Shown: positions 1 through 64,000 of the stretch, one piece after another
How positions within the stretch are numbered: the stretch's first letter is position 1
Layout of the letters: each line of letters starts with the position of its first letter
Assembly (NCBI GenBank): GCA_033439265.1
Contig: JAVTVX010000012.1
Span: 11,939,501-12,003,500, forward strand
Length of the DNA: 64,000 bases
Source of the DNA: Dillenia suffruticosa
Lineage: Eukaryota > Streptophyta > Magnoliopsida > Dilleniales > Dilleniaceae
Direction of reading: 5' to 3'
Notes under the pieces: model-generated
The model's input: the letters and a program-made list of their open reading frames with translations, nothing else
The model's database searches: none
What the model was told of the DNA's origin: nothing
Made by a program: the position numbers and the translations under genes

Positions 1-1329
1 ATAAATAGAATGTTCTACTCTTATTTGGATAAATTCGTTATTATGTTAATAGATGATATCTTGGTGTATTCCAAGAATGATGAGGAGCATTCTGAGCATT
101 TTCGGATAGTATTGTAAACTCTTTGGGAGAAGCAGTTATACACCAAGTTCTCTATATGTGAATTTTTGTTAAGGGAGATCGGCTTTCTGGGACATGTGGT
201 TTCTGGGGATAGGATATTTGTTGATCCGAGGAAAGTGAAAGCCATATTGAAGTGAGAGTAGCCTAAGAATGTCACCACGGTGAGGAGTTTCCTTGGATTG
301 ACAGGATACTGCCAGAGGTTTGTCAAAAGATTCTCCAAAATTGCAGCTCCATTGTTCAACTTAACTCGAAAGGGAGTCAAATTTGAGTAGGGTGATAAAT
401 GTAAAGAGAGTTTTCAAGAACTCAAGAAGAGACTCACATCTGTTTCGATCCTTGCTCTCTCTACTAATGGTGATGATTATGTGCTATTTGGTGATATTTA
501 GTTGAAGAAGCACGAGTTGAATTATCCCATGCATGATTTGGAGTTAGCAACCATTGTATTCGCATTGAAAATATGGCGACACTACTCATATGGTGCTACG
601 TGCAAAATCTTTATTGACCACAGAAGCCTTAAGTACTTGCTTACTCAAAATGAGCTAAATTTGATGTAATGGAAGTGGTTAGAATTAATCAAGGACTATG
701 ACTTAGTGATAGATTACCACCCATGCAAAGCAAATATAGTCGTGGATGCCCTAAGTCGTAAGTCTTCTTCTTTAGTATCTCATGGGAGTTCTTATCTCTT
801 ATGTTTGGTAGGACTCCGTGCACTTGGAGTCGGTCTAGCCAATGATGAGAATGGTACACTTTTGGCCAAATTGTGACCAACCTTAGTAGACCATATTAGA
901 GAACTTCAAGCAACCGATGAGGAGCTAAAGGGTATAGTGGAGATGGTTCACATGGGTGAAGTTGGTGAGTTCCATATCTGAGAGGATAGCATGGTGGAAT
1001 ATAGGATGGATTTGTATTCCCAAGAGTGATGATCTTCGAAGGGCCATACTTGAAGAGACACATTTCTCGGCTTATGCAATGTATTTTGAGAGTACTAAGA
1101 TGTATCGAACCATCGAGGAAACTTATTGGTGATCAAGGTTGAAGAGGGAGATAGTCGAATTTGTAGCTAAATGTCTTGTGTGCCAACAAGCCAAAACCGA
1201 ACATCAGAAACGAACTAGGACCCTATAACCACTACTGATACCTGATTGGAAATGGGAGCACATTACCATAGACTTTGTGGTGGGATTGCCGCACACTCTG
1301 AACTGTTATGATACCATTTGAGTGATTGT
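1..1329 (+). pseudogene. Ty3/gypsy (Tekay-like) pol relic, part 1: RT, RNase H, integrase start (element 1)
   Basis: Translating the plus strand in shifting frames gives the second half of a reverse transcriptase with the catalytic I-D-D (about nt 45-60), then the thumb region, a shortened RNase H (about 400-780), the HHCC-type zinc finger of integrase (about 1040-1200, retaining C-L-V-C-Q-Q) and the first integrase-core Asp near 1270. Many in-frame stops (for example at about 116, 253, 388, 667 and 874) and frameshifts show it is dead. The best family match by motif is the Tekay/Del chromovirus lineage, like element 2 below. The element starts outside the window. Its integrase frame stops exactly where the solo LTR at 1330-7174 begins and continues at 7175. 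Confidence 0.88.
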
Positions 1330-1381
1330 TGTAATACTGACTCTCGGTGTATTGTACTGCACTCCATTCATGTCTATGTAC

Positions 1382-1399
1382 ATATATATATATATATAT
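1382..1399 (+). promoter_or_regulatory. TATA-like run about 50 bp inside the LTR start
   Basis: An alternating TA run lies 52 bp after the LTR start. The same offset (30-60 bp) is seen in the other long LTRs (10571-10586, 18437-18449, 22302-22311, 34221-34233, 63037-63048), which suggests a promoter with an unusually short U3. It could also be a simple microsatellite. Confidence 0.4.
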
Positions 1400-3339
1400 G
1401 ATGTTCTGAGTAGTAAATTTCACTCAGAATTTTTCGCGATTTGCTTTGCTATCTAAATTTACGCTCGTTAATTATATGTTTTGAAAAGCGTGCCCGAAAA
1501 CCCTAATTCGGGCGAGATGAGATTCGAACGAGCAAACGATCTCATTTTTACACAAGATCAGTTCCATTAGATTCAGAGCATCACAATTGGCCAAATGAGG
1601 CTACTTGCATGCATTTCCATGTCGGGCTTGAAATTTAGCCCAGGGGTAGTATAAATAGTGCACCATGGACCCAAATGAAGGGTCACCAGGCCATTTTGAG
1701 ATGTATACATGCAATTTTGTTTCTAATGAAATGTCACGTGCCAAATTGACTAAAAAGGTTAAGCAAACCCGAATTTCAGAAATGCTCATGCGTTTACTGG
1801 TAAACGCTCGGTGCACATTCGCCCGGAGGTGAAGAAATAAATTCAATCGAGCCAAATCAAATTCTAGCCGTGCAAAATCATTGAAGTTTCACAAGGAAGC
1901 CTAAACCAGGCTAAGTTATGATTTTCCTAAGTCAGATCATAATTCTGAGAGATTCCTGAAAATTGCTCGGCGTATAGGGAAATTGACCCTACCGAGCCAA
2001 AATGAAATCCACGCGTGCAAAATTGATGCTGTGGGAATTATTCATGCCAGATATGTTTTAAAGATGATTGCTCTGGGCGGAAAGGTGAAATTTGAGTGTT
2101 GGCCCGGAGAAGGCTCAGAACCTTAAGAATTCTCGCCAAAGAAACCCTAAACAGAACTAAAATTTGTCCAAGCAAACGGTTTCGTTTTCATTTGAGACTT
2201 ATATTTTTGTGATTCTATGCGTAAAATAGAGCTCGAAGCAACATTTCATGAATTTCGAGACCTAGGTCAATTTTTGATTGATCGGCACTCACCTTCACTT
2301 CGGAGGACGTTTGGATGGTCAAACGACCTTATATTCGCACGAGATTTGTGGCACTAGACTCAAAACAAAAACCTGCATCCGGTGTGTGATTTTAAAAAAT
2401 TTTGAAATGAATAGTAACTTTGACCGGCCTCAGGTCAAAGTTAGGACTTGTGGATAGACTCAAAGGACATGAAATTAATGTTCTTGGAATGTGTAAAAGT
2501 GTTTTATGGGGGAATGTGAGATCATGACAAGTGGCAACATGTGGAGAGGGAGATCATGACTTAAAAAGTTATAGATGGCCAAGATTTGGGGTTTTGGTAT
2601 AAATTAAAATTAAGAAATGACTAATGTGCAATTAGGAAAAGAAGAAGGATCACTTAAGAGAACAAAAACCCTTAATATTCTGCATTTTCTAGCAAAGAAC
2701 CTGTGAGTGAAGCCAAGAGAGAAACCTCCTTCATGAAATGCTCTTCTCCTTCCTTCTACTCATCGCGGACAGCCTTCAAGTTTCAAGCCTTCAACACCCT
2801 TTCTACCTTCAAACAACTTCCCTCAAGCCTCACAACAACCTATCCAAGAATGAAGACTAAAGGGCAAAGATTTCTTGGTGGAATTTGAAGAGCCAGAAGT
2901 CCAAATCCAAAGCAAAATTCTGCACTTCCTTCAATTTTCGTCCAGAAATTTTGGTAAGTGTTATCCTCTCCTCTTTGTCCATTACATACTTAAATTTCAT
3001 GCCATGATAAGGTTGGATTGTTAGAGAACAAGGGGGGGACGAAATTGATGAAAAAAAGAGAAAATTGGGGAAATTTTGGATGGGCTTTCTAATGGACTGT
3101 CTTTGGTGTTTAAAATGACCCTAGGAGGAAGTAGAAACATGGGAACCCGAGAAGACTATGAGGAGACAGCATGCCCAGTTGTTTGTTGTTTAGTCTTCTT
3201 TTAGTTTCGAGAACGAAATTTGTTTTTAGGGGATTAGAAAATATAACACCGACATTCGGTGCCCGAACAATGTATATTGGTTTCGAAATATATATTCTTT
3301 TTATAAAAAAAACAAAAAATAATAAAAAAAAACAAAAGA

Positions 3340-4130
3340 GGAAGGAGGAAATGCCGTGTTCGGCCCGAAACGCGACACTCCCTCCCCCTTGTCAGATTAG
3401 GGCTAAAAGCCCTAATCTACCTCTCTCTCTCTTCCTCTCTCTCTCTTTCTCTTTCTCTCTCCCCGACCCTTCACCTCTCGTAGCCGCCGCCGCCCTCCTC
3501 CGCAGTTGTTTCGCACCTCTCCGCCACGACCCACCACTACCCAACGGCCATCGCCACCGCACTCTCTCTACCCTTCCCTCTCAGTTTCTCTCTCTCTCCG
3601 CTGTTCACTCTCTCTCGCGATCTCCCTCTCGGTCTCCTCCGCCACGCGCTTCTGTCTCATGCTACCACCGCAAACGCACCAGCGCGTGACAACGCAAACC
3701 ACTGTTTGCTCCCCTCGTGCTACTATGCGCTCTCCCTCGCACGACTGCTCCCTCTCCCTCGCGCGAGCGCGCACTGCGTAACCCTTTGCGCGAGAACTAG
3801 TGCGCCCTTGCATGAGCGCGATTGCGATCCTTGCACGAGCGCGAGTGCGACCCTCTGGGCAAGCACAGCGCGCTCCAGCGCACGACCCACAGCTCGAGCC
3901 CGCGTGCCTCATAGCGCGCGATCCAGCTCGTGAGCGCAAGCCCTAGCCCGTGAGCGCCCGCCAGGTCGCAAAGCCCACTACTGACCCACGAAGCCCACTG
4001 TTGACTCGTAAGCCAACTACGGCCCGCGAAGCCTACTGCGGCCAGCAAGCCGGGCTGTAAGCCCGCAAGCCTGCGAGCCCACCAGCCCACGAGCCCACAA
4101 CCGGCTTTCTCCTTCGAGAGCTCACCTGCA
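3340..4130 (+). other. GC/CT-rich leader island inside the 1330-7174 LTR
   Basis: In an otherwise AT-rich LTR this stretch is strongly GC-rich. It begins with CT microsatellite-like pyrimidine runs (about 3418-3465), continues with short imperfect repeats of GCGCGAG/GCGAGTGCGACC type (3760-3950), then repeated AAGCCCAC/GCCCGCGAAGCC words (3960-4100). Long open frames in several phases are explained by composition, not by a protein. A smaller GC-rich island sits at the same relative place in the solo LTR at 22273-25588 (23880-24030), just upstream of its intron-like donor. Confidence 0.55.
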
Positions 4131-4835
4131 TTTTCTCTGTAGGTAACGACTGTGATTGGTTATAATTCTAGGGTTCGATATTATTTTGGTGATTAAGCTA
4201 GATTTCTGAACCTTGCTTCAAATTTGAAGCATTACAAGTCCTGCACTGAGTAGAACGACGTTTGGACCACAGGATTGTGAACCGCGAAGAACTTAGGTGA
4301 GGATTTCTAACTCACTCGATTTATTTGGATGAATTTAGAGTAAATTAGAGTAAGAGTGTAATACATTGTTTGACATTTTATGAAATTAATTAGGTCAAAT
4401 ATAGAATTTTATACAAATTGAGCTATTCTAATTATAGAGTCGTGTGGACTTAATTTGAAAAGCTTCTCTTGGAGTTTGATTTGACGAATGCATAAAAACA
4501 TTCAGAATTTGGGATTTGAGTTTAAGGATTGAAGCAGTATTTTCATTATAAATTTTCCTGCATATAGGAAATTAAAATACGTCTATATTATGAAAATAGA
4601 CTTCAATATCTTGAAAATGGAATGAAATTAATGACATTGGTGTATATTTATAAATTGAAAAATTTAGGGTTTGTACGAACTTAAGGAAAATAATAAACCC
4701 TGAAAATAGTCAAAAATTTAATAAAAATCATGATGATTTGATTAAGTTGGCTTTCTTAGTGATTTGATTGAGGGGAGTCTTGTTCTACGTATTGTGGTTT
4801 TATTGGGGAGTGCGCTTCCCTCCCCAAAACTGTGG

Positions 4836-5684
4836 GTGAGATTTATTTCAATATTTTTGTTTAATATGTAAACCCTGTTTTAAAATAATTTGATAAATGA
4901 GCATAATTTGTAGCATGTTTGAAATGTTTTAACTGGTTTTGAAATTGATTTTTGTGACTCGATGAAGTGTCCAAAAACTATGTTGAAATATTGAAATTAT
5001 ACATCCATGTAGTTCAATTGTATAATGTGCCATTTTATGCTATACGTTGTATTTGGTTTGTGAACCTGATTTCGACACATTTTGATACGATTTTGACTAG
5101 GCATATCCGGACGCCACCAAAGCGCCTCTCATGGTGTCCTTCGTAGCTACGGAACAATACATACCAAAGCTCTCAAGGCCAATCCGAAATCGTATCAAAA
5201 TGGAGAGGCGCTTTGGTGGCGTCCGGATATGCCTAGCCCTGGGGTATCTCACGAGTTGTGGTGATTTGATTAACGACACGATACTAGCCAGGTTGAACCT
5301 GCAAGGGGGAGGATTTAGATACTCTCTCCAAGTCTAGCACCTGGACGAGGTTGATCGCCAACGCCGGGGTAGAGAGTACTTTAAATAAACTTGCATATAA
5401 CACCCCCGGTGTGCCTGTCATAGGTCGCGGTAGACCTCTCCCAGGACATTTTCGACTAGCAGCTCTATGATTTTAATGACAGTGCTTTGGTTACATATTT
5501 GACTTGAAAATGCGTGCTAATAATATATTGTTGAAATGAAAAGCATGATGATTTGAAATATGATTTGTCTACTTATGGTTTGACACTCCAGTTTCACACT
5601 TCATATTAGACGATTGTATTTACCCACTCACTTACTGAGTATTCTTCCCCGAGTACCCACCCCTTATTTCCTTTCTTGTTTCAG
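4836..5684 (+). other. Candidate LTR intron (solo LTR 1330-7174)
   Basis: The hairpin TTGGGGAG/CTCCCCAA (about 4803-4827) is followed by the donor-like GTGAGA at 4836. The acceptor-like TTCTTGTTTCAG ends at 5684, after a CTTACTGAGTATTC block. A second copy of the acceptor ends at 6537 because the region is duplicated. The layout matches six other LTRs in the window. Confidence 0.45.
5097..5236. repeat. Perfect 34 bp inverted repeat
   Basis: Bases 5097-5130 and 5203-5236 are exact reverse complements over 34 bp (CTAGGCATATCCGGAC...), separated by 72 bp. A 13 bp neighbour (5079-5091, CATTTTGATACGA) is also inverted at 5190-5202, but lies on the same side of the arm in both copies, so this is not a simple palindrome. 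It looks like a template-switch product inside the LTR. Confidence 0.9.
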
Positions 5685-7174
5685 AGATAGTATTTGACAA
5701 GGAGTGTTGCTTTTAGGACGCTCAATATCATTGGGAGATCTGGTTTAGACTTGAGAAGCCAATATATATTTCTGCTATAAAATTTATATTGGTAATGTAT
5801 ATGCATTCTGAGATCTATAGACGACCATTGTGAAATTCTGGGATGACTATAAAAATATGGACATTTAAATTGTGGAACTCTCATGTCATTGCATAACACT
5901 GCATTGAGGCATTTCTTATTTGATGTGTATGTACTGGAGAATGTGTTATATCTTAGAATAGTACTCTAAGATCGCTCGGTGCCACCTCTAAATCACAGGA
6001 GGGGCGACTGGCGGCTGTCCATGCCTTTGACGAGGGCATGGCAGTAGAGGTCTGTGGCTAGGTTGCTAGAAATTTGTATAGGTTTGCGTTATTATGGATG
6101 TTGGCTGTGGGATTGGTTGATTTTGGAGAGGCCAGGATGACCATTTGTTTATTTTAAAGGATGGTTGTGATTTATACTGGATTAATTGTACTTGGGAGAC
6201 CTCTGAAATATGGGGAGGTTATGCCCGATTTTCTGTAAAAAAACAGTCGGCATTCAGGACAACGGGCGGCTGTTCACGATCTCGGTGCAGGGCATGACAC
6301 TTTAGGCTAGCAACTCTATGATTTTTAAATGACATTGCTTAGGATGCATATTTGACTTGATAATGCGTGCTAATTATATATTGTTGAAATGAAAAGTTTG
6401 ATGATTTGAAGTATGATTTGTACACTTACGCTTTGACACTCCAGTTTCACAATTTTTATTAGACGATTGTATTGACCCATTCACTCACTAAGTATTCTTC
6501 CCTGAGTACTCACCCCTCATTTCCCTTCTTGTTTCAGAGATTGTATTTGGCAAGTAGCGTTGCTTTTAGGACACTCCGTATCATGGGAGATCTGGTCTGG
6601 ACATGAGGAGTCATTGTATATTTTCGCTACAATTTCGTGAGTTAAGAATTTTATTGATGATGTATATGTATTTTGAGGTCTATAGATGACCAATGTATAA
6701 TTTTGGGATGATTGTACAAATATGGATATTTAAATTGTGAAACTCTCATGTCGTTGCATAATACTTGTATTGAGGCAATTTTTATTCATTGTGTATGTTA
6801 CTTGGGAATGTGTCATGTCCTAGAAGTGTACTTTAGGACCGCTCAGTGCCACCTCTAAATCACAGGAGGAGCGACTGGGAGCTATCCATGCCTTTGATAG
6901 GAGCATGGCAGTAGAGGTCTATGGTTAGAACTGTGAAAATTCATTTTGTTAGCCTTGCGTTGTCCCGGATTGTGCGGTATGGATGTGTTGTTCTGATGTT
7001 GAAATTTGATTTATGTATTGTGAGGCCAGGTTGATCCTATTGTACAGATAGCAGGTTGATTGCTATATGGGAGACTTCCGATATGCAGGGAGATTCTATC
7101 CGATTTTCTGTAAAAATACAGCCGACATTCAGGACAACGGGTGGCTGCTCACGATCCCGGTTCGGGACGTGACA
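5446..7174 (+). repeat. Tandem duplication of the LTR 3' portion (about 853 + 878 bp)
   Basis: Two head-to-tail copies (about 5446-6298 and 6297-7174) share the same order of landmarks: CTAGCA-CTCTATGATTTT, TTTGACACTCCAGTTTCAC, the TGAGTATTCTTCCC block, the TTTCAG acceptor, ATCACAGGAGG-GCGACTGG, and the end CATTCAGGACAACGGG-GGCTG ... GACA. The unit junction has GACA microhomology, the same bases as the LTR end. The copies have visibly diverged, so the event is old. Confidence 0.85.
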
Positions 7175-7649
7175 ATTGTAGACCGGCTCACCAAGTCAGC
7201 CAATTTTCTTCCGATTCAGAATACTTACATTTTAGAGAGATTTGCCAAACTATATATTGATGTAATCGTAAGGCTTCATGAAGTTCCAATATCTATTGTC
7301 TTTGACTGTGATCCTAGATTCGCTTTTCGATTTTGGCCAAAACTGCAAGAATTCTTAAGGATTAAGTTGAAGTTTAGTATAGCTTTCCATCCTCAAACCG
7401 ATGGGTAACCGGAGTGCACGATTCACACCTTGGAACACATGCTTAGGGTATGTGTGATGGACTTCTAAGAGAGTTGGGACAGACACCTTCAATTAATTGA
7501 ATTCGCATACAACAACAGTTACGAAGCTAGCATTGGGATGCCATCCTAGAGGCTCTATACGAAAGAAAGCGTTGAATTCTATTGTATTGGGATGAGGTTA
7601 GTAAGAGAAAGATAGAAAGTGTGGAATTGATTAAGACCACCATAGAGAA
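7175..7649 (+). pseudogene. Tekay-like integrase core relic, part 2 (element 1)
   Basis: This directly continues the integrase interrupted at 1329. It encodes V-D-R-L-T-K-S-A, the second catalytic Asp region (F-D-C-D-P-R-F near 7308) and H-P-Q-T-D-G followed by a stop in place of Gln, with the third catalytic Glu still readable (near 7413). Further stops and shifts follow. The frame ends at 7649, where element 2 is inserted (duplication GAGAA at 7645-7649 and 18499-18503), and resumes at 18499. Confidence 0.88.
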
Positions 7650-10633
7650 TGTTACGCCTAGACCCGCAGGTCAAGCACACGACCAGACCACTACGACTTC
7701 TCGAATCACGGGTATGCCCTACACACACATCAAGGTGATGCAAGATCAATATTATATCTAATATGACAATTCTATTCAATATCCTAAGTCAAATCATATA
7801 GTGAAAGAAGAAGAAAATCTTTAGAAAATTTCTATAAAACATTTGCCTCCAATTTATATATAACATTTCTATGCATGGTAAAATGATAAACAAGGGTGGG
7901 TATGAACACATACCCAATAGTGTCTCTCGGTAAAGCTTGTGGTACAATATCTCAACATAAGTCAGCACAGTACATGCTGAAAATGTAATTAAGAGGGGTG
8001 AGTATAATCCATATACTCAGTAAAGAGATGCAATGACTATATAATAACAATAAATGAATTTGTGAGAGTGGTAAATCAAAACATCATTTTTAAATTTATA
8101 TTTCATTCCTTTGCAAATATATCATGTAATTCAAATAATAGGCATCCTTATCATTAATCATGCATCAACGGGGTGTAAAAAACGCATTCTACCCATAGTT
8201 TGGCCTAACTAGCGTAAAATCCACCGAGAGGCCACTAAATTGTCATAAGAATAAAACACATATATTTTCCCCCTTCTCTTGGTGTTGACATGGTGCTCAC
8301 GTGGTACTCATTTATTGGATCCGTTGGACAGAGACAGGGGATTCAAACCCCTGCTCTCGTGTTACTCCACCACATCACCCCATCGGTAAATGCTCAATAC
8401 CATGGTAGGGAGTGCGCTATAGCCACTATACATCATTCCATAATCATACACATGTGCCATATGTCAGCATTCATAAATCTTTACTCGTAAAAACAAGACA
8501 CTTTCAAGTAACCATAATATCAAGTTGCAAATTTTTGCCGAACAACATTTCAAGACATGCCACAAACACTAAAACATTCCTAAATCACATGTCAAAATTC
8601 ATTTATAAATCATGATCAAAACTATTTCTTATTTAAAGTCAAAATAGTTCGTCCCACTCACCTCGACTGGGGAGGATACACACTCACCTAACTGTCTTTG
8701 TTTCTCGAACGAGTCACCCCTCAAACCCTAAGCCTAAGTTTAAACCATATGCATCATTTATCAATTCAATGTTATGTTGTCGGATAACAAGATGCATATA
8801 AAAATATTCTCTTTCATAAGATTAAATCTCAAATTTTATACTTAGAGAAAAATTTCTACAAAACCTATCACACGCAAGTTTAGTAAAATCACGATATCTT
8901 CTAAAATCTTGGTCAGATTCAGATGATTTAAATTTTCTCTTAAAGCTAAGAAATATATCTCCAACGTTTTTGTTCATACCAACTTCAAATTCTAAACACA
9001 CGAATTTAGAAATATTTATCACTTTTTCAGTCTAAGTTCCTAAAACCTATTCTATATAGTTTTGGGAGAATTTCAATATCTCCTTATGTACTACTCCAAT
9101 TTAAGTGATTCTTATCTCATATTGAAGATAAGACATAGATCTAAAACTTTCTAGTTTAGACCATTCTCAAATTTTAAACGTATAAGTTTACAAAATTCCA
9201 TTTTCATCTCAATTTTGGTTTTAAAACTACTTCTGCACAGTTTTAGTAAAAATGCTATACCTTTCTGCCTACAACTCCGATTCAAGTGATTTTATCTCAA
9301 ATGAAAGATAAGAGAGAGATCTAAAACTTTTATGTTTAACATTTCTTTAAATTCTGTATAAAAGATACCTAAAAAATTTACACAAATAACTGGTCGTATA
9401 CAGGATATGAAACAAAATTGGTGAAACATGCTAAATTTCCAAAAATCACCAGAAATCGATTCCTTCATGAAATGCCTTACATGATATGCCAATTTAAAGC
9501 TTAGGAAGTCTAGTTTATAGAGAAATAAATATCTTAGATTCTTGATTTCTACAGAAATAGATATCATAGCAAAGACTATGTAAGACTCAACTTTGAAATC
9601 ACTATCAAGTATGCAGGTATGGATGCCAAAGTAACTATTCATCAAATAATTTAATCTTCACATAAATTTGAATATGTTACCTCCTTTGTAAGATCTTTTT
9701 ATTAATAACACCAGTACTTCTTTTGAATCCTTGAATTTTTTTTTAACCTTAGCAAAATCAAATCACAATGAACATAAATTCCTATACAATACTTCTATAC
9801 TTCCAATTGAAATTTAAGAATTTCTAAAAATTGATCTTACCCATTTGGCTCCATAGTTGAACTCAAAAATAGAAATTGAGTCTACATATTTTATGCAAGG
9901 GGTGGTTTGAATGAAGAAAATGAGCCAAACTCTTCTTAAACAAATTCGTTTATAAACCTAACCAAATTTCCTTGACCATTGGATCATTCTATACACCATC
10001 TCAACCTTCCACTTGTCCTAACACTTAAACCTTGCAATTGTTGATTCAACCAACCTCCATGCACTCCATTAGGTGTCTTGTGGATGTCCTTGTCAAGGGG
10101 AGATGTGTCACAAACTAGAACAAGCTATTCTAGCTTGGTTTCATACAAAAATTTCTATCGAATAAGCTTTCATGCATAAATTTCTATCCAATAAGTTTTT
10201 TTGAATATGAACCTTACTTTTCTCTTGACCATTCCGTTGGCTCCAATTGTCCATCCTTGAGTGGTTTGCAACTTAGTCCCTTAACTTTCCTTAATTGCAT
10301 TTAAACCCCTAACTTTTAAAAATTTACATTTTTGGTCCCTATGAAATTTTGTTTAAAATTTCTTAAATATGTGAAATTTCATTTAAATATCTCTATTTTA
10401 GTGTGTAGGCCTTCTTTTAGCCATTTTTTACTTCTTTAGGCCTTGCCGGCACTTGCCGAGAAGATTTTCGGCTTACCGATAAAATTTTCGATTTTTAGTG
10501 ATTTTAAGGCGAAACCTCAAAATAAATAAATAGATAAATAAATTTTCATTTTATATGCCTTAAAAGGATGCTTATATATATATAATTATGAGAGATGGTA
10601 CATGATACATAGTTACCGAAAATCAATGTTATA
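7650..10633 (-). repeat. 3' LTR of element 2
   Basis: On the plus strand it reads TGTTACGCC ... TGTTATA; the expected terminal CA has decayed to TA. It is homologous along its length to 15549-18498 and, inverted, to 34172-37021. It carries the TATA-like run (10571-10586), the terminal stem-loop and a candidate intron (7977-8661). Confidence 0.92.
7977..8661 (-). other. Candidate LTR intron (element 2, 3' LTR)
   Basis: Reading the minus strand, the donor CGAG|GTGAGTGGGAC starts at 8661, just after a TCCCC-rich hairpin arm. The acceptor ATTACATTTTCAG ends at 7977. Length is 685 bp, and the same sites occur in both sister LTRs. Confidence 0.5.
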
Positions 10634-10648
10634 ATTTCTAACCCCCTA
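10634..10648 (-). promoter_or_regulatory. Polypurine tract of element 2
   Basis: On the minus strand TTAGGGGGTTAGAAAT directly precedes the 3' LTR, the expected site for priming plus-strand DNA synthesis. Confidence 0.75.
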
Positions 10649-10684
10649 ATAAAAAATTTCGTCATCGAAACTAAACTGAAACTA

Positions 10685-11111
10685 TATATCAAATAGCTGG
10701 GGGTATTGTCTTCTCATAGCATCATCAGGCTCCCAAGTTTGCTCCTCGATCTAGTCATTCCTCCAAAGTACTCTGACCAGGGGGACCTCCTTGCTCCATA
10801 GCTTTTTGGTCTGTCTGTCTAAGATGGCTACTGGCTAGGTCATCGCTCAATTTTATTAGTGGAGGCTCCGGTACATGGGAAGGATCAGGAAGGTACTTCC
10901 TCAGCATCTAAACATAGAATACATCGTGAATCCGTGCTAACTCAAGAGGTAGATCTAATATGTATGCCACTTTCCCAATCCTCTCAAGAATTCGAAAAGG
11001 TCCAATGTATCTGGGGTTAAGCTTTCCCGCTGTCTGAATTAGATCATCCCCTTCCAAGGGGATACCCTCAGAAACACCATCTCTCCCTCCTCGAACTCCA
11101 AAGGTCGCCAT
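10685..11111 (-). pseudogene. Integrase C-terminal GPY/F module and chromodomain relic (element 2)
   Basis: The minus strand encodes P-R-Y-I-G-P-F-R-I-L-E-R-I-G-K-V-A-Y (GPY/F module, about 11040-10985) and then V-F-Y-V-stop where the motif M-L-R-K-Y begins. About 200 nt downstream (10775-10685), after a frameshift, comes a chromodomain core with V-L-W-R-N-D, E-E-Q-T-W-E and a terminal Y-P-Q-L-F. The chromodomain marks the element as a chromovirus, a group whose integrase is thought to be steered to modified chromatin. Stops at the Y-V position and within the chromodomain inactivate it. Confidence 0.82.
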
Positions 11112-11326
11112 CGTTTGTCTGCATAGCTTTTCTGCCTATCTTAGGCAGCTTTTATCTAAGCATGGATGACCTTTACTTTTTCTCGGGTCTCCTCAATCAA
11201 ATCTATACAACTGAGCTATCTCTCCCCGACCTCATCCCAATATAAGGGTGTCTGGCACTTTCTCCCATACAAGGCTTTGTATGGTGGCATCCCAATACTA
11301 GCCTAGTAGCTATTGTTATAGGCGAA

Positions 11327-11925
11327 TTAGATCAACGGGAGGTGCTTGTCCCAACTTCCCTTAAAATCCATGATACATGATCTCAACATATCCTCTAGTG
11401 TTTGAATAGTCCTCTCAGACTGACCATCCGTCTGAGGGTGAAATGCAGTATTGAACTTTAGTCGGGTACCCATGGCCTCTTGCAACTTCAGCCAAAATTG
11501 GGAAGTAAAACATGGGTCTTTGTCCAATACAATGGATACTGGAACTCCATGCAATCGAACTATCTCACTAATGTACAGGCGGGCCAAACCCTCTAGTGGA
11601 TAGCTACTGTGAATGGGAAGGAAATGTGCGGACTTGGTGAGTCTATCTACAATCACCCGATAGCATCATGTCATGCTAAAGTCCGTAGAAGACCTATTAC
11701 AAAATCCATAGTGATATGCTTCCACTTGCATTCAGAAATGGGAAGAGGCTGTAGTGTGTCGGCGGGTCACTGATGCTCAGCCTTCACCTGCTGGCATACC
11801 AAGCACCGAGTAACAAAACTGGCTATCTCACGCTTCATGCCTGCCCATCATCCCTAACTCTGAAGTTTTCGCCTTCTCCTTCCTTGATCCTCTCAATAAT
11901 CCCTTGAAGCTCCTCATCAATAGAC
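11327..11925 (-). pseudogene. Integrase catalytic core with truncated zinc finger (element 2)
   Basis: The core is readable from V-D-R-L-T-K-S-A-H-F to T-I-Q-T-L-E, with D-K-D-P-C-F around the second catalytic Asp and Q-S-E-R carrying the catalytic Glu. Upstream (about 11700-11850) only the Cys-Cys half of the HHCC finger remains (R-C-L-V-C-Q-Q). The His-His half is missing because of an internal deletion near 11845, where the RNase H linker joins directly to the region before C-L-V-C. Stops occur at 11326 and in the 11660-11800 stretch. Confidence 0.85.
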
Positions 11926-12401
11926 TAAAGTTTTCGAATGTGGTCAAGCAAAGTCGGTTTCACCTCAAATCTGGCCAAAAGTGCTCCAAAATCATCTGTG
12001 ACTGGTCTAACTCCTAGGGAGTGGAGTCCAATAAGACACGAGAGATAAGAACTCTCGATAGGTGCTGACGAAGATGACTTGTGGCTCAGTGTATCCACAA
12101 CGACATTTGCTTTCCTCGGGTGGTAGTCGATAATCAAATCATAGTCTTTGAGAAGCTCCAACCATCTCCTCTGCCTGAGATTGAGCTCCCTCTGAGTGAG
12201 TAGATATTTCAAAATTTTGTGATCTGTATACACCCGGTAACTAACTCCATATAGATAGTGTCGCCAAATCTTCGAAACGAACACAATAACAGCAAGCTCT
12301 AAGTCGTAGGTAGGATAATTCATTTCATGCCTCTTACTTGTCGGGAGGCGTAAGTAATAACTCAACCCTTCTGTATCAGGACACAACCCAATCCATGTCA
12401 A
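11925..12401 (-). pseudogene. RNase H and connection fragment (element 2)
   Basis: An open stretch of 158 codons contains [11 protein letters not shown] (RNase H motif with the catalytic acidic residue), Y-T-D-H-K-I-L-K-Y and [14 protein letters not shown] motifs, ending with the A-N-V-V-V-D-T-L-S spacer that leads to integrase. It is typical of Ty3/gypsy pol. Its upstream join to the RT thumb (12450-12730) is broken by shifts. Confidence 0.87.
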
Positions 12402-12729
12402 CTAGCATCACAGTATACCTTGTAGTCCCCATCGCTAATAAGGAGAGCGAGGATAGGTACTAACATTAGTTACTATTTGAGCTCCTAAAAACTTGCCTCA
12501 TAGCGGTCATCCCATACAAATTTGACCTCTTTCCGCGTCAAGTTGGAGAGTGGAGCGGCAATCCTGGAGAATCCCTCTACAAACCTCTGATAATATCCTG
12601 CCAATCCAAGGAAACTCCGTACCTCCGTAACACTCTATGGTTGCTCCCATTTTAGAATAGCTTCAACTTTCTTTGGGTCCACAAAGATCCCATAAGCATA
12701 AACCATATGACCCAGGAAGTCAATCTTTC

Positions 12730-13707
12730 TCAGTCAAAACTCGCACTTGGAGTATTTGGCATATAGTTCTTTTTCACGAAGTGTCTGCAATACAGCTCGT
12801 AGGTGCTAGGATGCTCCTCATCACTCCTCGAATACACAAGAATATCGTCGATGAAGACGATATCAAATCTATCCAGAAAGGAGTGGAATACCTGGTTTAT
12901 TAAGTCCATAAAAGCTGTTGGGGCATTAGTCAGCCCAAGCGGCATCACCAAGAACTCAAAGTGAATATACCGAGTCCTGAAAGCTGTCTTGGGAATATCA
13001 CTTTCCCTAATCCGTAGTTGATGATATCCAGATCTTAGGTCGATTTTAGAAAAAACCCGGGCGCTCTATAACTGGTCAAACAAATCATTAATCCGAGGTA
13101 ACAGGTATCGATTTTTTATGGTCACTCGATTCAATTGTTGATAATCAATGCATAGTCTGAGAGTGCCATCATTCTTTCGGACAAATAATACATGAGCTCC
13201 CCAAGGCGAAGTACTTGGTATGATGAAACCCTTATCCAACAGTTCTTGCAACTGGACTTTTAGCTCTTTCAGTTCTGTTGGGGCCATCCTATATGGCTGA
13301 ATGGAGATTGGCATAGTGTCTGGTGCCAAATCAATAGCAAAATCAAACTCCCAGATTGGAGGTGATCCGGGTAGCTCCTTAGGGAATACATCAGGAAATT
13401 CTTGTATCATTAGGACATCATTTATTCTTGGTCCCTCTACTATGGTGTCCACAACATGCGTCAAATATACTGTACAACCCTTATTCATCAATCTACAGGC
13501 TTCTAAAGCAGATAGCATATAATTCGGGAGAACTCGTCTAGCTTTGTGGAAAACTAATATTGGACACCCCAGTCTCCAAAATTCGACTGTCTTAGCAAAA
13601 CAGTCCACTGAATCTCTATACTGATATAGCTTATCCATACCTAAGATGGCATCGAATTCTCGTATATCTAGTGGAATCAAATCTGCTTTTAACACTATGC
13701 TCTCCAC
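12730..13707 (-). pseudogene. Reverse transcriptase (element 2)
   Basis: The first open part (13707-13066) runs from the protease-RT linker (I-L-G-M-D) through E-F-P-D-V-F-P and [10 protein letters not shown] to I-D-Y-Q-Q-L-N. A stop at about 13063 separates it from the palm. The second part (12951-12730) has M-P-L-G-L-T-N-A-P and the catalytic F-I-D-D. RT would copy the element RNA into DNA in virus-like particles. The stop between fingers and palm and the loss of frame after F-V-K-K-N make it non-functional. Confidence 0.88.
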
Positions 13708-13722
13708 CTCAACTTCATAGTC

Positions 13723-13905
13723 TCAGCACACCTCTTTCCTGACAATTTGCTCCCCCAAGGGAATAATGACTAACAGTGATATATCCAGTGGTACTAGAAC
13801 CTTGTCAGTATAGTGAGCGAAGTCCATGCTCACAAATGAACTATTCACCCCAGTGTCAACCAGCACATGGGTGTCTCTTTCAAAGATAATCATAGTGCTT
13901 ATCAC
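13723..13905 (-). pseudogene. Retropepsin-type protease fragment (element 2)
   Basis: The segment has V-L-V-D-T-G-V-N-S-S-F-V-S; D-T-G is the aspartic protease active-site triad. It sits in the expected place between the gag zinc knuckle and RT. The flanking frame is broken at 13720. Confidence 0.78.
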
Positions 13906-14124
13906 CTAAATTTATAAAGTCCATTAGTCCAATATCATCAAAAATAATTGAAAATTACTTAAGGATAAAACCTCAAAATGGATATACATATCATCTTCAA
14001 AATTTACCAAAATAGATCACAATAAAAGTTCTTGTACATCATCAGGATGAGGAGTAGGGATAACACCTGTTACTATGTCTGGACTGGCCTATGCCTCATC
14101 CTCAGTTATAACATATAGTCTAGC

Positions 14125-15354
14125 CTACGTCCTAGGCTGCTGACGGGGAGGTGGAGCAAGCATGTTACTCCCAGTGAAAGACTTCCCTACGGTACTATGA
14201 GGAGGTGCCGTAGAAGGTACTGAGCTGCCCCTGGGGTAATAAGGAAAGCTCTGATCTCGGGCATGATTGTACACCTCAGCTCGCAGATCAGGACAGTGAT
14301 CTTTAATGTATCCCTCCTTTCCGCACTGATAACATCTACCAAAGAATCGGCATAGGCCTGGATATGCCTTTTTACAAATCGGGCAGGACCTTTTCTGTAC
14401 TTCTTCGGACCGTGGCATAGTGCCCAAGCTACCTCCCGGAGTAATCGTCAGGGCTGATGGCTACCCATACTACCCATAAGATGTGCTCCCTGTCTAGGGC
14501 TTTCGCTAAATAAATCTCGGCCTCTACTCCTCTCTGAGCTCTGTCCCTGCCTAAATCCAGGCCTCTTCCTTTGGTCATGCTGGTCGCGGAGTCTATTTCG
14601 TTCTTTGATGTTATGTTCTGCTCTCAGTGCCCATTGCAGAACTCTAGCATATGTATCCTCCTCAGAGACTGTCATCCGGTCTCTGATGGTGAGATTTAGT
14701 CCATGTTCAAACTTAAATCTCTCGGTCTCCTCAGTCGCCACTAACTCTGAAAACAATGCCTTTAGTCAGCGAAACTCAGTCTCATACTCTGACACAGACT
14801 ATTGCCCCTGCTTCAACTCTAGGAACTCTCGCTGCTTCATGTCGCGGTCGAATATCGTGTAATACTGGAAATCAAATTCCCTTAGAAAGTCACCCCAAAT
14901 TAGCGGCTCATTTGCTCTATCCTTGACGTCATCCCACCAGTCATGGGCGTCATCCCTTAGCAGTCTCATTACTATCACCAGCTTGAGTCTATCCTCAATG
15001 CCCATGTCCTCTACAGCCTTTTTGATCCGTTTGAGCCACTTCCTGGCCACAACGGGGTTCGTGGGTCCCAGAGAAGGACTCACACCCTAGACTCCTAGCC
15101 TCTCTTAGCAAAGTAAAAACCTCTGTCATCTGTTGAGTAGCCGACGTAGTCATTAGTATAGAAGTGGGCGCCGGTGCCACTGTGGGTACAGACGGAGTTT
15201 CAACTACCAGTGCAGGTGGTACTCTCATCTGGTGTATGGAGTGTGGTGGAGATGATGGTGCTTCTCTAGTAGGAGGGGCCTGAGGTGCTTGAGGTGATGA
15301 TACGGCCTCGAGCGGGGTTTCAGTGGTACACCTTGGTCGTCCTCGGGGACGCAT
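14125..15354 (-). pseudogene. gag (element 2)
   Basis: Four overlapping or adjacent open pieces make a gag. The N-terminal piece (15354-14995) starts at an ATG and is Pro/Thr-rich. The retrotransposon gag core follows (15083-14799; W-L-K-R-I, D-D-A-H-D-W-W, Y-Y). Next is the helical region ending in a basic stretch (14756-14448). Last is a double Cys motif (14427-14125; C-P-I-C ... G-R-C-Y-Q-C-G-K-E-G-Y-I-K-D-H-C). In the knuckle the usual His after Gly is Tyr, so zinc binding is doubtful. Frameshifts at about 15080 and stops at about 14797 and 14446 separate the pieces. Confidence 0.83.
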
Positions 15355-15526
15355 AGTTCTACATAAAGGATCACGCTTAGTACTTAAGAGTAGAAAAACA
15401 AAGGGTTAGGTGCCAACCTAACCCCTTAATAAGGATTGACGTTGTAGGACCATAGCAGGCAAATTGTAATTTCTTTGAAATCATTTTACAAACATTTGAA
15501 GCAAAATAGAATGGATACAGAACCTA

Positions 15527-15540
15527 GCGCTTTGATACCG
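15527..15540 (-). promoter_or_regulatory. Primer binding site, initiator Met-tRNA type (element 2)
   Basis: On the minus strand CGGTATCAAAGCGC lies 8 bp from the 5' LTR. It resembles the TGGTATCAGAGC complement of plant initiator Met-tRNA with two substitutions. Confidence 0.7.
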
Positions 15541-15548
15541 TCTGAATC

Positions 15549-18498
15549 TATCACTCCCCTGCCCACAGGTCAAGCATGCGAACAGATCGCCACAACTCCT
15601 CGAAGCACGGGTATGCCCTACTCGCACATCAAGGTGATGCAAGGCCAATATTATGTCTAATATCACAACCCTATTCAATATCCTAAGTTAAATCATACAG
15701 TGAAAGAAGAAGAAAATCTTTAGAAAATTTCTTTAAAACATTTACATCTAATTTACAAATAACATTTATATGCATGGTCCAATGGTAAACAAGGGTGGGT
15801 ATGAACACATACCTATTAGTGTCTCTCGATAAAGCTCGTGGTATAGTATCTCAACGTAAGTCAACACAATACAAACTGAAAATGTAATTATAAGGGGTGA
15901 GTATAATCCACATACTCAGTAGTGAGGTGCAATAACTATATAATGATAATAATGATTTTGTATCATGTAATTCAAATAATAGGTATCCTTATCATCAATC
16001 ATGCATAAATGGGGTGTCAAACATGCATTCTACTCATTGTTTGACCTAATTAGGGTAAAATCCACTGAGGGGCTATAAAATGTCATAAAAATAAAACAAA
16101 TATATTTTTCCCCCTTCCCTTGGTGTTAACACGGTCCTCATGTGGTGCTCGTTTATTGGATCTGTTGGATAGAGATAGAGGACTCAAACCTCTGCTCCTA
16201 TGTTACCCTACCACTTCACTCCGTCGAGTAAATGTTCAATACCATGGTAGGGAGTGCATATAGCCACTATATACCATCTCATAATCATACACATGTGCCA
16301 TATGTCATCATTCATAAATCTTTACTCGTAAAAACAAGGCACTATCAAGTAACCATAATATTAGGATGCAAATTTTTATCGAACAACATTTCAGGATATG
16401 CCACAAACACTAAAAAATTTCTAAATCATACTTCAAAATTCATTTATAAAATCATGATAAAAAATATTTCTCATTTAAAGTCAAAATAATTCGTCCCATT
16501 CACCTCGACTGGGGAGGGTACACACTCCCATAACTGTCCTTGTTTCTTGAATGAGTCACCCCTCGAACCCTAAGCCTAAGTTTAAAACATATGCATCATT
16601 TATCAATTCAATGTTATGTCATCGGATTACAAGATGCATATAGAAATATTCTCTTTCATAAGATTAAATCTCAAATTTCATACTTAGAGAAAAATTTCTA
16701 CGAAACCTATCACGCGCAGGTTTAGTAAAATCACGATATCTTCTAAAATCTTGATTGGATTCAAATAATTTCAATTTTCACTTAAAACTAAGAAATATAT
16801 CTCCAACGTTTATGTTCAAACCAACTTCAAATTCTAAACACACGAATTTAGAAAAAATTATCACTTTTTCGATCTAAGTTCTTAAAACCAATTCTGCATA
16901 GTTTTGGGAGAATTTCCATATCTCCCTATGTACTTCTCCAATTTATGTGATTCTTATCTAAGATTGAAGATAAGATATAGATCTAAAAATTTCTAGTTTA
17001 GACCATTCTCAAATTTTAAACATATAATTTTATAAAATTTCATTTTCATCTCAGTTTTGGTTTAAAACTACTTCCGCACAGTTTTAGTAAAAATACTATA
17101 ACTTTCTTTCTACAACTCCGATGCAAGTGATTTTTATCTCACATTAAAGATAAGAGAGAGCGCTAAAACTTTTATGTTTAACATTTCTCTAAATTCCATA
17201 CAGAAGATACCTAAACAATTTACACAAATAACTGGTCATACACAGGATATGAAATAAAATTGGTGAAACATGCTAATATTCCAAAAATCATCAAAAATCG
17301 ATTCTTTCATGAAATGCCTCACATGATATGTCATTTTAAAGCTTAGGAAGTCTAGTTTATAGAGAAATAAATATCTTAAATTCAAGATTTCTATAAAATA
17401 AGATATCATAGCAAGATTATATAAGACTCAACTTAGAAATCACTATCTAGTATGCTATTATGGATGCTAAAGTAACTATTCATCAAATAATTTAATCTTA
17501 GCATAAGTTAGGACATGTTACCTTCTTTATAAGATCTCTTTATAAGTAATACTAGCACTTCCTTTGAATCCTTGAATTTTTTTTTCACCTTCGCAAAATC
17601 AAATCACAACGAACATAAATTTCTACGCAATACTTCTATACATCCAATTGAAATTTAAAAATTTTCAAAAATTGTTCTTACCTCTTTGGCTCCATAGTTG
17701 AACTCAAAAATGGAAATTGACTATACATAATTTGTGCAAGGGGTGGTTTGAATGAAGAAAATGAACCAAACTCTTCTTAAACAAGTTCTTTTATAAACCT
17801 AGCCAAATATTCTTGACAATTAGATCATTCCATACATCATCTCAACCTTCCACTTGTCCTAGCACTTAAACCATGCAATTGTTGATTCAAGCAACCTCTA
17901 TGCACTCCATTAGGTGTCTTGTGGACGTCCTTGTCAAGGGGAGATGTGTCATAAGCTAAAACAAGCTATTCTAGTTAGGTTTCATGCAAAAATTTCTATC
18001 CAATAAGCTTTCATGCATAAATTTCTATCCAATAAGTTTTTTTAAATGTGGAAAAATCCTATGTGGCCACTAACCAACCTTACTTCCCTCTTGACCAATC
18101 ATTTGGCTTCAATTGTCCATCCTTGAGTAATTTGCATCTTAGTCGCTTAATTTTTCTTAATTGCATTTAAATCCTAACTTTTAAAAATTTACATTTTTGG
18201 TCCCTATGAAATTTAGTTTGAAATTTCTAAAATATGCGAAATTTCATTTAAATATCTCTGTTTTAGTGTGTAGGCCTTCTCTTAGCCATTTTTGACTTCT
18301 TTAGGCCTTGCTGGCATTTGCCGAGAAAGTTTTTGGCTTACCAATAAAATTTTTGATTTTTAGTGATTTTGAGGCGAAACCTTAAAATAAATAAATAGAT
18401 AAAGAAATTTTCATTTTATATGTTTCAAAAGGATGCTTATATATATAAAATCATGAGGAGTGGTACATGATGCATAGTTACCGAAAATCAATGTTACA
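15549..18498 (-). repeat. 5' LTR of element 2
   Basis: The plus-strand ends are TATCAC (decayed from TGTCAC) and ATGTTACA. It is 2,950 bp, paired with 7650-10633. It carries the terminal stem-loop, the TATA-like run (18437-18449) and a candidate intron (15876-16503). Confidence 0.92.
15876..16503 (-). other. Candidate LTR intron (element 2, 5' LTR)
   Basis: Donor CGAG|GTGAATGGGACG starts at 16503 and acceptor ATTACATTTTCAG ends at 15876, on the minus strand. It is 628 bp long, shorter than its sister because of the deletion near 15960. As the functional 5' copy it would lie in the RNA leader of element 2. Confidence 0.5.
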
Positions 18499-18808
18499 GA
18501 GAAAGTAAAGATAATTCGAGAAAAAATGAAGGCAGCTTAAGATCGGCAAAAGAGTTATGCTGATAAGAGGAAGCAACCTTCCGTATTCAAAATAGGGGAC
18601 ATGATATTTTTAAAGATCTCACCTTGGAAGGGAGTAATCCGATTCTGTAAAAAGTGAAAGTTGAATCCTCATTACGTTGGCCCTTTCAAGATCATTGGGA
18701 GGATAGGAAAGGTGGCCTACCGATTAAAATTACCCTCGGATTTGATGAAAATTCATATTGTATTCTATGTCTCAATGTTAAAGAAATATTTGCTAGATCT
18801 TTCACATG
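18499..18808 (+). pseudogene. Integrase C-terminal GPY/F module, part 3 (element 1)
   Basis: This resumes the element 1 frame after element 2. It encodes Y-A-D-K-R, N-P-H-Y-V-G-P-F-K-I-I-G-R-I-G-K-V-A-Y-R-L and V-F-Y-V-S-M-L-K-K-Y-L-L-D. The frame then runs straight into CT-rich sequence at about 18808. The chromodomain that should follow is absent. Confidence 0.85.
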
Positions 18809-20862
18809 TTTTTTTCCCGAGAGCTCCTCTCTTCATCCCTGTTTTCCCTCTTGCCCTATCTCATCCTCTCACCCCTCCCAGCTCTCCCTTTCCCTCTCTT
18901 CTCTCCCTCCAACTAGAGAGAGAGAAAAGCTTAGGATTTGGAGTGACTCAATAATAGATGAAAATTGATGGTTTCAATAAAGATAATACTCTTTTCTAGA
19001 CTTGGGTTTTAGTTATTATTACATAAACATTGGATTTAAGTTGAAATTTTGGCTTTTTGTAGAGAGAGAAAAATTAGAATTTGAAGGTGATGTGATCAAG
19101 AGGCAAAATTGGTGGTTCAAGTGATGTAATTTCTCTTTCTTTATCTTAAATTGGAGTGTATTTTACTACTATATAAACTTTATATCAAGATTGAAAGAAT
19201 AAAATTTAGAGATTTTGATATAGGGTGATGTAATGTTAAAATTTGGGAAAATCTTAAAAGGGGAATTATTTCTCTAGGTTGGTGATGTAGCTTGATGAAA
19301 TTAGATAATGGATTGATGAATTTTGAAAAATTAGAATTTGGGTTGTATGAAAAATATGGATTTTTTCTAATGTTAGTTGGTGATTAATTGATAAATTCCT
19401 ATATATTGTTTTAGGTTTAAACAATTCATGGGTTAAGAGGGATTTACCTTGAATTAGATTGTGGATTGGGAGTAGTTACCCTTCAAAGAGGTGAATGGAT
19501 GCATGATTATGATTTTAAATGAGAAAATGTTTAATTCGATTTTGAAAATATTTTTAAATTTGATTTATAAATTAATTTGTGATTACGGAGTATCCCAAAA
19601 GGGAATTTAGAATAAAAATGCATCCAAATATTTTATTGAAATATTGTGCCATATTTATTAACTCATATTGAATATGTTGACATTGAACTTATGATTTGAG
19701 AAATGTTTGAATAATTATGGTACTCTTTGGTGTATGTTATGAGATTTAAGAAATGGTGCTTGAACGCATGATCTAATGGCTATAGTCATCCCCCTATGGT
19801 GTGGTTCGACGAGACAACGTGATTAGGGGTGTTTGCCTTGGGAGATAGCCACGCTCGAGAGGTTTCTCCAAGATCATTATTATTATTTCTTAAACTAGCT
19901 TGGTAGCATGCCAAGGGAGGCCCGAGCCAATGCCAAGGTTTGAGGTATTTGTGAGTTGAAAAAACATGGAAACTATTGATGGTTTCGCCCTTGGTCGCGG
20001 TAGACTATTGTCGAAAGTTATAATTTTGGCAACCCTATGATTTTGGAAAAGTTGTGGATGTGATTGGATGCATATGACTTGTTCATTATGAATATTAAAT
20101 TTTAATTGAAAAAGTTTATAATTGATGATAAATCTTGAATTTTTATGAATGCGAAAATATGATTTGAGATAGTTGTTTGACAGACCCACAATCATTGCTC
20201 ATTTACTTTTATAGCATGTTATTCACTCATTGAGTATTGTTGTTTTCTCATCCCTCTTATTATAAATTTTCCATAGAGGAAGTTTGGGCCAAGGTTTTGA
20301 TGATATTAGCATCAGGAGGCAAGATCATCTCAAAGGATTCATTGCTGGTATTAGTTGTCCTGATTTCTTTTGAGGATTTTAGATGGACCCCATGAAGGCA
20401 CTTTTGTATAAACCATTTTGGAAACTTATTCAAATTTCGTATTTTTATTTATTTATTTATTTTTGTTGGAATTATATAACTTATTTTGAAATCTTTACTT
20501 TTCTCTCTTGAAGTTTAATTGGAAATTATTTTTTTGTGGTATTTGATATGGATCACTTGAGTAGGGACTTATTTTATATTTTGTGATTTGATTGGAATGG
20601 CCGGATTGGCCTTGAGCATATATTTAGATTTGAGTGGCCGGGCTGGCCCCAAACATGCATGTTTTGAGTTGGGATGGATTGGATTGGTCCTTTTTTTGTA
20701 TGATTAATATATGTTGATTTGTTGAAAATGTTGGACTATTTTTGGAAAAATTATGGATATTGATGAATGTCTTGCGGTACTTTGGTGTACGGGTTAGGCT
20801 CACCGTATTCTGAGGTAGCACGATGGTTGTCGCATGCTTGATCTGAAGGTCGTGGCATGACA
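18809..20862 (+). repeat. Truncated 3' LTR of element 1 (R-U5 portion)
   Basis: A CT-rich start is followed by the same landmarks as the other long LTRs: TTGGGAGTAGTTACCC plus donor GTGAAT (19491), TTGGTCGCGGTAGAC (about 19990), CATTGAGTATTG and acceptor CCATAG (20276), ending GTGGCATGACA. Orientation agrees with the element 1 pol. The LTR start, the polypurine tract and the chromodomain are missing, so an internal deletion probably joined pol to mid-LTR at about 18808. No left target duplication can be checked because the element begins outside the window. Confidence 0.68.
19491..20276 (+). other. Candidate LTR intron (element 1 3' LTR)
   Basis: Donor AAAGAG|GTGAATGG and acceptor TAAATTTTCCATAG flank 786 bp, at the same relative positions as in the other LTRs. 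The acceptor has TAG where the others have CAG. Confidence 0.4.
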
Positions 20863-21364
20863 AATGAAGCTTGAGTGTCAAGAAGGGCCCAGAGCCCATT
20901 GTCCCATACTGGCCTTCGGTAGCACCGGCATAAGATTTTTCTTCCCAAACTCCACAAAAAAGAACTTTCTCATCCAACTCTTGTCTATAATCTCTTTGTA
21001 AGAGAATCTCCACTCGGACTTTGATCTTGTCTGGAGACAGAACCAACCCTTGGTGGAACCCCCAACAGCACACCTCCTCAAATAAAAAATGACCGACAGA
21101 ATCTCAAAATTGAAGTCCAGATGAGAAAAACTTAGCATACTCACCCTTGCCAAAATCAGCTATCAGGCATTGAGAATTAGTAAGGTCAGAAATATGCTCC
21201 AATCCCTCAAGGTCTCAGCCAAAATATCTAAGTAAGGCACCTTTATGCCATACTCATACTCGTCGTATATTGACAAGGAGATTTTGTGCATCATAATTGC
21301 CTTTTACCCTTCTAAAGGCAACCGCAAATAAAAATCATCCCCTAGAGACATTTTTCTCATGACA
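20863..21364 (-). pseudogene. Antisense reading-frame fragment upstream of a Tat-like LTR
   Basis: The minus strand, from an ATG at about 21361 down to 20863, encodes parts of one protein in two or three shifted frames: V-P-Y-L-D-I-L-A-E-T-L-R, F-F-S-S-G-L-Q-F, D-K-S-W-M-R-K-F-F-F-V-E-F-G-K. The spacing and the K-F-F-F-V motif are reminiscent of the plant Transposase_28 / 'putative gypsy type transposon' family, but I cannot confirm this by eye. Element 1 ends at 20862, so it appears to be inserted into this gene. Antisense extra genes between pol and the 3' LTR are known from Tat-lineage retrotransposons, which fits the plus-strand LTR end that follows. Confidence 0.45.
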
Positions 21365-22272
21365 TCCTTCAAATTCTTCATTTGTCATCACACTCTTGAT
21401 TTCATTAATTTTAGCCATTGTGATTATCTCAAAAATATCGCAAACCTTAGATCTCCAAATTCTTTCTCAACAAAACAAACTGTCAAAAGTGTAAACACCA
21501 CAATGTCTGTGATCAATCGCAAGCTAAACAATAAAAAGCTTGTTAGAGAAGATTCACAAAAACTCTGTAAATACCCTAATACTCTAAGTCTCTGTTCAAT
21601 TGAGCTCTCTCAATCGCTTTCTATCTATCCAATGTTCTCGATGAAACGCTTTCTCGGTCGGAGACCCTATATACTCCTCTAGGCCTTTGCTAGGTAAAAC
21701 CCTCTTAGTTGTTGCCTTTCTTTTCTCCACACATTGCCCGGTTACTCTCTCTCGGCATGTTTTGCTCACTTGACCTTTCAATCTCTTGGCCTTCTGAAAT
21801 TTTGGTCCCTTCGTTTACTATAGAAGTAATTCTCATTACGTGACTAGTCCAAGTCATGATTATCCGACAAGGAAAAAAATCTTTAATAAATTTATATCTT
21901 CCAATCAATATGAATCTATTATGATCTCTCCAAAAAAGGAAGTAAAGCCCCAACAATTCAAACTTTCCTAGATCTCTGTGACAACAATTGAAACATTCCT
22001 ACCTCAAAGGACTTCGAATCTATAAGAAGTCTATGGCTATGATTCCTGTAATATCAGAGAATCTCCAGGGATCTCTCCAAAAGGTAAATAGGGTTTCTAT
22101 ACTATGCAATGGTTACTCACCATGTACACACACTTTACTCCATACTCTACATATTGCAGACAAAGACTACATAGAGTTTAGACTCTTTCGGTCTATCTTT
22201 CCCTTTCATTACTTTTTCTGACTTGAGCATTGAAGTTTCCTTCATCGGAATTACATATGGTAGGTTTTTGCA
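21365..22272 (+). repeat. Probable Tat-lineage LTR (left part), split by a solo LTR
   Basis: Non-coding DNA with a promoter-like CTATATACTCC (about 21668) and a downstream CT-rich stretch. The end CTGACTTGAGCATTGAAG ... GGTTTTTGCAGGT (22222-22272, then 25594) resembles the R-U5 end of plant Tat-type LTRs, where a CTGACTTGAGCGTCGGAG-like phrase is common. The sequence continues after the solo LTR at 25594. The LTR start was not resolved, so borders are approximate. Confidence 0.45.
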
Positions 22273-25200
22273 TGTAACATCGACCCTCGGTGTATTCTTT
22301 TGTATATATATGATTTTCCACGAATTTGTTTATAAATTTCACTAAGAAATTTTTCTAAAAAAGCGACCCCAGAAAATTTTGCCCCAATTGGCGACATGGA
22401 TAAATATTTTCAAAAATGACCACAAATGGTCCTATGATGATAATAATGAATTTGGGGAGTATAGAAATTATTAAATTGAGTAAATCCAAATTGTAGAGTT
22501 TAAATCGGCAAAACCCCAGGAAATTATCGATAAAACCCTAGGCGGGTCAACTATGACTCGAAAAGGCTCAATGAACTTATTTTTACACTAAATAAATTAA
22601 ATTAGGCCTAATATGAGATTTTGGGCCTAGTGTGTATCTATGAAAAGTTTTGGGGTCGAACTTGAATTTTTGTAAGTGTAGGGACATGTTAGCAATTAAC
22701 AATAAACTTAGAATTTAATTGACAAGTGTATTCCTCTTACTGAGAGAGTTAATCCAAGAGTGGAGAATCAATTGAAGTCGCATGCATAATAAGAACCCTT
22801 GGATTGAGTTAGTGGGTGATGACAAGACTTATGCAATCATTTGAGATTGGAAACAAATCAAGGGTGGGTATTTTGCATGGAGAGGATCAAGGATTTGAGC
22901 CATAGATCTTGGTTGAGTGCAATGTGAAAAAGCCAAACAAAAGTGCCATTTCTTTCCTTACCTTAAGCGTGAGAATGCCAAGAGGGGGGCTACCAAAGAG
23001 AGTTCTTCCATTTCCTTGCCAAACCAAGAGCTTATGTGAGAAGATCTTGAAATTTCAGCAAGTGATCTTCAATTTTCCATAGGTAAGGCCTTCTTTTGCA
23101 TCCTAGAATATTATATTTTTGTTTTGAAGCCAAAGGGAGACTCTTAACTTGGTGTACATTGGGTGACCAAAGGCTGAGACTAAGTGGAAAGCTTGCTTGA
23201 GTTTTGGAAGGCAAAGAAATTGAAGTAAAAAGATTCTATTCTGCCTTGTTTTAAATTTTATTTCTATCCGTGACTTCATCTTTGTTTTAAGATATCTTAC
23301 AGTCATAATTTAAAAATGCCCAAGTCAAGTAAATTGTAGATCTAAATCTTATCCTTCCAACGAGATAAGAAGCACCTTAATTAGATACCTGTGCCAAAAG
23401 TTATGACATTTTTCCTGAAACACAACAGAAAGATGTCCTGTTTCGAACCATAACAACAGTGTGTACAAATGACCCTTTCTAGGCATAATTGAATAAAATT
23501 CAAAACATCAAAGTCGTAGATCTATCTCTTGGTACAACATGTTAAAATATCATTATGTTTGGATAAGTGGAATAAAAGTTATAGCTTCTGCACAAATATT
23601 GGACGAAAGCTGAAATTGGAATACGACTGAAACAAAGTGAAGATTTCTGGGAATTTTGTGATGTAAATTTGAGAAAGTGTATAAAATGAAAGTTATAGGC
23701 CATGAAGTTACCTACAACATATCAAAATATCGTTTGAATTGGAGTTGTGTGCAAAGAGTTATTATATTTTTGATAAGACAGGACAAGATGGACATAAAAT
23801 CTGCTTAGGATAACATAATTTAATGTACTTTTATGTGTTGAAACCTTGTGTTAAAATGGCTATAAAGGGTGCAGAGATGTGTGTTGTGCGCTGCAGGTGC
23901 ATGGGCGCCGAGCGATGAGCGCAGGGCGCTGGGCCACGACCCGGCCGGCCTTGGTGCGCGGGTAATGAGTTGATTGAGCACTGTGCGTGTTGGTGGTGGG
24001 CCGGCATGGGCACGGTGTGAGCACGAAGACCGTGCAATGATTTTCAACTGGGCCAAACTTTGGAAAATTTGATATTTTGTTATAAAAACACTTGGAGATA
24101 AATTAGAACACCCTAAAATTTGGCCTTAGATTAAGAAAACTACTAAGATATAATTTATATACATTGTTTTCTATATAGTGACATATATATATATATATAT
24201 GTGATCCTTGTAGTGACACATTTTGGTGATTGAAGGGAACACATTTTCCTACGTGTCGTGATATTTTGAGGAGTGAGCTACCCTCCCCTACAAGTGAGTT
24301 GGATTTTGACGTCTACTATTGATTGAAAACCTATTTTAAATACTTTTCAAAACATGGTTTGAAATGGTGTGATGATTTGAATTTCATATGATTTATGAAA
24401 TATTTTTTTGTGACTACTGGAGTGTCCCAACTGTTGTTCCTATTGATATGTATCCATGGTTTTGATACTTGATGTTGTGCCACTTTTCGATATATCCACA
24501 TGTTTTAATGTTTCCATTGCATTTGACACGTGATTTTGACTTGATATGGTTTTGGATATATGATTGGGCTAGAAGCCCTGTGTTAATACTATGATGACAG
24601 TGTGATGATTGTGATATGCTTCTTATGATATTCCGTAACTACGAAAGATATTTGGTAGAGGCACCCGTTGTGCCCGGATACACCTCTGCAGCGGTATCTG
24701 CCAAATCGTTATATGTATGAATGCGACTGGTTGAACCTCATCGGTGAGGACGTGAGTGTTGTCTCTGTCTAGCACTGGTCGGGGCACCATACATGATTCA
24801 TGATTGATGTCGATGGTTATTTACGGGCTAGCTAGAGTCGCCTGTGGCTAATGTTGGGGTAGAGAGTCTTGTTTTATCATTTGCATTGTGAAAAACCCCC
24901 AACGCGCCTGTCCTTGGCTGAGGTAGGCCCTTGCCGGGGTATTTTTTAGGCCGGCTTTTTATGACTTGATATATACTGGATGCATATGTTGATTTCAATA
25001 TGTGTGCTATGAAATGATTTATTGAAATGCCATGATTGATTTGCACACTATAGATTTGTTGACCTATCATTTGACATTCCATGTTCACACATGATATTAG
25101 TAGTATGATGTCAATCCCCTCACTTACTGGGTACTATCCCACCTTATGGTACTCACCCTTCACATTCCCATTTTACAGGTATAGTCTTGGATTTAGAGAT

Positions 25201-25588
25201 TTGTTGAGGTTTGCTTAATTGAACTGACTTTGGAGACTTACTGGGTTTGGGTATGGTATTACCTGCTCTTCCGCAAATTATTATTTGATGACTCTATTAT
25301 ATATTGGAGATATGTAGTTGACCATTGTATCCAATTATTCTGGGTTGAATGTATTATTTTGGATATGTATCAGTGAACTCTCATGTTGATATATGATCTT
25401 GCATTGAGGCACATTTTGACATTACTATTTTTTTATACTTGGAAATTTATATGAATTGTTAGAATCTGGTTTGGATATATTGTTCCTAACCTTACGGTAT
25501 CTCGATAATGCGAGAGGTTATGCTCGTGTATCGAGGTTCCATGGCGGTTGCTCACGTGCTCAGCCCGGGGGTGGGTTGGGGCGTGACA
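22273..25588 (+). mobile_element. Solo LTR (3.3 kb), nested in the Tat-like LTR
   Basis: Starts TGTAACATCGACCCTCGGTG and ends GGGGCGTGACA, flanked by the perfect duplication TTGCA (22268-22272 and 25589-25593). It contains no coding region, primer site or polypurine tract. It shares the start, the TATA-like run (22302-22311), the GC island (23880-24030), the intron-like signals and the TTGGCTGAGGTAGGCCCTTGCC block with the solo LTRs at 1330 and 59233. A TA microsatellite lies at 24183-24201. Confidence 0.9.
24294..25178 (+). other. Candidate LTR intron (solo LTR 22273-25588)
   Basis: A GAGGAGTGAGCTACCCTCCCC hairpin-like block is followed by donor CAA|GTGAGTTGG at 24294. A CTTACTGGGTACTATCC block and the acceptor CCCATTTTACAG end at 25178. 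Length 885 bp. Confidence 0.48.
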
Positions 25589-25593
25589 TTGCA

Positions 25594-26772
25594 GGTCTCC
25601 CCATTGAAGACGATCTAGTGGACATGACATCACTAGTTCCCTATTCGAGTTAGAAGGACAATTTGTGGAGTGAAAATTTGATTCAACACCAAGTAAATAT
25701 CAAATTCAAGACATATCAATTATTATTACAATGATAACCTATTATATTGAAATTTACATCGTAACTTTTCTAAATTGGGTTTACATATATTTAATACAGA
25801 CAAATAAAATACCATAAAATAAGTGATACAACATGTCTTCATCAAAACCATTGCCAAAAAAGATTGAGACGCTAGCAACGTGTTATGTGTAGCAAAAGTT
25901 GGTGCGCATTTGCATGCAATAAGCAACAAGTAAAGAAGTCGTGAGATGTGTCTCTGAAGGTAACCAATGCCTTTAGTGAAGCGCAATGCATCGCAAAATT
26001 TTACATGAATTCACATGTAAAAATATGACGCCGCCTCGCGACGCCTTCAACGATGCCCTCATGGGCGTCGCGAAGTTCTATGGAAAATGGCATGCACTTT
26101 TGCAATGCTTTGTGGGACTCAAAGCTCGTCACAATGTTTTCAGGCCATAGGTGTCACTCCAGGCATTGTTGTTGGTGTCGCAACACAAGTCCCAACTTTG
26201 GCAATATAGGCAGTCACGCTAGAGTGACTGTCGCTAAAGTAGTCGCATTGTCTTTTTCTTTTTTTTTTTTCAATTTGTTATCGCATCACAAATGAGAAAT
26301 TACTCTGATGACAACGTACATGTGTCGCAAAATGCCTCGCAAATATAAATACATACTTAGCTTCACTTCTTTGTTGCACCATGAATCTCTCTCTCTCTCT
26401 CTCTCTCATATATTGAATATTCTTATGATGCTTTTGATACTATGAAAATAGTAGAAAATTTTTTACTAAAAGGCTCTCATCATAATTCGTTAATTATAGA
26501 TTTTTTGTATAATTTTCATTTAAATAGAAGTAATATCATGTTTTTTGTTAGTATATATATTATATATATAATGTAATTACAGTATTTATGCTGAACGCTA
26601 ATATATTTATCTTATTTATTTACACGTTTTTAATTTTCAAATTAGTGTGATCTTTAAAAGTAAGTATTGATTCTCATTGCATTATAATTGAGTTCATAAT
26701 AATAATTAATGTGTAATTTAATTAATTAATTTTGTATGACTGATTTTGTATATATTGTATATGCAAGAAAAA
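25594..26772 (+). other. Tat-like LTR end, then candidate CACTA subterminal region
   Basis: The first about 100 bp continue the Tat-like LTR after the solo LTR. I recognise nothing from 25700 to 25980. From about 25985 to 26340 the pentamer GTCGC or its complement GCGAC recurs in both orientations (CTCGCGACGCC, GGGCGTCGCGAAG, GTGTCGCAACAC, TGTCGCTAAAG, GTGTCGCAAAATG), as in subterminal repeats of CACTA transposons, and the transposase follows at 26773. A CT microsatellite sits at 26386-26407. No terminal CACTA sequence was found, so the left end is unresolved. Confidence 0.4.
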
Positions 26773-27245
26773 ATGGAAGGAAGTAGATGTTGAATGTACA
26801 ACAAAAACTTATCTACATGTTGTGGGTTAACTCTAAATTTGCTTTTGGACTGCAAGAATTTTTAACATTTGCGATGACCTTCATGGACGGAGATGCTATT
26901 AGGTGTCATATAAAAAATGGGAGAACATGAAATTTTGGGATACAAAAATAGGCGGCACCATATAGCAATGGTTCATTATTGCAATATTACAATTAGATTT
27001 ATCATGGAGAACCATTGTTAATTGCTGAAGAGAAGAGCGAGGAAGTGGTTGTATCAATAGAGCACGGTGCTCCAATTACGAGCAACTATATCTGTATAAA
27101 AAATGGTTGCTAATTCCACTACTAATGACTTGGTTTCATTGTGGGAATTCGTAACTTCATCATGGAACAAAACATGTACTTTCTTCCAACAGTTGATGAG
27201 GTAAGCCCTAGTGGCATAGCAAACAATGACGATTGGGAGTCACAT
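26773..27245 (+). pseudogene. CACTA (En/Spm) TNP2-type transposase relic, part 1: N-terminal transposase-associated domain
   Basis: From the ATG at 26773 shifted frames give F-G-L-Q-E-F-L-T-F-A-M, D-G-D-A-I-R-C-H, and I-Y-H-G-E-P. These match the order of the plant transposase-associated domain (short N-terminal domain with conserved I-R-C-P-C and HGE motifs). The second Cys of the motif is lost and stops are frequent. The gene is cut at 27245 by element 3 and continues at 40587. Confidence 0.72.
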
Positions 27246-30032
27246 TGTGATGACCCGCTATTCAGACATCACATCCCCTAGTAAAAGAAAGCAGACATGT
27301 AAATACAGAAACAATTAACACGATTAAAATGCGACGTCTTAACTCACGACAATCACACTCCTTGTATGTGTTAACACGAAAGAAGATTATGTTAAAAGAA
27401 ATTAAATTATTTGTTATTTTCAAATAAAAAAAAAGACAAAATCCCCCTATCTAGTGACTATTTTGCCACCAAAAGTTAATATAAAATATGATAAAAAACA
27501 TAGATCACTTATAATACCAAAAAAATAGTATTAATAACTTTCTCGGCCATCTGATAACACACAATGAAATAGTGTCTCAACATAGGCAAAACTATATATA
27601 TAAGTCTCTTCTTGGCCTTCAATTATTTATTTACATATAACTGATACTCGTACAAATCCAAAAAAAGTACAAGAACAACATGTCTTAATAAAACAAATAA
27701 GTCAGAAAAGAGTAGAGAATGAAATCCCTTGACTCAAAAGTCTCTACCCTGTGATTCCCTCTCGTCTCCCTGATCAATTGAAAACAAGGATATTGGGGTC
27801 AGTATAAACTGAGCAAATACACGGGAGACCAGTAGCATGCATAACAAGTAATCAGGCATAGAAATATTAATATCAACAAACAAATATCGTGACATCGAAG
27901 AGTATACAAAAGATACACATTATTTCAAATAATTCTAAAGAAATAAGTGCAATTACCACTCTACATTCATTATCTTTCTCTATGTTTATTGTTTTAATTT
28001 GAAATTGATATTTAAAAAAGGGAATAAAATATCAAATCAAGTTAGTGTATGAGGATCTGGAATAGCAAACCAAAATTCGATATTTCTAAATGAAATCTAG
28101 GTCTTTTAGGTTAGACACATCAAACACTTTACCGACTTCTAATTCCACTCTCGTAGAGAGAAGAGATACATCCATAGTTCTTCAAGCTTTGCTCGCAGAC
28201 TTCGTAAAGCTTTTGGAACTCCATATACCAACTATACTCATTAAACTTCACTCGCAGGCTTTGCAAAACTTTCAGAGAAATTGTCATAATATCACTTTCT
28301 CTTCATATTATTTCAAGTTCACATGAGTAATGATCACAAAGATTCCAATTTATCACAATGATTATGTAGAATTCATAACCAAATATCATAAATATGCAAT
28401 CCCTATACTCAATCAACTTATAACACTTCAATGAACTATTTAAGTACAAATAAGTTTTGATCAAACCGTCATATCTTAGGCTATAATATTTGGATCGAGA
28501 TGAATCCATTTGTCATACAAAATTAAGACTTAGGGCTACAGCTTGTATATTCATAACAAGTTGTAATTCTAATTGCACATGGAAATCCACATCAAACAAT
28601 ATTATAATCTAAAATTCACAATACAACTTGTGCAGTCATAGAAAAATCAACATTATTTCTTTTACACATATCAGATTGGGATGAGTCCAATGGCTATTTA
28701 AAGATAAGACATAGAGATACAATATTCATGTTTAGAGGTTAGTCTAATTCAGTCTAAAAGAGAGTCAACAATTGAGGCAAATTTTAGCACAAAAATTAGG
28801 TAGAAACAGGGTTTTTTTTTTTAACAGAAAATGTAACATTTTGAAAATTCACCAAAAATTCTTTTCTCAATGAAATTTTTCGAATCTTATGTCATTTTAA
28901 AGCTATTAAAGTCTAGTCAAAAGAATACATTACGTGATTTGTAGTTGTATAGAGAAAGATATTTAATAAAGAATAGAGATGATCATGTTATAAACATGGC
29001 TATTTTTTTGCAGAGATTATGCTATTTCAAAACTTCACCAAAAATTTAATTTTCCACGAAACGCCTTGAATCATATGTCATTTTAAAGTTAAGGAAGTCT
29101 AGTTTCTTTAGAAGAAAATGCTACTCAATTTGTAATTATACAGAAAAATATATTGAAGAAACAACAGAGCATGGTCATACAATCTAGAATTTTAAATCTA
29201 GATTTTCTATCATCTTTTGATATTCTAAAGTGAGATTTTCCTTTTTTTTTTCAATCCATCTTTATTTAAATACTACAAACAATCTGAAAACATATTAAAC
29301 ATGGCTATTGGCATAAAAAACAACAAAAATATGGTATTTGCCTCAAACTTATTTTTTTCCTTTGAGTTTCTTTCCTTTCCTTTCCAATTTTCTTTTTGAA
29401 TTTCTAGCTTGTTCTTTGTGTTTCCTACAACCCTTTTTTCTTCATAAAGACTAAGGTTAACATATATATAGATGGAGGTGGTTTATTTCAAGTTTAAAGA
29501 GTGATTTTCATGGTGGTTTGGGTGAGTTTCTGAAGGAAGATGATAGAATCCGAAAATGAACTTTTAGGAAGATAAATGTTATGTTTTGAGTTCTTTCTCT
29601 ATCCCTATCTCTCTACCTAAGTGAAATGTGGGGTTCAAGTATGGGGAGGTGTCAAAAGTAAGGGTGCCATGTGGTGGGTGATGATGTGTTAGTGTGTCAA
29701 ATTATTTTTATATTATTTTATTTTTAATTTATTTTTATTTTTATTTTTCTTTTTCTTTTGTGGGTCCCATATCAAACCCTAAATATGTTGTTTACAAGAA
29801 ACCATGAAGAAAGTTTGATCATTTTCACTAGACAATATGTTCCATAAACTTGCTAATTTTAATATGATCGATCTCTACTTAAAACCATAAATATGAAAAT
29901 TGAAACATGCATCACAAATAAAAAAAGAAATCAAAGAACTTTGTCACAGTACGATGAGAAAAATTTAAGTGTGTTTGATAAAATGCAAATGTAAGTGCAT
30001 GCTTTAATATTTTCTCTAAATGAGACTTTACA
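27246..30032 (-). repeat. 3' LTR of element 3
   Basis: 2,787 bp, TGTGATGACC ... ACTTTACA, homologous throughout to 37814-40586. A TATA-like run (29461-29471) lies about 565 bp from the LTR start on the minus strand. The block CTCAGTTTATACTGACCCC, followed on the minus strand by an acceptor-like TTTTCAATTGATCAG (near 27770), recalls the acceptor region of the other LTRs, but no clear donor was seen. Confidence 0.9.
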
Positions 30033-30045
30033 TCCCCTTTAAAAG
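30033..30045 (-). promoter_or_regulatory. Polypurine tract of element 3
   Basis: Minus-strand CTTTTAAAGGGGA abuts the 3' LTR start TGTAAAG. Confidence 0.75.
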
Positions 30046-30059
30046 ATCCGGTCCTCTGG

Positions 30060-31209
30060 ATCACTGTTTAGGCTAAAAAAAATATGGGTACCACTTCCTC
30101 ATTTCTGATTCCAACTCCTAGGATGCCTTCTCAGAGGTATGATGTCTCCACAGAACTTTTATCAACTTAATGGCATTATTCCTTAAGTTATGCTCTCCAT
30201 AGTCCAAAATCTGGATCAGTTACTCAACATAAATTAGATCTTTTGCAATCTAAAGTGGCTTATAGCTGATTATATATAAATGATCATGAACATACTTTCT
30301 TAGCATGGAAACATAAAAAATAGAGTGAACTCCCTCAAGTGCTGGAGGTAAGGCCAACTCATATGCAGATAGTCCAATTCTGGCCTAGAACTTCAAAAGG
30401 ACCAACAAATCAGGACTATGTTTTCGCTTTTTCTTTCCAAACTTCATTACCCCTTTGATTGGAGAATCCTTGAGAAAACTTTCTCCCCTACCTTAAATTC
30501 TAAATCCCTACGCCTCTGATCAGCATAACTCTTTTGATAGGATTGAGCCGTTCTAAGCTTTTCTCAAATAACTCATACTTTCTTCATGGTTTCTTGTAAA
30601 TATGTAGGCCCTGTTTTGGAGGAAGTAGCTGCTTCTTACCCACTTTATCCCAACAAAGAGGAGTCCTACATTTTCTCCTATATAATGTTTCAAACGGTGC
30701 CATGCCAATGCTAGAGTGGTAGCTGTTGTTATAAGTAAATTCCACTAGCATTAAGTGTTCAGCCCAATTACCACGGAATTCTAAAATACGATCTCTTAAC
30801 ATATCCTCTAGAGTCCCTATAGCCCTCTCTGATTAACCATCTGTCTGAGGATGATATGCTATGGAAAAATTAAGTTTAGTTCCCAACCTGGATTGAAAGC
30901 TCTGCTAACCTGGATTGAAAGCTTTACCAAAATCGAGAAACAAATCTTGGATCTCTAATGGAAACAATTGATACCAGTATGCCATGCAAACTCACGATTT
31001 TATCAACGTCAAGTTTAGCTAATTTCTTCATGGAATGGGTCATCGCAACAGGGAGCCGATCCACTATTACCCATATAGAATCAAATCCTCTCAAAGTTTT
31101 AGGCATTCTTGAGATGAAATCCATAGTAATATGCTCCAATTTTCATTCAGGAATAAGGAGTGACTCATGTAGTCCACCAGGTCTCTTGTGTTTAATCTTT
31201 ACTTGTTGA
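30060..31209 (-). pseudogene. Integrase and chromodomain relic (element 3)
   Basis: In minus-strand order: zinc finger remnants (about 31260-31170), core with M-D-F-I-S-R-M-P (first Asp) and V-D-R-L-P (31139-30924), E-F-T-Y-N-N-S-Y-H-S-S-I-G-M-A-P-F-E (30802-30584), GPY/F remnants, then a chromodomain core I-K-V-L-W-R-H-H ... M-R-K-W-Y-P at about 30165-30075 with a stop where Trp is expected. The D-R-L-T-K motif reads D-R-L-P-V, and the Q-S-E-R region is interrupted. Confidence 0.82.
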
Positions 31210-31518
31210 CACCTCACGTATCTACGAATAAACTCTACAATATCTCTCTTCATACCCGGCCACCAAAAGAATTGACGTAAATCCCTGTACATCTTGGTAT
31301 ATCTTGGATGAACAGAAAAGGCTGAATTATGTGTTTCTTCTAAAATTCATATTCGCAATCCCTGAACCTCCGAAACTACTACCCTGTCTCAAAATCTGAC
31401 TGTTTCTTTGACATATTGAATTCTAGCTTTCCCCCTTTTAGAACATCTTCCTTGAGCTTAATGGTCATTTCATCAACTTGTTGAATTACTTTGATGAGAG
31501 CAGATAGACCTGGTTGAA

Positions 31519-32607
31519 TCATAAATCGAGCCAAAAGAGATCCCTGACTGTAACATCAACATCAACCCTTAACTGCTCAAACTCAGTTATCATCTGATGC
31601 TCTCTCACCCGTAGATATGTGATAGAAATTTGGGATTTGCAGCTGAGTTCATCTGCAATCACATTGGCTTTACTAGGTTGATACTGAATAGTAACATCGT
31701 AGTCCTTCAATAATTCAAGCCATCTGCGTTGCCTTGAATTCAACTCCTTTGAGTAAATAAGTATTTGAGACTGATAATTAGTGAATATATCACAATGCTC
31801 ACCATAGAGGTAGTATCTTCAAATCTTCAAAACAAAAACAATAGCTGCAAGCTCTAGATCATGCGTAGGATAATTCTCTTCGTGACGTTTCAATTGTCTA
31901 GAAGCATAGGTTATCACATTCCGTCCCTACATCAGTACACAACCCAAACCGGTCGTGGATGCATCACTAAAAATCGTATATCCATGTCCACTAACTGGTA
32001 ATGTTAACACTAGAGATGATACAAGCCTATCATTTAGAGTCTAAAAACTAGTTTCACACTGTTCATTCCATCTAAAGTGTGTATTCTCACGAGTCAATTT
32101 TGTAAGTGAGGCAGCTATCGAACAGAAATTCTTAACAAATATGCGGTAAAAGCCCACTAAACCCAGAAAACTACACACCTCTGTAACTGTTGTAGGCGTG
32201 GACCAATTCACAATTGTTTCAAACTTCTTCGAGTCTACAGAAGAAGTTTGAAGCAGTTGTTAATTGGTTCATGCTTACAACAGTTACAGAGGTGTGTAGT
32301 TTTCTAGGTTTAGCAGTATACTAAGACAATATGACCTAAGAAAGTTACTTCGTTGAGCCAAAACTCACATTTACTTAATTTGGCGAACAATTTCAGCCCT
32401 CAAAGTTTGTAAGGCGATGCAAAGATGTTGTTCATGCTGGGTTCTATCTTTAGAATACACCAGAACATCATCAATAAACACTACAATAAAATCATCCAAA
32501 TAGGGTCTAAAAACACGGTTCATCAAATTCAAAAACATCGTTGGGGCATTAGTTAACCCAAACGGCATAACCAAGAACTCATAGTGACCATAGCAAGTGT
32601 GAAACAC
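31519..32607 (-). pseudogene. Reverse transcriptase palm/thumb and RNase H relic (element 3)
   Basis: The palm (32607-32371) has M-P-F-G-L-T-N-A-P and the catalytic F-I-D-D-V-L-V-Y-S. RNase H lies around 31950-31519 with L-K-D-Y-D-V-T-I-Q-Y and A-N-V-I-A-D-E-L-S at its end. Between them, in the thumb, the sequence folds back on itself (32158-32312), which destroys the frame. Confidence 0.83.
32158..32312. repeat. Near-perfect 73 bp fold-back in element 3 pol
   Basis: Arms 32158-32230 and 32240-32312 are inverted copies with about six mismatches, separated by only 9 bp (GAGTCTACA). They cover the RT thumb motif that normally occurs once. As single-stranded RNA or DNA it would form a 73 bp hairpin. 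Confidence 0.9.
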
Positions 32608-32639
32608 CGTCTTAGGTATATTTTCCTCTCTAAACCTAA

Positions 32640-33640
32640 TCTAATAATAGTAAGACCTAAGATCCAGTTTGGAGAAAACTGTGGTATCTCTCAACTGATC
32701 AAACATATTGTCAATTCTTGGCAAGAGGTATTTAATCTTGATCGTCACTTGATTCAATTTGCATTAATCAATACATAACCTCAAGGAACCATATTTCTTT
32801 TTTATAAATAGAACTGGTACACCCCAATGAAAAATACTCGGACGAACAACCCTTTGTCCACCAGTTCTTGTAACTAAGTTTTCAACTTTTTCAATTCAAC
32901 TAATGTCATTTTATACGGAACAGTGGAGATAGGTATAGTATCTGGTATCACATCAATAATGAATTCTATCTCTCTAACAGGTGGCAATTCGGGCGAATCA
33001 TTTGGAAACAAATCTGAGAAATCATGAACCACTGGTATGTCAACCAATTATGTTTGCTATTTCTTATCTTCAATGACATAAACTAAATATCCCTAACAAC
33101 TCTTGGATAACATCTTAGTCGCTCTAATGAATGATACAACTGGAGCTCTGATAAATCTATCCCTAATAGAGAAAATCTGTGGTTGTCCTAGTAGTGAAAA
33201 ACAATCAACTAGTGCATAATTAGTTGATAACCAATCCATACCCAGAATTACATTTAAATCTAACAATGATAGCAAATCAATGCTAAAATCATGCCTCTGG
33301 AAGTTCACAATACAACCCTTATAAATTTCAGTAATAAGAACCTCATCTCCATGAGGGATAGCAACCTACAATCACTGCTTTAGAGGTTCAGACTCAAGAG
33401 ATAAGTGTATAATAAATGCAAATCAAATGAATGAATGTGTGGCACCTAGATCAATCAAGATACGAACATCACAAAAAAATAATTTCATTCTACTTGTAAT
33501 CATATCGGGTGAAGCATGAGCCTCTTGAGTAGTGATTACATGAACTCTAACCTGACCTTCTGAGCCTGATAGCATCCCTTGAGGTCGTCTCAACTGTGGT
33601 TGTAGTGGTAAAGCTAGTCTAGGTAGTCCCAGCCTCAATG
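32640..33640 (-). pseudogene. Protease and RT N-terminal relic (element 3)
   Basis: The protease motif near 33450 reads I-L-I-D-L-G-A-T-H-S-F-I. The active-site Thr of D-T-G is Leu, which should abolish proteolysis. Downstream are M-N-F-Q-R-H-D-F and G-M-D-W-L-S-T-N-Y-A-L-V-D-C (33308-33093), then fragments of the RT fingers (P-V-L-F-I-K-K near 32810) with many stops. Confidence 0.78.
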
Positions 33641-34171
33641 GAACTTGAGGGACTACTGCATGCTGAGCCGGTAGAGGTCTGGGTAGTGGAACATGCTATA
33701 AAGGAGGAGGCTATGACTGCCCGGGCCTTAGAGGACAATGTAAAGCATAATGGCCCAACTGAAAACATATAAAACAATGTCTCGTTCCTCCCTTGCATGG
33801 CCTCATATGAACATTTCCGCAAGTGGGACATGAAGGCCTCTTACGGAAGCTTGGACTTTCATTGGCCTCTTTCCCTACAACCTTTCTTGTCTATCCTCAG
33901 TAACCAATTCCAAGGACTTTGTATTGTTTACTAGGTCTCGATAAGTGGTCAGAGGTAGAGCTACCAGGTACCTCTGGAAGAAGGATCGTAATCCTTTTCT
34001 GAACTTCTTTGCTCTCTTTTCATCTGTATCAACTAATTTCGGAGTATACACTGACTATTTAGTGAAGCGATCTTCATACTAACTAATAGTTGGACTGTCT
34101 TGTCTCAAATTCAGAAATTCAGATATTTTCTAATCTCGAAAAAAGTAGGCACATATCTATCATGAAAAATC
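33641..34171 (-). pseudogene. gag C-terminal half with zinc knuckle (element 3)
   Basis: Shifted frames give C-P-T-C-G ... C-K-G-G and C-F-I-C-F-Q-L-G-H-Y-A-L-H-C, a CCHC knuckle of the Tekay type, followed by a Pro-rich linker to protease. Upstream are F-R-K-G-L and Y-R-D-L-V-N-N of the gag core. The other half of gag is at 37022-37674, beyond the inserted solo LTR. Confidence 0.75.
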
Positions 34172-37021
34172 TGTAACACTGATTTTCGGTGACTATGTAT
34201 CATATACCACTCCTTATAATTATATATATATAAACATCCTTTTGAGACATATAAAATGAAAATTTATTTATTTATTTATTTATTTTGAGGTTTCGCTTCA
34301 AAATCACAAAAAACCAAAAATTTTATCAGTAAGTCGAAAACCTTCTCGGCAAGTGCCTACAAGGCCTAAAGAAGTAAAAAATAGTTAAGAGAAGGCCTAC
34401 ACACAAAAATAGAGATATTTAAATGAAATTGGACTAAATTACAAACCACTCAAGGATGGACAATTGGAGCCAAATGATTGGTCAAGAGGGAAGCAAAGTT
34501 GGTTAGTGGCCACATAAGATTTTTTCACATTCAAAAAAGTTTATTGGATAGAAATTTATGCATAAAAGTTTATTGAATAGAAATTTTTGCCTGAAACCTA
34601 ACTAGAATAGCTTGTTCTAGTTTGTGACACATCTTCCCTTGACAAGGACATCTACAAGACACCTAATGAAGTGCATAGAGGTTGCTTGAATCAACGATTG
34701 CATGGTTTAAGTGTTAGGATAAGTGGAAGGTTGAGATGATGAATGAAATGATCTAATGGTCAAAGATATTTGGCTAGGTTTATAAAAGAACTTGTTTAAG
34801 AAGAGTTTGGCTCATTTCCTTCATTCAAACCACCCCTTGCACGAAATATGTAGAGTCCATTTCCATTTTTAAGTTTAACTATGGAGCCAAAGAGGTAAGA
34901 ATAATTTTTAAAAATTCTTAAATTTCAATTGGAAGTATAAAAGTATTGTGTAGAAATTTATGTTCATTGTGATTTGATTTTACTAAGGTGAAAAAAAATT
35001 ATCAAGGATTCAAAGGAAGTGCTGTACTTATTGATAAAGAGATCTTATAAAGAAGGTAACATATCCTAACTTATGCTAAGATTAAATTATTTGATGAATA
35101 GTTACTTTGGTATCCATACTAGCATACTAGATAGTGATTTCTAAGTTGAGTCTTATGTAATCTTGCTATGATATCTCATTCTGCAAAAATAAAAAATCTA
35201 AGATATTTATTTTTCTATAAACTAGACTTCCTAAGCTTTAAAATGACATATAATGTGAGGCATTTCATGAAGGAATCGATTTTTGGTGATTTTTGGAAAA
35301 TTAGCATGTTTCACCTATTTTGTTTCATGTCCTGTGTATGACCAGCTACTTGTGTAAATTTTTTAGGTATCTTCTGTATGGAATGTAGAGAAATGTTAAG
35401 CATAAAAGTTTTAGATCTCTCTCTTATCTTTAATTGAGATAAAAATCACTTAAATCGGAGTTGTAGGCAGAAAGTTATAGTGTTTTTACTAAAACTGTGC
35501 GAAAATAGTTTTAAAATCGAAACTGAGATGAAAATGGAATTTTATAAAATTTTATGTTTAAAATTTGAGAATGGTCTAAACTAGAAAGTTTTAGATCTAT
35601 ATTTTATCTTCAATCTGAGATAAGAATCACTTAAATTGGAGAAATATATAGGGAGATATGGAAATTCTCCCAAACATATTTAGAATTGGTTTTAGGAACT
35701 TAGACCGAAAAAGTGATAAATTTTTCTAAATTTGTGTGTTTAAAATTTGAGGTTGGTCTAAACATAAAGGTTGGAGATATATTTCTTAGCTTTAAGAGAA
35801 AATTGAAATTATTTGAATCCAATCAAGATTTTAGAAGATATCGGGATTTTACTAAACCTGCGCGTGATAGGTTTTGTAGAAACTTTTCTCTAAATATGAA
35901 ATTTGAGATTTAATCATATGAAAGAGAATATTTTTGTATGCATCTTGTAATCCGACGACATAACATTGAATTGATACAAGGACAGTTAAGGGAGTGCGTA
36001 CCCTCCCCAATCGAGGTGAGTGAGACGAACTATTTTGACTTTAAATGAGAAATAGTTTTGATCATGATTTTATAAATGAATTTTGAAATATGATTTAGAA
36101 ATGTTTTCGTATTTGTGGCATGTCTTGAAATGTTGTTCGGTAAAAATTTGTATCCTGATATTATAGTTACTTGATAGTGTTTTGTTTTTACGAGTAAAGA
36201 TTTATGAATGATGACATATGCCACATGTGTATGATTATGGGATGCGGTATAGTGGCTATAGCGCACTCCTTACCATGGTATTGAGCATTTACCTGACGGG
36301 GTAATGTGGTGAGGTAACACAGGAGCAGGGGTTTGAGTCCCCTGTTTCTGTCCAATGGATCCAATAAATGAGCACCATGTGAGGACCATCTCAACATCAA
36401 GGGAATGGGGGAAAATATGTGTTTTATTCTTATGATATTTTAGTGACCTCTTGGTGGATTTTATCCTAATAGGCCAAATTATGGGTAGAATACATTTTTG
36501 ACTCCCCATTGATGCATGATTGATGATAAGAATGCCTATTATCTAAATTACATGATATATTTGCAAATGAATGAAATATAAATTTGAAAATGATATTTTG
36601 ACTTATCACTCTCGCAAATTCATTTATTATCATTATATAGTCATTGCATCTCACTCACTGAGTATGTGGATTATACTCACCCCTCATAATTACATTTTCA
36701 GCTTGTACTGTGTTGACTTACGTTGAGATATTGTACCACGACCTTTACCAAGAGTCATTATCAGGTATATGTTCATACATACCCTTGTTTACCATTGGAC
36801 CATGCAAATAAATATTATATGTAAATTGGAAGCAAATGTTTTAAAAAAATTTTCGAAAGATTTTCTTCTTCTTTCACTGTATGATTTGACTTAGGATATT
36901 GAATAGGGTTGTAATATTAGACATAATATTGGCCTTGCATCACCTCGATGTGCGAATAGGGCATACCTGTGCTCCGAAGAGTCGTGGCGGTCTGTTCGCG
37001 TGCTTGACCTGGAGCGTGACA
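34172..37021 (+). mobile_element. Solo LTR (2.85 kb) of the element 2 family, nested in element 3 gag
   Basis: Starts TGTAACACTGATTTTCGGTG and ends GGAGCGTGACA. It is homologous over its length to the inverted LTRs of element 2. The flanking pentamers AAATC (34167-34171) and AAAAC (37022-37026) match at 4 of 5, and gag coding resumes beyond it. It has no internal element region. It carries the TATA-like run (34221-34233) and candidate intron 36016-36701. Confidence 0.9.
36016..36701 (+). other. Candidate LTR intron (solo LTR 34172-37021)
   Basis: Donor TCGAG|GTGAGTGAGACG starts at 36016, just after GTGCGTACCCTCCCC. A TGAGTAT-GTGGATT-ATACTCA hairpin and the acceptor AATTACATTTTCAG end at 36701. 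This is the cleanest of the seven examples; length 686 bp. Confidence 0.52.
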
Positions 37022-37674
37022 AAAACTGGGAGAAATCACCCCAGCAAACACACTAAAGGTCATTGCCATATCGGAGTCTCAACTCTGAACTCCACTAGTC
37101 ATATGCAGCTTCCTTCATATAATGGATGACTAGTCTGATCTTATATTCCTTCACAAACATAAACTTAGAAAATAGTCTCTGCATCTCTACAATCCAAGTC
37201 TCTACAACCTGAGGATCATCACTCCCTAAAAGTATCATTGGCTCTATCTTTTTAAACTCAATTATCAATTTCTGGAGTCAACGACCCTCTGGTGCCATGC
37301 ATAAGTTCCCTCTATCTTCATGTCCCTCTCGACATTTGGTGACTCTCTGATCTCTACATGATCTAACCCGATCTGACTCAGAACCAACGGATTCACTGGA
37401 GTTGCTGAAACTGACATAACTAAAGAGGTAGGCGTGGTATGAATAGTTGGAGAGATATCTGTAGTCTCACTCCCTATCAGTAGTTATGACAATCTCTTGG
37501 TTAGTTTGCGAATGTCCCCTGACATAGTGCCTACCAAAGCCATCAGGGTGGCTAAAGCCTATAGCCCCTTCTGGACTCTGATTGCTAGCACATGAAATTG
37601 AGGCTCCTGCCTCTGCTCATTATTCCTATGCTCTCCTTCAGGAAATACTTCATTCAGTCTTTTGGTCCTAACCA
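37022..37674 (-). pseudogene. gag N-terminal half (element 3)
   Basis: From an ATG at about 37674 the minus strand encodes M-V-R-T-K-R-L-N-E-V-F-P, a polar N-terminal part, then core fragments (E-I-R-E-S-P-N-V-E-R, A-W-H-Q-R, G-D-F-S-Q). The frame is cut by the solo LTR at 37022 and resumes at 34171. Several stops are present. Confidence 0.7.
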
Positions 37675-37799
37675 TTTGTATCCTAGAGACCTAATGCATA
37701 TAAATGACAAACAATGCCACTCTTGATATAAACCACTCTTTATCTAGTAACCTACACATATAGTCATAGATCTTAAGTGTAGATTACCCAAAATTTCAA

Positions 37800-37813
37800 A
37801 CCCTGATACCAAC
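37800..37813 (-). promoter_or_regulatory. Primer binding site, initiator Met-tRNA type (element 3)
   Basis: Minus-strand GTTGGTATCAGGGT abuts the 5' LTR and matches the first 9 bases of the TGGTATCAGAGC site. Confidence 0.8.
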
Positions 37814-40586
37814 TGTGATGACCCGTTTCCAAACGTCGCACCCCCTAATTAAAGGGAACATGCATACAAATGCGAAAGCAACTAACATGATTAAAATACG
37901 ATGTCTGGACTTACGACAGTCGTACTTCTCGGGTGTAATAACACAGAATGAGATTTATATTAAAAAAAATTAAATTTTTTGTTATTTTGAATTAAAATAA
38001 TAGCAAAATCTCCCCTATTAAGACTCTCCTCGCTATCTGATAAAATCTATTAAAACACACATATCACCTATAATATCAAACAAACAGATATTAAGGCTCT
38101 CCTCACCATCTGATAACACACTATAGAATATAATCTCAACATAGACAAAACTATACATATAAGGCTCTCATTGGCCTTCAACTATCCATTTACATATAAT
38201 AGGTACTCGTACAAATCTAAAAGAAATACAAGAACAACATGTCTTAATCATACAAGTAGGTCAGAAAAGAGTATGAAATGAAATCCCTTGGCTCAAGGTT
38301 TCTACCCAACGATTCCCTCTCGTTTCCCTGATCACCTGAAAATAAGAATATCGGAGTTAGTATAAACTAAGCAAATACACGGGAGATCAATAGCATGCAT
38401 AACAAGTAATCAAACATAGAAATATCAATATCAACAAGCAAATATCATGACTTCAAATAGTACACAAGAGATATACATTATCTTAAACAATCCCAAAGAA
38501 ATAAGTACAAGTACCACTCTAGATTCATTACCTTTCTCTATCTTTATGGTTCTAATATGAAATTGATATTTAAAGAAAGGAATAGAATGTCAAATCAAGC
38601 TAGTGTGTGAGAGTCTGGAATAGCAAACCAAATTTTGATATTTCTAAATGAAATCTAGGTCTTTTACGTTAGACACATCAAACATTTTACCGACTTCTAA
38701 TTCCACCCTCGTAAAGAGAAGAGATACATCCATAGTTTTTCAAAATTTGCCCGCAGGCTTCGTAAAGCATTTAGAACAACATATACCAACTATACTCATT
38801 ACGCTTCACCCGCAAGCTTCACAAAGCTTTCGGAGAAATCATGTAGTATCACTTTCTCTCATATTACTTCATGTTTACATGAGTAATGATCACAAAGATC
38901 TCAATTTATCACAAGAATTACATAAGATTCATAACCAAACATCATAAATATGGAATCCCTATATTCAATCAACTCATAGCACTTCAATGAACAATTTCAG
39001 TACAAACAAGTTTTGATCAAACTGTCATATCTTGCACTACAATGTTTGGATCGAGATGAATCCATTTGTCATACAAAATTAAGACTTAGGACTACAGCTT
39101 GTATATTCATAACAAGTTTTAGTTCCAATTTCACATAAAAAACCACATCAAACAATGTTACAACCCAAAATTCACTAGATAACTTGCGTAGTCATAAAAA
39201 ATTCAACATAACGTTTTCTACACATATCGGATTGAGCTGATTCTAGTGGCCATTTCAAGATAAGACATAGAACTACAATATTTATGTTCAGAGGTTAGCC
39301 TAATTCAATATAGAAGGGAGCTAAAAATTGAGGAAACATTTAGCACAAAATAGGTAGAAATACAGTTTTCTTACAAAAAATGTGACACTTTGAAAATTCA
39401 CCAAAAATTTATTTCTCAATGAAACTCTTTGAATTTTAATTTTAAAGCTATTGAAATCTTGGTTTTTTTTTAAAATAAAAAACCTTAGTTGATTTTTAGT
39501 TGTACAAAGAAAGATATTTAATAAAGAATAGAGCATGATTATGCTATAAACAGAGCAATTTTTCTACAGAGATCATGTTATTTCAAAATTTTACCAAAAA
39601 TTCAATTCTCTATGAAATTATTTGAATCATATGTCATTTTAAATTTAAGGAAGTCTAGTTTCTTTAGAAGAAACCCTACTCAATTTGCAATTGTGCAGAG
39701 AAAGATATTGAATAAAAAATAGAGCATGGTCATGCTGTCCAAAATTTTAAATCTAGGTTTTCTTTCATCTTTTGATGTTCTAAAGTAAGATTTTCCTTTC
39801 CTTTTTCAATCCATCCTTATTTAAATATTACAAACAATCTGAAAACATTTTAAACATGGCTATTAGGTATCAAAGAAACAATACAAGCATGTTACTTGCC
39901 TCAAACTTGTAATTTTTTTTCCTTTGAGTTTCCTTCCTTTCCTCTATAAACTTTCTTTGGATTTCTAGCTCGTTCTTTGTGTTTCCTATAGTCCTTTTTG
40001 CTTCCCAAAGACTAGGGTTAATATATATATGGATGGAGGTCATTTATTTCAAGCTTAAAGAGTGATTTTCATGGAGGTTTGGGTAAGTTTTTGGAGGAAG
40101 ATGATAGAATCCGAAAATGAACTTTCAGGAAGATGAATGTTATGTTTTGAATTCTTTCTCTATCTCTATCTCTCTATCTAAGTGGAATGTGGGGTCCAAG
40201 TATGGTGAGGTATCAAAGGTAAGGGTACCATGTGGTGGGTGATGATATGCCATAGTATTAAATTATTTTGATTTTATTTTATTTTTATTTTTCTTTTCCT
40301 TTTTCTTTTTCTTTTTCTTTTGTGGGTCCCAGACCAAACCATAATTCGATTCTCTTATTGCATTATTCTGATCATTTCCATAACCCAATATGTTCTATAA
40401 TCTTGCTAATTTTAATGTGCTCGACCCTACTTAAAACCATAAATATCAAAATCGAAACATGCATCACAAATAAAAAAAAACAAATCAAGGAACTTTGTCG
40501 TAGTGTGATGCAAAAAATTTAAGTGTATTCAATAAAATACAAATGTAAGTGCATGCTTTAATATTTTCTCGAAATGGGACCTTGCA
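37814..40586 (-). repeat. 5' LTR of element 3
   Basis: 2,773 bp, TGTGATGACCCG ... GACCTTGCA, paired with 27246-30032. A TATA-like run is at 40020-40030. No coding region was seen. Confidence 0.9.
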
Positions 40587-41008
40587 CCTATCTTGCCAAT
40601 TAGTTCAAAAAAATGTTACAAGTTGCTAACCAACCTTTTTGGAAAGGTTGCCAAAATCATAATATGATCAATGATGGAGCAATTGTTAAACATCAAAATA
40701 GAGCACAACTACACAAAGGCTGGTTTCAATGCAATGACGAAACTCATGGGTGAGGTGTTGCCCCCAGCCATTAGTTGCCAACAAATTATAATAGTATCAT
40801 GAAATTAGTTTGAGAGTTAGGTTTCCTATTCAACAGATGCATGTTTGTAGTGAAGGTTGTATTCTATTTTCGAAGAATGATGAAGAGTTATGAAGCTGTA
40901 AGTTCTCTAGCATGCCCAAGCAAGGCATGAAAGAAGTAGTTAACGCCATTCAAGGGGATGTTTTATCGCCTATTGATGCCAAGATTGCAAAGGCTTTATT
41001 AATTAAAG
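40587..41008 (+). pseudogene. CACTA TNP2-type transposase relic, part 2
   Basis: Continues part 1 after element 3. Shifted frames give I-K-T/I-E-H-N-Y-T-K-A-G-F-N-A, L-M-G-E-V-L-P-P-A and C-I-L-F-S-K-N-D-E-E followed by C-K-F. This is the order of the plant TNP2 region ahead of the Transposase_21 core, where a Cys-rich motif precedes the catalytic part. It is cut at 41008 by element 5 and resumes at 54837. Confidence 0.78.
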
Positions 41009-41779
41009 TGATGTGAACCCGTTGGGTATAAAAACCCTAAAACACACGAACAAGTTAATTTAGCCCAAAAATCGTCCCAACAAATTATTTGAACCGGTGG
41101 AATTAAAGATCTCAACCCTTGCCCTAAAGGAGGAAGAACCTAAGGTATATGACCTTAGACTCGTTTCTCACTAGATCAAGAACCTTGGTATAAAGATGGA
41201 ATGAATGACGCCACAATCTAGATGGTTCGAAACATAGATTGATAAGTCAAAGAACTAAACAAGACTCCTATCTTGAATAAGTTCAAAGTTCTCAAAAGAA
41301 CAAGATCTATGTGAAGAATCCTCACAATTTTATTAATTCTCTCCAAAGTATTATTTTACACAACGTATAATGGCCTATTTATAGCCTAAAGATAAAAACA
41401 TAATTGGCAACTAAAAATTTAGAAACTCTCTAAACAATAAAGAATTAGGAAACTAAACATAAGTTACAAAAAAATAAAAATTAGGAAACTAAATAAATCA
41501 AACTACTTTGACCAAGTCTTGCTGCTATTTTTCTTCATTTTCATCCTCCATTGGTTTTGGATAGTTTTGGGCTTTTTATTCTTCCTACTGGGCTGTATAA
41601 GCATAATTAAGGCCCCTTGTGGTTCTATATTTATTTGGCCTCCAATTTCTTGTTGTAAAGCTCCTTGAATTAAGTTATTCAGTGCTTTTTTGAATCTTTT
41701 AGTTCGGGCCTTTGTCACCGGCCCAACTGGGACTTGAGTTGGGTCTCGTGAATTCCTTGCAATCTTGATGATCTCATCA
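41009..41779 (-). repeat. 3' LTR of element 5
   Basis: 771 bp. On the minus strand it starts TGATGAGATCATCAAG and contains a TATA box CTATAAATAG (41375-41384). The polypurine tract AAGAGGAGGGGAA lies directly upstream (41780-41792). Its first 277 nt encode the C-terminus of the polyprotein. Confidence 0.92.
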
Positions 41780-42165
41780 TTCCCCTCCTCTTGAGAAGGA
41801 TTTGTCCTCAAATCGTCACCTACATCAAAAGGACTCAAGTCAGTAATATTGAAAGTAGCACTAACATGATACTCACATGGTAAATCAAGTTTGTAAGCAT
41901 TGTCGTTGATCCATTCTAACACTTGAAAAGGACCATCTCCTCGGGGCAACAACTTAGAACGTCTCTGTGCCGGAAATCTTTCCTTCCGCATGTGTAACCA
42001 AACCCAATCACCGGGTTCAAAAATCAACTTGTGACGTCCCTTGTTAGCTTGTTTGATATATTGTTCGGTCCTCCTCTCTATATTGAACCGTACTTTCTCG
42101 TGAAGTTGTTTCACAAATTCTGCTTTTCTTTTACCATCTAAATTTACTTGCTCAGAAATAGGTAA
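41503..42165 (-). pseudogene. Integrase C-terminal domain of element 5, extending into the 3' LTR
   Basis: The frame runs from just after a TGA at about 42166 to a stop at 41503. It holds the GPY/F-like module (G-D-W-V-W-L-H-M-R-K-E-R-F-P, G-P-F-Q-V-L), then S-A-T-F-N-I-T-D-L-S-P-F, an acidic linker, and a basic tail (T-K-A-R-T-K-R-F-K-K-A-L-N) encoded inside the 3' LTR. No classical chromodomain is visible; CRM elements carry a divergent CR motif at this place. The 5' LTR has the same tail (54836-54632) with a different end. Confidence 0.82.
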
Positions 42166-43263
42166 AGGTCAGAAATCCAAAGGAGTTAAAGGATTAAAAC
42201 CATAAACAATTTCAAACGGTGAGAATTTAGTAGTAGAGTGAACAGCACGATTATATGCAAACTCAACATGTGGCAAACATTCTTCCCAAGTTTTAATATT
42301 TTTACCAATGACAGCCCTCAACAAAGTGGATAAAGTTCTGTTGACTACTTCTGTTTGACCATCAGTTTGAGGATGACAAGTTGTTGAAAATAAAAGTTTC
42401 GTTTCTAACTTTCCCCATAATGTCTTCCAAAAATAACTCAGGAACTTAGTATCCCGATCTGAAACGATTGTTCTAGGCATCCCATGTAACCTCACAATTT
42501 TCCTAAAGAATAATTCCGCAATATGAGAAGCATTGTCAGATTTATGACAAGGAATAAAATGAGCCATCTTAGAAAATCGATCTACAACTACAAAGATCGA
42601 ATCTCGTCCATATTTATTCTTAGGTAAAACCAAAACAAAATCTATTGAAATGTCAATCCAAGGTGAACTAGGAATAGGTAGGGGTGTGTAAAGACCATTA
42701 GGTTGAACCTTAGATTTAGCTTGCCTACAGGTAATACATTTACCACAAAATCTCTCAATGTCTCGCTTCATGTGTGGCCAATAAAAGTGCTCTTGTAAAA
42801 TTGCCAAGGTTTTAGCAACTCCAAAATGTCCCATTAACCCTCCGCTATGAGATTCTCGAACTAACAACTCTCTCAATGAACAATTCGGCATGCACAACTT
42901 ATTTTCTCTAAACAAAAAGTTCTCATGCCTATAGAATTTGCCCTCTGCAGACATTTCACATGCACTATAAATTTCTCCAAAATCATGATCATCATGATAA
43001 AGTTCTTTAATATGCTCAAAACCAAGAAATTTAGCATCAAGAGTAGAGATTAAGGCATACTTGCGTAAAAGTGCATCCGCAACTACATTCTCCTTACCTT
43101 GTTTATATCGAATGACATAAGGAAAAGTTTCGATGAATTCCATCCATCGAGCATGTCTCTTATTCAACTTATGTTGACTTTTCAAATGTTTCAAATTCTT
43201 TCGGCCACAAATAGTGTTGCCATGTCTCCAAAGCTCGAACCAAGGCGTACAATTCTTTGTCAT
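42166..43263 (-). pseudogene. RNase H end and integrase of element 5
   Basis: Nearly intact integrase: zinc finger H-S-G-G-L-M-G-H ... C-G-K-C-I-T-C-R-Q, core with D-I-S-I-D-F, S-D-R-D-T-K-F and Q-T-E-V carrying the D,D35E-type residues, then [13 protein letters not shown] followed by TGA. At about 43190-43200 a deletion of around 20 nt has removed the RNase H H-T-D-H segment and shifted the frame. Confidence 0.9.
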
Positions 43264-43537
43264 AGGTAGGATAGTTAAGTGCAGCCCCGCTTAACTTCTC
43301 GCTAAAGTATGCAAGTGGTCTTTCATCCTGCATAAGAATAGCGCCTATACCTACACCAGAAGCATCACATTCAATTTCAAATGTTTTAAAAAAGTTCGGT
43401 AAAACAAGTAAAGGTGCATGAGTAAGCTTATGTTTAATAAGTTGAAACACCTTCTCTTGCTCTTCACTCCATTGAAATGCAATGTTTTTCTTGATGACTT
43501 GTGTAAGCGGTGCAGCGATAGTGCTAAAACCTTTCAC
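43169..43537 (-). pseudogene. RT thumb and RNase H of element 5
   Basis: Encodes [24 protein letters not shown] (first RNase H Asp) and N-Y-P-T-Y-D-K-E-L. It is joined to the upstream RT by a 1 nt deletion at about 43550, where the F-Y-R-R motif becomes F-Y-G-G-S and a stop. The downstream end is lost in the 20 nt deletion. Confidence 0.88.
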
Positions 43538-45036
43538 GAACCTCCGTAAAAACTAGCAAGACCATGAAAACTTCTAACATTACCTATATTGGAGGGGGTT
43601 GGCCATTCTTGGATGGCTTTGATCTTCTCTTCATCTACCTCAATGCCTTTAGCACTCACAACAAAACCCAGAAAAACAAGCTTGTCGGTGCAGAAGGTAC
43701 ACTTTTTGAGGTTAGCATATAAATTTTCTTTTCTAAGTACATCCAAAACCGAATGCAAATGTGAGACATGATCATGCAAACTTTTGCTATCTATCAAAAT
43801 ATCATCAAAATAAACAACAACGAATTTACCAATAAAAGCACACAAAACATGATTCATTAAGCGCATGAATGTACTAGGAGTATTGGTTAATCCAAAGGGC
43901 ATAACTAACCACTCATACAACTCATATTTAGTTTTAAAAGTTGTTTTCCATTCATCTCCTTCTTTCATTCGTATTTGATGATATCCACTCTTAAGATCAA
44001 TTTTAGAAAACACACAAGCACCATGCAACTCATCTAACATGTTATCTAAACGAGGAATAGGGTGTCGATATCTTACCGTTATGTTGTTGATGGCTCGGCA
44101 GTCAACACACGTCCTCCATTTTCCATCTTTCTTAGGTACCAAAATCACCGGAACTGCACATGGACTCATACTTTCTCTCACATGCCCATTTTCCATCAAC
44201 TCTTCAACTTGTCTTTGAAGCTCCTTCGCCTCTTCTGGATTGTTTCTATATGCTGGACGATTTGGAATTGATGCACCGGGTATGAAATCAATTTGATGTT
44301 CAATCCATCGGATAGGTGGCAAACCTTTGGGTAGCTCTTCAGGAAACACATCTTTGAATTCCTGCAAAAGAGAAACAATAACACTCGGCAAAGAAGGGTT
44401 AAGTTGGTCAGTGTTTAAAAGGAATTCCTTGTACATAAGTACAATCAGTGGCCATCTTGAGAGCATCGCTCGCTTAACCTCACTTGTTTTGGCATAGAAA
44501 TTCTTTTGTTTTCTCTCGGATTTTACCTCATCAGCCGAACTTTCCTCTCTTTTCTCTTTCTCATCAAATTTGGCCTTTCTCTCTTCTTTTCTCTCTTTTT
44601 TCTCTTCACTCAACCCATTTTGATATTTTTGTTTCTGTTGCTCACTCAATTTTTGCAACCTCACTCGGTCTTCATAGACTTGCTTTGGTGTCATCCGAAT
44701 TAAAGTAATTTTTCGTTGGTTGAACATGAATGAATATTTATTGGTGAAGCCGTCATGTTGCACATGTCGATCAAATTGGCAAGGCCTTCCTAACAAAATA
44801 TGCCCAGCATGCATTGGCACCACATCACATAACACCTCATCTTCATATTTCCCAATCTGGAATGGTACAACAACTTGTTTTGTAACCCTCACTTCTCCAC
44901 TATCATTCAACCATTGTAGCTTGTATGGTTGAGAATGTTTAGTGGTTGTCAAATTCAGTTTTTCTACTAAAGTCTTACTCGCAATATTAGTAAAACTACC
45001 ACCATCAATGATCAAAATGCATACCTTGTCTTTCAT
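43534..45036 (-). pseudogene. Protease and reverse transcriptase of element 5
   Basis: An open stretch of 500 codons. The protease active site I-I-D-G-G-S is near the start, followed by G-R-P-C-Q-F-D. A long charged spacer rich in Glu and Lys follows (residues about 120-180). Then RT: F-P-E-E-L-P, P-V-I-L-V-P-K-K-D-G-K-W-R, F-S-K-I-D-L-K-S-G-Y-H-Q-I, M-P-F-G-L-T-N and the catalytic Y-F-D-D. All visible RT catalytic residues are present. Inactivation is by the frameshift at its end and by upstream stops in the same frame as gag. Confidence 0.9.
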
Positions 45037-45093
45037 ATGGCAACGAGTGTGAAAGATATTCTCCCGTTGTACTTCTTCTTCATCTCCTTTGGC

Positions 45094-46377
45094 TTATAAG
45101 CTTAAGGCTTGACATGTTACTAGCGTTAACATCTCACCATGTTCAGCCCCATACTCCTTAGCTCCGATGGGGATGTCTTCCAATGGAGGCAAACAATCAA
45201 TGTCACCTTCATCTTTAGACTCGATTGGACCATTTTCCCGAATCACCATAACTCTCTTGTTTGGATATTGGCTAGCTATATGTCCTCTTCCATGGCACTT
45301 GAAGCATTTAATCTTACTAGATCGAGTTAAAGTAGGGGTTGACTTACTTTGAGAAGTCGTGGTGGAGATAACAGGTTTATGTTCAGGCTTAACTCTGGAG
45401 ATGGCTGAATTTTCTTCTTTCTTCGGGTAGCTCATTCTCCAAGATGTTGCATTCAGATTCTGTAGTGTTGGTTTTGGTCATGTGTTACCTCTTTTGAGCT
45501 GCCTTTCAACCTTGATTGCCATATGTACTAAATCCTCCAACTCCACATAATGGTGAAGCTCGATCGTGTTGGCAATATCTCGATTTAAACCATTCAAAAA
45601 TCTAGCCATCGTCGCCTCTCTATCTTCTTCCACATTAGCTCGAATCATAGTCATCTCCATCTCTTTGTAATACTCATCTACACTTCGATTACCTTGGTGG
45701 AGACTCTGTAACTTGAGATATAAATCCCTATAGTAATGACTCGGCACAAATCGTCATCTCATCACCCTCTTCATCTCACCCCAAGTTTCAATAGGTCGAT
45801 CCCCATTCCATCGTCTATTGATGCACATCTGATCCCACCATACAATTGCATAATCAGTAAACTCAATAACAACAAGTTTAACCTTCTTTAATTCAGAATA
45901 GCTGTGACAATCAAAAACTAATTCAATCTTCTTTTCCCACTCAAGATATGCTTCGGGATCACTTTTACCTTAAAACGACAGAATTTTCATCTTGATACTA
46001 CCTAAGTTGTTGTCTACCTGATTATTAACTTCTCTATTTCGATCAAGTCTCCTATGACTACCCACTGATAACCTATCAAACTCCTCTTCTAACCCATCCC
46101 CTTCAAACTCATCCACAACTTCAGTTTCTCTTTGATGAATCCTGTTCCTCCTAGAGGCGGTCGGCACTATTGATGGTTGTCCCCTTTGCGACCCCTCTTC
46201 CAGCTTATCCAACCTTTCATGTATAAGATCTAACTCTCTCTTCATCATCCGTCTCATCTCCCCCATAAATGCTTGTAGTTGTAGATTCGACCCAACTTGT
46301 GGTTGAAGCTCCTCACTTATGTTATCTTTATGATTTTGAGTCATGATTGAAATCTGCAAGACAATGTTAGAATACAA
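45094..46377 (-). pseudogene. gag of element 5
   Basis: One continuous reading frame from about 46377, interrupted by stops near 45968, 45748, 45476 and 45092, the last just before protease in the same frame. So gag and pol formed a single ORF. The gag core between and after the first two stops has A-Y-L-E-W-E-K-K-I, W-W-D-Q and Y-Y-R-D-L-Y-L-K-L-Q. The zinc knuckle is C-F-K-C-H-G-R-G-H-I-A-S-Q-Y, where the last Cys is replaced by Tyr. Few other defects are seen. Confidence 0.87.
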
Positions 46378-47117
46378 TAGGAAGGAAACTCACCACACTC
46401 CCTCACGTATTTCACTAAAAAATAATGATTCACTCAAATCCACTCGTGTTTCACTCTATGTATTTGGCTTTTATTTTTAATGAATTCTCTCTTGCCTTTT
46501 ACCACTCTACTTCACTTAGTCAAGTTCTTTATTGAACTCGAGAACTCAACTCAAAAATAATTGTCTTGTGAAATTCAATGACTTATATAGAAGAAAGTAT
46601 AACAAGAAAAGTAAGAAGGAAAGAGAAAAATAAGGAATAAGAAAAGTAGTAAATTTAAAAAGAAATTTCTAAATTAGAAAGGAAACAACCAAGGAATGAG
46701 ATAAATAAGGAAGGTGAACAAATAAGGAAGTAGTTCATGAAAGGATAACAAATATGGAAGGTTTGAATTTGGGTAAGTGTACTAATAAGGAAATATTTCA
46801 AACCCAACCATAAAAAATTTAGAAAATTCTAATTCAAATTTGGTAATAACACTTTAAAATTTGCCAAATTTAAACAAAATCACAAAATAGAGAATTATCA
46901 ATTTTGCAAAATTTGAAAACTGCCCCTTTTTTTTTTCACGGCCTCTTCTCTTTTTTTTTTTCCTTTTTTTTTTTTTAGGGAATATGATAGTTCAAAAATA
47001 AAGAATAAGTATACCAAAAATAAGAAATAAACCAACGAATGAAGAGTTTTTAGACAAAAAAAGAAAAAAAAATTAAATAAGAATAATTCGAAGGAAGAAA
47101 AAAAAAACCTGGATTGA
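46378..47117 (-). other. Untranslated leader of element 5
   Basis: About 740 bp between the primer site and gag, AT-rich, with poly-T/poly-A runs (46922-46975, 47057-47107). Reading frames here are low-complexity and I see no gene. Confidence 0.6.
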
Positions 47118-47130
47118 CTCTGATACCAAC
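47117..47130 (-). promoter_or_regulatory. Primer binding site, initiator Met-tRNA type (element 5)
   Basis: Minus-strand TTGGTATCAGAGTC, 1-2 bp from the LTR, matches the first ten or more bases of TGGTATCAGAGC. Confidence 0.88.
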
Positions 47131-47169
47131 TGATGTGAACCCGTTGGGTATAAAAACCCACTACAAAAT

Positions 47170-47345
47170 TATATCTCTATACTGACGGTAACTTTTATTA
47201 TCGGTAACCTTTAACAACGGTTTCTTCTTACCTATACCGACGTTTTTTACAAAACCGTAGAAAAATATATACATATTTTAACAGTATAAATTATAACGTC
47301 GAGAAAAGTTTATAAACCATGAGTAAAGTTAATAGGACCGTCGGT
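47170..47345. repeat. Left subterminal repeats of the CACTA element
   Basis: Repeated words around CGGTAA, ACCG and CGACG in both orientations (CTGACGGTAAC, TATCGGTAACC, AACAACGGTT, TACCGACG, GACCGTCGGTAA), as expected for transposase-binding sites near CACTA ends. Confidence 0.6.
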
Positions 47346-48379
47346 AAAAATGATATTCAATTTCTGATGATTATCTTTTGTAGTTTGGTAAATATAATAT
47401 TTTTAGAGACGATTTGAAAATAATCAGGTCTACTGGATCTACTTAACCATACTGTTTGTATAAATTTATAATTATGATAACTTGTATTCTACTATTTGCA
47501 AATGTTATATTTCTATATATATTTATATAATTTTTAAAAACAGTTTAAAATTTTAGAGTTAATATAGAAGGGAATAATTTATGATAACGTGTGTTATGTG
47601 TATTGTAATACGTTATAATCTGTGATGTTAATAACGTGTGATAAGTAATGGTAGCAACTTAAGTAGTGGTAACCTATAACTTGTGATAAGTAGTGGTAAT
47701 AATTTGCGAGAAATTTGTAAAAATATAAAAAATTTATAAAAAAATTAGAATTATTTTGAAATACACAATATACCATTTTCTAATAATACATACATAATAT
47801 TAGTACTGTATATATTATTATAAATTATAAATTATTGGAGAATATATGTTAGTTAATATTATTTTAAATTCTCTTATATTAACAATTTAAAAAATTTTAA
47901 TATTTTTGTATAGAAAAAAAAAGAAAAAAGAAAAGTAGAAAAAAGTGTGGAAGGTTGAGAGAAAAAAAGAAAAAATAAAAAAGAGAGATAACTTTTTTTT
48001 CGTTATTTTTTAGTATTTTGACAACGGACATTTTTATTAATATGAAAGTGAGAAAAGTTAAGACTAAAAAAAAAAAAGAAAGAAAAGGGACACATGGTAA
48101 GTTTATGATATATAGTTGTGGTAAATAGTAAATAGTAAGTTGTTAGTATATGGATGGTAAATAGTAGTAATTTAAGTTTTATTTTAATTTATATTTCAAC
48201 TATTACATTTTATCATTTTATATTTTCATTAATTTAATTTAATTTAATTTAATTGTATTTGTATTTTTTTTCTTATTTTGTGTTTTTATAGAATTTATAT
48301 AAACCATTTTATAAATAAGTTGTGATAATTTATAAAATTTATAGAATTTTTTTAATTTATGATAAATTGAAATAAAAAA

Positions 48380-48541
48380 GTTGGTAATTGTGAAAATAAG
48401 TGGTAAGTAATGATAAGTTGTGATAAGTTGTGATAAAAATGTTGGTAATTGTGATAATAAGTGGTAAGTAATGATAAGTTGTGATAAGTTGTGATAAAAA
48501 TATTGGTAATTGTGATAATAAGTGGTAAGTAATGATAATTT
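48380..48541 (+). repeat. 61 bp tandem repeat, about 2.7 copies
   Basis: The phrase TGGTAAGTAATGATAA recurs at 48401, 48462 and 48523, exactly 61 bp apart, inside the CACTA element. Confidence 0.85.
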
Positions 48542-49564
48542 TGAATGAATGATATTATTATATTAGTGCGATAATATAAAATGATGGTTATTAATATTAA
48601 TTTAAATTATAATATATTATTAATTTAATAAATTTATATATTTAATTATAAATATTTACCAAAATATAAAATATTAAATAATTTATCATAATCTGTGGAA
48701 GGTAGAGAATAAAAGAAAAAAAAAAGAAAAATGAGACACATGGCAAGCTGTATCATTTCCGTTACTTCCATTTTTATTTAATTGTCTCTTTATTATTTGT
48801 TTTAATTTATTTTTTCTAATTTTTTGTTTTTCAAATGATATTTATTTGTGAAAAATTACGTCTGTGAAATTTATCTAAAATTTATTTGTCAGTGATAATA
48901 TAAAAAATCTATATCATCTTCAAATATAATATTCATCTAAACAATTATATATTATATTTAAATACCTGAAATTTGTAAACTGAAAAAAAAAAAAAAAGAG
49001 AGAACAAAAGGTTGAATGAGAGTGAGATAAGGAAAAAAAAAGGTGGCAGATAAGAAAAAAAAAAGGAGAGTGAAATAGAAAGAAATATCATCCGTATTTT
49101 TGAAAAAAAAAAAAAGAAAAAAATTGGAAGATGAAAAATGTGTAATGAAAAAGGGCAGGAAAATTGTGTAATAAAAAAATATCCAGAAAAAGAGATTTTA
49201 AAATTTTATTTTGAAAATTTGTTTGTTATAAATTTAATTTGAAAAAGTGGTATATCCAAGAAGATAAAATGAAAATGTAAAAAAAATTACAAAAAATTAA
49301 GATAAATATTCACCATTTTCCAATAATATAATAATATCAATCTTATATTATTATATAATCTATATATATATTGCTATATATATTACCATAAATTACAATG
49401 AATTTTAATATGATAATTATCGATATTAATTTATATTATAATATATAAAAAAATTAAAAATTTTAAATATTTCATTACAAATTTTACCAAATTTTATTTT
49501 ATGGGTGAGAGTGGGATAGGAAAAAAAAAATTGATAAGAGAAAGACAGGCATCCACATGCCAGC

Positions 49565-49660
49565 GCAGTTGCAGCCATGTGCCCTGCGGCTGCAACTGCA
49601 AGTGCAGGGGCATGCCAGAGCCCCTGCGCGCGCTTGCAGCCGTGCCCCCCGCGGCTGCAA
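49565..49660. repeat. Three consecutive GC-rich hairpins in the CACTA element
   Basis: Stem 1 GCAGTTGCAGCC/GGCTGCAACTGC (12 bp, 49565-49599, loop 11). Stem 2 GCAGGGGC/GCCCCTGC (8 bp, 49604-49627, loop 8). Stem 3 TTGCAGCCG/CGGCTGCAA (9 bp, 49634-49660, loop 9). Stems 1 and 3 share the GGCTGCAAC word. The island is sharply GC-rich in an AT-rich element. Confidence 0.85.
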
Positions 49661-49680
49661 CCGTGGACACTACTGTTCAT

Positions 49681-49955
49681 CTTTTTTTTTTTTTTTTAAA
49701 CTTCTTTTCTCATATATTTATCAATTTTTTGCTTTTTTCTTTTACTTTTTTTTTACCCTTCACCCTTTCATTTTTTTTGAACCTTTTTTTTTCTTTTTCT
49801 TCTTCTTTTTTATTTTTATTTTTATTTTTTTTACCTTCACCCTTCCGTTTTTTTAACTTTTTTTTGTTTCTTCTTTTTCTTTTCTTTTTTTTTATTTCAG
49901 TTTTTTCTTCACCTTTAATTTTCTTTTTTTTTCATTCTTTTTTTTTTCTGTTTCA
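49681..49955 (+). repeat. T-rich low-complexity tract
   Basis: About 275 bp of T-dominated pyrimidine-rich sequence. The long Phe-rich reading frames across it are artefacts of composition. Confidence 0.85.
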
Positions 49956-51224
49956 GTATTACAGGTTGCCCTTGTGTAGTGCACCAAGAGAAATATTGAT
50001 AATAATACATTAATTATCAATATTAATTATCAATATTATATAATTTTATATAAATTCTAAAAATATTTAATTTACAAATTTAACTTTTTAACATTGAAAA
50101 ATTGATAACTCTACAATAAAATTATATTCTCGTCAAAATCAATTTTCTAATTTAATCAAATTTCTCTTTTTTGTGAAAAAAATATTTGTTTTTTTATTCT
50201 AATCTAATTATTTTTTTACCAAAACAATTAATTCATTTTAGATAATTCAAAACAATAATTTTTTTTTGCACCAGATCACAAATTAACAATCAAATTTGAT
50301 TGCAAAAAAATTTTATCATTTTATTTCAAATTCAAACAACTCAACTTTATAAAAGCTGGTGGCAGAGCAAGTGAGATATGATACGTACATTTAATTTAAA
50401 AAATATTACTATAGTTGTTAAATTAATTAGTGATAATGAAAGTATAAAAATATTATAAAAAATTTAAAATTATTTTCAGATACAAATGTACTATTTTCTA
50501 ATAATATAATAATAACATTCGTAAATTATTACATAATATATACATATTACTATATATATTACTATAAATTATAAATTATCGTTAAATGGAGAATATATAT
50601 TAGTAATAATATAAAATCATGATTATTAATATTAATTTATCAATTGTCCTGCATGCAAAAATGATGAAACATATTGGTTGAGTGTATTTGGAATAAATAT
50701 ATTAGTAGAATTATCAACGTTATATAATTTAATATAATTTTTAAAAAAAATTATTTAATATACAAATTTAGTTTTTTAAAATTTTTTAGTGATAACTCCA
50801 CAAATTCATGCCAAAATCAAAAACAATTCAAACAATGATCTTTGCACCACATCACAAATTGGCGGTTAAATTTGATAAAACTACAAAATATTTTATCATT
50901 TTATTTCAAAATCAAGCGGCAAATTTTGTGAAAATTCCAAAAACATTTTATCATTTTATTTCGGAATCAATGTACCCGCAAAAATTTTTTTATTTTTTTG
51001 CCCATTTTCCATGAATATTTTTATTTTACAAATCATGACTATTAATATTAATTTAAATTATAATATATTAATAATTTAAAAATTTTATATATTTAATTAC
51101 AAATATTTGCCAAAATATATAATATTAATAAAGATAAAAAAGTGTCATGATTTGCATTTTGCATTTTACATTATATATTTACAAAAAAAAGAGAAAATAT
51201 TGTTTTATCGTGATAACAAATAAT

Positions 51225-51535
51225 AACAACATGTAAGATAATGTATTAATGTATGGTAATAAGTGATAACAAATAATAACAATCGGTAACAAATGATAAT
51301 ATATCATAATATAATGCATGATAACAAGTGGTAACAAATAGTAACAACCGATAACAAATAATAACAATCGGTAACAAATGATAATATATCATAATATAAT
51401 GCATGATAACAAGTGGTAACAAATAGTAACAACCGATAACAAATAATAACAATCGATAACAAATGATAATATATCATAATATAATGCATGATAACAAGTA
51501 GTAACAAATAGTAACAACCGGTAACAAATGATATT
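51225..51535 (+). repeat. 85 bp tandem repeat, about 3.5 copies
   Basis: ATAATGCATGATAACAAGT recurs at 51311, 51396 and 51481, an exact 85 bp period. Each unit is made of GGTAACAAATAG/GATAACAAATAA variants. The copies are nearly identical, so the expansion is recent. Confidence 0.9.
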
Positions 51536-52659
51536 CTTATAATAAGTGATACAATTGATATAAGTGTAGTAAACAATGTTAACAGAAATAAAAATATAAA
51601 GAAAATCAAATACAAAAATTATAAAAACAGGTAAAACAAGATAAAATTAAACTCACAAAAATAAAGATACACTATACACCAGTGGGGATAAGTGTATTCA
51701 TGAAGAAGAGAGTAATAAAAATTTATATAGATCTAATATATCCAATTACATGATAAGTTTTTGAATATGATATGTTTGGCATGTATGATTCATTCACAGA
51801 TTTACATGATCATTTACAAATTTACAGATAAACCAACTTCTCATGCATTTAATGTAGATGAAAATAAATTTCATGAATTATTTTTAGAATGTCAAAAAAC
51901 CAATATATCCAAATTGAAGTTCACTATACTAATTTTAAATAATATTACATGTGAAATATTAGTGGTTGAAATTAGTGGTATGTGTGTGTGTGTAATATGT
52001 AAAAGTTGTGTATATGGAAATTGTGGAGTGTCTATATAAAAGATTAAATTTTTATTTATTGCAAATTATATTTTGTAATTATAAATTGTAATTGAATTTG
52101 AAATTCAATTTCTACCGATACAATAGATGTAAAATTTAGTGTTCTTCATTAATTATACCAATATAATTAATTACGTCATTACATATAATTACATTATATT
52201 ATCATATTTTCAAATTATATTCAATAAATTTTCAAAACTATAACACTATATTATATAAATTATTAATTTCATATCATTGCATTATTTAAATTAATAATAT
52301 TAATAAGTTTATTATCATCGAATAGAATATATATTATTTTTTATTAATCAAATAGATATGATATTAATCAAATATAGTAACTAGTTAGTAAGTATTTGTT
52401 AATAAATAGTAAAAATTATAAGTGATTTTTTCAAAACACATATGAAAGACACATGTGAAAAATTAAGAAACGCGGTAATGAAAAAAGAGGCGGGAGAAAA
52501 AATGCGGTAATGAAAAAAGAGGCGGGAGAAAAAGCGCGAAGGCGGAGTTTTAAAATTTTGTTTGTAAAAATTATATATTATAAATCATACGTAGGCAAAA
52601 AGTTCCACAATCAAAATTTCTCTATCCTTTCCTTGAAAGTTCTTATCTCATATCCCATT

Positions 52660-53200
52660 TAAACATCTCACTCATACTTTGTAAAGTTTTATCAAAAGTT
52701 AATCATGTTTGGTATTTGAAAGGTTTGACGAACGACGGATAAGTATTGTATGAAGAATCACAACAATTCCAAGAAAGAATAAGTTCGGTCGAACAAGCTC
52801 AATCATCCAAGATGTTATTCAGGTTTTAAAAATAAACATCTTATTTTTATTTTAATTTGAGATTTAATATTAAAATATCATTTTTAATTTTTTATTTTGG
52901 ACAGTTGTGAAGAAATATAAACATCAATGCTATCAAGATATTTTGCATTTAGAAAAAGGAAACGCTCTCTGCTTATTTCTCAGGTAATATTTTCATTTAC
53001 ATTCATTATTTATTATTTATAATGATTTCATTATTTTACTATTGAGTTTTAATGAACAGATTGTCACGAGAGATTGTGGATAAAGACGTCTTCAAAAATT
53101 GTGATTGTGAATGAAGATATCTTCAGAAACTGTAACGAATATTTTTGGTTTGGACCATCTCAGAAGACATGTAATTGTGAGACATGTAATCTTTTTTCTA
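52660..53200 (+). other. Less AT-rich, exon/intron-like stretch in the CACTA element
   Basis: Segments of higher complexity end at splice-like signals (ATGTTATTCAG|GTTT at about 52822, TTATTTCTCAG|GTAATA at about 52984) and a TTTGGACAG acceptor lies at about 52907. Around 53065-53130 two imperfect repeats GA-GTCTTCA/GATATCTTCAGAAA are seen. Frames are short and not recognised. It may be a captured gene fragment or part of a decayed CACTA gene. Confidence 0.25.
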
Positions 53201-53489
53201 TTTTTTTTGTCTTATATGTATCAATCATTTTAGTTTGTATCAATTACAATTCTTATAATATTTATATTATTTTTATAATTTCTTTATTTTTCAGTATTTT
53301 AATTTACCTATCATCTTAAAAAAAAAAAGAAACCGTCAATGTGATAATCATATGGTAATATTGGTAACGAGCAGTAATTTAGTGATAACAGAAATAATAA
53401 ATTTTTTTAACATTTATAATAACTGAGAAAAAAAAAGAATAACATTTCTAACCTAATATAATGATAAAAGAGAGAGAGTAACTTTCTGA

Positions 53490-54070
53490 CGTTTGTGTAA
53501 CCGATGGTACAAAATAGTAACCATGACGATTAGTAACCATGAGGTAATCGACAGTAACATGATAATTGACAGTAACATGTAGTAATCTATAGTAATCTTG
53601 TAGTAATCTACAGTAACTTATATTAATATTTTCCAACCGATAAAAACAAAAATTTTTTCTCGCTTGTGGTAACCGATAATACAAACAGTAATTTATACTA
53701 ACGTGTAATCGACGATAAAAGATAGTAACATTTCCTAACATATGTGGTAACCGATGATAAATGATAGTAACATTTCTTAACAGTTGTGATAACTGACGAT
53801 AAAAGATAGTAACATTTCCTAACACATGTGATAACCGACAATAAAACCTAATAATTTTTACTGATATTTTGAAACCGATGATAAAAAATAATATTTTTAC
53901 TAATACTTTTCTAACCGTCATTATAAATCAATCACATGCTCCAACGGTCATCAAAACCGTCAAGATAGATCTATCCCGACTGGTGTATAGCCGACTGAAA
54001 GTGTATCCGTTGGAGAAAGTTTTGCTGACGGTTTTAGTATGTTTAGCAAACGGTTTTTGTCCGTCTGAAA
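53490..54070. repeat. Right subterminal repeats of the CACTA element
   Basis: TAACCGA(T/C)(G/A)ATAAA-type words recur (about 53635-53660, 53665, 53745, 53785, 53828, 53870), each followed by AGTAACATTTC or AATAATTTTT. Closer to the end are AACCGTCAAG, CCGACTGAAAG and GACGGTTTTAG. This mirrors the CGGTAA/ACCG words at the left end. Confidence 0.65.
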
Positions 54071-54836
54071 AATGCATTTGTTTTGTAGTGACCCTAGAAT
54101 CCACGAATAAGTTAATTTAACCCAAAAATCATCCCAACGAATTTTTGAACCGGTGGAATTAAAGACCTCAACCCTTGCCCTAAAGGAGGAAGAACCTAAG
54201 GTTTATGACCTTAGACTCATTTCTCACTAGATCAAGAACCTTGGTATAAAGATGGAATGAATGACGCCACAATCTAGATGGTTCGAAACCTAGATTGATA
54301 AGTCAAAGAACTAAACAAGACTCCTATCTTGAATAAGTTCAAAGTTCTCAAAAGAACAAGACCTATGTGAAGAATCCTCACAATTTTATTAATTGTCTCC
54401 AAAGTGTTGTTTTACATAATGTATAATGGCCTATTTATACCCTAAAGGTAAAAACATAATTGGCAACTAAAAATTTAGAAACTCTCTAAATAATAAAGAA
54501 TTAGGAAACTAAACATAAGTTACAAAAAAATAAAAATTAGGAAACTAAATAAATCAAACTACTTTGATCAAGTCTTACTACTATTTTTCTTCATTTTCGT
54601 CATCCCTTGGTCTTGGGTAGTTTTGGGCCTTTTATTCTTCCAATTGGGCTTGTATAAGCATAATTAAGGCCCCTTTTGGTTCAATATTTATTTGCGCTCC
54701 AATTTCTTGTTGTAAAGCTCCCTGAATTAAGTTATTCAGTGCTTTTTTGAATCTTTTAACTCGGGCCTTTGTTGCCGGCCCAACTGGAACTTGAGTTCGG
54801 TCTCGTGAATTCCTTGCAATCTTGATGATCTCATCA

Positions 54837-56770
54837 CAAAGGCTATAGCAGAGCACATGATTTGGCATACCACACATATTATTGAACTTAAAGTAATGTA
54901 TTATCCGTAGGATACATAATAGTAGAAGACATATGATTTGACCTATCCCAAGTTTTCAATGGAACCTCACAACACCTGATTAGGACTTTGTGCATATGGC
55001 TTTGCCCATTTGGTCTATCCTGAAAGAATTATTCACATTGGCCTACCTTTTTTACTTCTTACATCTTGCTGCCCAGTATGTCAATGAAGAGGTCGCATAT
55101 GTTTTTGACACTTCTTGTACCTAGGCCATGGAATCCAAAAAAAAAATGCTAGATGTCTACATGCAACCACTAATAAAGGAGTAGAAAATGTTATGCAATG
55201 TTGGGGTACACACATATGGTGTATCAACCGGGTATGCATTTTAGGTAAGGCTTGCGTTTCTTTGGATAATAAGTTACTTCCCTATGTATGGAATATATCA
55301 TTGGGGTATTGACTTCTGAATGGAGTACAGTTAGTATTATGGTTGGTTCTGTATGCATGGAGAGGTCAAAGGCATTTTACTTATGATGTAGTAAGAAAGT
55401 AACAGTTTGACTACCATAGACAATTTTTGCTTGCAGATTGCCTATTCAGAGTATATACACAACACTTCATTAAAAAAAGGGTTGAGAGGGATGATAAACT
55501 ATCGAGGTTGATGAATGAGGAGGTATGGCAGCATGTTGCCCATTTGCCAATAGCAATTCGAGACCTTCGAGGCACAATCCCTAGATTCAAAATAGATCAT
55601 AAGTAGACTAAACGAAATATATTTTGGAACTTACCATATTAGAGAAATGATGTGCCTGGTCAAACGAAGGACAATCTTAATATAAAAGAACATTTGCCAA
55701 TAGCAATTCGACCTCATGTATATATAAAAGAACAATGCTACCAACATCATGGATGTTGTTCTTGATGTGCCTGGTCAAACGAAGGACAATCTTAATATGA
55801 GGAAAGATTTATATCTTCTTTGTCATCATCCTTCAATGGCACTACATCCGACAAAAGCAAACCTGAAACTTAAAGTTGTTTACTCTTTGAGTAGTGTCCA
55901 AAAGCGTGTTACATGTGATTGGTTCAGAAATCTAAGATTTTGGGTGGATATGCTTCAGATATTGGAAGAACCGTCAATCTAAAAGAAAACAAACTCTCTG
56001 TTATGAAAAGTCATGTCTACCATATCTTTGTGCAGAGTTTTCTTCCAAAAGCATTGAAGGACTTTTTCTTTAAAATATGTTTGAAGTGCATTGATGGATA
56101 TCAGTAATTTCTTTAAAGATATTCGCTTGGCAACCTTAATAGTTGCACATGTGGAGAAGTTGCAAAGGGACATCCCTATTATCATTTATGGCTCGAATAA
56201 AATATTTTCCCTTATCATTTTCTGACTCCAGGGAACATTTGTACATCCATCTATCATATAAGGTGTTAGTTGGAGTTCCAATACAAGATCTCTGTATGTA
56301 TCCATTAGAGAAGTAAGAATCTATTTTCCACATTTCAATTTTTTAATATTGCATATAGATGACTTTATCAAAATTCTTCGAAGGGTAATATGCTTATTCG
56401 TAAAATTACATAGATTCCGATACCACTTGAAGGAAAAAGTGACGAACAAGGTATATGCTGAAGTCTCTATTGTGAATGTGTATACTTCTGAAGGGGTGGG
56501 AACATTTGTATCATACTATTTTGAGCTGAATATGCTATGTAGGATTCAAAGACCCCAGAGAAATGATGAAGGTCCCATTGACCTGAATTCCCCTCTATTC
56601 TCTACTATTAGCTATCTCAAAAAACTATCCAACAAGTGTATTAAGCACTACTTTGACGATAAGGACTACAAAAAAAAAGCTCATACTATATTTTACTCAA
56701 CTATTCGGAAGTGGATCCATATTATGAGTACGTATTCAGAACATCTAAAATCTTTATTATTATTTTAGAA
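54837..56770 (+). pseudogene. CACTA TNP2-type transposase relic, part 3: Transposase_21 core and DUF4218
   Basis: Resumes after element 5. Shifted frames give A-E-H-M-I-W-H, F-S-M-E-P-H-N-T-x-L-G-L, then (55120-55320) D-V-Y-M-Q-P-L-I-K-E, G-V-H-T-Y, T-G-Y-A-F and L-A-F-L-W. Further on are H-P-Y-Y-H-L-W and the run N-L-K-E-N-K-L-S-V-M-K-S-H-V-Y-H (near 55975-56025), then R-F-R-Y-H-L-K-E-K-V-T-N-K-V-Y-A-E-V-S (about 56410-56475), typical of DUF4218 in plant TNP2-type proteins. A phrase of about 30 bp (CCTGGTCAAACGAAGGAC...) occurs twice (about 55650 and 55770), a local duplication. Many stops are present. Confidence 0.85.
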
Positions 56771-57129
56771 ACCTTGTCTTATTAACAAACTTTTCTCACT
56801 CAATAGGCATTATTGAGCAATGAAAATTTTAGAAGTATTATCTGATTCATAGGTAGATTGCATGTTATGATAGGTTTGTTGAATGATTTTGAAATCAGGT
56901 AACTTTTGATCTCAGGATATGCATTTTCTTAAAATAGTAACATAGTTTATATAATTTAGATAGAAAATGCATATTTCTGCTTTAGATATTTGATGATCCA
57001 CAACAAGTAACCAAGAAGAGGATGTTATTGTACCTTGCTAGGGGACCAAATCTCAAAGTCAAATCATGACAAAAATATCTCATAAATAGTTAGAAGTTTC
57101 AAACCCGTTGTGTATGAGAGGGCAATGTG

Positions 57130-57450
57130 ACAATGAATTTTGAAGTATGTATTTAGTCATCAGGTATAGATTTCTATGGGTTGCTAAATAAAATTGTGGA
57201 GTTAGAATACAATATGTCAGGTATGGTGGTTGTGTTGTTCAATTGCCATTGGTTTCGACCTTCTAAAGGAACAAGAGTGCATCTAACTTACAAACTGATC
57301 AAAGTCAGTCGCACGAGCAATATAAGGCAACTAATTTGTTTGTCTTAGCACAATAAGTAATATAAGTTTACCATACACCTTATCCTAGTCTCAGGTGTAA
57401 AAGGGCTGATTGGTGGGCTATTTCCAAAAATAAAGCATGACAAAAATTTC
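57130..57450 (+). pseudogene. DUF4216 domain relic, end of the CACTA transposase
   Basis: F-Y-G-L-L-N-K-I-V-E-L-E-Y, V-V-L-F-N-C-H-W-F, G-T-R-V-H-L-T-Y-K-L and, after a shift, Y-H-T-P-Y-P-S-L and W-W-A-I-S-K. These match in order the DUF4216 module found at the C-terminus of plant TNP2-like transposases. The rest up to 57700 is not recognised. Confidence 0.8.
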
Positions 57451-57939
57451 AACAACAGTAGGAGAAAACCGCCTCTCAACAATAAGAGACAAGTTGTACT
57501 GAAAACCCTCTTCTTTACAAGATTCCAAATAACCCAGAGATCTTTCTAGAGAACTAATTAATGTCATTATCATCGACAACAATGTGACCGAGCATACATA
57601 TGAGGATGATATTTGTTCAACTGATGTATCATAAGGTGAAGATGAACAAGATAATTGTAGAACAATTTTCAAGCTTTTCAATGACATTTGAATTGTCTAA
57701 CTCCAATAACTATAACTCAAGTTATGAATTTTTGAAATAGCATTGCTGGTCACAATGATTTGCAGTCCAAAATATTTAATTTACATCCTTTTATCCTATC
57801 TTTTGGTCTTGATCCTTGATTTTCACTTTATTTTAGACCTCAAAGTATAATTGCAATATTTGAATAGGAAATCTAACAAATTCCACAACAATATATGGAA
57901 ATTCCTATAAATTAAGTCAAAAATATTCACATAATAAGG
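57451..57939. other. Spacer without recognised content
   Basis: Follows the transposase. A short minus-strand frame (57687-57418) is not recognised and overlaps the DUF4216 end, so I treat it as a shadow. Weak satellite similarity may start at about 57850. Confidence 0.4.
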
Positions 57940-59227
57940 ACTTATCACTGGCCAACAAACACTAATGTTTGTATGATCCTTATATGCGACATAGTTTGTA
58001 GAACTTTTCTCATGAATTTCCATTGGTTCATATTTGTTCAACATTAAGCGGAAAGTTCGTACAATCCTTACTTGTAATAAAATAATTAATGTGAACTTTC
58101 ATTATGAGTTTCAAAAGATTCAAATTTAGTTCGATACGGACAATAAGATTCCTATGATTCTTATTTGTAATGCAATAGTTCATATGAACATTTAGTACAA
58201 GTCTGAAATGGTTCATATTCAATTCCATATAGACATTTGTATGATCTTTATTTGTGACTAATAGTTCAAACAAACTATCTGCACAATTTCGAAATGGTTC
58301 GATTCATTTGATAAGAATAATAATGTTCATCCAATCGTTACTTATAATATAATAGTTTGTATGAATTTCCTACACAAATTTGAAATAGTTTGGATTCCGT
58401 TTGATATGAAAGTAAAGTTAGTCTAGTTCTTATTTCTAACACAATAATACATATGAAATTTTCATACAAATTTGAAATGGTTCATTTTCATTCACATGAA
58501 AAGAAAATTTCATATGATACTTATTTATAACACAATAGATGGTATGAACTTTTCCCATGACTTTAAAATGATTTGGATATAGTTTGACTGGAATAATAAA
58601 GTTATTACAATCCTTATTTATAGAACAATAGTTCATATAACATTCTACATGATTTTGAAAAGGTTTTAGTTTGTTTTATTGCAATATTAAAGTTTGTATG
58701 ATCCTTAATTGTAACAAAATAATTCATATAAAATTTCCATGAGTTTGAAATGGTTCAGATCAAGTTCAATATAACCACTAAAATTTGATGATTTTTATTT
58801 GTAACACAATAGTTTGTATGGACATTCCGCATGAGTTTAAAATGCTTCGGATTGAACTCAATACAAAGTGAAAAGTTGATACTATCATTATTTGTCACAA
58901 CAAAAATATTAAATTGTTCATATTTAGTTTAGTAGGAACATTAGCATTCATATGAATCTTATTTGTAATATAATAGATTGTATAAACTTTCAACATGAGT
59001 TTGAAATTATTTGGATTCGATTCGATAGAAACACTAAAATTTGAACGATTGTTATATGTGAGACAATAGTTCGTGTGATCTTTCTATACGAATTTAAAAT
59101 AGCTCAAATTCGTTTGTTAGAAACACTAAAATTTGTACGATTTTTATTTGTAACACGATACTCCATTTGAATTTTCTACACAAATTTAAAATGGTTTGGA
59201 TCCTATTTGATACGAAATGATAAATTC
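57940..59227 (+). repeat. Tandem array with a period of about 91 bp, about 14 copies
   Basis: The phrases GAAATGGTTCGGATTC-like and GTATGATCCTTATTTGTAAC-like recur with spacings of 85-94 bp (for example 58205, 58290, 58381, 58471, 58564, 58653, 58747, 58838, 59003, 59094, 59186); one unit is shortened to about 71 bp near 58909. Copies are well diverged. The array ends at the solo LTR insertion (59233). It may be the subterminal region of the large CACTA element or an independent satellite. Confidence 0.85.
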
Positions 59228-59232
59228 TTTTA

Positions 59233-62200
59233 TGTCATGCCCCGATCCTCAATCCGAGACCTTGAACAGTCGCCCGTTCCCTCGTATACTGCTCATAATG
59301 TGACACGTATCTCGAGGTAACGCAAGACTATTAAAACATAATCTTTCAAAACGCATTTTCCCAAGTAAACATTTACAATTAATAAGATACGAGTATGCAA
59401 ATCAAAAATGAGAGTCCTAATTCTTAACATGCATACAGTTATACCATACATGATCAATCTAAAAATCTTCACATATATATACTCAGTAGAAGATGGAAAA
59501 GTACCATGTCTAAGTCTCCGATAAATCAAGTACATCAAAATTTTCTTAACGTGTCCCTCTATTAGTTTATCTCTGTTATAATTTCAGGAGTAGGGGTCAG
59601 TATTTGGAAATACTCAGTGAGTGAGGGGTGGATATCATGAAATTAATACGTGTGGTGAACATTGGAGTGTCAAACTTAGTATAATAGATATATTTCAAAA
59701 TTTTATGTGAAGTTTTCAAACAATGTGTTATGTTCCACACATACACATCAAATCATTCATATGCATCCAAATCACTTTTAGAAATCTATGGAGCTAGCCA
59801 GAAAATCGTTCCCGGCAAGGGTCAACCATGACCAATGATAGATGTACTGAGAGTTTTTCATATGCAACTGTTTTCATGTTTTACTCTCTACCTCGGTGTT
59901 AGCCACGGATCTCACCAAGTGCTAGACAGTGGCATTACACATGTCCTCCCCTTGCGGTTCAACCAGGCTAGTCCATAATCTATAAAACCACCTATGGGTC
60001 CAACCCATGTGGTACGCATCGTTTGTGGGATACCTCCTGCAGAAGGCTATCCGAACACACATGAGGTGCGCCGACAAACGTGCCCATAGCTACGACTATC
60101 CCCTAGGGACTATATTATATCCGTCAATTTCTGTGGACTCTCAGTCCAAGTGCCAAATCAGTATCAATTAAACGTGCCAATATGTATAGTCATATTAGAA
60201 ATCATAATTTAGAATTTCAAAACACGGCACAATATTATTTTAATTCACATGGATGCATATTATCAACTCATTTTTTTAGACACTCCACTTATCACAAAAC
60301 ATTTATCAAAACCTTTAACAATATTATTTTTCACACGAATAAATCATGACATTTCTGAAAACGATAAAATATGGTTTGATATTAACAACATGGCATCGTA
60401 AATTCCACTCACACAAATGGGGAGGGTACGCCACTCCCCTATCAATCTCGAGTTCAACCAAGTCGCCCCTCTTGTGTAGAATAATAATCTACCCCTAAAG
60501 CAACAATATACACATGTATAAATTTCTTTATTTCTTTACAAAACTTTCACAATTTTTTTCTTTTTTTTTTTTTTGGGTCACATCTCTCATTATGGGCATT
60601 GGGTTATTAGATTTTAAAGTTCTAATTGGACTTGGCCCAATACAAATTTGCCTTAGTGGTTCAAGTCAAAACATTCATAAATTTTCAAATTCTAAATTTT
60701 TTGCACTTGCGCAGTCTTAGGAAAAATGCTATAACTTTTTCTATATTGCTCGGAATTGAGTGATTCAAATTTCTACTGAACGCTAAGACATTTATCTACA
60801 TTTTCCATGTTTAATGCATCTTCCGATTCTCAATGTATCAATTTATAAAATTTTATTTTTGGTTTTGTTTGGATTTTTATAACTCAATTTGCATAGTTTC
60901 GGTAGTTTCCTCATATCTCCTAACATATAACTCCAAATTGATTAATTCAGGTCCTAAATGAAAGATAAAAGATAGTACTATAATTTCATTTTGAGCATTG
61001 CCTCTAATTCTAAACACAAAAGTTCAGAAATTCAAAATTTTGTCACCATTTTGTTTCAAACTCTAGTTCTGTCCTGTCTCAGTGAAAGTGCTATAACTTT
61101 CAGCACACTACTCTAATTTAGGCAAAATTTGAATATTTTAAAGATGAGACAGAGACCTACAAAGTTGGAATTTGGAGTTTCTTTAATTATGTCTAGAAAA
61201 GGATAAAAATCGGCTACTAAAAATTCTGCTAATATATGGCCGAAAACAGAGGAACACTCTGCATAGTCTCAGAACAATTTCCATAACGTTTGATACAGTA
61301 ATCGGATTTAGGTGATTCTTATCTTGTTAGAAAGATAAACCTAGAGCTACAGTGTTTGTATTTAGCATTTGGTCAGATTCGGTTGGGAAGATATCTCAAA
61401 GCTCAGGAGAATTCTCTGCTGAAAACAGGGAAGAATGGAGTTCTTCTCCTCCAATTTCTTGAACAAACACATACAAATTCTGCACACTTTTTCTCAAGTT
61501 CTATTGGATTTCCTCTAAACTCTAAACTATGAAATCATGTTAAAACACAACGTATGAAGCATTCACACATGGTTCTTTAAATTTCAGCAAGTAAAGAAAT
61601 TTTTTATACCTTAGATTGTGATGTTTCAAGCTCAATCAAGATTTCTCTTCAAAGGTCTCTCTTTTACTCCTTGCTCCTAGCTCACGGTCACATAGGATTC
61701 ACTATGTTAGCTTTCTCCTTTTTGGTTCCAAATCAACATATGTTATACTAGAGACAAAGAGAGAACTTTCTTATCTAGAGATGTGGAATGAAACTTGAAG
61801 AAACCATAGATCTCTTCCACTTGAAGCTCACGGTCCTCCTTTTGGATATGTTGTTCTAGGGCTTGAGAGAAGATGATCTATGTGAAAATATTGGAGTGGT
61901 GTTTGAAGAAATCTTGTTCTTCTTCAAGAGATAGTTCACGGTTTTAAGAGAACAATGGAGGAAGAGAGTTCTTGCTTTCTTTAACACTTCTCACGATTTT
62001 GGAAGGAAGAAAACTAAGTGTTTGCTTATTTGGATTTATTTGGTCATGACCATGTGCACTCCCTTTCTCTTTCCCACGTTTTGGCCATACTTTCACGCAA
62101 CAACCACACTTTTCTCACACTACACTCAACTCCCTCATAAATTGAATGTTTCCCCCAACTACCAAGATCCAATGGCTCCAAAATTTTGATCCAATCCTAA

Positions 62201-63094
62201 GTTAATCCTCACTATTGATTTGTTATCAAAGAAGCCCATACTCTATCATTCAATGAATAGTCTCCTTTTCTCCCACTAACTAAATCCAATGGTCCAAATT
62301 TATTCACCTAACTTCCATTAAATCTCCACCATTAGATTTTTCTTCTCAAAGCCAACAAAATCTCTTCAAAAGTCAAACAATCACTTCATTCACTCTCCCC
62401 GTTCGTCCAACACACTCTCTCATTCTATTCTCCCTTGTTGTTCACATTTTTGAAGAAGAACACTTGCCAAATAAATTTTATCTCAACCATTGATCATTCT
62501 TAGAATTATTTCTCACCATTGGATTATTTTGTGTCAACAAAAAAAAATCATTTTCTCTCACTTCATTTTTATCCTATGATTAATATTCTAATCCCAAATC
62601 AAATTAAGGGTCCTAATTATCCACTCACTACATTTATTTCTTGTAAGTTCTTATTAATATCAAATAAGTCTCTTGACTTATGAAAATTATATTTTGACCC
62701 TGAAAATTATTATAATTCAAAGTTAGACCCAAAATCTTGTATTATGCCCAATTTAATTTATTCCGTGTCAAAACGTGGTCGTTTAGCTTTGTTGAGCCAT
62801 ATTCGACCCGGCTAGGGTTTTACTGGCAAATTTTTGAAAATTTACGATTTAGCTCTACGAAGTGAAATCTACTCAAATTTGAGGTTGTTATGCACTCTAG
62901 AGTCATCTTCATTATTATTGGATCATCGGTAGTCATTTTGAAAATTTTTAATTTTCGATGATTTGAGCCAGAATTTTTCGATAGTTTTTAGTGAAAAATT
63001 TTCTTTGAGGATTTTCTATATAGAAACATGAGTAATATTATATATAAAATGAAGAGGAGTACAATGGTGAGTACACCGAGGTGTCGGTGTTACA
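59233..63094 (-). mobile_element. Solo LTR (3.86 kb), minus strand
   Basis: On the plus strand starts TGTCATGCCCC and ends CGGTGTTACA, flanked by the perfect duplication TTTTA (59228-59232 and 63095-63099). On the minus strand the start TGTAACACCGACACCTCGG matches the solo LTRs at 1330 and 22273. It has the TATA-like run (63037-63048), the GGGGAGTGGCGTACCCTCCCC hairpin, intron-like signals (59573-60412) and the GTCATGGTTGACCCTTGCCG block. No coding region. Confidence 0.9.
59573..60412 (-). other. Candidate LTR intron (solo LTR 59233-63094)
   Basis: On the minus strand donor TTTGT|GTGAGTGG starts at 60412, just after the CCCTCCCC hairpin arm. The acceptor AAATTATAACAG ends at 59573, after the block CACTCACTGAGTATTTCC. 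Length 840 bp. Confidence 0.45.
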
Positions 63095-64000
63095 TTTTAA
63101 GTATAAATTTTTGAACATTATTTCTAAAACTTATCATATGTTTTTGAATTAAATTTGTTAAATTTTATACTCCAATAGTTCAATTGTATTTTCAGATCTT
63201 AAAATCAAACAAAAATCAAGAATTAAAAATCAAAACCAAAAACACCAAACAACACGAAAGGCCAAGTCATTTAAATTCAAGATTCAAGCCCAATTTAACC
63301 AAGACCATTTTGGTTATAAAAACCCACAATGAATTGCATCCCAATTGAGTAAAGCCCAACATCAAACTCAAGCCCAAGTAGAAGTCGAGTCTCAAGTGAC
63401 TCCCAGCCTCTCTCTTCCCATACAAGAAGAGCCAGTACAAGCTAAAAAGCTAAATTGACTTGGAAAGAGGAGGATTTAGAAAGCTATTGAATTGGAAACA
63501 AGAATCAAAAAGGAAAAAGAAAAGAGAATCTAACCTAATCCTACTAGAAGAATGGACAGAAAATAGAGAATCATCTTTGACTAGTGATAGTAGTCAAAGG
63601 AGAATTAATTCTTCTTTCTATCGTTAATTTTGTAGTTCAATTCTTAGTTCTTTACTTTCTATAACTCTGTATTCAAGTTGGTTACTGTTTTCCATTCAAC
63701 TTGAGTCTTCGGTCCTTGTGAAATCAAGTTCAGCATCTATTCAACTCACTGATAGCTTTAGTCTTCATCATCATCTTCCTCACTAGATTTTGGCATCGAT
63801 TTTGGTTCATCTCATCGCCTCTATCTTCAAATTCTAGTTTTGGTTAACTGTCAGTTACACTCCTGGCCATCAATTCATCATCTTCAGTCATCACAACCTT
63901 TCACCATTTGATTCAAATCCTCCACCGCCATCAATTCACCATTGTTGTTTGATTTATCCCAGATCCCTTCTTCATCAGTCATCTCTGTTTTGATTTCATT
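63095..64000. other. Unclassified non-coding DNA
   Basis: After the TTTTA duplication the sequence has repeated AAGCCCAA words (63280-63380) and a pyrimidine-rich stretch (63700-64000). It resembles an LTR or leader of another retrotransposon, but no border, TIR or coding region could be supported. Confidence 0.35.

Follow-up and report, generated by a model that had tools for sequence, protein, structure and literature searches.

Do the long terminal repeats (LTRs) of a 64-kb stretch of Dillenia suffruticosa DNA (64,000 nt, hereafter the window) contain a spliced leader, and could such a leader separate genomic RNA from translated mRNA? The question comes from an original prediction that seven LTRs of different families, on both strands, share an intron-like interval. 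It was followed here in the window and in the genome (596,357,000 bases in 37 contigs).

The window reads as nested Ty3/gypsy DNA. Element A lies on the minus strand between two LTRs that are 87% identical (blastn), A1 at 7663-10644 (the 3′ LTR, ends approximate) and A2 at 15562-18500 (the 5′ LTR; blastn and end search). It carries, in order, RVP_2, RVT_1, RT_RNaseH and SH3_Tf2-1 as protease, RT, RNase H and integrase-end domain, which agrees with the domain order of Ty3/gypsy elements; rve was detected at E 0.0082 only, below the rve cut-off. A chromodomain-like end after the integrase was recognized by eye in A, in B and upstream of C, two short pieces of A giving no Pfam match, and the elements appear to be chromovirus-like. 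Element B has LTRs B1 (27246-30032) and B2 (minus strand, about 37814-40590), both from blastn. A third family A LTR, A3 (34172-37021, plus strand, ends TGTAACA...GTGACA), was identified by blastn to A1 and A2 and seems to be a solo LTR that sits within element B. Other families are represented by LTRs C, D, E and F. C lies at 3242-6299 on the plus strand (behind it, a tandem copy of its 3′ part runs to about 7176), D at 59233-63094 on the minus strand (repeat and end comparison), and F, a solo LTR, at 22273-25588 on the plus strand with the 5-bp target-site repeat TTGCA on both sides; the start of LTR E was not found. As primer-binding site, TGGTATCAGAG was present in 3 of 20 downstream stretches and GGTATCAAAGC in one more, with neither in the other 16, and TTGGTATCAGGG was found after LTR B2; we take these sequences to match initiator tRNA-Met. 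L046, one of the 16 stretches, still shows an internal leader. The Tekay/Del clade has long LTRs. The Tekay (Del) chromoviruses, in the passages of PMC6317226 that concern them, have the same Ty3/gypsy gene order and, as far as seen, a chromodomain-like end, and these passages do not mention a leader intron.

The seven intervals lie at 36016-36701 in A3 (plus strand, GAG/GTGAGT ... TTTTCAG), 15876-16503 in A2 (minus), 7977-8661 in A1 (minus), 4836-5684 in C (plus), 59573-60412 in D (minus), 19491-20276 in E (plus) and 24294-25178 in F (plus). All seven open with GTGA(G/A)(T/A) and close on CAG or TAG at the bases predicted and on the expected strand, and their lengths, announced as 630-890 bp, measure 628-885 nt. 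A GGGAGTG...CCCTCC-type block does end 5-10 nt before the donor, but it is altered in A1 and degenerate in E, and the TGAGTA-type block that generally precedes the acceptor is TGGGTA in F. Several families are represented, but only five, in six insertions, since 7977-8661, 15876-16503 and 36016-36701 belong to one family and two of these are the LTRs of one element. Also, the two LTRs of family B (27246-30032 and 37814-40586) were missing from the initial list. They keep the branch-like word and the acceptor tract, B1 with CAA as acceptor and B2 with TACTAAC and TTTTCAG (at 38336). A donor 2 was looked for in B2 and none was found, and GTGAGT is absent among the best donor sites of both family B LTRs.

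With an acceptor score devised after the sites had been seen, the predicted acceptor ranks first among the YAG sites of A1 (1/66), A3 (1/57), B2 (1/60) and F (1/53), followed by A2 (2/69), C (3/94, tied with its own duplicate), E (4/35) and D (10/89). Donors rank 1/172 in A1, 1/149 in A3, 2/96 in E, 2/201 in F and 7/148 in A2, and are weaker in C (16/216 sites) and D (25/215 sites). GC content falls by 0.14-0.31 across the donor, the step being weaker in E and F. Counting the donor itself, the GT sites that match this step are 1/138 in A2, 2/154 in A1, 2/138 in A3, 1/203 in C, 5/203 in D, 7/88 in E and 16/187 in F. T content reaches 40-44% in the first 80 nt of the intron, against 23-36% in the last 75 nt of exon 2. 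A YYNAY match lies 18-26 nt upstream in 8/8 scored window acceptors, each of which has an AG-free tract; by eye, the branch-like word is CTCAC, CTGAC, CTAAC, CTCAT or CCCAC, and the match retained by the script is nearer to the acceptor in C (CTTAT) and D (CCTAC), where it differs from the word in the hairpin described below. Sites, branch-like word and tract, and U-rich, GC-poor composition all agree with a U2-type GT-AG intron. We consider the interval likely to be a spliceosomal intron of the U2 type, carried by chromovirus-like Ty3/gypsy retrotransposons with long LTRs in their untranslated 5′ leader. The evidence comes from the sequence and consists of the sites, their order, the branch-like word, the pyrimidine tract, the composition step, the avoidance of AUG and the retention of the intron in DNA copies.

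Conservation gives a more complex picture. In the five-family alignment, 12 blocks reach a mean identity of 0.75 or more. Shuffled alignments (40) had 0.17 such blocks on average and never more than 2, and the shared blocks are therefore not due to chance. No block of the best 22 is found further than 28 columns ahead of the donor; three of them, which belong to the weaker ones, follow the acceptor. A comparison of donor and acceptor conservation with that of the rest of the LTR, fixed beforehand as a possible refutation, had a mixed outcome. The donor and acceptor contexts, said to persist across families, are among the most conserved blocks, but the score of the donor block is equalled or exceeded by eight blocks inside the intron. 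Thus, the intron is a mosaic of conserved blocks in which donor and acceptor are not uniquely conserved and, because internal blocks match the donor block, conservation extends over the whole unit instead of being confined to the splice words. Such internal blocks would be superfluous in a plain intron and count against that reading. They fill the interval as promoter or enhancer sequences belonging to an extended U3 would; transcription would then begin past the acceptor, and the resemblance to splice sites would be incidental. Moreover, some of them contain ATGCAT, presumably a transcription-factor site. Within family A, donor 1 is kept in 19/22 copies, donor 2 in 20/23 and acceptor 2 in 21/23. 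Their retention ranks 53/132, 47/132 and 32/151, respectively, so these splice sites are not exceptionally well kept among GT and AG sites and the within-family test is not decisive. Chance hits and copies from the window (L001, L002, L003 and L006) were dropped from the family A rows, as were seven tandem-array copies, and intron 2 identity in this family is biased, since the copies were ranked on the intron 2 stretch.

The leader probably has two introns, perhaps three, the interval first noticed being the second. The predicted order is exon 1, an exon 2 of 72-82 nt, the intron of the interval and an exon 3 of about 60 nt. In A3, a TATA-like box (34781-34790, plus strand) stands 114 nt before donor 1, with equal spacing in A1 and A2, which argues against a U3 extending over the interval. 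The last 80 nt of predicted exon 1 of A3 (34815-34894, plus strand) precede a donor GAG/GTAAGA at 34895, placed by donor rank and family alignment, and predicted exon 3 (36702-36764, plus strand) precedes a donor 3, CAG/GTATAT at 36765, which is GTAAGT in relatives. A3 has no exon 2 acceptor because of a deletion. Elsewhere, predicted exon 2 measures 72 nt in A2 (16504-16575, minus strand, acceptor CTTAG) and in A1 (8662-8733, minus; acceptor scan), 76 nt in C (4760-4835, plus) and in E (19415-19490, plus; acceptor scan), 80 nt in F (24214-24293, plus) and 82 nt, or 76, in D (60413-60494, minus). In A1, A2, C, D, E and F, its acceptor is a YAG that closes a stretch with at least 9/17 pyrimidines about 75 nt before the donor; it was chosen among two to four YAG candidates per 120 nt scanned, and such an acceptor arises in 7-22% of shuffles per family. 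Donor 1 candidates, picked by rank and context, are of the GTAAG type in A2 (GAG/GTAAGA at 17676-17681, minus strand; donor rank and family alignment), A3 and F (TAG/GTAAGG at 23083), weaker in A1, and read GTAACG in C (at 4143), GTATAA in D (at 61609) and GCAAGT in B2 (GAG/GCAAGT at 39899). In the 24 rows of family A, all 21 copies scored for the exon 2 acceptor retain it, and all 22 scored for a donor located 63 nt inside exon 3 retain that donor.

In the genome, the acceptor block CTCACTGAGTA-N3-28-TACTCACC has 3,053 exact matches (1,513 + 1,540), and a reversed-pattern control has 0. Among the matches listed, some sixteen same-strand neighbours lie 5.7-8.6 kb apart (by eye), as two LTRs of one element would. 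All of the first 30 loci have their first AG 19-28 nt after the block, 29 of them as a YAG; a strict donor pattern occurs at 18/30 and is missing from the other 12. A second set of 44 loci found through the acceptor block formed 17 clusters, and in 16 of the 17 the first AG lies 15-28 nt after TACTCACC, against a null of 21.5%. Transcription elements of a U3 would leave this AG-free pyrimidine tract unexplained. With a donor pattern loosened after the first pass, and each cluster represented by a donor-bearing member where one existed, a donor was found in 13/16 clusters and none in 3/16. The second set is not wholly new, as clusters L059 and L075, if not others, are related to families C and A from the window, and 14/44 loci (L083-L096) were picked for differing hairpin strings. 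Searches of other collections gave no pattern matches in viral contigs, and no relatives with an RNase H query of viral and prokaryote collections; two pattern hits in prokaryote MAGs were taken as chance.

A spliced RNA, if translated, predicts that ATG is avoided in exons, with no such need in introns. For A2, B2, C, D, E and F, we counted 7 ATG in 1,146 exon nt vs 268 in 9,521 intron nt (Fisher 9.2e-6), i.e., 6 and 28 per kb; A1, A3 and B1 were left out, A2 standing for family A and no donor 1 being found in B1, and replacing A2 by A1 or A3 gives 9 and 6 ATG. The five anagrams of ATG occur in exons at 0.81-1.14 of the intron rate, and when all windows are slid from -300 to +300 in steps of 20 (31 shifts) the ATG minimum falls at shift 0. 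The depletion holds for exons 1 and 2 alone (p 7.6e-4). For exon 1 alone it is not significant (p 0.084), the anagram GAT being almost as depleted, and exon 1 of family A holds two ATGs, or 23 per kb across copies. The exon 3 limit of 60 nt was chosen after results for 60, 120 and 300 nt had been seen; a limit of 120 nt gives p 0.0018, and extension to the LTR end p 0.16, the avoidance being gone. In the second set (16 clusters counted; L084, whose first AG comes 3 nt after the block, was left out), exons 2 and 3 hold 16 ATG in 1,935 nt vs 450 in 12,133 intron nt (Fisher 1.2e-12), i.e., 8 and 37 per kb, with 9 in 975 nt of exon 2 (13 clusters with a donor) and 7 in 960 nt of exon 3. A depletion specific to ATG and strongest exactly at the predicted exons would be left without reason if the blocks were U3 elements, and we regard that explanation as quite unlikely. 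The sequence supports the claim of a selected spliced leader well, through splice-site rank, the branch-like word, the AG-free tract and the change in composition across the donor. The strongest support is ATG avoidance in exons and not in introns, and the correction to be made is that the interval is probably the second intron only.

Where does the leader end? In the second set, ATG avoidance stops about 60-90 nt into exon 3 and, because of this, the gag AUG would still be preceded by upstream AUGs if there were no third intron. This limit would suit an LTR that makes a short spliced and polyadenylated non-coding RNA, with introns serving that RNA or transcription (intron-mediated enhancement) and not gag translation. 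The apparently solo LTRs A3 and F, which keep the interval intron and donor 1, would fit such an RNA as well, and solo LTRs of a flatworm TRIM start cis-spliced lncRNAs, according to passages of PMC4558846. However, AUG avoidance is expected of a translated leader and not of a non-coding RNA, and GTAAGT stands at the end of exon 3 in some family A relatives (GTAAGT or, once, GTAAGG in L018, L024-L026 and L028-L032). In addition, the presumed gag ATG is preceded, at a distance of 4 nt, by a TAG. This candidate end of intron 3, TTTATGTAG, was observed in A2, L037, L042 and L048, and element B has CTCTAG 7 nt before its presumed gag ATG, gag start codons being placed by eye. The third-intron donor scores at least 7/9 in 4/16 clusters vs 9% of random windows. 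These data are suggestive of a third intron with its donor about 63 nt into exon 3 and its acceptor just before the gag ATG. A purely non-coding product thus seems improbable to us, and a translated leader remains the preferred reading.

The branch-point-like TACTCAC before the acceptor is also the 3′ arm of a hairpin. In A3, the inverted repeat TGAGTAT..ATACTCA (36659-36679, plus strand) has the branch-point-like CTCAC in its 3′ arm. The hairpin is part of the best fold in 8/10 window copies, A3 and E being the exceptions, and the best fold of a longer A3 stretch has pairs that differ from it; individual z values in window copies range from -0.1 to -2.1. Five of six hairpin strings have a strong z, which is partly built in because the pattern fixes six pairs. 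The 42 distinct hairpin strings are related and come from the matches listed, a part of the 3,053. Among them, the unfixed inner pair 8 covaries, with 35/39 strings paired vs 23.8 in shuffles (0/2,000 reach 35), and pairs 7, 9 and 10 show no excess pairing over shuffles. In LTR D, the branch word became CTGAC while the 5′ arm was not altered to match it, which speaks against strict pairing. Other hairpins, at the end of exon 2 (GGGAGTG..CTCCC), were considered and rejected, as their folding energy is ordinary and z is low only in D.

Such folding raises the question of whether the interval is mainly a structured RNA domain, as a packaging or dimerisation signal would be, with splice sites of secondary importance. 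Complementary words ATGCATCCA and TGGATGCAT occur at like positions in D, E and F, with one G-U in F, and the longest conserved helix is equalled in 2, 1 and 6 of 60 column shuffles for three sequence sets. However, the number of conserved long helices does not exceed that of shuffles (53, 24 and 10 of 60 reach it), no compensatory change was seen in the long helix, and Rfam gave no match at gathering scores. The long-range helix inside the intron is suggestive at best, and we give little credit to an RNA domain as the main function, keeping the spliced leader intron as the preferred explanation.

DNA copies inform on the RNA that is copied. In family C, the genome holds 1,227 exact unspliced acceptor-exon 3 copies, and the junction of exon 2 with exon 3, counted for this family alone and in a single exact form, occurs 0 times. 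Within the window, the intron stretch is kept by the seven LTRs initially listed and the acceptor side by the two B LTRs. Because of this null junction count and of the intron kept in window LTRs, the reverse-transcribed RNA seems to be unspliced. Zero junctions would be equally expected of an intron that is never spliced, against which the sequence evidence alone speaks. From the retention in DNA copies and the AUG-rich introns, we infer a separation of genomic RNA and mRNA. Transcription would start upstream of exon 1, and removal of introns 1 and 2 would join short, AUG-poor exons ahead of gag in a form that would be translated. The unspliced RNA would keep its AUG-laden introns, translate poorly and serve as the form copied into DNA, so that every new LTR would regain the introns. 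Spliced and unspliced RNAs would then meet different fates. Tentatively, the branch-point hairpin may tune or slow splicing, and the third intron may remove the primer-binding site from the mRNA. We also put forward, as a speculation that we hold rather doubtful, that the length of these LTRs is due to a splicing switch inside them. A three-intron leader would be either whole, an AUG-choked template that is not translated, or fully spliced, an mRNA leader of about 220 nt nearly free of AUG; the last intron would carry off the primer-binding site and make the mRNA uncopyable, and the hairpin, by burying the branch point of intron 2, would set the ratio.

Known plant elements offer points of comparison, the nearest found being CRM4TR, Diaspora and BARE1. 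For BARE1, a barley Ty1/copia element, passages of PMC3735527 likewise report splicing, separate RNA classes for translation and replication, and copying of the unspliced RNA, which are predicted here from sequence. The BARE intron, 104 nt at the end of gag, yields a Gag-only mRNA, whereas the introns predicted here lie upstream of gag, within the LTR; the same passages also name Bagy2, Ogre and CRR as spliced. Ogre, a plant Ty3/gypsy Tat element, is alike in having an intron, there spliced from a subset of transcripts (PMC6317226, in part), but its intron lies between gag-pro and pol and not inside the LTR. The maize CRM4TR transcripts, from the LTR-UTR of a CRM chromovirus, belong to derived tandem repeats in another chromovirus clade, and the passages of PMC3648361 on them make no claim of an intron conserved across families. 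In soybean Diaspora, a Ty3/gypsy element with an otherwise very long 5′ UTR, five LTR donors and two acceptors flanking the start codon were predicted (PMC1142308, in part). That prediction concerned a single family, whereas five window families are concerned here. In these passages, the Diaspora authors noted in 2005 that introns upstream of gag were unreported for any LTR retroelement. More recently, a 2025 review describes plant LTR retrotransposons as generally without introns, with Ogre and EVADE as exceptions (PMC12786077, in part), and the words "splic" and "intron" are both absent from PMC3059260. In sunflower, Tekay elements are missing from the expressed set (PMC7730604, in part), which counts against our explanation. 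A leader intron inside the LTR and conserved across families was not found in the titles and abstract starts listed by searches of open-licence literature, and a prior description is possible.

By splicing alone, an LTR leader intron would solve the open question of how a retrotransposon allots a single transcript to both translation and replication. Such an intron, if true, could also explain why some plant LTRs reach 3-4 kb. Furthermore, host genes would then have, in the many LTR copies with their 3,053 exact acceptor blocks, a ready supply of exons, splice sites and leader introns.

Inspection by eye of LTR A2, the 5′ LTR of element A, revealed that predicted leader exons 1, 2 and 3 form a single open frame of about 36 codons (15813-17694, minus strand), which starts at an ATG close to the end of predicted exon 1. 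The length of predicted exon 2 is not divisible by 3 in LTRs C, E and F, which belong to other families, and this is likewise the case for LTR D with either acceptor. A tandem-repeat-like stretch with copies 64-68% alike adjoins LTR D at 57968-59217.

The 3′ part of LTR C is duplicated in tandem at 5442-7177 (about 860 bp, 78% identity), and the copy brings a second LTR end as well as a second acceptor, located at 6537 by YAG-site scoring. Also, the predicted intron of this LTR contains a perfect 34-bp inverted repeat (5097-5236), the arm starts of which are about 106 nt apart, and which is apparently a local inverted duplication.

Within the predicted family A intron, the word GCAGGGGTTTGAGTCCCCTG at 36325-36344 resembles a tRNA T arm. 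An ARAGORN scan of the window yielded no tRNA.

Comparison of LTRs delimited a short-LTR Ty3/gypsy element on the minus strand (41034-54836), in which reverse transcriptase, RNase H and integrase are present. Its LTRs (41034-41779 and 54091-54836) are about 746 bp each and 94% identical, and a motif scan detected no TGAGTAT-type block in either of them.

Elsewhere in the genome, contig C15 carries 8 family A copies with similar scores between about 16.4 and 17.3 Mb (L004, L005, L009-L014). Six of the 7 gaps separating them measure about 106-112 kb and the remaining one about 203 kb, and this spacing suggests that the region is a large tandem array containing the LTR.
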